Shown here in pieces: positions 1 through 37,664 of a stretch of DNA of 37,664 nucleotides. Every line of letters begins with the position of its first letter. Positions within the stretch are counted from its first letter, which is position 1. Location: contig JAUQOS010000003.1 of the NCBI GenBank assembly GCA_030550775.1, positions 1 to 37,664 of the forward strand, written 5' to 3'. The notes under the pieces are model-generated. The model was given only the letters and a program-made list of their open reading frames with translations. It made no database searches and had not been told where the DNA came from. Both the position numbers and the translations under genes were made by a program. This stretch comes from Armatimonadota bacterium (GTDB taxonomy: Bacteria > Armatimonadota > Fimbriimonadia > Fimbriimonadales > GBS-DC).

Positions 1-122
1 ATAATGTGAATATGGAGGTGGAGTTGGTGGCGCCTGTGGCGATTGAGGCGGGGTTGCGGTTTGCGATTCGTGAGGGCGGTCGCACCGTCGGAGCAGGCGT
101 CGTCACCGAAACCTTAGACTAA
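1..122 (+). CDS. tuf: Elongation factor Tu, C-terminal end (truncated by window start)
   Basis: Frame from base 3 reads [39 protein letters not shown], the characteristic EF-Tu C-terminus; followed by rpmG. Confidence 0.9.
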
Positions 123-129
123 TAACGTG

Positions 130-153
130 CCGGGGGTGGAACGCCACCCCCGG
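130..153 (+). other. Perfect 10-bp stem-loop between tuf and rpmG
   Basis: CCGGGGGTGG-AACG-CCACCCCCGG; its 3' edge abuts the rpmG ribosome-binding site (GGAAGGAGG); no U tract. Confidence 0.7.
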
Positions 154-168
154 AAGGAGGGTATAATT

Positions 169-333
169 ATGGCGCAGGCTAGTAAGCGCGTAATCATCGT
201 GCTGGCGTGCACAGAGTGTAAAGACCGCAACTATACAACGACGAAGCATCGCGAAAAGCAGCGCGACCGGCTGGAGTTGCGGAAATATTGTCCGCGTTGC
301 CGCAAGCACGTGTTGCATCGCGAAGCAAAATAA
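169..333 (+). CDS. rpmG: 50S ribosomal protein L33
   Basis: [54 protein letters not shown]; zinc-type L33 with CxxC pairs; RBS GGAAGGAGG just upstream of the ATG. Confidence 0.93.
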
Positions 334-338
334 GCCGC

Positions 339-414
339 AGGGGCGTAGCTCAGCTGGCAGAGCGTCGGTCTCCAAAACCGAAGGTCGTCGGTTCGAATCC
401 GGCCGCCCCTGCCA
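339..414 (+). tRNA. tRNA-Trp (anticodon CCA)
   Basis: Acceptor AGGGGCG/CGCCCCT, loop CTCCAAA, T-arm GTTCGAATC, encoded CCA end. Confidence 0.95.
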
Positions 415-446
415 CTTTATCTATCTGACTCGAGCCACTACCCGCC

Positions 447-2273
447 ATGACCACCGACCTCCAAGCTAAACTCAAAACACTTCCCAAGCAGCCGGGCTGC
501 TACATCTTCAAAGACGCGCAGGGCGCAGTACTCTATGTTGGCAAAGCCGTCAACCTGCGCCAACGGGTACGCTCGTATTTTCAAAAATCTGCCCAACATA
601 CCCCCAAAGTCGCCCGCATGGTGCGTAAAATTGCTGACCTCGAGTGGATTGTCACCGACAGCGAACTGGAAGCCCTTATCTTGGAAGCCAACCTCATCAA
701 AAAACATCGCCCGCCCTACAATGTGCTTATGCGGGACGACAAATCGTACCCGTATCTCTGCCTGACCCTGCGTGAGAAGTTTCCCCGTCTACTCGTTACG
801 CGCCGCGTGCGCCAAGAAGGCAACCGTTACTTCGGTCCGTTCGCAAACTCAAGCGCTGTGTGGAGCACCCACCAACTGCTGCACCGCACCTTTCCCCTCA
901 TTCCATGCGGCAAGGTGTGGGATGGCACCCCCAAGCAACGACCGTGCCTGTACTATCACATGGGGCGCTGCCTTGCGCCTTGCGCGGGATTGGCAGACCC
1001 TGAAGAGTACCGCAACATCGTCCACCAAGTGCAACTGTTTTTGGAAGGCAAGGGCGATAGCCTGATTGAGCAGCTTACCGCGCAGATGGAACAAGCCGCC
1101 GAAAATCTGGAGTTTGAGCGCGCCGCCAAACTGCGCGACCAAATCCGTGCCCTCCAAGAAGTGCTTCAGCGCCAGAAGGTTGTGCAGCCCGAAGGCGTGA
1201 ACGAGGATGTGATCGCCCTTGTCAAAGACGAGCGCGGTGCGTGCGTGCAGATGTTTTTCATCCGCAATGGCAAGCTGCTGGGGCAGCGCAGCTTCTTCCT
1301 CACCGAAGGCGCAGAGGAGAACCCTAACGCCATCATGAGCGAGTTCCTCAAGCAGTATTATCAAGACGCGCCTGAAGTGCCCGAAAAGATTTTGCTGCCT
1401 TACGAAATCACGGAGGCGCAGATTATCGCTCAATGGTTGCGTCAAAAGCGCGGCAGCGCGGTAGAAATCCGCGTGCCCCATCGGGGCGAGGATGCCCAAC
1501 TACTGGAGATGGCAGCCCACAACGCGGAGCTTGCCCTGCAGAGCCTGCGCCAAGAACTGGAGCACAAACAGGAATGGCTCGAAGCCTCACTGCTGGAACT
1601 GCAAGAAGCTCTCAACTTGCCGCATCCGCCCCACCGTATTGAAGCATACGACATCTCTAACATTCAAGGCATTGCGCCTGTGGGCAGTATGGTTGTGTTC
1701 GAAGGCGGGCAACCCAAGAAATCGGACTATCGGCGGTTCCGCATCAAGTGGCATCCCGAAAGCCCCGACGACTTTGCAATGATGAAAGAAGTCATCACCC
1801 GTCGCCTGCGCGAGGCACTGGAAGGCGACGCCAAATGGCGCACCCTGCCCGACCTAATACTGATTGACGGAGGCAAGGGGCAACTCAACGCCGCGCTGGA
1901 AGCGATGCACACACTTGGCTTCGAGATTCCTGCCATTGGACTTGCCAAGCGGCACGAACTCATCATTTTGCCCGACACCGACGAACCGTTGGAGCTGCCC
2001 CGCCACAGCAAGGCATTGCATCTGCTGCAGCGCATCCGCGATGAAGCGCATCGCTTCGCCGTCAGCTACCACCGCAAACTGCGCGAACAGCGCGCCGTCA
2101 AATCACCACTGGATGAAATCCCAGGCATCGGACCCCGCCGCAAAAAAATGCTACTGCGCCTGTTCGGTTCAATTGACCGCATCCGCGAAGCTAGCGTTGA
2201 GGAACTGGCATCTGTGCCCACTATGACGCACAAACTGGCACAACAAGTGCTCGACTACCTACGCGAAGCGTGA
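447..2273 (+). CDS. uvrC: Excinuclease ABC subunit C
   Basis: GIY-YIG N-terminus (PGCYIFKDAQGAVLYVGKAVNLRQRVRSYF), UvrC core (YDISNIQG, LILIDGGKGQL), C-terminal HhH (IPGIGPRRKKMLL). Confidence 0.97.
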   Translation: MTTDLQAKLKTLPKQPGCYIFKDAQGAVLYVGKAVNLRQRVRSYFQKSAQHTPKVARMVRKIADLEWIVTDSELEALILEANLIKKHRPPYNVLMRDDKSYPYLCLTLREKFPRLLVTRRVRQEGNRYFGPFANSSAVWSTHQLLHRTFPLIPCGKVWDGTPKQRPCLYYHMGRCLAPCAGLADPEEYRNIVHQVQLFLEGKGDSLIEQLTAQMEQAAENLEFERAAKLRDQIRALQEVLQRQKVVQPEGVNEDVIALVKDERGACVQMFFIRNGKLLGQRSFFLTEGAEENPNAIMSEFLKQYYQDAPEVPEKILLPYEITEAQIIAQWLRQKRGSAVEIRVPHRGEDAQLLEMAAHNAELALQSLRQELEHKQEWLEASLLELQEALNLPHPPHRIEAYDISNIQGIAPVGSMVVFEGGQPKKSDYRRFRIKWHPESPDDFAMMKEVITRRLREALEGDAKWRTLPDLILIDGGKGQLNAALEAMHTLGFEIPAIGLAKRHELIILPDTDEPLELPRHSKALHLLQRIRDEAHRFAVSYHRKLREQRAVKSPLDEIPGIGPRRKKMLLRLFGSIDRIREASVEELASVPTMTHKLAQQVLDYLREA

Positions 2274-2396
2274 AGCCGCGCGGATGACCCCCCTCAGCCA
2301 GACCTGAGAAGGGTACACGGTTCTACCCCAAAACGCGGGCGCCGCGGGCGCATTTTCCCCACTTGCAGCCCCTCAAGCAGCAGGCGGAGACGGATT

Positions 2397-2515
2397 ACCC
2401 CCTCCTGCAGGTTCCCCCTTCGCCGTAGGGGGAACCAAGTGGGTTTTTTGATTCCCCTCGCGGCGCGGGGGGAACCTTACGGAGGGGGCAAGGGGGTTGA
2501 GGGAGCCAAGTTGGT
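2397..2515. repeat. C/G-rich palindromic intergenic element with two hairpins
   Basis: GGTTCCCCC-N9-GGGGGAACC (2410-2436) followed by TTCCCC...GGGGAA (2452-2474), with flanking purine/pyrimidine-rich strings; no plausible coding. Confidence 0.5.
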
Positions 2516-2616
2516 TGTTGGTACAGCCGATTTGAACCTATGCGTTGTACCCTTATCAGCTCAGCCAGCCGCCCCGAGGCGTAGGGCTGCGCTGATTTCA
2601 GGTACACTTTTCACCG

Positions 2617-4872
2617 ATGGTAGCAATTCACCGTGCGCCCGAAGTCTGGCGCGAGATGGGTCTCACCGACGCCGAATACCACCGCATCGTGGAGCTACTG
2701 GGGCGCGAACCTAACGAAGTAGAGCTGGGCATGTTCGCCGTGATGTGGTCGGAGCACTGTGGCTATAAACATTCGCGCCCCGTGCTGCGCCTGTTCAAAC
2801 GCTACCGTGAAGCCCTGGAGGGCGCAGGCTTTGAAAATGCTGGCGTCGTGCCACTGGATGACCAGCTTGGTATCGCCTTCAAGGTTGAAAGTCATAACCA
2901 CCCCTCGGCAGTAGAGCCCTATCACGGCGCAGCGACGGGCGTCGGGGGCATCATCCGCGACATCTTTACGATGGGCGCGCGCCCAATCGCGATTTTGGAT
3001 TCGTTGCGCTTTGGACCGCTTACTGAGCCACGCAACCGCTATCTGTTCGAGCACGTGGTCAAGGGCATTGGCGACTATGGCAACTGCATTGGCGTGCCCA
3101 CTGTCGCGGGCGAGGTCTACTTCCACCCGTGTTATTCGGGCAACCCGCTGGTGAACGCGATGGCAGTGGGCGTGGTGCCTCTCAATCGCGTCATTCCTGC
3201 ACGCGCCGATGTGCCCGGCAGCGCAATTATGTATGTGGGCGCGAGCACTGGACGCGACGGCATTCACGGCGCCACCTTCGCCTCCGAAACTTTAGGCGAA
3301 GACCAAGAACAAAAGCGCCCCAATGTGCAAATCGGCGACCCGTTTATGGAAAAGCTGCTGATAGAAGCCACCTTAGAAGCCGTTGAAACGGGCGCAATAT
3401 TGGGCATGCAGGATATGGGCGCAGCGGGGCTAACCTCCTCCACCTGCGAGCCGACCGCTAAATCGGGCACCGGCGCGGAACTGGAGCTGAGCCGTGTGCC
3501 CCTCCGCGAACTGGGCATGACACCCTATGAGATTATGCTCTCGGAGTCACAAGAGCGAATGCTGCTTTATGTGCAGGCAGGGCGCGAGGAGGAGGTCGCC
3601 CAAGTGTATCGCAAGTGGGGGCTGAACGCCGTGGTCATCGGGCGCGTGATCGAGGAACCCATACTGCGCGTGCGCTATCACGGCGAGGTGGTTGCAGAAA
3701 TCCCGCCAGATTACCTCACCAAACAGTGCCCCACCTACTACATCCAAGCCGAAGAGCCACCCCACCTCCGTTCAATGCAGCAGTTGGCTTTGGAGGCTAT
3801 TCCTGTACCCACCGATATGAACGCGGTGCTGTTGCAGCTGCTCGGCTCACCAACGATTGCCAGCAAGCGTTGGGTATACGAGCAGTATGACTGGCTGGTG
3901 GGCACGCAAACAATCCTGCCGCCAGGTGAGGGTGACGCAGCGGCGTTGCGCATTCGCGGCTCGGAGCGGGGCATCGCGCTCAGTATAGATTGCAACGCCC
4001 GCTATTGCTATCTACACCCATATCGTGGCGGGCAGATTGCTGTCGCGGAGGCGGCGCGCAATGTCGCCTGCGTGGGCGCAACCCCACGCGCCCTCACCGA
4101 TTGCCTCAACTTCGGCAACCCCGAACGCCCCGAAATCTACTACCAGTTTGAGCAAGCCGTGCGCGGCATGGCGGACGCCAGCGAGTTCTTCGGTACGCCC
4201 GTCGTGTCGGGCAATGTAAGCTTTTACAACGAGAGCGAGCAAGGTGCGGTGTACCCCACGCCTACCGTCGGCATGCTGGGCATTTTGGAACGCCCCGAGA
4301 ACGCTGTCGGCATGGGCTTTCGGCAAGCAGGCGATGTGGTGCTCCTAATTCAGGCTGCGGGCGTCAGCGAGCAACAAGGGCTGGGGGCAAGCGAGTACCT
4401 GTATGTGGTACACGGCTTAGAACGTGGAGTGCCCGAACCGCTGAACTTAGAAGCCGAGCGCAATCTCCATCGCCTGCTGGTAGAGCTCGCCAACCGACGC
4501 TTGGTACACTCCTTGCACGACCTGAGCGAAGGGGGCTTTGCGGTCGCGCTCGCGGAGTCAGCGATGGTGCATAGCATCGGCGCCCAGGTTGACCTGCCCG
4601 CTGAGGCGGTGGATTTCGTGGCACGCCCCGACGCCGCGTTGTTTGGCGAGCGACAAACGCGCGTCATTGCCTCCGCACCGCCCAAGCACACGCCTGCCAT
4701 TTGCGAACTGGCGCGCGCTTACGGGCTGCAATGCTACGCCATCGGCACCACAGGGGGCGACCGCTTGCAGATTGCCTTGCAGGGGCACGGCGTGATTGAC
4801 CTCGCGCTTGCCATGTGCAAGCAGGCATACGAGGGCGCACTGCTGCGGGAGGGGGGCGCAGATAAGGCGTGA
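2617..4872 (+). CDS. purL: Phosphoribosylformylglycinamidine synthase subunit PurL
   Basis: 751 aa; motifs FAVMWSEHCGYKHSRPVL, KVESHNHPSAVEPYHGAATGVGGIIRDI, GNVSFYNES. Confidence 0.97.
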   Translation: MVAIHRAPEVWREMGLTDAEYHRIVELLGREPNEVELGMFAVMWSEHCGYKHSRPVLRLFKRYREALEGAGFENAGVVPLDDQLGIAFKVESHNHPSAVEPYHGAATGVGGIIRDIFTMGARPIAILDSLRFGPLTEPRNRYLFEHVVKGIGDYGNCIGVPTVAGEVYFHPCYSGNPLVNAMAVGVVPLNRVIPARADVPGSAIMYVGASTGRDGIHGATFASETLGEDQEQKRPNVQIGDPFMEKLLIEATLEAVETGAILGMQDMGAAGLTSSTCEPTAKSGTGAELELSRVPLRELGMTPYEIMLSESQERMLLYVQAGREEEVAQVYRKWGLNAVVIGRVIEEPILRVRYHGEVVAEIPPDYLTKQCPTYYIQAEEPPHLRSMQQLALEAIPVPTDMNAVLLQLLGSPTIASKRWVYEQYDWLVGTQTILPPGEGDAAALRIRGSERGIALSIDCNARYCYLHPYRGGQIAVAEAARNVACVGATPRALTDCLNFGNPERPEIYYQFEQAVRGMADASEFFGTPVVSGNVSFYNESEQGAVYPTPTVGMLGILERPENAVGMGFRQAGDVVLLIQAAGVSEQQGLGASEYLYVVHGLERGVPEPLNLEAERNLHRLLVELANRRLVHSLHDLSEGGFAVALAESAMVHSIGAQVDLPAEAVDFVARPDAALFGERQTRVIASAPPKHTPAICELARAYGLQCYAIGTTGGDRLQIALQGHGVIDLALAMCKQAYEGALLREGGADKA

Positions 4873-4910
4873 GACTGGCAGTAATGTGGAGAGCGAAGCC
4901 GACAGTGCCG

Positions 4911-5298
4911 TTACAGGCGCGTTATGCTTGCCTGTACTTCGCGCTCATAAAGCTTCACCAGCGCCTCGTAGTCAAAGAAACACCCAAAAGTCGCATATCG
5001 GTCGGAATGCCAATGCCTCAACGCGCTGCTGATATTCTCGCTTCCGCTGCTCGCTCGCCATGATACAAAAATGCGCCCGAAAGTCTTGTAGCTCAGTAAA
5101 CTTGACCAGCGGGTTGACGAAGTCAGTGGTGTGCTCTATCTCAAAGAAGGCGTACGGAAAAAGCAGTTCGGGTTTGCGTTCTTGAAGCCATAGCGCATCA
5201 AACTTGTTGATGCGCGCCTGCGTTTGCCTGCGCACGGCTTGGCTCCTTCGCAAAAAGGCAGGGTCGTTGTACCCAAACTTGCTGCATACCCCACCCTG
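4911..5298 (-). pseudogene. C-terminal remnant of a conserved protein (nuclease-like FEIEHTTD family), 5' truncated and frameshifted
   Basis: Continuous protein-like sequence [16 protein letters not shown]...PYAFFEIEHTTDFVNPLVKFTELQDFRAHFCIMASEQRKREYQQRVEALAFRPICDFWVF, interrupted by TGA at 4972; another frame continues FDYEALVKLYEREVQASITRL*. Upstream in-frame TAG at 5299-5301. Confidence 0.55.
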
Positions 5299-6607
5299 CT
5301 AACGCCACATCAAACAGCGTCTTGCCCACCTGGGGCAGGTACATGTAGTGTTCAAAAAAGTGCAAGAATGCCATCGGTAGGAAGGTGAGCGCGTGCCATG
5401 CCAGCGCGCTGCCCAGCAAGCGACGCCAACACCACACCGCAACCACTACCCCAAGATACAGCAAAGTGCCAACAATGTGGTTCCAGCCTTGCTTGTCTAC
5501 CAGCAGCACTTCTAGGTGCGCGCCTACCGACTGCCAATATTGCCACTGCCCCAGCGGGGGCACCAACTCCACAAGGTAGGTGTTGAGGGGACCGGCGAGA
5601 CTGCTGCGCAGTTGCTGTCGTTGATAGCGAGTTGGCTCGGTTGGCAACAGGCTAAGGCGCAGGGTTACTATCAGCAGCGCGACCAGCGCGAACACGCCCA
5701 ACGCCTTCCAACCCCACGCGCCCCAGCGACGCCGCTGCCAGATTACCAACGCGCCGACGAGGGGTGCCAGCATAATCGGCTGCTCGTAGCTGCCCAATGC
5801 CAACAAATAAAGCAAGCCGCTAAGCCCCAGCCATCCCCACCGCCGCGCCTCCACCCCCCGCAGCAGACAATATATTGCCCACACGCTAAACAGCGTGCCC
5901 AGCAACGCCGTGCGCGAGGGCACCCAAGTGATGAGGCGACCATAGTGGGTCTCTAAAGCGCGGTCCAACCCCCAAAACAGCGCTCCTATCGCGAACAACC
6001 ACGCCCATAGGGTGGGCTTGTCAAACGCGCGTCCGATAGCCGCGTTATGGCGGGCTGCGTCGTCAAGAGGCGTTTGGGGCTTGCTGAAGTGCCGTTGCAC
6101 CAACCCCGCTACCAACACCGCCCCCACAAACCACCAAGCCGACCACTTGGCAACCCACGCAGTCAGCCCCGTCTGCTGCAGGCTAAACACCAGTGCTGTT
6201 GCCGCCGCCAGCCCTTCCACGCGGGGCACTTCTTGCAAGCGTATGTAGAGGAGCACCAAGTAACGCACGCCAACGGCGGTCAGCAACATCACCAGCCAGT
6301 TGGTCAGCCGGAAGCCCCACGCGGTCTCGCCATAGAGGGCGTAATCGAGGGCTATGGAGATGCTGGTGATGGGGCGGTAGAAGCCGTTTTCCAACAGCCA
6401 GTCGCCTGTGAACCAGCGCCATGCGCCGCGCAAACCGCCCGTTTGCTGGACGGCATCCAACATTGCGGCGGTGTCGCTGTCAAGGCGCAGGGGCGCATCA
6501 ATAAACACTTGGGGCAACGCAAGCAGATGGATGACTCCAATCGCTATCAGCGTGCCCCAAGTGAGCCAACTACTTCTTCTGCTTGAAGAAGTTTGCGTTC
6601 TTTTCAA
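5198..6607 (-). CDS. Polytopic membrane protein, GT-C / Tmtc-like
   Basis: Many hydrophobic segments; [43 protein letters not shown] resembles the N-terminal region of GT-C/Tmtc-type membrane proteins; overlaps the upstream ferredoxin gene. Confidence 0.6.
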
Positions 6608-6812
6608 TATAGTGACGCCACTCGGGGGGCACTTCGGTATCGGGGTAGATGGCGTTCACGGGGCACTCTGGCTCACACAGCCCGCAATCAATACACTCGT
6701 CGGGGTTGATATAGAGCTGATCCTCGCCCTCGTAGATGCAGTCGACGGGGCACACTGCAACGCACGACTTATCTTTAACGCCAATACATGGCTCGGTTAT
6801 AACGTAGGGCAT
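6570..6812 (-). CDS. Ferredoxin (7Fe/8Fe, two-cluster type), 80 aa
   Basis: [56 protein letters not shown]; start trimmed from the longer listed ORF, with CCGGAGG RBS upstream. Confidence 0.93.
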
Positions 6813-6840
6813 AGCGGATACCTCCGGTGTATAGGATACC

Positions 6841-7485
6841 TCAATCGCGCAGGTGCGGTTCGTCGCGGTAGCGTTCCAGGATGCGTTGGGCGATGTCGCG
6901 CAGCATGTCGGGCAACTCCTTGCCGCGGATGGGCTTGGTTGGCTCGCGGTAGAGAGGCGAACCTGCGTTGACCCACCCGCCCTGCGCCAGATAGCGCAGC
7001 GAGGCATAGGCGGGGTGCCGCTGGCTGAGTTGGATTTTCGGTTGAGTGCGGAAGCGCAGCACGCCCTGCGGGGCCCCCAACTGCTCACGCATGCGGGCAT
7101 CCAATCGCTGCGCATATTGCGCCAACATTTGCCCTACCTGATAGCGTGGCATTGGTTTATCGGCACTGAACTTGGGCGGAATCGCCCCCCGCGCCTTCAG
7201 CTCGCGTAAGGCAGGCTGTACCCACGCTGGATGACGCGCCTCCAGTTGGATAGCGCCTGCGCTGGCGGTGCTAATCGGTGCTTGAAATGCCTCGCTTAGC
7301 CCGCGCTCCAAGTTCACGATGAAATCAGCAGTCAACAGGGCAACCTCATAGCCCGTAAGCGGTTCGTCGTAAGCAGAGGTTGGTTTCGGGGGTGCGGTGT
7401 GAAAGTGCGGCGCGCGCTGCGGCGCTTGCGCCCACAAAGTCGCTATCAGCAGGCACGCCCCTGCCAAACGCAATAGGTTCTGCAT
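6841..7485 (-). CDS. Secreted protein with S-layer-homology-like repeats
   Basis: Signal peptide [24 protein letters not shown]-like segments [19 protein letters not shown] and [16 protein letters not shown]. Confidence 0.5.
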
Positions 7486-7613
7486 AGCGGTAATTATGGC
7501 AGATTGCCTCCAAAAACGCGGGCACCACAACCTCTATAAAACCTCGCACAAATGCCGATAATTGCTCCAGCGTTAGCGGGCACATAAGCCTTTGATGCGT
7601 TCGGAGGGCAAGC

Positions 7614-8429
7614 ATGTATGAAGCCTACTGGGGTTTGACTGAGCCGCCGTTTACGCTCACGCCCGACCCGCGCTTCCTGTACATGAGCAAGGAACACGAG
7701 GATGCGCTGGTGATGCTGCACTATGCCATCACGCGCAATCGCGGCGCGGGCGCACTGCTGGGCGATATCGGGCTGGGCAAAACAACCGTCAGCCGCAAGC
7801 TGATTGAGTTATTAGACCCCGTTCAATATCGCATCGCACTGATTGTGAATCCGATTCTCACGCCCGTGCAACTGCTCCAGGAGATTCTGTATCAACTGGA
7901 CGTGCCCGCACAAACCCGCAACCGCCAACAGTTAGTGCAACAACTTCACGAGCACCTTATTCGCATGTACGAGCACGGGCGACGCGCGGTCGTGATTATT
8001 GATGAGGCGCACCTGATTCGCGCCAGCAGCACTTTTGAGGAGCTACGCCTGCTTCTCAACTGTCAGATGAATGACCAGTTCCTCATTAGTCTCATTTTGT
8101 TGGGGCAGTTAGAGCTGCAGAAGAAGTTGGAGCGCGTGCCCGCCCTCAAGCAACGCTTGGCTGTGCGCCATGTGCTCAAGCCGTTAGACCAGCAAGAGAC
8201 GGCGAACCTGATAGAGTTTCGGATGCGCGTGGCGGGCTATGCAGGCGAGCGGATACCGTTCACTCCAGACGCTTTGTATGAGCTGTACCAGTTCACGGGT
8301 GGCTATCCGCGCTTGATTTGCCAACTTGCGGACAACGCGCTAATGATTGGTATGGCGCAAAAGGTGCAGGTGATTGATGGCTACCTGATGCACGGCGTGA
8401 TTCAGGACTATCAAGGCAAGGAGTGGTGA
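7614..8429 (+). CDS. ExeA/GspA-like AAA ATPase
   Basis: MYEAYWGLTEPPFTLTPDPRFLYMSKEHEDAL; Walker A-like GDIGLGKTT; Walker B VVIIDEAHLI. Confidence 0.88.
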   Translation: MYEAYWGLTEPPFTLTPDPRFLYMSKEHEDALVMLHYAITRNRGAGALLGDIGLGKTTVSRKLIELLDPVQYRIALIVNPILTPVQLLQEILYQLDVPAQTRNRQQLVQQLHEHLIRMYEHGRRAVVIIDEAHLIRASSTFEELRLLLNCQMNDQFLISLILLGQLELQKKLERVPALKQRLAVRHVLKPLDQQETANLIEFRMRVAGYAGERIPFTPDALYELYQFTGGYPRLICQLADNALMIGMAQKVQVIDGYLMHGVIQDYQGKEW

Positions 8430-8431
8430 GT

Positions 8432-8830
8432 ATGAATCTGGCAGATGCCATTCGCATTGCGGCGCAGCAACGGCTCAACCCTTCAGCAAACGAGGCGACC
8501 CCTGTCGCCACCTCCGTGCCGGCGACCGCGTCGGACGACGCCGATACGATGCAAACGGTGCGCCTCGAGGTGCGCCTGACGACGCAGCAGCTGCACGACT
8601 TGCTGCAATGGCTGGCACGCAACCTGCATCCTGTGATGACCTTGCGCGAGGCTGCTCACTATCTGCGCCTGCGCCCCAGCGAACTGCAAACGCTGGCTGA
8701 AAACGGCACGCTCCCTGCCTTCAAGGTAGACGGTAGATGGCGATTCCTGAAGACCGCCTTGGATGAATGGATGCTAGCCCAACGCGCCACCGAACTCAAA
8801 GTGAAGGAGGAGGAACCGCATGTGGCGTAG
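8432..8830 (+). CDS. Small protein with C-terminal excisionase/MerR-type helix-turn-helix
   Basis: MTLREAAHYLRLRPSELQTLAENGTLPAFKVDGRWRFLKTALDEWMLAQ; an upstream in-frame GTG at 8423 is an alternative start. Confidence 0.75.
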   Translation: MNLADAIRIAAQQRLNPSANEATPVATSVPATASDDADTMQTVRLEVRLTTQQLHDLLQWLARNLHPVMTLREAAHYLRLRPSELQTLAENGTLPAFKVDGRWRFLKTALDEWMLAQRATELKVKEEEPHVA

Positions 8831-10040
8831 ACGCAACTCCCAAGAGCCAAAACCCGCGCGCGTGAAGCCGCCCAAACCGGCGCGCTCCAAACCCGCGCCG
8901 CGTAAGCCCGCCAGAGGCGACACCCTCGTCGCGATTGATTGCGGCGCGACCAGCGTCAAGGTATGCGTGGCGACCGTCAGCGGGCGTCAGCTGCGCATCG
9001 AACGCCTTACCGAAACCCCACTGCCCGCAGAGGCAATCCGCGAGGGCACGATTTTAGACTCCGAATCAGTACTCAAAGCACTGCGCACCGCGCTGGCACA
9101 CGCGGGCGTAAAAACAAAAAAAGCACTGCTTTGCGTTGGCGGGCCGCAAACGACGGCACGCACGATTCGCTTGCCCCGCATGTCGCCTGAGGTGCTGCAA
9201 AAGTCGGTGCAGTATGAAGCCGCGCGCTACCTGCCCTCCGCTGCGGAAGAACACCTTATCGGTTTCCAAATCCTGCCGCGCGGTACCGACGAGCAAATGG
9301 AAGTGCTATTGGTCGCAGCACCTCGCGCGACCGCCGAACCGCTGCTGGAGCTAGTGGAAAAAGCGGGGCTGGAGCCAGAGCTTTTAGAACTTCAACCGTT
9401 TGCAGGGCTGCGCACCGTGCAGGCACTCTATGGCGACAGTTTGCCATTTGCCTACGCACTGGTTGACTTAGGCGGCGAGCACACACAAATCACCGTTGCT
9501 CGCAACACAATGCTGGCGCTCACGCGCCACATTCCCATCGCCAGTGGTACTTTCACCGCTGCGCTCAAGGGCTACTTCCACTACAGTGATGAGGAGGCAG
9601 AGCAAATCAAGCAGAACTTGAACTTGACCGAACTGCTGCAAGTGGGGCAGCCCCAAGAGAACCCACCCCTACGCCTCATCCAACCGATTTTGGATGAGCT
9701 TATCCGCGAAATCCGTCGCTCGCTGAACTATTACCAATCGCAGTATCAATCGCAGGGCACCCAAGGCCGTATTGAACGACTGTTCCTCTACGGGGGTGGC
9801 GCGCTGATGCAGGGCATTGATACCTACTTCGAGCACAAGCTGGGCCTCCCCGCGCAGATCGTGAACCCGTTTCAGAACACCGAAGTTATCACGACTGGGG
9901 CGGTTCACCCCGAGCAAGTGCAAAGCGGGGCACGCTGGTCAACGGTTGTGGGCGTGGCATTAGCACCGATTGAGCTAACTCGCCCCTTCGCAACGCCCGC
10001 CGACGAGAACGAGCCAGCGACCACTACCGCTGCAGCATAG
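8820..10040 (+). CDS. pilM: Type IV pilus assembly protein PilM
   Basis: Actin-like fold motifs LVAIDCGATSVKVCVA, ALVDLGGEHTQITV, LFLYGGGALMQGIDTYF; followed by pilN-O-P-Q. Confidence 0.92.
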   Translation: MWRRRNSQEPKPARVKPPKPARSKPAPRKPARGDTLVAIDCGATSVKVCVATVSGRQLRIERLTETPLPAEAIREGTILDSESVLKALRTALAHAGVKTKKALLCVGGPQTTARTIRLPRMSPEVLQKSVQYEAARYLPSAAEEHLIGFQILPRGTDEQMEVLLVAAPRATAEPLLELVEKAGLEPELLELQPFAGLRTVQALYGDSLPFAYALVDLGGEHTQITVARNTMLALTRHIPIASGTFTAALKGYFHYSDEEAEQIKQNLNLTELLQVGQPQENPPLRLIQPILDELIREIRRSLNYYQSQYQSQGTQGRIERLFLYGGGALMQGIDTYFEHKLGLPAQIVNPFQNTEVITTGAVHPEQVQSGARWSTVVGVALAPIELTRPFATPADENEPATTTAAA

Positions 10041-10052
10041 GAGGACACCGCG

Positions 10053-10658
10053 ATGGCAGTCATCAACTTGATTGCGCAGGAACAGCAACTCAAGCGCACC
10101 ACCGAACGCAAGGTGCGCCTGCTGGGCATGGGCTGGCTATTGGTCGCCACGCTGGTGGTGCTGGCGTGGGGCGGTTTGTTGCTCTATGCAGGCGCGCTTA
10201 CCCAACAACAGGCGCAGATTGAAGAGCAGATGGTCAAGCTGCGCCCGACGCTACAACAGCTGCAGCAAACCCAAGCCGAACTGCGTACCCTGCAACCGCT
10301 GGTGGAAACCCTGCGCAACGCCCACAAGGACACCCGTCGCTGGCAGCAACTGTTCCACCATCTCAGCCAGCACACACCCGAGGGGTGCTTCCTTACAGGG
10401 GTTGAGCTGGGCAAACGCACCGATCCCAAACAACCAATGGAAATCACCCTCAAAGGGATCGCGCAAACCCAGCAACTCGTGGGCGAGTTGATGCTGCGCC
10501 TCAACCAACACCCCGAACTGGAACGGATTCGCCTGGACTACAGCCAAGAGCGCGCCTTGGGCGAGCAACTTAGCGCCGTGGAGTTCCAAATAAGCGCATT
10601 GATCAAGGGCACAGCACAAGCCACACCATCGAAGGAGGGGCAAAGTGGCACTCAGTAA
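10053..10658 (+). CDS. pilN: PilN-like pilus assembly protein
   Basis: MAVINLIAQEQQLKRTTER, one TM helix, coiled coil, ferredoxin-like C-terminus; operon position. Confidence 0.85.
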   Translation: MAVINLIAQEQQLKRTTERKVRLLGMGWLLVATLVVLAWGGLLLYAGALTQQQAQIEEQMVKLRPTLQQLQQTQAELRTLQPLVETLRNAHKDTRRWQQLFHHLSQHTPEGCFLTGVELGKRTDPKQPMEITLKGIAQTQQLVGELMLRLNQHPELERIRLDYSQERALGEQLSAVEFQISALIKGTAQATPSKEGQSGTQ

Positions 10659-11280
10659 GCGCGTGCAGCGGGCACAACGCACACTCAAACTATTAAGCCT
10701 TGCCATTGGCGGCACCATGCTCGTAGGCGCGGGCAGTTTGTTCCTACCTTGGCAGGCGGTTCAAAGCCAGCAGGCTCAGCTCCAGGAGAAACAGCAAGCC
10801 CTGCAGACTGCCCAACAAGCCGCTAACCAGCTGCGTCTTGCCACCGAGCAGCTGCAAACCACTCAACGCGAGCTGCGCTATTTGGAACGCGGCGTCAGCG
10901 AAGCCGTCTATGTGCCTACGATGCTCAAACAGTTCGAGCAGGTGGCGCAGCAACACAACCTCCAAATCGTTTCCATCCGACCGCAGCAAACTTCCATGTT
11001 GCCCACCCAGCAAACCAACACCCAACAGCAGCAAGCCCAACCCTACGAAGAGCAACTGTTTGAAATCCAACTGCGGGGTAAGTTCTGGAGCCTGATGAGT
11101 CTCCTCAAAAACCTGGAGGCGTTTCCGAAAATTTTGGCAGTGCAAAGCTTGCACGCGCAAGCGAAGTCTGGCTCCGAGCAGGTAGCGGAGAACCCTGACC
11201 TTGAGATACGAATGATTGTAAAAGCCTTCATCTTTCGTAACGCGGCCGCAACACCCTCATCGGGGCAAACAGGAGGCTAA
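10645..11280 (+). CDS. pilO: PilO-like pilus assembly protein
   Basis: One TM helix, long Q-rich coiled coil, C-terminal segment FEIQLRGKFWSLMSLLKNLEAFPKILAVQSL; overlaps pilN by 14 nt. Confidence 0.85.
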   Translation: MALSKRVQRAQRTLKLLSLAIGGTMLVGAGSLFLPWQAVQSQQAQLQEKQQALQTAQQAANQLRLATEQLQTTQRELRYLERGVSEAVYVPTMLKQFEQVAQQHNLQIVSIRPQQTSMLPTQQTNTQQQQAQPYEEQLFEIQLRGKFWSLMSLLKNLEAFPKILAVQSLHAQAKSGSEQVAENPDLEIRMIVKAFIFRNAAATPSSGQTGG

Positions 11281-11281
11281 C

Positions 11282-11938
11282 ATGGCTAAGGCACCAAGCG
11301 AGGCGAAACCGAAACAACAGGTAAGCAGGCAACAACTGATACTGTTGGTAGTGCTGACCATCGTGCTGCTGACCGTTGGGGTGGTGCAGTTTGGCGGGCT
11401 GTTTGGCAAGAAAGGTGCCCCCCGCACCGCTGACACAACCAACACCGCTGATGCCAATAGCCAAGCAACGGCTGCCTCGCCAGAGCAGCCTCAAACGGGC
11501 GGTATGCAGCTGCCGCCACTAACACCGCGCGACCCCTTCCGCCCTACGCTTGTAGCTACGCGCCCGCAGCCTGAGCCGAGCAAACCTGTGCGCCCTGAAC
11601 CCTCCTCACGCCCGCGCCGCGAGATTACGGGCACGCCATCCATACCTCCAATAACGCTACCTAGCGGTCAAATCGGTTTGCAGCCTGCCGCGGAACCGCC
11701 CTTGGAGCCTGAACGCCCCACCTTTACCCTCACAGGTGTTGTGCAAGGACCACACTCGGTAGCCATTCTGGTGGATGGCGGCGGGCGACGCCGCTTTGTA
11801 AAGCAAGGCGATTTGCTAGAAGACGGCTGGCGCGTGGTGCGCATCCAGCGTGGTGCCATCCACTTGCGCAAGGGCGACCGTCAGCTAACCGTCCGCGTTG
11901 GCGAATCGACGGCTACGAACGGAGGCAACACACCATGA
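11282..11938 (+). CDS. pilP: PilP-like pilus assembly protein
   Basis: N-terminal TM, Pro-rich linker, C-terminal FTLTGVVQGPHSVAILVDGGGRRRFVKQGDLLEDGWRVVRI; operon position. Confidence 0.7.
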   Translation: MAKAPSEAKPKQQVSRQQLILLVVLTIVLLTVGVVQFGGLFGKKGAPRTADTTNTADANSQATAASPEQPQTGGMQLPPLTPRDPFRPTLVATRPQPEPSKPVRPEPSSRPRREITGTPSIPPITLPSGQIGLQPAAEPPLEPERPTFTLTGVVQGPHSVAILVDGGGRRRFVKQGDLLEDGWRVVRIQRGAIHLRKGDRQLTVRVGESTATNGGNTP

Positions 11939-14010
11939 GATACTTCAAGTGGCTTGCTTGTTTTGCAGTTGGAACAACGCTGGTGCTGCCTGCCGTTGCG
12001 CAGGTAGTGCGGGCCGTGCATGTCTCGCAGGAGCAGGGGCAGACCCTCATCACGATTTCTGGAGAGCGACTGCCGCGCCCACGCATGAGCCTCTGGCGTC
12101 AACAGTTTCTGGTGTTGGAGTTTGACGCCCGTTTCGGCGGGCGCAACACTGAGCGCAGCCTCAACACTCCTCACGCGTCTAAGGTGCGGTATGGCTGGTT
12201 TTCCAATCGCCCGCCGAAAACGCGCGTGGTGATTACCTTGCGCGGCAACCCCTCGTATCAGCTGGAAAACATCATCGAGGGCTGGCGCGTGCGCTTAGGC
12301 AAGCCCACCCAACCTTCAGATGAACCAGCGCCGCTGGAACCTGTGCGCCTCTCGCAGCACGCGCTGGTCTCCAGCGCGGAGCCTGCGGTGCCGCGCCCAA
12401 CTGCCACTGAGCCGACCAAACCGCGCGAAAGCGTTGCTGCTAATGCGCCAACGCGTCCTCTGGTCTCGCTGGACTTCGTAGACGCTGAAATCCCCGATGT
12501 GCTGAAAGCGCTTGCTATTCAGTCAGGGGCGAACATCATCACCGCGCCCGATGTGAAAGGCAAAATCACGGTCAGCCTCACACGCTTGACGGTGGACGAG
12601 GCACTTAGCCTCATCACGCGTATTAGCGGCTATCGCTACGAACAGTTTGGCAACACCTATGTGGTGGGCACAGAGGCGTCGCTGGCGGCGTTCCGCCTCC
12701 CTACAGCGCCAAAAGCCCTCGAACCGCCCAAACCGCGCACAGTGGAGGCACTTACTTTCAAAGTCGCCAAGCCGAGCGACATTGCCACTTACCTCAGCGC
12801 GCGCTTCCCCGACCTAAAAGTGACGCTGCCCAACGAGAAAGACGCCGCCTACCTGCTGGTGGAGGGTGATGTGGAAACTGTGGAGCGTGCCCGCGAGGCT
12901 GCCTATGCCTTCGAACAGCAGCTTACGGGCAGCGTGGAGATTGTCACGGAAGTTTACCGCGTCAAATATGCCGACTCGCGCGACTTGGCGCGCATCATTC
13001 GGCAGCTGGTGCCGGGTGTTCAGGTGTCGTTGGGACCCGATGCCCTGCTGAGTCGGGGTGGCTTTGGCGCAGGTTCAGGCACAGGCGCGCAAGGTGGCGG
13101 CGATGCCCCTAACCAAACCGCCCAGCAGATGGGCGCAGCGTTGCAGGGGGGCAATGACCAGCAAGGCGCACAGGGGCAACAGCCGCCGAACCTGCTGGTG
13201 TTGGTCGGCACCGCCCGTGAGGTGCTCCGTGCTCTCGAAATCCTGCGCAAGGTGGATGTCAAACAGCCACAAGTGGTGATTGAGGCGCGCGTGCTGGATG
13301 TTTCGGAGGGCAGCCTCAAATCGCTGGGCGTGAGCCTTGAGTATCTCCAGTCGGGCGCGATTAGAAATTTGGATCGGGGTGAAGGCACTCGCCCGCTGCC
13401 GCGGGGAGGCGATTTCCCGAACCAGCAGAGTGTCGGCTTCAACCGCGAGGGTAATCTGGGGCTTGACTTCAACTTCCTCAAAGCCCCTGTAGAGTTCACG
13501 GCACGCATCAACGCCTTAGCCGAAGACCGTCGCAACCGCTTGTTAGCGAACCCGCGCGTGGCGACCTTAGACGGACGCCCCGCACGAATTTTCATCGGCG
13601 ACGAGGTGAACTTCGTTAAACTCATCCAACAAACGCCTCAAGGCGCAAATGTAGAAACAGGTTCCGTACAAGCGGGCATCATCTTGGATGTGCTGCCGCG
13701 CGTGCACGAGGATAACTCGATAACCCTGCAAATCAAGCCCGAAGTAAGCGTTATCACGGGCTTTCTGGATGTGCCCGGCGGCGGGCGACTGCCCCAACTG
13801 GCACGCCGCAACGCCGAAACCACGATCCGCGTGGGCAACGGCGAGACCGTCATTATCGGCGGGCTAATCCGCGAGGCAGATATCAAAAGCATCCAGAAGG
13901 TGCCCCTGCTAGGCGATCTACCTTTCTTCGGCTACCTGTTCCGCCGCGAATCAACCTCGCGTGAGAAGTCGGAAATCATCATCACCCTCACTGTACGAGT
14001 GCTGGATTAG
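11935..14010 (+). CDS. pilQ: Type IV pilus secretin PilQ
   Basis: Signal peptide, AMIN-like N-terminus, STN/N1 domains (VSLDFVDAEIPDVLKALAIQSGANIITAPDVKGKITV), secretin signature (VGNGETVIIGGLIREADIKSIQKVPLLGDLPFFGYLF). Confidence 0.96.
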   Translation: MRYFKWLACFAVGTTLVLPAVAQVVRAVHVSQEQGQTLITISGERLPRPRMSLWRQQFLVLEFDARFGGRNTERSLNTPHASKVRYGWFSNRPPKTRVVITLRGNPSYQLENIIEGWRVRLGKPTQPSDEPAPLEPVRLSQHALVSSAEPAVPRPTATEPTKPRESVAANAPTRPLVSLDFVDAEIPDVLKALAIQSGANIITAPDVKGKITVSLTRLTVDEALSLITRISGYRYEQFGNTYVVGTEASLAAFRLPTAPKALEPPKPRTVEALTFKVAKPSDIATYLSARFPDLKVTLPNEKDAAYLLVEGDVETVERAREAAYAFEQQLTGSVEIVTEVYRVKYADSRDLARIIRQLVPGVQVSLGPDALLSRGGFGAGSGTGAQGGGDAPNQTAQQMGAALQGGNDQQGAQGQQPPNLLVLVGTAREVLRALEILRKVDVKQPQVVIEARVLDVSEGSLKSLGVSLEYLQSGAIRNLDRGEGTRPLPRGGDFPNQQSVGFNREGNLGLDFNFLKAPVEFTARINALAEDRRNRLLANPRVATLDGRPARIFIGDEVNFVKLIQQTPQGANVETGSVQAGIILDVLPRVHEDNSITLQIKPEVSVITGFLDVPGGGRLPQLARRNAETTIRVGNGETVIIGGLIREADIKSIQKVPLLGDLPFFGYLFRRESTSREKSEIIITLTVRVLD

Positions 14011-14034
14011 CGTGCCATCCCTTGGCGATATACA

Positions 14035-14067
14035 GCGGTGGGAAGCAGGCATAGCGCTTCCCACCGC
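14035..14067 (+). terminator. 12-bp stem-loop downstream of pilQ
   Basis: GCGGTGGGAAGC-N9-GCTTCCCACCGC; no strong T run, so termination is tentative. Confidence 0.5.
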
Positions 14068-14276
14068 GCAGGTTTGCCCCGTTGCTACCCTGCAAGACCC
14101 GTTATGAGATGCTCGCCTTCAACTCGGAATGGCAAGCATGTTCTGCTTAGAGGCTATCTCATTCCGTGTGCCACAAAGCCTCGCACGCGCTCAAAACTGA
14201 AAGCGCGCAGCTGGTAGTTTAGACTTAACCCGCTGCTAATTTGCACCCGAATACACTACCCGCGCGGGTGATTGCT

Positions 14277-15110
14277 ATGGCACCCAAGCGAGGGTTCACG
14301 CTAATTGAGTTGCTAGTGGTCATCGCAATTATCGCCATCTTGGCGGCGATTTTGTTCCCTGTGTTTGCGCAAGCGCGCGCGAAAGCGCGTCAATCCGCGT
14401 GCCTTTCCAACATGCGCCAGCTGGGCACGGCGATGCGCATGTACGCCCAAGACTACGACGAGCACCATGTGTTTATGTGGTGGGAGTGGCACATTCCTCT
14501 GTACCCGTACATCAAGAACTGGGATATCTTTGTGTGTCCGCAGTCGGCGGCGCCGCGCCCCCGCTTGGTGGAATACCGCGCGGAAGACGGCTGCCGCGCC
14601 AACGATGACGCTCCGGGCACCTTGTTAGTGGGCACCTTCCCCACCAACGCCCCCGATGACATTCGGGCGCGTGGCTGCTCGAAAGTGGCGCCGCGCATCT
14701 ACGGACACTACGCCAAAAACGAAGAGCTAATCGCCAACTACGGCTATTATCGCACCACCTACAGCGGCTATGAGCACAACGAGGCAGGCTGGGACACCAC
14801 TGCTGATGTGATTATCATCGCAGAGTCGCGCGCTCGTGGCGAACCTGTGCCTGAGCGTGTACGCGCCGCGTTTGGCGGTATTACCACCGTGCCGTATGAC
14901 CTTGCACCTTACATTGAGCCTGGACGAACCAACTGGAATGAAGTGTTCGCTATGATTTCCGACCGCCACAACGGTGGGTTCAATGCGGTGTTCGGCGACT
15001 GCCACGCCAAGTGGGTCAAACACGAGTGGCTGTACACGCCTCAAGGGCGGTTCGCCATCTCGCCACCGATTAGCAGGCTGAACTTGCCTGACGACCAGAA
15101 CTGGCCCTAA
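14277..15110 (+). CDS. Pseudopilin-like protein (prepilin cleavage motif, H-X9-D(G/C) family)
   Basis: [63 protein letters not shown]-terminal [13 protein letters not shown]. Start trimmed from listed ORF. Confidence 0.9.
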
Positions 15111-15125
15111 CACGGAGGTCCACCG

Positions 15126-15314
15126 ATGCGACGCTTGTGGTTAACCCTGTGTGTGTTGCTGCCATTGGCACTGCAGTTGGCAGCGTGTGGCAAACAAGGG
15201 AGCGGTTCGGGCGAGGCTGCCAGCCCTCCGCCAACTACCAACCCGATGGGGCAACCCGTTTCGCCCGATACCCCCGGCGGCGCCGCCGAAGAGCGCAAAG
15301 CCAGCGGCTACTAA
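15126..15314 (+). CDS. Small lipoprotein
   Basis: MRRLWLTLCVLLPLALQLAACGKQGSGSG: signal peptide with lipobox LAAC. Confidence 0.75.
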   Translation: MRRLWLTLCVLLPLALQLAACGKQGSGSGEAASPPPTTNPMGQPVSPDTPGGAAEERKASGY

Positions 15315-15336
15315 TCCTCTTCGCGTGCACCTCCTG

Positions 15337-15374
15337 AGCAGGGAGGCAGACATTGCCCTGCCTCCCTGCTGCAT
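15337..15374 (+). terminator. Rho-independent-like terminator
   Basis: 13-bp perfect stem AGCAGGGAGGCAG-N8-CTGCCTCCCTGCT followed by GCATTTT. Confidence 0.75.
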
Positions 15375-15486
15375 TTTAAATCCCTCTCAGGGAACCCACA
15401 GGGCGCAAACCCGCACAGTTTGCAGGGCACTGCGACTTCTGGTGTGGAATGCTACTGCTGGTGCCCAGTGTGCCAAGGGGGCAGAG

Positions 15487-15846
15487 ATGCGCAAACGGCA
15501 AGAACAGGGCTTTACGCTCGTGGAGATTATGGTCGTGCTGCTAATTATTGGTGTGTTGGTGACTTTGGCGTTGCCCAGTTGGATGGGGGCGCGGGCACGA
15601 GCGCAGGCACGCACTTGTGTGGCAAACCTGCGCCAAATCCAACAAGCAAAAGAAGCCTACGCGCTCGTGACGCGCGCACGCAACGGAACACCAGTGTCTA
15701 TGAATGACTTGGTGCCGACTTACTTGCAAGAGGAGCCACGCTGCCCTGCGGCTGGAGGGGCACCCTACACGGTGGGCGCCATCGGCAGCCCGCCAACCTG
15801 CCCCACGGGGCTGCCAAATCACTCTCTAAACTGGAACGGAGACTAA
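15487..15846 (+). CDS. Type IV pilin / pseudopilin
   Basis: MRKRQEQGFTLVEIMVVLLIIGVLVTLALPSWMGARARAQARTCVANLRQIQQAKEAYA; start trimmed from listed ORF. Confidence 0.9.
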   Translation: MRKRQEQGFTLVEIMVVLLIIGVLVTLALPSWMGARARAQARTCVANLRQIQQAKEAYALVTRARNGTPVSMNDLVPTYLQEEPRCPAAGGAPYTVGAIGSPPTCPTGLPNHSLNWNGD

Positions 15847-15847
15847 C

Positions 15848-16330
15848 ATGCGACGCCAGCGCGGAGGAGCTTTGGTAGAAGTGTTAGTGGCGGTGTTCAT
15901 CGCCACGCTGCTAGTGCTGAGCTTGGTGGCACTGGCGCCGATGACCTCGCGCCTCCAACGCCAAGCCGAACAGTATAGCTTCGCCGCGAACATCGCGCAA
16001 ACCGCTTTGGAGCGCATTCGCACGTTAGACTTCTTGCAAATCAACGCGAACGGGCTTATCGCGGCGGGCATCGGCGAAGTCGTGGAACTCAACGGACCGA
16101 ACCAATTTCGCGTGCGCTTCAACAACTTGCGCTTAGCAAACGGGGAGACACTTGCGTTGGGCACGCGCCTGCGCAACGGTTTTGGTACGGTGGAAGTTAT
16201 CAACTTGACCACCAACAACAACATCTCCATCGGTTTGAGAACGGTGATTGTGACGATTCGTTGGCAAGAGCCAGCGACCGACCGATGGCAACAGGTGCAG
16301 CTGGCAACCACGATTGCTAGCCTCAACTGA
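15848..16330 (+). CDS. PilV-like minor pilin
   Basis: MRRQRGGALVEVLVAVFIATLLVLSLVALAPMTSRLQRQAEQYSFAANIAQTALERIRTL; prepilin-like G/ALVEVLVA. Confidence 0.8.
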   Translation: MRRQRGGALVEVLVAVFIATLLVLSLVALAPMTSRLQRQAEQYSFAANIAQTALERIRTLDFLQINANGLIAAGIGEVVELNGPNQFRVRFNNLRLANGETLALGTRLRNGFGTVEVINLTTNNNISIGLRTVIVTIRWQEPATDRWQQVQLATTIASLN

Positions 16331-16343
16331 GGGCGTGTTTAGG

Positions 16344-16364
16344 GCGTCTGCGTCTCGCAGACGC
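16344..16364 (+). other. 9-bp stem-loop downstream of the PilV-like gene
   Basis: GCGTCTGCG-TCT-CGCAGACGC. Confidence 0.6.
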
Positions 16365-16404
16365 AGTATCCGGGGGAAACGCCTACAACCGCTCTATGAC
16401 CCTG

Positions 16405-16497
16405 GGGGCGGCTTGATAGGCGCAGGAACGGCTTTAGCCATCTGTGCTTAGGTACAGCTTACAGAGCGTGCCGTTCCTATGCGAACAAAGCCGCCCC
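16405..16497. other. Nested inverted repeats between minor pilin genes (possible structured RNA)
   Basis: Outer GGGGCGGCTT (16405-16414)/AAGCCGCCCC (16488-16497); inner AGGAACGGC (16424-16432)/GCCGTTCCT (16470-16478). Confidence 0.55.
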
Positions 16498-16572
16498 GTT
16501 ACCCTGTAGGCAAGTTCGCCGACATGGCGTGATGTTTTAGTGGCAAACAGCCGACACGATTGGGGAGGTGCG

Positions 16573-17130
16573 ATGCTAGTTCGAACACGACGCCGCGCAC
16601 GCGGCTCGATGCTGTTAGAGGTAGTGCTCGCCAGCGCGATTGGCGGGATCGCAATCGCATTGATTGTGGGCACGCAAATCCATGTGTTGCGCAACTATCA
16701 GCGCGCGTTGGCACATAACACGGGCAACCGCGCCGCCTATAACGCGCTGCGCGAGATTCGGACGATTGCCCAGCTAGCAATGCGCGCGACTGTATTGGGC
16801 AATACCGTGACCCTTACTCTGCCGGCGCGCGCGCCCACAGGGCAACTGATTCTACCGCTGCAACCCGACCCTGCAAACGCCGCAACGATAACCGCCGATA
16901 TGGCAACTGGGCAGCTAATACTCACGCATGGGGGGCAGACGCGTGTGCTCCTGCGCAATCTGGTGAACACCACTCCTCAGGGTGCCCCCTATGCGCCCTT
17001 CGCGGTGCAGCAGGTAGCACCAGGTGTGGTGGTACTCCACGTGCGCCTGAGTGTGCGCGAAACTCATGCCAGCGGTACCGAACGGTTTTTGTATGAAGAA
17101 ACCATTATGCTGCGCAACGCAGTACGCTAG
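16573..17130 (+). CDS. PilW/GspJ-like minor pilin
   Basis: MLVRTRRRARGSMLLEVVLASAIGGIAIALIVGTQIHVLRNYQRALAHNTGNRAAYNALREI; RBS GGGGAGG. Confidence 0.75.
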   Translation: MLVRTRRRARGSMLLEVVLASAIGGIAIALIVGTQIHVLRNYQRALAHNTGNRAAYNALREIRTIAQLAMRATVLGNTVTLTLPARAPTGQLILPLQPDPANAATITADMATGQLILTHGGQTRVLLRNLVNTTPQGAPYAPFAVQQVAPGVVVLHVRLSVRETHASGTERFLYEETIMLRNAVR

Positions 17131-17145
17131 CGGGAGGTGAACCTA

Positions 17146-18990
17146 ATGAAACTTCGAGGGCGACGTACCCGAGGCAGTACTTTAGTGACGACTTTGATCT
17201 TGGGCACTTTAGCCACGCTCACAGGAGTGGCATACATTGAGCTTGCCACGCGCGACATTCGCACGGCATCGGCACGCGTACGAGAGTTGGTCACCCAAAA
17301 TCTGGCGGAGGCAGGCCTCAACGCCGTCGCCCAAGAGATTTGGCGCCAGTTTCGGATGCGCCAAAGTTTCAATCCGCTTGCTGCCTTGCAAGGGCAGGTG
17401 TTCACAGGCACCATCGCAGGCGTAGGCAACTACACCACAACCGTTGTTGCGATTGACACGATTGACAGCTATACTCGTCGGCTCACTTTACGCTCGGTGG
17501 GCTGGATTGACCACAACAATAACGGGCAGTTAGACCCGCACGAGCCACGCCAAGTGGTTCAACAAACTTTTGACCTCACGCTCAGCCGTTCGGCAGTGTT
17601 TGACTATGCCTACTTCGTGAACAACTACGGCTGGATGTATGGCTTTAGTGGCGAGCAGCTAGTTATGAATGGCGATGCGCGCTCCAACGGCGATTTCGAG
17701 TTCCGCTACGGCTCGGGTGGTCCGCCCGTTATCAACGGCTCGATTATTGCATCGCCCAACGAGCGGCTCACACCCGCGGCGCAAGGGCGTATCATCTTGC
17801 CCAACGGTAACCAGGTGCCCCGACAGTGGAGCAATGCGGAATATCTTCAACGCAGCCTGTTGGATCCGTGGATGCGCCCTGCATACAACAGCGCAGTTCA
17901 CGGCGCCTTTGGTAGTGCCACGTTCAACCTCTGGCGCGATTACCTATACCATGCAAACGCGCAAATGGTTGACGGTAGCCCCTTCGGTGCGGTGTTAGCC
18001 GATGTCACTGGCACGCGCAACTTCAGCAATCGATACCTTGACAACCGCCCCACCAGCGAACTGGTACTGCCAGACCTTAGCGATTTGAACTTCTACATCA
18101 ACCTGTCGCGCAGTTGGCGCAATCCGAAAGCCACCTTTTCTGATGGTCTGCCCAACCCCAACTACAATCAGCCCGCGCGCATTGAGGTGTGGGATCCTCA
18201 GCAAGGGCGCTATGTGCGCGTGGATACGAACGGCGTCATCAATGGGAGTATCGCTCTCATCGGCTACCGCAATCGCCCGATTCGTATCCACGGACCGATT
18301 ACCGTCACCCAAGATGTGGTGATTCGGGGCTACATTGAGGGGCAGGGCACCATCTACGCAGGGCGCAATGTGCACATCGTGGGCGATATCATCTACAAAA
18401 ACCCGCCCGATTTTCGCGGGAACATCCTAAACCAGGTACTGGCACGCAACGAGCGTGCCGACGCGTTGGGGCTGGCAGCGCGCGGAAGCATCATAATGGG
18501 CAACACCAAGCGGTTTGGCGACCCCTACCCGCTGCGCTATATGACCCCCCCCTTTACGCGCGGGCGCTACGACGAAAACGGCAACTGGATACCACCGTTT
18601 GACGCCCGCCAAATTGACAGCACAGGGCGCATGCGCTATCAATCCGCCTACGGCGACCCCGGCCAAAACGAGATTGAACGCCTCTCGCTGCAGATTGATA
18701 TTGACCAAAACGGCGTGATCGACGCCGATGAGCGAGGTATCTCGCGAATTGACGCGATTATGTTCACCAACTTTGTGGGCGGAGGGAACCTTGCCACCGA
18801 CGGGCGTGGGCTAACCATCAACGGCACGATTATTGCCAAAGATGAGGCGATGGTGCTGTACAGCCTACCCCTGCGCTTCAACTACGACTGGCGCATTCGA
18901 GAGCGTAGCTTGGATGACCAGCCGCTAATCAACATCGAGCTGCCGCGTGTGGCGAGGATTGTGCGCCTTGCATGGCAGCGAACCCAATAA
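17146..18990 (+). CDS. Large PilX-like pilus-associated protein with two EF-hand-like loops
   Basis: N-terminus MKLRGRRTRGSTLVTTLILGTLATLTGVAYIELATRDIRTASARVRELVTQNLAEAGLNAVAQ; DHNNNGQLDPHE and DIDQNGVIDADE. Confidence 0.75.
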   Translation: MKLRGRRTRGSTLVTTLILGTLATLTGVAYIELATRDIRTASARVRELVTQNLAEAGLNAVAQEIWRQFRMRQSFNPLAALQGQVFTGTIAGVGNYTTTVVAIDTIDSYTRRLTLRSVGWIDHNNNGQLDPHEPRQVVQQTFDLTLSRSAVFDYAYFVNNYGWMYGFSGEQLVMNGDARSNGDFEFRYGSGGPPVINGSIIASPNERLTPAAQGRIILPNGNQVPRQWSNAEYLQRSLLDPWMRPAYNSAVHGAFGSATFNLWRDYLYHANAQMVDGSPFGAVLADVTGTRNFSNRYLDNRPTSELVLPDLSDLNFYINLSRSWRNPKATFSDGLPNPNYNQPARIEVWDPQQGRYVRVDTNGVINGSIALIGYRNRPIRIHGPITVTQDVVIRGYIEGQGTIYAGRNVHIVGDIIYKNPPDFRGNILNQVLARNERADALGLAARGSIIMGNTKRFGDPYPLRYMTPPFTRGRYDENGNWIPPFDARQIDSTGRMRYQSAYGDPGQNEIERLSLQIDIDQNGVIDADERGISRIDAIMFTNFVGGGNLATDGRGLTINGTIIAKDEAMVLYSLPLRFNYDWRIRERSLDDQPLINIELPRVARIVRLAWQRTQ

Positions 18991-18998
18991 CCGCTGGT

Positions 18999-19020
18999 GC
19001 GACGGCATTCTTGCCGTCGC
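18999..19020. repeat. Dispersed palindromic repeat (GCGACGGCA-N4-TGCCGTCGC)
   Basis: 9-bp perfect stem; flank CTGGTGCGACGGC recurs at 28898-28908. Confidence 0.65.
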
Positions 19021-19055
19021 CAACTGCACCAACGCACTCAGGGAGGTATGCGACC

Positions 19056-19535
19056 ATGACGATGCGAACAATCACAGCAACTGTTGTATGCATCGCGATT
19101 TGGAGCACAGGCTGGGCGATTGCCACCGAAGGGCGTAACCCAAACGAGCGCCCCAGTTGGTGGAAAGAGTATGAGAACGCGCCTGCGATTGAAGTCAGCC
19201 CACAAGCGGTTGCGCCCAAGGGCGATGTGCCCAGCGTGGTGGACGAGGCGGTGACGCGCTATGCCCCCTCAGGCGTGCCACAGCACTTGGTCATTACACC
19301 TTCTACTGCTGCTCAGCACGGAACCGCTGCCCAAAACTTACCCACCATTGATTCAACACAAGTGCTGCGCGAGGCTGAGCGCCAACCCGCTTCGGGAGCG
19401 CAGCTACTGGGGCGCGGCGTGGCGATTTTAGCGGTGTTTTTGCTGATTGGTGGGAGCGCTGCGTTCGGAATCGTGCGATGGCTAAGCCAGCAGCTTCCAG
19501 AGCCGCCACAACCCTCGCGCCGACGGCGCTTCTAA
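19056..19535 (+). CDS. Hypothetical exported/membrane-anchored protein
   Basis: N-terminal hydrophobic signal MTMRTITATVVCIAIWSTGWAIA and C-terminal TM GRGVAILAVFLLIGGSAAFGIVRWL followed by basic tail. Confidence 0.55.
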   Translation: MTMRTITATVVCIAIWSTGWAIATEGRNPNERPSWWKEYENAPAIEVSPQAVAPKGDVPSVVDEAVTRYAPSGVPQHLVITPSTAAQHGTAAQNLPTIDSTQVLREAERQPASGAQLLGRGVAILAVFLLIGGSAAFGIVRWLSQQLPEPPQPSRRRRF

Positions 19536-19543
19536 CGCGCCGC

Positions 19544-19573
19544 AGGTACGACGGCAACGCTGCCGTCGTACCT
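19544..19573. terminator. 13-bp stem-loop between convergent genes (bidirectional terminator / repeat member)
   Basis: AGGTACGACGGCA-ACGC-TGCCGTCGTACCT. Confidence 0.65.
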
Positions 19574-19578
19574 CCCAA

Positions 19579-20403
19579 CTAACTCTGGAACACGGCGCGC
19601 AGCGTGTCGGCGATATGGCGCAAGCCTAACTCAGGAAACAGCCGATAGCCACTGACCTCCGCCGTGATGTAGCCCTGATAGCCAACCGCCTCCAACGCCG
19701 AACGCACCGCCATCCACGGCACATCGCCTTGCAACGGGTTGGTAAACCCTTGAATGTTGCCGATGTCGCTGCGGAAGTCTTTCACATGGACCCGCTTGAT
19801 GCGCGAGCCTAAAATGTTGATCCAGTGCTGTGGATAGCCGTATGCTAAGATGTTGCCTGCGTCAAAATAGACTCCCACATACGGGCTACCCAGCGAATCG
19901 ACCAAGTCGCGCATTTCCAGCGGGCTGAGCAGAAAACGGTTCCACACATTCTCAATGGCGATGGCTACTTTATAGCGTTCGGCATCAGGAAGGAGTTGCT
20001 GCAGGGCGTTTTTGGCGCGCTCGTAGGCAACATCGTAGGGTACTTCGGGCGTCACTACGCCTGGCACCACCAAGATGGCGTCGATTCCCATCGCGTGTGC
20101 CAAGCGCAGCTGATGCCGACATAGCTCGAGCGATTCCTCGCGCACTTTGGGGTCGGGGGCCGTAAACGGTTTTTGCCAGTAGACGCCTGTGGACAGGGCA
20201 CTCAACTCCACGCCGAGGGCATCAGCCTCGCGTCGGATTTGCTGGGCGTCGCTGTTGCTGGTTGTAGGGCTAATCGCTCCCGAGAACTCCATGTTGAACT
20301 CAATCGCGTCAAAGCCTGACTCTTTGGCGACGCGCAAGCAACTCTTCACATCCCATTCGCTGGGCATCGTCCAGCGATTGATAGCAATCTTGAACGCTGG
20401 CAT
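19579..20403 (-). CDS. Sugar phosphate isomerase/epimerase (xylose isomerase-like TIM barrel)
   Basis: VAKESGFDAIEFNMEF, VAIAIENVWNRFLLSP, VGVYFDAGNILAYG, RIKRVHVKDFR. Confidence 0.85.
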   Translation of the reverse strand: MPAFKIAINRWTMPSEWDVKSCLRVAKESGFDAIEFNMEFSGAISPTTSNSDAQQIRREADALGVELSALSTGVYWQKPFTAPDPKVREESLELCRHQLRLAHAMGIDAILVVPGVVTPEVPYDVAYERAKNALQQLLPDAERYKVAIAIENVWNRFLLSPLEMRDLVDSLGSPYVGVYFDAGNILAYGYPQHWINILGSRIKRVHVKDFRSDIGNIQGFTNPLQGDVPWMAVRSALEAVGYQGYITAEVSGYRLFPELGLRHIADTLRAVFQS

Positions 20404-20491
20404 AGATATGGGTTTCTCGCCTCAGCTCCCGATTCCTGCAACCCACTGTTGGTTCCGCCGAGCAAGGAGGAGGACAGGCAGGTAGGCTGGT

Positions 20492-20821
20492 CTATTCAAC
20501 AGGCTCTGATTCGAGAGGTTCTTCTTCCTCCGCAGTTTCGGGGCTGAAAATCGCCTCGGGGCGACTGAGCCGTTTGGCAAGCGTTTCCTGCGTGAGGGCG
20601 GAGAGCACAATCTGCCCGCTGCTGAGGAAAATCACGCAGCGTGTGCGTCGCCCTTGCGTGGCATCAATGATGCGCGTGCCCTCGCGCCGCAGTTGCTGCA
20701 CCAGTCGCTTCACCGGCGCGGAATCGATGCGCACTAGCGCGACGATTTTGTCCGTCATCACAAAGTTGTAAAAGCCCACATTCAGCAGTGGGGGCAGGGT
20801 CGGCGTTCGCTCGTCTTGCAT
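20492..20821 (-). CDS. RemA/DUF370-family protein
   Basis: LNVGFYNFVMTDKIVALVRIDSAPVKRLVQQLRREGTRIIDATQGRRTRCVIFLSSGQIVLSALTQETLAKRL matches the RemA pattern (VGFGN, SAPIKR, DATxGRRTRxV, ILSxxxxET). Start codon uncertain. Confidence 0.85.
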   Translation of the reverse strand: MQDERTPTLPPLLNVGFYNFVMTDKIVALVRIDSAPVKRLVQQLRREGTRIIDATQGRRTRCVIFLSSGQIVLSALTQETLAKRLSRPEAIFSPETAEEEEPLESEPVE

Positions 20822-20863
20822 CGTAGGGCACAAGTTCGGCACTTCGCGGACGAGTCCTGCCTC

Positions 20864-20893
20864 TTGAATTCAGAGGCAGTGGCGTGGTATAAT
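20864..20893 (+). promoter_or_regulatory. Sigma70-type promoter of tRNA-Ala
   Basis: TTGAAT (20864-20869), 18-nt spacer, TATAAT (20888-20893), upstream of the tRNA at 20908. Confidence 0.7.
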
Positions 20894-20907
20894 TACTCCC
20901 GCAGCGT

Positions 20908-20983
20908 GGGGCGGTAGCTCAGCTGGGAGAGCGCTAGAATCGCACTCTAGAGGTCGGGGGTTCGAGTCCCCTCCGCTCCACCA
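20908..20983 (+). tRNA. tRNA-Ala (anticodon CGC)
   Basis: GGGGCGG/CCGCTCC acceptor, anticodon stem-loop CTAGA-ATCGCAC-TCTAG, T-loop TTCGAGT, encoded CCA. Confidence 0.95.
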
Positions 20984-21160
20984 CCATTCTGGAGTGAATC
21001 TCTGACGCCAACCTACCACAGGTTGCGGTTTGCCATGCACTACCGCCCTCGAATCTAGTGACCGTCGCATAGTCGTAGCTTCCCCCTGACCAAAGTACAT
21101 CCTCAGGTGCTGCTGGTACGAAGCACAGCAGGGCAACCGATTTTAGGTATCCTACGGATT

Positions 21161-22723
21161 ATGACAGCAGCTCCTGTGGCGTTGCTGAGCGTTTCCGACA
21201 AGCGCGGGTTGGAACTGTTCGCTCGCGGACTGCACGAGTTAGGCTTCCAACTGCTTTCCACAGGGGGCACGGCGCGCGCGTTGCATACTGCAGGCATTCC
21301 CGTGCGCGATGTAAGCGAGTGGACGGGCTTCCCCGAAATCTTAGATGGGCGCGTGAAGACCCTGCACCCGCGCATACACGCCGCGATTCTGGCAAACCTG
21401 CACCTGCCCGCGCACCGGCAAACCCTCAGCGATTTGAGCCTCAGCCCGATTACACTGGTGGCGGTCAACCTCTATCCGTTTGAGCAAGCGTGGCGTATGG
21501 GCGCGTCGGAGGCGGAGATGATTGAGCAGATTGACATCGGGGGACCGACGCTGGTGCGCGCAGCGGCGAAAAACTTTGAACATGTGGCAGTGGTGGTGCG
21601 CCCCGACGATTACGGGTGGGTGCTGAGCCGTTTGCGGGGAGGCGGGCTGAGCCGCGAGGAGCGCGCCCTGCTGGCGGCACGCGCCTTCGCCCATGTTGCC
21701 GAGTACGACGCGCTAATTGCCCAGTGGTTCCGTCGCTACGATCCCGAAGGCGTGCTGCCCAAAACGCTGACACTCACCTTCCGCCGTGTCCAACGCCTGC
21801 GCTACGGCGAAAACCCCCACCAGCAAGCGGCGTTCTATCGCGAGCCGTTTGCGCCCCCCAGCACCATCGCCACTGCGGAGCAACTGTGGGGCAAGGAACT
21901 TTCCTACAACAACCTGCTTGATGCCGATGCCGCACTGGAGCTGGTGCGCGAGTTCGAACAGCCAGCGTGCGTCATTGTGAAGCATACCAATCCGTGTGGT
22001 GTGGCGCTGGGCGCAAGTATTACAGAAGCCTTTCTGCGGGCCTACGAAGCTGACCCCGTGTCAGCATACGGAGGTATCGTGGCGTGCAACCGCCTGATAG
22101 ACCGCGAGGTAGCCGAGGCGATGGTGGCGCCGGGCACCTTTTTTGAGGTGATTTTGGCACCCGACTTTGCCCCCGATGCGCTTGTCTTGTTCCAAGAGCG
22201 CAAAGGCTGGGGGCAGAATGTGCGCCTGCTGCGCACGGGCGAGCTGTTGCCACCCGACCAACTGGCGGGCTACGCCCTACGCAGCCTCACGGGCGGCGCG
22301 CTTTACACGGAACGTGATGTAATTGACTGGAACCCCGACACCTTGCAGGTCGTTACGGAGCGCGTGCCCACCGAGGCGGAATGGGCAGATCTGCGCTTCG
22401 CATGGCGCGTGGTCAAGCATGTCAAATCCAACGCGATCGTGGTGGCAAAGGGGGGTGTCGTGTGGGGCGTTGGCGCGGGTCAGATGAACCGCGTGGGCGC
22501 GGTGCGCCTTGCCTTGGAGCAGGCAGGCGCGCACGCCCGTGGTGCCGTGCTGGCATCCGACGCCTTCTTCCCCTTTCCCGACAGCGTGGATTTGGCTGCG
22601 CAGGCGGGTATCCACGCCATTATCCAACCTGGAGGCTCCAAGCGCGACCCCGAGGTCATCGCCGCCGCTAACGAGACGGGCATCGCGATGGTATTCACAG
22701 GGGTTCGCCACTTTCGGCATTAG
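21161..22723 (+). CDS. purH: Bifunctional AICAR formyltransferase / IMP cyclohydrolase
   Basis: ALLSVSDKRGLELFARGL, STGGTARAL, DGRVKTLHPRIHAAIL, RYGENPHQQAAFY, KHTNPCGVALG, SDAFFPFPDSVDLAAQAGI. Confidence 0.97.
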   Translation: MTAAPVALLSVSDKRGLELFARGLHELGFQLLSTGGTARALHTAGIPVRDVSEWTGFPEILDGRVKTLHPRIHAAILANLHLPAHRQTLSDLSLSPITLVAVNLYPFEQAWRMGASEAEMIEQIDIGGPTLVRAAAKNFEHVAVVVRPDDYGWVLSRLRGGGLSREERALLAARAFAHVAEYDALIAQWFRRYDPEGVLPKTLTLTFRRVQRLRYGENPHQQAAFYREPFAPPSTIATAEQLWGKELSYNNLLDADAALELVREFEQPACVIVKHTNPCGVALGASITEAFLRAYEADPVSAYGGIVACNRLIDREVAEAMVAPGTFFEVILAPDFAPDALVLFQERKGWGQNVRLLRTGELLPPDQLAGYALRSLTGGALYTERDVIDWNPDTLQVVTERVPTEAEWADLRFAWRVVKHVKSNAIVVAKGGVVWGVGAGQMNRVGAVRLALEQAGAHARGAVLASDAFFPFPDSVDLAAQAGIHAIIQPGGSKRDPEVIAAANETGIAMVFTGVRHFRH

Positions 22724-23736
22724 CCAATCGCGCGGCGGAACAACAACACCGCCACAATCGCCATCGCCGCCGCGATGCCGTACAAAATCAACACTGTCTG
22801 CCGCTGGGTTAGTCCACGCTCCAGCAGCTGGTGGTGGATATGCTTCTTGTCGGGCATATGGATGGGCTGCCCTGTTAGAGCGCGGCGCACCACCGCCAAC
22901 CCCGCATCCAGCAATGGCAAACCGAACACCAAAATCGGAATAACGATCGCGAATGCGGTGGCAGTCTTGAACGCGCCGATCACCGACAGCCCGCCCAACA
23001 TAAAGCCCAGGAACTGCGCCCCGCCCGTGCCCATAAAGATGCGAGCAGGGTTGAAGTTATAACGCAAGAAGCCGCCCGCTGCACCCGCTATCGCCGCCGC
23101 AGTGATGGCAATCAACCAGTTGGGGTAGGGCTGGTTGAGCATATCGGCAGCTTGAAGCGCCATCAGCGCAAGCGCGAACGCCGCAATCGCGCTTACGCCC
23201 GCCGCTAAGCCGTCCAGCCCGTCAATCGTGTCCATCGTCTTACTGATAACGAAAATCCATAGCGCGGTCAGCGGAATGCTCCACGTGCCTAGCGAAATCC
23301 AGCGGGCTTGGTCAAACTTGCCGCCCAACGGCACGCTAATGCCTTCAATCTGTACACCGAACAGCTGAACCGCCAGCCCCGCCAGCAGCAGGAAGCCCAT
23401 CTGCACCAGTGCGGAAAGCGGTCGCTTATCGTCCAGCATGCCGACTAAAAGCACGCCTGTGCCCACCAACAGCAACCCGATAAACTGGAACGCCCGCCCC
23501 AGAAACACTTCATCGGAGGGTGCCAGCATGTAGAGGCGCAGCAGCCCTGCGAGCATGCCCACTACCACACCCGCGTAAATCGCCAGCCCGCCCCAACGCG
23601 GAATCGGCTCGGTGTGTACGCGCCGCGCATCGGGAATGTCCATCACGCCCATTCGGATTGCCCACTGGCGCACGCGCGGGGTCAGCAAGTAAGTGGTCAC
23701 TAACGCCACGATAAAAACCGCTGTAATAGTTTTCAT
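22720..23736 (-). CDS. WecA/MraY-family undecaprenyl-phosphate glycosyl-1-phosphate transferase
   Basis: [85 protein letters not shown]. Confidence 0.93.
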
Positions 23737-24200
23737 CGCTTCGGTTTGTACGGTGCTAAATCCACCTCAGTAATTGTACCTTCGTAGTAGCGCGCCAGTT
23801 GTACGCCTGCCTCTGCAAAGAGTTCCAGCGCGAACTCGTCGGGGTAGTCGCCCTCGAACACCACGCGCTGGATGCCTGCATTGATAATCATCTTGGCGCA
23901 GTGATTACAGGGCTGATGCGTGACATAAATCGTGGCGCCGCGTGTGGAGACGCCGTTGAGGGCAGCTTGCAAAATCGCGTTCTGCTCGGCATGCAGGGCG
24001 CGAATGCAGTGCCCCGCCACGACGTAGCAGCCCACTTCGGTACAGTGTGCCAGCCCGGTGGGCGCGCCGTTGTAGCCGGTGGCTAAGATGCGCTTGTCTA
24101 ACACAATCACTGCACCGACGCTGCGGCGGGGGCAAGTGGCGCGCGTAGCCACCAACCGCGCAATCTCCATAAAATATTCATCCCAGCTGGGTCGGCTCAT
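23733..24200 (-). CDS. dCMP deaminase (ComEB-like)
   Basis: [66 protein letters not shown]. Confidence 0.93.
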
Positions 24201-24203
24201 CGG

Positions 24204-25298
24204 TCAGGAAGGATACCATGAACGCGAAGCGTGGGCGACCGCGCGCGCCAAAGCGTCGGCAGGAGGTAGGTTGGGGATGAGTGCGCTCACAGCTAGCAGT
24301 TGCACCCGCGGGAGCCGAGCAAGTGTTTCGCCACCTGCGCCTACACGCCCTGCCAAGACAATCACGGATTTGCCCAGCGCGACCGCTTGCTGGATCAGCA
24401 CCCCCACACCCTTACCCATCAGTGTTTGAGCATCCACCTGACCTTCGCCCGTGATGAGACACTCGACACGCTGCAGGCGTGCGTCCCACTCAATGTGGCG
24501 CAACAGCCACATAATGCCCGATACGATTGGGGCATCCAAGTAGGCGTGTAAGCCGCCTGCCAGACCGCCCGCTGCGCCCGCGCCCAGCGTGCTGAGCAAA
24601 TCCACGCCGCGCTCACGCTGTGCAACCGCTGCCAGCTGCTGCAACCCGTGCTCCAGCTGTGCCACTTGTTCAGGGGTTGCACCTTTTTGAGGGGCATAGA
24701 TGCGCGCGGCATCCAGTAAGGTGTTTTGCACATCGGCGCACAGCAGCAATGGTTTGTTCAGCAATGGGTCAAACAGGGGTGGCTCAATCACGTGCAAGCG
24801 CAGCAAGCCCGCGCCGTTGGGCGCCACAAGTTCGCCCTCGGCGTCGCGCAGGTGGAAGCCGAGCGCAGCGAGCGCACCCAGCCCGCCATCGGTGGTTGCC
24901 ACACCGCCCAGCCCCAGCCACAGTGCCTGCACAGCAGGGTGCATCGCAACCGCGCGTATCAGTTCGCCCACACCATAGGAAGTTGCCTCCAGCGGGGCGC
25001 GCTCCTCTGGCGCAAGCAGATGCAGTCCGCACACCTGAGCCGACTCCAACACCGCAACGCCGTTGGGCAACAGCAGCCACCTCGCCTCGCGCGCACGCCC
25101 CAAAGCATCTTGCACCGTCTGTGTGAACGCCTGCGCCTCTGGAAAATGGAATTGCCATACCTCCAGCCAGCCCGTGCCCCCATCGGCAATGGGGCAAAGG
25201 TCATAGCTGCCCGCAGGTAGGGCGCGGGCAATGGCTTCGGCAGCTTCTGTGGGCGTGAGCGTGCCCTTGTAGGCAGTAGGTGCAACCAAGAAGCGCAT
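24204..25298 (-). CDS. Glycerate kinase (GarK/GlxK family)
   Basis: MRFLVAPTAYKGTLTPTEAAEAIARAL, PIADGGTGWLEV, LGLGGVATTDGGLGALAALGF, LITGEGQVDAQTLMGKG. Confidence 0.93.
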   Translation of the reverse strand: MRFLVAPTAYKGTLTPTEAAEAIARALPAGSYDLCPIADGGTGWLEVWQFHFPEAQAFTQTVQDALGRAREARWLLLPNGVAVLESAQVCGLHLLAPEERAPLEATSYGVGELIRAVAMHPAVQALWLGLGGVATTDGGLGALAALGFHLRDAEGELVAPNGAGLLRLHVIEPPLFDPLLNKPLLLCADVQNTLLDAARIYAPQKGATPEQVAQLEHGLQQLAAVAQRERGVDLLSTLGAGAAGGLAGGLHAYLDAPIVSGIMWLLRHIEWDARLQRVECLITGEGQVDAQTLMGKGVGVLIQQAVALGKSVIVLAGRVGAGGETLARLPRVQLLAVSALIPNLPPADALARAVAHASRSWYPS

Positions 25299-25301
25299 CG
25301 C

Positions 25302-26096
25302 TTACTCCAGTCGTCCGTGCTCGCGGGCATAACGCGTGGCGATCGCTTCCAGAATGCCTTCGGTGGAAGCAGGTGGATGCTCTGGCATGCCCAGCGACTC
25401 GCGCACACGCTGATACAACTCCCACGCCAGTTGTTCGCGGGCGTCGGGGCTAAGCTGCTCGCGACGGTCTAAAAAGGCACGCAGGGCACGATACTCGTTC
25501 GGGCTGAGCGTCAGCAGTTGCGGCAAGTGAAACTCCAGTGGATGGGGAGCAGCGTCTGCAGGGGCAAGCCGCTCCAGCGTGGGCAGTGGCACGTGCCGCT
25601 CCTTGATGACAAACGTACCCGCCAACCGATCGCCTAACCGCTGTCCGTAGGGACTGAAAAACGCCAACAGCCCCGCCACATTGTAGCCCACAATGCACAG
25701 CGGAAAGGCATCCACCAGCCGCACCAGCTCGCGCATAAACACCGCGGTAGGCGTCACTGGGGAGCCGTCCAACATCATCACGCGCAAGCCAAACGCACGC
25801 TTGGCAGGCGTTTGTCCGTTCCAGAAAATCTCAAACGCAATGTAGTAGACAAACCAGATAAGATAAGCAAAAAACAGAAAGCCCGCAATCACCCAGTTCT
25901 CACCAGTGAGCTCGTAGAGGCGCGAGATAAGTTGTGTGGTCTCTTCCAGCCAGGCTAATCCACCCGCAACCAGCGTCACAATCAGCAACACCAGCAGGTC
26001 GTCCAACACTGCTGCCAGCGCGCGCGAGCCGATGCCCGCGATTTCATAACGAATCTCCACCTTCTCTGGGCTTTGCAGCACAAACTCGTAAGGCAT
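25302..26096 (-). CDS. RDD-family membrane protein
   Basis: [61 protein letters not shown]; start trimmed to MPYEFVLQ. Confidence 0.85.
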
Positions 26097-26149
26097 GGCG
26101 CGCCACCACAAGTGTACCTAATGCGCGCTGGGGTACAATTGGCGTTGTC
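26097..26149. promoter_or_regulatory. Divergent promoter region RDD gene / mnmG
   Basis: Minus TACACT (26116-26111) and plus TACAAT (26134-26139), 17 bp apart, within inverted TGTACC...GGTACA. Confidence 0.5.
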
Positions 26150-28048
26150 ATGCCCGATTACGATGTGATTGTGGTGGGGTCGGGGCACGCAGGATGTGAA
26201 GCGGCGTTAGCGGCTGCGCGAATGGGCTGTCGCGTGGCGGTCATTACGCTCAACATCGAGCGCACCGCCCATATGCCTTGCAACTGCTCAATCGGCGGTC
26301 CTGCCAAAGGGCACTTGGTGCGCGAAATTGACGCGCTGGGCGGGCAGATGGGCATCAATATTGACCGCACCCTCACGCACATTCGGCATGTGGGCACGGG
26401 CAAGGGACCTGCAGTGCGCACGCTGCGCGCCCACGCCGACAAAGCCCACTACCCCGCCGAGATGCTGCGCACTCTCCAATCTCAGGAGAACCTCACGCTT
26501 ATTCAAGGTTCGGTAGAAAGGTTGGTGGTACGCGATGGCGTGTGCGTAGGCGTGGAGATGCGCCCCGATGGAGGTGAGACGGTATCTGTGAGCGCGCACG
26601 CGGTCGTACTGACGACGGGCACCTTCTTGAACGGTCTATGCCACATCGGTGAGCAAAAAATTCGCGCGGCGCGCTTTGGCGACCAGCCTGCCGTGGGGCT
26701 AACCGAGTCGCTGCGCCAACTCGGTTTCCGCATCGGCAGGTTCAAAACGGGCACCACCCCCCGCATTGACAAGAAAAGCGTTGACCTCACGCGCCTTGTG
26801 GAGGTGCCGTCGGAGCCATGCCCGCCGTTTTCATATCTACACGATGCGCTCAACCCGCCACGCCCCTTGCTGCCGTGCTGGCAAACCCACACCAACGAGC
26901 GTACCCATGCCATCATCCGTGCGAATCTGCACCGCTCGGCAATGTACGGCGGGCATATCGTCGGTATCGGACCACGCTACTGCCCCAGCATCGAGGACAA
27001 AATCGTGCGCTTCCCTGACAAGGAGCACCACCCTGTCTTTTTAGAGCAAGAATATTGGGACGCCGACGACCTTTATGTGCAAGGCATGTCCACCAGCTTG
27101 CCTGCCGAGGTGCAGTTGGAGTTCCTGCGCACCTTGCCCGGACTGGAAGAAGTGGTGATGATTCGCCCCGGCTACGCAGTGGAGTACGACATGGTCTACC
27201 CCGACCAGCTGCACCCGACTCTGATGACCAAAGCAGTGCGGGGGCTGTTCTTAGCGGGGCAAATCAATGGTACTTCGGGCTACGAGGAGGCAGCGGCGCA
27301 GGGCTTGGTGGCAGGCATCAATGCCGCCCTCTATGTGCAAAGGCGCGAACCAATGGTATTAGACCGTGCCAGCAGCTATATCGGCGTACTAATCGACGAC
27401 TTGGTCACCAAAGGCGTGGAAGACCCATATCGCATGCTCACAGGGCGCGCGGAGCATCGGTTGCACCTTCGCCACGATAACGCCGACGAGCGACTGACAC
27501 CCATCGGGCGCGCGGTGGGGCTGGTAGACGACAAGCGCTGGCGCCGCTACCGCGAGCGTCAAGCACTCTTGAACGCCGAGTTGGAAACCCTGCGCCGCTT
27601 AGAAATCAGCGGCAGACACAATCCACAACTGCAGGCGTTAGGCGGCACCCCTGTAAACGCCCGTGTCTCCGCGTTGGAGTACCTGCGCCGCCCCGAAGTT
27701 AGCTACGCAATGCTCCAGCAGCTGTTCCCCGAAGCCTTGCGTGCCTCTGCCGAAATCGCCGAGCGCGTGGAAATCCTCGCCAAATACGAGGTCTACCTGC
27801 GCAAGCAGCAGCAACAGATCGAGCAAATGCGCAAAGTGGAGCACTGGATTATCCCCGATGATATTGACTATCACGCGCTTACTGCCATCTCCAAAGAGTC
27901 GCGCGAGAAACTAAGTCGCGTGCGCCCGCGCACGATTGGGCAAGCGGCGCGCATCCCAGGCATTCGCCCCGCCGACATCGCCTGTTTGATGGTTTATCTT
28001 CGCGCGCATAGCGAGGCAAAATCGCCCGCTGCCGCAGAATCGCAGTAG
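26150..28048 (+). CDS. mnmG: tRNA uridine-5-carboxymethylaminomethyl modification protein MnmG (GidA)
   Basis: [79 protein letters not shown]; start trimmed from the 704-aa listed ORF. Confidence 0.96.
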
Positions 28049-28083
28049 GAAATAGCAACCAAGTGGCGTATAATTAGCTCGGA

Positions 28084-28866
28084 ATGACACAGCCACAAAC
28101 GGTAGCAGGCACAACGGTTGGCGAGGGCGCCGCAACCGAGTTCGTGGTGCGCGTGCGCGATGTGGTCAAGGAGTATCAAATGGGCAAGTTGACCGTGCGC
28201 GCGCTCGACGGCGTGACTTTGGATATCTATCGCGGCGAGTACCTCTCAATTATGGGACCCTCGGGCTCGGGCAAGAGCACGCTGTTCAACATGATCGGCG
28301 GGCTGGATAAGCCCACCTCTGGCTCTGTGTTTATTGATGATGTGGACATGGCGCAGCTCGACCCGCAAGAGTTGGCGTACCTGCGCTGCCACCGCATCGG
28401 CTACATTTTCCAGACTTTCAACCTGATCCCTGTAATGACCGCGCTGGAAAATGTGACGCTGCCGATGATTTTCGCGGGTGTGAACGCCGACGAGGCACGC
28501 GAGCGCGGGATTGAGCTACTCACGCTAGTGGGGCTGGGCGGACGACTGCACCACAAGCCTAGCGAGCTGTCGGGCGGGCAGCAGCAGCGCGTCGCCATCG
28601 CACGCGCCTTAGCGAACAACCCCTCTATCATCCTCGCCGACGAGCCAACGGGCAACCTCGATCTGAAAACGGGCAAGGAAATCATCGAGCTGCTCAAGCG
28701 GCTCAACCGCGAGCGCGGCGTCACCATCATCTCCGCCACGCACGACCTCAAGATGCTGGACATCTCCGATCGCATCGTGTGGATTCGCGACGGCAAAATC
28801 GAGCGCATCGAGAAGCGCAGCGAGCTCCATCTGACGGTTGGCGAGGTAGAAGGCGAGGCTGGGTAA
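28084..28866 (+). CDS. ABC transporter ATP-binding protein (MacB/LolD type)
   Basis: Walker A GPSGSGKST, LSGGQQQRVAIARAL signature, ILADEPTGNLD. Confidence 0.95.
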   Translation: MTQPQTVAGTTVGEGAATEFVVRVRDVVKEYQMGKLTVRALDGVTLDIYRGEYLSIMGPSGSGKSTLFNMIGGLDKPTSGSVFIDDVDMAQLDPQELAYLRCHRIGYIFQTFNLIPVMTALENVTLPMIFAGVNADEARERGIELLTLVGLGGRLHHKPSELSGGQQQRVAIARALANNPSIILADEPTGNLDLKTGKEIIELLKRLNRERGVTIISATHDLKMLDISDRIVWIRDGKIERIEKRSELHLTVGEVEGEAG

Positions 28867-28897
28867 GGGCAGCGTCTCTGCTGAGTGACTATTTACT

Positions 28898-28954
28898 GGT
28901 GCGACGGCTTTCCTGCCGCTCACAGTTGTGCAACGCCACGAAAGGCGTTGCACC
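28898..28954. repeat. Dispersed palindromic repeat member with adjoining 10-bp hairpin
   Basis: CTGGTGCGACGGCTTTCCTGCCG, nearly identical to 18994-19016, followed by GTGCAACGCC-ACGAAA-GGCGTTGCAC (28928-28953). Confidence 0.6.
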
Positions 28955-29011
28955 AAAGTCGTGGTATCAGTGTCCTCGCCAACAAACGGCGGTCTCCAAC
29001 AATCAATCACC

Positions 29012-30136
29012 TCAATCGTACATCAAGAACGGCTCACGGCGTCGCTTGAAGCCCTCCACATCGCGGGCACAGCGCTGGAGGATGCGCTCTGGCTCGACAC
29101 CATCCACCACCATCGCATGCACCTCGCGGTTCGCCAGCAGCCCCAGTGCTTTCTGCACCTCCCACTCGCGCGGGTAGAGCTTGCGCAGGCAGTACGCCAG
29201 CCCGATGCCCAACGCAAAGGGGCGCAGCTGCGCACGGTCGGTAATAAATACTGAAACGCCTTGACACTCCACGCCCTTGTAAGTGCTGGCAGTGGGCGTG
29301 AACCCAAGAGGCACGAAGCGTGCCCCTGCGCTGGTTGGCAGTTCGTTGAGCATACCTGCCAGCTTGCGACCATCAATCCATGGCGCGCCCACGACTTCAA
29401 ACGGCGTATCCGTGCCGCGCCCAACGGAAAGATTCGTGCCCTCCCACACGCCGATGCCCACATACAAGAACGCCTGCTGCAACCGCCGCATGTTCGGCGA
29501 CGGGTTCACCCAAAACAGGTTGCACGCATCAAAAGTCATGTCGCGTTTCCAACCCTCGCAAGGCACCACTACCAGCTCCGCGCCGATACCGCGCTCGGCA
29601 TTGAACATCCGCGCCAGTTCGCCCACTGTCATGCCGTGCCGCAGGGCGATCGTGTGATAAGCCGTGAACGAAAGACGGTCGGGGTCTGCCAGTGGTCCTT
29701 CAACAGCGTCACCAATAGGGTTGACCCGATCCAGCACATAGAAAGGAATCTTGCGCTCGGCTGCAGCCTCCATCGCCAGCCCCATCGTGGAAATGTAAGT
29801 ATAGTAGCGCACGCCGATGTCTTGAATATCGAAAATCAGCGCGTCGAGGTTTGCCAGTTGTTGGGGCGTGGGCTTCTTGCGCTCACCGTAGAGGCTGTAG
29901 ATCGGCAGCCCTGTGCGCTCATCAATGCTGTCAGGCACTAACTCGTCCAGCTGCCCACGGATGCCGTGCTCAGGGCTAAACAATGCGCCAATCGTGATGC
30001 CCAGCCGACGCAGCTTATCGATAAGCGGCTCGCGTTCTGCGGTAAGCCCAGTGTGGTTCGTAATAACGCCCACACGCGCGCGTTTCAAACCGTCCAAAAA
30101 ATGCTCTAACCGATCAATGCCGTTTTTGACTGCCAC
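29012..30136 (-). CDS. DUF1343-family protein (NamZ-type exo-N-acetylmuramidase-like)
   Basis: VGVITNHTGLTAEREPLIDKLRRLGITIGALFSPEHGIRGQLDE, LDALIFDIQDIGVRYYTYISTMGLAMEAAAE, VLDRVNPIG, GTNLSVGRGTDTPFEVVGAPWID. Confidence 0.92.
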   Translation of the reverse strand: MAVKNGIDRLEHFLDGLKRARVGVITNHTGLTAEREPLIDKLRRLGITIGALFSPEHGIRGQLDELVPDSIDERTGLPIYSLYGERKKPTPQQLANLDALIFDIQDIGVRYYTYISTMGLAMEAAAERKIPFYVLDRVNPIGDAVEGPLADPDRLSFTAYHTIALRHGMTVGELARMFNAERGIGAELVVVPCEGWKRDMTFDACNLFWVNPSPNMRRLQQAFLYVGIGVWEGTNLSVGRGTDTPFEVVGAPWIDGRKLAGMLNELPTSAGARFVPLGFTPTASTYKGVECQGVSVFITDRAQLRPFALGIGLAYCLRKLYPREWEVQKALGLLANREVHAMVVDGVEPERILQRCARDVEGFKRRREPFLMYD

Positions 30137-30291
30137 GCGCTATGTTGTACCCGAAGGTGCAAACTTTTCTGCTTAGGGGTTCCACCACTGATAGAGGGAA
30201 CTTTCGGGAGTAAGTGCATTTTGCAAAGGTAGTCTGTCGCTCCGCGCGGTGCAGGATTCGCTTGCTCAAAACGATTAGGCATCCACTGAGT

Positions 30292-31665
30292 CTATTCCAG
30301 TTGTTCGTCATCGGTGGGCTGAGGGGTTTTTGGCGGGGTGGGTTTGGGGCGCGGCTTTGTGCCAACAGCAACTACACGGGGCTGGGCACGGTAGGTACTG
30401 ATTGCCACGCGCTCGCGCCTGACCAGTTGCCCGTGTTCGTAGACCTCTCGCCACAGCACCACGCGGAAGCCTGCACTGCCCTTTTTGAGCACCCGCTGCA
30501 TGCCTTCGGGGAGACTGGGGTCAGGAATGTGTTTGACAGGTGGTGTTGGTAGGGCGTAGCGTTCCGTGCGTAGCACTATCCGACGCCCTTCCCGCGGCAC
30601 ACCCAAAATATGCACCGTTAGCGTGGAGCGCTTCACTTCGGTGGCGATTGCAATCGGGTGGTCAAACGGGTTTTCAATCACCAAGTCGATCGCGCCGTCT
30701 ACAACGGTTGCATCGCGTCCTAACGGCACATAGTCTACAGGAATAGCGTGGTTTGCACGGCGCACGATGGTCAAATCGCTCAGCAGCGCGGCGTTGAACA
30801 GCGTACTGGAGACTTGGCATACGCCCCCGCCGATGCCCAACTGCTTCTCGCCGTTGATAATCACTGGTGCTAATTGGAAGCCGCGCTTTGCGGTACGCTT
30901 GCCCACTACCTGATTGTAGGAAAGTCGCTCACCAGGTAGCAACACGATGCCGTTGAGCGCGTTAGCTGCCAAGCGGAGGTTGTGAGTGCGCAGCCGTTGG
31001 GCAGCCGAAAAGCGCGTAGTGTAGCTGGCGATAATGCTGCGAATAGGTTGTATGTCTTCGGTGCGCAGCCGCGGGGGTATTGTGGTGAACGCCAGCTCGA
31101 ACTCGGTGCGTGGAGCAGGCAGTTGGCGCAAGGCGCGAATGAGGTTCTGGGTACTGGCGTTGAGGTCAAGCCGCCGCCCGTCTTGGCTGGGGGTAATCAC
31201 AACTTGCCCATCCACAAGGCTCACACGAGCGTCCACAGGGGCGCGCTCCAGAAAGCGGTATCGCTCTAACTGGGCTTGGAACAGCTCGGGCAAGATTGCC
31301 CACTGCGGTTCAAGGTACAGGCGCGGTTTGCCCAGCAGGCGTTGCCACAGAGGCACGCGCTGCCACGCGCGGATAATCGTCGCTTGGGTGGTGGCGACAT
31401 CCAGTTCAACGCCCCACTCTTTTAGGCGCGTGGTGATAGTGGGTGCTTGCGCCACAACCACAGGTTGGTCTGCCCATACAAGGCGCAGCCGCTCCAGATG
31501 ATAGCCAAGCGCGCTGGGGCGCACGCCTGCCAACGAGTACCCCCCCAGCTGCACACCGCTGGACAGCGGTGCGTCCGCTGTAAGCCCCCACAGCACTGCC
31601 CCCGTGATTATGCCTGATACTGCAGCTCCTGCAAGAAGCAGCGCGCCGAACCTTTGACGATTCAT
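30292..31665 (-). CDS. VanW-family protein
   Basis: N-terminal TM then YTTRFSAAQRLRTHNLRLAANALNGIVLLPGERLSYNQVVGKRTAKRGFQLAPVIINGEKQLGIGGGVCQVSSTLFNAALLSDLTIVRRANHAIPVDYVPLGRDATV. Confidence 0.92.
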   Translation of the reverse strand: MNRQRFGALLLAGAAVSGIITGAVLWGLTADAPLSSGVQLGGYSLAGVRPSALGYHLERLRLVWADQPVVVAQAPTITTRLKEWGVELDVATTQATIIRAWQRVPLWQRLLGKPRLYLEPQWAILPELFQAQLERYRFLERAPVDARVSLVDGQVVITPSQDGRRLDLNASTQNLIRALRQLPAPRTEFELAFTTIPPRLRTEDIQPIRSIIASYTTRFSAAQRLRTHNLRLAANALNGIVLLPGERLSYNQVVGKRTAKRGFQLAPVIINGEKQLGIGGGVCQVSSTLFNAALLSDLTIVRRANHAIPVDYVPLGRDATVVDGAIDLVIENPFDHPIAIATEVKRSTLTVHILGVPREGRRIVLRTERYALPTPPVKHIPDPSLPEGMQRVLKKGSAGFRVVLWREVYEHGQLVRRERVAISTYRAQPRVVAVGTKPRPKPTPPKTPQPTDDEQLE

Positions 31666-31728
31666 CTCGAAAGCGCTCTGAATTCTACCTCGTGGTAGAG
31701 TGTTCACGATTGCCCTACCTGCCCCCGT

Positions 31729-31750
31729 CAACTTGGGTTCAACTTGGGTT
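31729..31750. repeat. Two tandem copies of an 11-mer (CAACTTGGGTT)
   Basis: 31729-31739 and 31740-31750 identical, intergenic between aceA and the VanW gene. Confidence 0.6.
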
Positions 31751-31799
31751 CCTGACCCCCAAAAAGAAAGGGGGGGTTCAAGCCCGCCCCACACGCTGG

Positions 31800-33083
<1,284 letters not shown>

Positions 33084-33096
33084 AGGTCGATACCTC

Positions 33097-33139
33097 CTCT
33101 CAGCCCTGAGAGTGTGAGTCGTCGGCGTCCGCGCCGACG
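33097..33139 (-). other. Two hairpins in the aceB-aceA intergenic region
   Basis: CTCTCAG-CC-CTGAGAG (33097-33112), partly covering the aceA RBS, and CGTCGGCG-TCCG-CGCCGACG (33120-33139). Confidence 0.6.
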
Positions 33140-33149
33140 CCACAGCGAG

Positions 33150-34751
33150 TTAGTCAATGTACTCGTACGCTACCAGCGTAACGAAATCGATAAACTCTTG
33201 CGAGAGCACCACACGCTTGAGGATTGCTGCAGCTTCATCCAAGCGGTGGGGCGTTGCGCCGTAGCTGGCTTTGATGGCGCTAAGTTCCTCGTCCAACATT
33301 TGCATAAACAGATCAGCCGTAATCGTGCGACCGTCGGAGAGTTGCGCCTTGCGCTGAATCCACTGCCACAGTTGCGAGCGCGAAATCTCCACTGTTGCAG
33401 CGTCCTCCATCAGATGGTTGATGGCGGCAGCGCCCGTGCCACGCAACCACGAATCGAGATAGCGCAGGCTCACATTGATGTTGGTGCGCATACCCTGCTC
33501 CGTGATATCGCCACGCGGGAAGTTGAGCAGGTCTTGCGCAGTGATGATGCGCTGTGGGATTTTGTCAATCTGGTTTGGTTGCGGCATGTGCTTGTTGAAC
33601 ACTTCCATCACCACTGGCACCAAGCCTGGGTGGGCGACCCAAGTGCCATCGTAGCCCTCGCTGACCTCGCGCTCCTTGTCCGCAACCACTTGGGCAATTG
33701 CTTTCGCGTTGGCTTCGGGGTCATCGCGGCGCGGAATATACGCCGACATGCCCCCAATTGCGTGAATGCCCCGCTTGTGGCACGCCTGCACCACTAACTC
33801 GGAATAGGCTTTCATAAACGGCACGGTCATTGTCAGTGTGGAGCGGTCTGGCAGCACGATGTCCTCGCGATTGCGGAACTTGCGGATGATGCTAAACAGA
33901 TAATCCCATCGCCCGCTGTTCAGCCCCGCGGAGTGCTCGCGCAGCTCATACAGGATCTCCTCACACTCAAACGCCGCAAGGATGTTTTCAATCAGCACGG
34001 TGGCGCGGATGGTACCGCGCGGAATGCCCAACTGCTCTTGCGCGTAAACAAACACATCATTCCACAGACGGGCTTCCAGGTGGCTCTCTAACTTGGGCAG
34101 GTAGAAGTAGGGACCTGTGCCTCGCCGAATCAGCTCATGTGCGTTGTGGTAGAAGTACAGCCCAAAGTCCACCAGCGCGCCGGGCGCAGGTTCACCGTCG
34201 ATGTAGATGTGTTTTTCGGGCAGGTGCCAGCCGCGCGGGCGCACACATAACACTGCAGTTTGCTCGTTGAGCCGATACTCTTTGCCCTCAGGGCTGGTGT
34301 ACTCTATTGTGCGGCGTACCGCATCATAAAGGTTGATTTGCCCTTGCACGCAATTGTCCCAAGTAGGCGAGTTGGCGTCCTCGAAGTCTGCCATGAACAC
34401 TTTGGCGCCCGAGTTGAGCGCGTTGATAATCATCTTACGATCTACAGGACCTGTGATTTCCACGCGACGATCCAGCAAATCGGGGGGTGGCGGGGCAACT
34501 TTCCAATCGCCTGTACGGATGTGCTCGGTTTCGGGCAAAAAGTCAGGATTTTCGCCCGCGTTCAAGCGGGCTTGACGCTCCTCGCGCAGGCGCAGCAGTT
34601 CCTTGCGTCGCGGATTGAACTGGCGTACCAACGCCGCCACAAAACGCAGGGCATCGGGGGTCAAAATCGTGGTGTAGGCGGGCAAAACGGCGCCATGGAT
34701 TTCAATTCCGTCGGCGGCTAACTGACGGTTCAACTCCTCTCGGTGATCCAT
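33150..34751 (-). CDS. aceB: Malate synthase (A type)
   Basis: [98 protein letters not shown]. Confidence 0.96.
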
Positions 34752-34772
34752 CCCTCGCCTCCGTCGCGCTTT

Positions 34773-34794
34773 TTTGACTGGCTGGTCAGTCAAA
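34773..34794. promoter_or_regulatory. TetR-type palindromic operator upstream of aceB
   Basis: TTTGACTG-GCTGGT-CAGTCAAA (8-6-8 inverted repeat), 3 nt downstream of a minus-strand TATAAT. Confidence 0.65.
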
Positions 34795-34797
34795 ACT

Positions 34798-34803
34798 ATT
34801 ATA
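34798..34803 (-). promoter_or_regulatory. -10 box of predicted aceBA promoter
   Basis: TATAAT on the minus strand; predicted start site falls within the adjacent palindrome. Confidence 0.55.
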
Positions 34804-34945
34804 CCTTCTTCAAGCAAAGCGGCAGACTTTGCCTCAAATGCGGTTGCGCTGCTGAGGGCGCAAAGGGGCAAGTACTACAAGCATGAGGTCATCGGTTTTC
34901 AGGCGAGTGGGTTCGGTGGTGCCCCAAACAGCGCATCGTCGTTTA

Positions 34946-34995
34946 GCCTGTTCCCCACAGGCACTACGCAGCATGCGTAGTTTGTCTAAATTATA
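34946..34995 (-). promoter_or_regulatory. Second minus-strand -10-like box followed by two adjacent hairpins
   Basis: TATAAT at 34995-34990 (minus), then ACTACGCA-N3-TGCGTAGT (34963-34981) and GCCTGT-N5-ACAGGC (34946-34962). Confidence 0.4.
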
Positions 34996-35065
34996 CCTCG
35001 CTTGAGTGGGGCAACTCCGACAAAAAGCCCGAATTACCGTCTATTCGTTGTGGTTACAAAGACAA

Positions 35066-35092
35066 GAGGGCGAGGCTCCAAGCCTCGCCCTC
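35066..35092 (-). terminator. Strong terminator of the capsid module
   Basis: 12-bp perfect stem GAGGGCGAGGCT-CCA-AGCCTCGCCCTC just downstream of the gpT-like stop; minus strand continues into TTGTCTTT. Confidence 0.8.
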
Positions 35093-35099
35093 CGATTGG

Positions 35100-36027
35100 T
35101 TAGCCTGTGCCCATCAGCGCGGTCTGCCACAGTCCGTAGCCCACGCCGTAGCGGGCTCGGGCGCCGTAGAACACCTTGTCGCGCATAAACACTTGCTCGC
35201 TGTCGGGCTTATCCAGCGCGGCGAACTCCAGGGGCACATCGCGTTGCTCTTGCAGCACCACCGCACGCACTGCCCGCGAAGTGTCTAACAGGAACCACTT
35301 GTTCTCGTGGGCGCCCGTGATGTAGGGCGACACAATTAGGCGCAGCTTGCCCTGCAACACATTCCGGTAGGGTGTGAAGTTGTTCGCTGTGTTCGCCTGC
35401 ACCACAATCGGCGATTCCAGCAGCTCCATCGCCAGCCACTGCAGTTTGGGACCTACCAACAGCGTGTCGGGCATAATCCCCATCGGGCGTCCGCGATCGT
35501 CCTTGAACTGCATCATCTGCGCGATAGCGGCTTGCAGACTGTTGGTTGACAGCGCGCCGTTGTACACATTGCTTTGTAGCCTGCTTTCGCCCACTTGGTG
35601 GTCGGTATCAAACAGCAGTTGCCCGTTATCATCGCCCGTCAATCGCGCCCCGAATCAGGGCTTCCACAACCAGCTGCTCTTTGTGGCGCACCACCTCGCG
35701 GGCGAGGTCGCGCACGCGCATGCGAATCATATCGTACTGTTCGTCCTCCAAAGCGCGTCGCTCGACAGCGATGGATGCCTCCCACACTTGGTCGCTGATG
35801 GTGTATTCGTACACGCCCAAGCCTGCGGGTTGGCGCTCGTCTGTGAACTCGCGCATCACAGGCACGCTGCCCAGCCAACCGTACTTTTGCACGGGCAGGT
35901 TCGTGCGCACAATTGTAGCGATTTGAGGCACGAGGCTCGTTTCATCCAATCGGCGATAGGCGCGGAAAAACTCTGCGCGTAGCCCTGCTTCCACCAGCGA
36001 AAGCAAGTCACTGCGTACCAGTGGCAT
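35100..36027 (-). pseudogene. Mu gpT-like major head subunit, apparently frameshifted (ORFs 35629-36027 and 35100-35642)
   Basis: Part 1: YGWLGSVPVMREFTDERQPAGLGVYEYTISDQVWEASIAVERRALEDEQYDMI...EALIRGAIDG; part 2: DDNGQLLFDTDHQVGES...WFLLDTSRAVRAVVLQEQRDVPLEFAALDKPDSEQVFMRDKVFYGARARYGVGYGLWQTA. Order and motifs match Mu gpT. Removing one G from GGG (35635-35637) joins the frames. Confidence 0.75.
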
Positions 36028-36041
36028 CGCGGCTCACCTCC

Positions 36042-36455
36042 TTACACCGTGTGGTTGTCGATGCGGATACGCACGCGGTTGCCGTCCACCAGTTCCACGA
36101 CAGTGCCCACGATGAGGTTATGCGTGCTGGTTTTGGCAACCTCGTTATCGCTCACGGCGCGCACGGGCAGCCCCACATCGGCTTGCGAGAAGTTGCCAAC
36201 GCGATTGTATACGAAGCTACCGCGCTTGAGGACGCGGCATCGCTTAGCGCCGCTGGCGCCGCCTGTATTGTCAACGCTTTCGAATGCCACACCGACAAAG
36301 CGCATGTTCGGCGCGTCTGCTGCGGGCACGAGATTGCCTGTGTTATCCACGCACACCAGCGCGCCCTTCCAGATTTTGGCGTTCATTTTCACGGGGTAGG
36401 CAATGATTAGCCCTTCGCGCTCGTAGGTCTCATGTGGCTGAGTAAGGGCAGGCAT
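36042..36455 (-). CDS. Capsid decoration / DUF2190-like protein
   Basis: PHETYEREGLIIAYPVKMNAKIWKGALVCVDNTGNLVPAADAPNMRFVGVAFESVDNTGGASGAKRCRVLKRGSFVYN; located between protease/scaffold and capsid genes. Confidence 0.65.
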   Translation of the reverse strand: MPALTQPHETYEREGLIIAYPVKMNAKIWKGALVCVDNTGNLVPAADAPNMRFVGVAFESVDNTGGASGAKRCRVLKRGSFVYNRVGNFSQADVGLPVRAVSDNEVAKTSTHNLIVGTVVELVDGNRVRIRIDNHTV

Positions 36456-36456
36456 T

Positions 36457-37245
36457 TCAGCGCACCTCCTTCGTGTGAGTGAGGATTTCGGCGGGATCTA
36501 ACTCGGGAAATGCCCGTTGCAAAAATGCCAACGCTTCCGCGCTGAAAGCGGGCAACTCCGCTTCGGGCGTAGGCGCCAGCTCCGCGCTCCAGTTGCGAGC
36601 AGGCAAGCTGCTTACAAAACGACGGAACAGCTCGCTGACCGAAATGGTTTCACCACTGAACTGCACAGGGGCATCACCGTATAGCAGAATCGCCTCTGCC
36701 AACGGCGCAAGCGCAGGAGGCAGTTGCCCGCGCAGGTTCCACTGTTGCACTTGCTCGCGTGCCTCGCGGCGACGCAACTCGGCTTCCAACTCGCGAATGC
36801 GTGCCAGCAGCGCCTCCTCCGACGGCGCCATCGTCTCGTGCATCTCCACAGTCTCCAAGCGAATCACCTCCTGTGTCGGAAGCGCAGCGTGAAACAGTTG
36901 GGCATCGGGAACGCGAGGGTTTGCCGTAATCGAAACCTCCAGCAGGCGACGCAGATCGCGGCTTAGCCCCGCGCTCAGCCCACGCAACCGCAGGCGACGC
37001 AGCAGAGCATCGGCTTCGGGAAACAACGCCAGCCTGCCGAACAGCGCACCGCCTCGCCGCCACACCGCCACTAACCAGCCCAACACCAGCGGCGAAGGGC
37101 GATGCTCTACCAGAATCGGCACAGGGGCACGGAAAGTGTGCACTAGCCGCTCCAACAGCGGTTCGGTAATCACCACCCCTTTGTCAGGATAGACCCCCGC
37201 CTCCATCGACTTCGCCTCGCGGTAAATCCACGCTGCGCTCAACAT
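36457..37245 (-). CDS. Mu gpI-like prohead protease/scaffold
   Basis: AAWIYREAKSMEAGVYPDKGVVITEPLLERLVHTF...ILVEHRPSPLVLGWLVAVWRRGGALFGRLALFPEADALLRRLRLRGLSAGLSRDLRRLLEVSITANPRVPDAQLF, followed by a charged scaffold-like region. Confidence 0.7.
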   Translation of the reverse strand: MLSAAWIYREAKSMEAGVYPDKGVVITEPLLERLVHTFRAPVPILVEHRPSPLVLGWLVAVWRRGGALFGRLALFPEADALLRRLRLRGLSAGLSRDLRRLLEVSITANPRVPDAQLFHAALPTQEVIRLETVEMHETMAPSEEALLARIRELEAELRRREAREQVQQWNLRGQLPPALAPLAEAILLYGDAPVQFSGETISVSELFRRFVSSLPARNWSAELAPTPEAELPAFSAEALAFLQRAFPELDPAEILTHTKEVR

Positions 37246-37312
37246 TCCATCCGCTTAGGGATAATAGCAACTGCTTGGGGCAACCCAATCAACTTTGCAC
37301 TCGAAAAGGCGG

Positions 37313-37318
37313 TATAAT
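37313..37318 (+). promoter_or_regulatory. -10 box 9 nt upstream of ATG (candidate leaderless promoter)
   Basis: TATAAT-CTTGTGGAA-ATG. Confidence 0.5.
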
Positions 37319-37327
37319 CTTGTGGAA

Positions 37328-37664
37328 ATGCCAATCACCCGTGAAGACTTGCGTGAACTGCCGAAACTACTGCAGGAGGACCCCGAACTGCGGTTGGAGC
37401 TGGCACGCCAAATACTAAGCCACTCCGTTATTTCTGAACTGATGCGCCGCGACCCTGAAATTGCCGAAGCACTCCGCACGGCTGTACTGACAGAAGAGCT
37501 ATTGCGTCTTCCCGCCAAGTTCGACAAGTTCCAGGCTGAGATGACGGAGTTCCGAGACAGAACGCTCCAGTTCCAAGCCGAGATGACGGAGTTCCGAGAC
37601 AGAACGCTCCAGTTCCAAGCCGAGATGACGGAGTTCCGAGACAGAACGCTCCAGTTCCAAGCCG
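37328..37664 (+). CDS. Coiled-coil protein with 14-aa tandem repeats, truncated by window end
   Basis: MPITREDLRELPKLLQEDPELRLELARQILSHSVISELMRRDPEIAEALRTAVLTEELLRLPAKFDKFQAEMTEFRDRTLQFQAEMTEFRDRTLQFQAEMTEFRDRTLQFQA...; open to the window end and absent from the supplied ORF track. Resembles N-termini of coiled-coil proteins that often carry a C-terminal DUF3782/PD-(D/E)XK domain. Confidence 0.7.
   Translation, partial: MPITREDLRELPKLLQEDPELRLELARQILSHSVISELMRRDPEIAEALRTAVLTEELLRLPAKFDKFQAEMTEFRDRTLQFQAEMTEFRDRTLQFQAEMTEFRDRTLQFQA
37529..37664 (+). repeat. 42-bp in-frame tandem repeat (three full units plus partial)
   Basis: Units 37529-37570, 37571-37612, 37613-37654, partial 37655-37664; units 2 and 3 identical, unit 1 differs at two synonymous positions (CAG GCT versus CAA GCC). 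Confidence 0.95.

Follow-up and report, generated by a model that had tools for sequence, protein, structure and literature searches.

Mu-type head and packaging genes dispersed through Armatimonadota genomes: a probable gene transfer agent-like system

Gene transfer agents (GTAs) are covered by the ICTV definition of viriforms, and only three GTA groups recognised in 2022 had established genetics, each of them proteobacterial or spirochaetal (PMC9662315). RcGTA, BaGTA and BhGTA (VSH-1) carry tailed-phage-derived TerL, portal, protease, major capsid protein (MCP) and neck genes that have become fixed parts of the host genome, frequently spread over several loci, are inherited vertically and lack self-mobility (PMC9662315). 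The Armatimonadota genes described here resemble them in these respects, and the features of the GTA definition that we found are proteins derived from Caudoviricetes, endogenisation at several loci and vertical inheritance (PMC9662315). In contrast to the known groups, they belong to a Mu-type head lineage, occur in another phylum, come without recognisable tail genes and are dispersed, in the extreme case as single genes flanked by host genes. We infer packaging and transfer from these genes and file the system as GTA-like rather than as a demonstrated GTA.

Several other systems share part of this gene set. Mu and the Mu-like siphophage JBD30 have the same Mu-type portal (PF06074), a gpT-family MCP and, when compared with the Armatimonadota families in which the genes are clustered, the same order of TerL, portal, protease, cement and MCP genes; the Armatimonadota proteins differ in being less than 42% identical to those of any phage, and no transposase, tail or replication genes were noticed with them. 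Among satellites, capsid-forming phage-inducible chromosomal islands (cf-PICIs) are compact mobile islands with head and packaging genes and without tails; the Armatimonadota system likewise combines head and packaging genes without tails but is dispersed and vertically inherited. Encapsulins are HK97-fold shell proteins kept by cells, as is this one, whereas the Armatimonadota shell is kept together with protease, portal, terminase and neck proteins and has phage capsids as its closest folds.

We analyzed a 37,664-nucleotide stretch of an Armatimonadota genome (assembly GCA_030550775.1, contig JAUQOS010000003.1), referred to below as the window. We consider that it probably holds the capsid locus of a GTA-like DNA-packaging system of Armatimonadota, domesticated from a Mu-type head and inherited vertically. 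On our best reading this system is undescribed, was domesticated independently and apparently has no recognisable tail. In the literature searched, preprints and most subscription papers lying outside its scope, no GTA was reported from Armatimonadota. In a GBS-DC MAG (Fimbriimonadales), a comparable locus with portal, head and capsid genes was catalogued earlier as an incomplete prophage (PMC8597652), a warning that prophage finders file such loci under that label. If our reading is true, a Mu-head-derived GTA across much of another phylum would mean an independent origin and a far wider reach of this kind of gene exchange.

The capsid locus and its flanks

An earlier note on this DNA had described a protease/scaffold, a decoration-like and a gpT-like capsid gene on one minus strand, and we identified all three there. 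The protease/scaffold gene (36457..37245, minus strand, 262 aa) has a weak PHROG head-protease match, and its relatives match phrog_976 (E 5e-6 to 8e-17). The protein combines an N-terminal protease-like domain, with one conserved His (VEH) and one conserved Ser (L-S-x-G/A-L) kept in all aligned sequences, and a C-terminal helical, scaffold-like part. Next comes the cement/decoration gene (36042..36455, minus strand, 137 aa; phrog_1731 E 2e-28, PF09956 E 9e-4), followed by the MCP gene. The ribosome-binding sites quoted in the note are present upstream of the cement and MCP ATGs, and its terminator is a real Rho-independent-terminator-like hairpin (35065..35093, minus strand; z = -4.1, with 0 of 200 shuffles as stable), with a stem of 13 rather than 12 bp. 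The TATTAT box that the note mentions does lie upstream of the operon as a -10-like sequence (37261..37266, minus strand), with no matching -35, and a promoter scan found no sigma-70-like promoter for the capsid operon.

What the note overlooked is that the MCP is not a single open reading frame in this genome. A 2-bp deletion located by DNA alignment at 35626..35636 (minus strand), and absent from all 10 genus members compared, splits it into an N-terminal part of 132 aa that stops just past the frameshift (35629..36027, minus strand; PF10124 E 1.8e-18) and a C-terminal part of 180 aa in another frame (35100..35642, minus strand; PF10124 E 2.1e-33, phrog_371 E 2e-35). The first part is 90% identical to residues 1-132 of an intact relative and the second, in which homology starts at about 35627, is 94% identical to residues 135-309. 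An Asp that is invariant beside the frameshift (D135 in alignments of relatives) is Asn in the window's MCP. A programmed frameshift was considered and ruled out, as the relatives have the missing two bases and a single intact frame.

The MCP aligns collinearly with PF25209; against the gpT Pfam model it is circularly permuted. Structure prediction, one of the checks that the note had proposed, was run with AlphaFold; modelling from 14 sequences gave an unusable model (pLDDT 46.5) and modelling from 68 sequences gave a pLDDT of 86.5. The best fold matches of the latter model were the phage Mu capsid, followed by those of JBD30 and HK97, with the RcGTA capsid also among the matches and an encapsulin at rank 29. 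A domesticated capsid could serve as an encapsulin-like protein compartment without packaging DNA, and the HK97 fold, the encapsulin match and the fact that just the protease, cement and MCP genes stand together in the window's family would suit such a shell; the Mu and JBD30 capsids being the closest folds and the lack of an attached cargo gene speak against it.

The flanks are those that the note had described. Downstream of the operon are the glyoxylate-shunt genes for malate synthase and isocitrate lyase, and upstream are a repeat/coiled-coil gene, coaD and lipid-A biosynthesis genes. We looked for a complete Mu-like prophage directly beyond the window and found none; by ORF inspection there were no phage genes upstream as far as about 50 kb on the 58-kb contig, only host genes, and no integrase, replication or tail genes beside the capsid module. 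The divergent coiled-coil gene (37295-37664 and beyond the window) encodes a tandem 14-residue repeat, AEMTEFRDRTLQFQ, and a run of N in the assembly lies inside this repeat just past the window's end.

The window's genome and 60 relatives were searched with the C-terminal half of the MCP; 43 of these 61 had it, almost always as one intact frame of about 311 aa. An alignment query found it in 128 of 292 Armatimonadota genomes from about 20 families, nearly always as a single intact copy; a fair share of Fimbriimonadales genomes are without the system. Named matches fall in Fimbriimonadales and other Armatimonadota MAGs and include the complete KatS3mg018 chromosome (AP024673.1). A contig labelled as a Methanoregulaceae archaeon (JADZEW010000005.1) carries a typical Fimbriimonadales capsid locus and probably comes from a mislabelled or mixed genome bin.

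The note had named absence from close relatives, with decay in all three genes, as an outcome that would speak against its reading; we instead found the genes present, intact and single-copy in these relatives. The dN/dS comparison that it had called for gave 0.059 for the MCP, 0.157 for the protease and 0.105 for the cement gene within the genus, estimated, like all such values below, at dS 0.75-1.1. The three capsid genes are thus under strong purifying selection in close relatives. In the synteny comparison suggested in the note, the order protease-cement-capsid was kept in nearly all fetched loci, and the flanking genes varied among relatives. Gene order in this genus is heavily scrambled; in a comparison against G003, G007, G009 and G010 with a 19.9-kb query, the 20 kb at window positions 15000-34900 mapped to more than 10 places in the complete G010 chromosome. 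Because the scrambling is general, differing flanks are expected and are no evidence of mobility. In four relatives (G003, G004, G005 and G016) the capsid gene is followed on the same strand by up to three copies of a protein family of about 120-200 aa, and in three of these four also by a protein of about 700 aa with no Pfam match. The downstream genes c8 and c19 were weighed as structural genes; only four genomes have them, and c19 has no family match.

Packaging and neck genes at other loci

The module had been called isolated, which is true locally, where host genes flank it, and untrue genome-wide, as portal, TerL and neck genes sit at other loci in the same genome. The search of flanking genome and relatives that the earlier note suggested recovered portal, terminase and neck genes, at separate loci, and no sheath, tape-measure or RcGTA-type tail-tip domain. 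In alignment searches (E<=1e-3) TerL was found in 155 and the portal in 144 of the 292 Armatimonadota genomes. At stringent cut-offs the counts were 122 for MCP, 127 for TerL and 121 for portal, with all three in 105 genomes, and pairwise co-occurrence odds ratios were 71-110 when genomes were counted as independent and kinship was ignored. TerL matches PF03237/PF17289 and the portal is of Mu type (PF06074, E 1e-67). The relatives' TerL keeps its Walker A (CGRRWGKTE) and Walker B (VDEAA) motifs and the nuclease acidic residues, and is by these motifs predicted to be catalytically complete. A more distant TerL relative (E ~1e-65 to 1e-71) occurs in six Fimbriimonadales genomes of genus g11 (G040, G045, G047, G051, G056 and G177) that have neither portal nor capsid of this system; it is perhaps part of another element or a remnant.

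The putative adaptor is present in all 18 members of the window's family. Where its operon was read, it also encodes a short protein of no known family, a membrane/coiled-coil protein and the putative closure protein; these two names were assigned by position, size and conservation, neither protein having a clear Pfam or PHROG match. Within the genus, dN/dS was 0.184 for TerL and 0.114 for the portal (three pairs each), and 0.113 for the adaptor and 0.229 for the closure gene (six pairs each). The co-retention of portal and motif-intact TerL with the capsid in 105 genomes under purifying selection, together with an adaptor kept throughout the family, contradicts a capsid-only compartment; we discarded that reading on the TerL/portal co-retention and regard it as highly improbable.

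The layout of these genes differs among families. In families f31 and f33-f35 they form one cluster of TerL, Mu-type portal, protease, cement and capsid, followed by adaptor (c5) and closure (c3); some of these clusters add a coiled-coil protein, a holin-like protein and an endolysin-like peptidase, and host genes come next. In two loci that were examined, TerL is preceded by a small terminase; none was seen beside TerL in the window's family. Families f3 and f5 usually have TerL and portal as an adjacent pair and the capsid and neck genes at a second locus tens of kilobases to about 1 Mb away, with the exception of G030, in which all head genes lie together. In families f19 and f32 TerL occupies a separate locus. 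The complete G010 chromosome, from the window's genus, has four loci (portal at 1.233, MCP module at 1.412, TerL at 2.273 and neck operon with adaptor at 2.556 Mb), 0.18-1.3 Mb apart and each alone among ordinary host genes. In this graded series, which runs from one cluster through a terminase-portal pair with a separate capsid locus to four loci, dispersal can be seen under way. The single head cluster looks ancestral, and in the window's family it would have split into three or four unlinked loci amid heavy genome rearrangement, each locus remaining under selection.

The scattering bears on how such genes could move and on what they would package. A head-only satellite or helper-dependent element of the capsid-forming-PICI kind, borrowing phage tails, would have a similar gene content, namely TerL, portal, protease, MCP and neck genes with no recognisable tail. 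Inspection of the flanks by eye revealed no adjoining integrase or replication genes, and because the loci are spread over more than 1 Mb and are vertically inherited, they cannot move as one island; we give this explanation very little credence. Under the GTA-like reading, the packaged DNA is most likely host DNA, since no head-sized contiguous piece of chromosome would be expected to hold the dispersed genes; the G010 spacing exceeds the capacity of a Mu-sized head, and the actual head size may differ.

Vertical inheritance, and apparent breakdown in the window's genome

We compared gene trees with GTDB family labels as a test of vertical descent. Each listed GTDB family formed one group in the MCP (41 rows), TerL (22) and portal (25) trees, and the number of family label changes in each tree was the least possible. 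Pairwise distances for the three genes correlated (r 0.91-0.94), and did so too when only Fimbriimonadales, whose loci are mostly unlinked, were considered. These trees indicate that MCP, TerL and portal are inherited vertically and probably co-diversify with the host. Only two of 2.9 million viral contigs encoded a relative (34% and 29% identical), and the best phage matches were 41% identical for MCP and 36%, to a Thermus phage, for TerL. The collections searched contained no circulating virus close to this lineage.

The frameshift in the window's MCP is not alone. In this genome (G000) the MCP, portal and adaptor genes are each split into two frames, and an in-frame stop interrupts TerL within a stretch where the frame is locally shifted. 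Elsewhere in the family, every TerL (14), portal (14, one of them truncated at a contig end) and adaptor (7) that was examined proved intact. To control for assembly error, we examined the host genes of the window's genome that could be compared with relatives and found 21 of 21 intact; other rows flagged in this control are, by their position, antisense shadow frames. With 4 of 9 system genes broken and 0 of 21 host genes, the one-sided Fisher P was ~0.005, which suggests a recent joint loss of the system in this genome. Some of the frameshifts could be assembly or sequencing errors. That unlinked loci decayed together would suit a single functional unit that has lost its use, and the system would be failing here. 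Lineages that, like this one, have apparently just lost the system offer a natural test of its purpose.

The earlier note had left three options open, a decayed prophage, part of a dispersed GTA-like system and a capsid-derived compartment, of which the separate loci, vertical inheritance and purifying selection support the second and contradict the first in its plain form, as well as the third. Independent Mu-like remnants eroding site by site would account for the frameshifts in MCP, TerL, portal and adaptor; the presence of a different, real prophage with TerL and a tape measure in G010 and the prophage finders' call of the similar GBS-DC locus point the same way. Such remnants would not be expected to persist across the genus as single intact copies with dN/dS of 0.06-0.23, to have intact frames in about 20 families, to give family-congruent MCP, TerL and portal trees, or to stand without an adjoining integrase, replication or tail gene. 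Decay does appear real in the window's genome, set against intact single-copy genes across the phylum. A stray remnant was ruled out by conservation, selection and trees, and we judge the decayed-prophage explanation as a whole quite unlikely.

Tail, release and uptake candidates

Gene identities, dispersal, co-occurrence, vertical inheritance, selection and frameshifts were read directly from the sequences; the steps of assembly and packaging proposed here are taken from the known roles of the protein families. Under the GTA-like reading, a prohead would form on the portal from the protease/scaffold and MCP, to be matured by the protease and stabilised by the cement protein. TerL would then pump DNA into the prohead through the portal, and the adaptor and closure proteins would seal the neck. 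On these grounds we infer that particles form, package host DNA, are released and carry DNA to kin.

Profile searches of the 18 family genomes found no tail sheath (PF04984) and no tape measure (PF10145), the latter model also missing the real tape measure of the G010 prophage. The RcGTA-type tail-tip domain PF13550 was found in 0 of 18 family genomes, with a positive Caulobacter control, and with PF13550 absent the Armatimonadota system is not of the RcGTA type (Rhodogtaviriformidae). A tail locus elsewhere in the genome was considered and set aside on the negative PF10145, PF04984 and PF13550 searches in the 18 genomes, a test weakened by the failure of PF10145 on a tape measure that PHROGs find.

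A phage-type amidase is present in 16 of the 18 family genomes, intact and single-copy in nearly all of these 16, and lies 3 kb from the portal in the window's genome; it is a candidate lysin that may instead be an ordinary cell-wall enzyme. Particle release may depend on a lysin or lysis operon kept by the host. ComEC occurs in 17 of the 18 genomes, so competence could be an uptake route, though ComEC is common in most bacteria. A more specific form of the GTA-like reading, an ancient, independent, tail-less ("head-only") GTA of Armatimonadota encoded at one- to four-gene loci, released by lysis and with its DNA taken up without a tail, for instance by competence, is one that we hold tentatively, as somewhat short of an even chance. 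The head could also have been exapted to package DNA for another use, such as altruistic release, nutrient DNA or structural DNA. All of the packaging evidence would hold equally for such a use, and no tail or delivery gene was found in these searches; nothing specific counts against it, but gene transfer is the known use of such systems, and we consider another use unlikely.

A separate region of G010 (G010:C1:668500-688400, L070) contains a GpA-type terminase, a portal-like gene, a cement gene and a 1094-aa tape measure, with a gpT-family capsid about 30% identical; it is apparently a real prophage and a contrast to the dispersed system. Longer clusters with this system's capsid type occur in two other lineages (L068 in G018 and L151 in G086). 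The L068 cluster includes an amidase, and the clusters encode large proteins (741-1231 aa, one of them with BNR repeats) that could serve as tail or adsorption proteins in a more complete, phage-like form.
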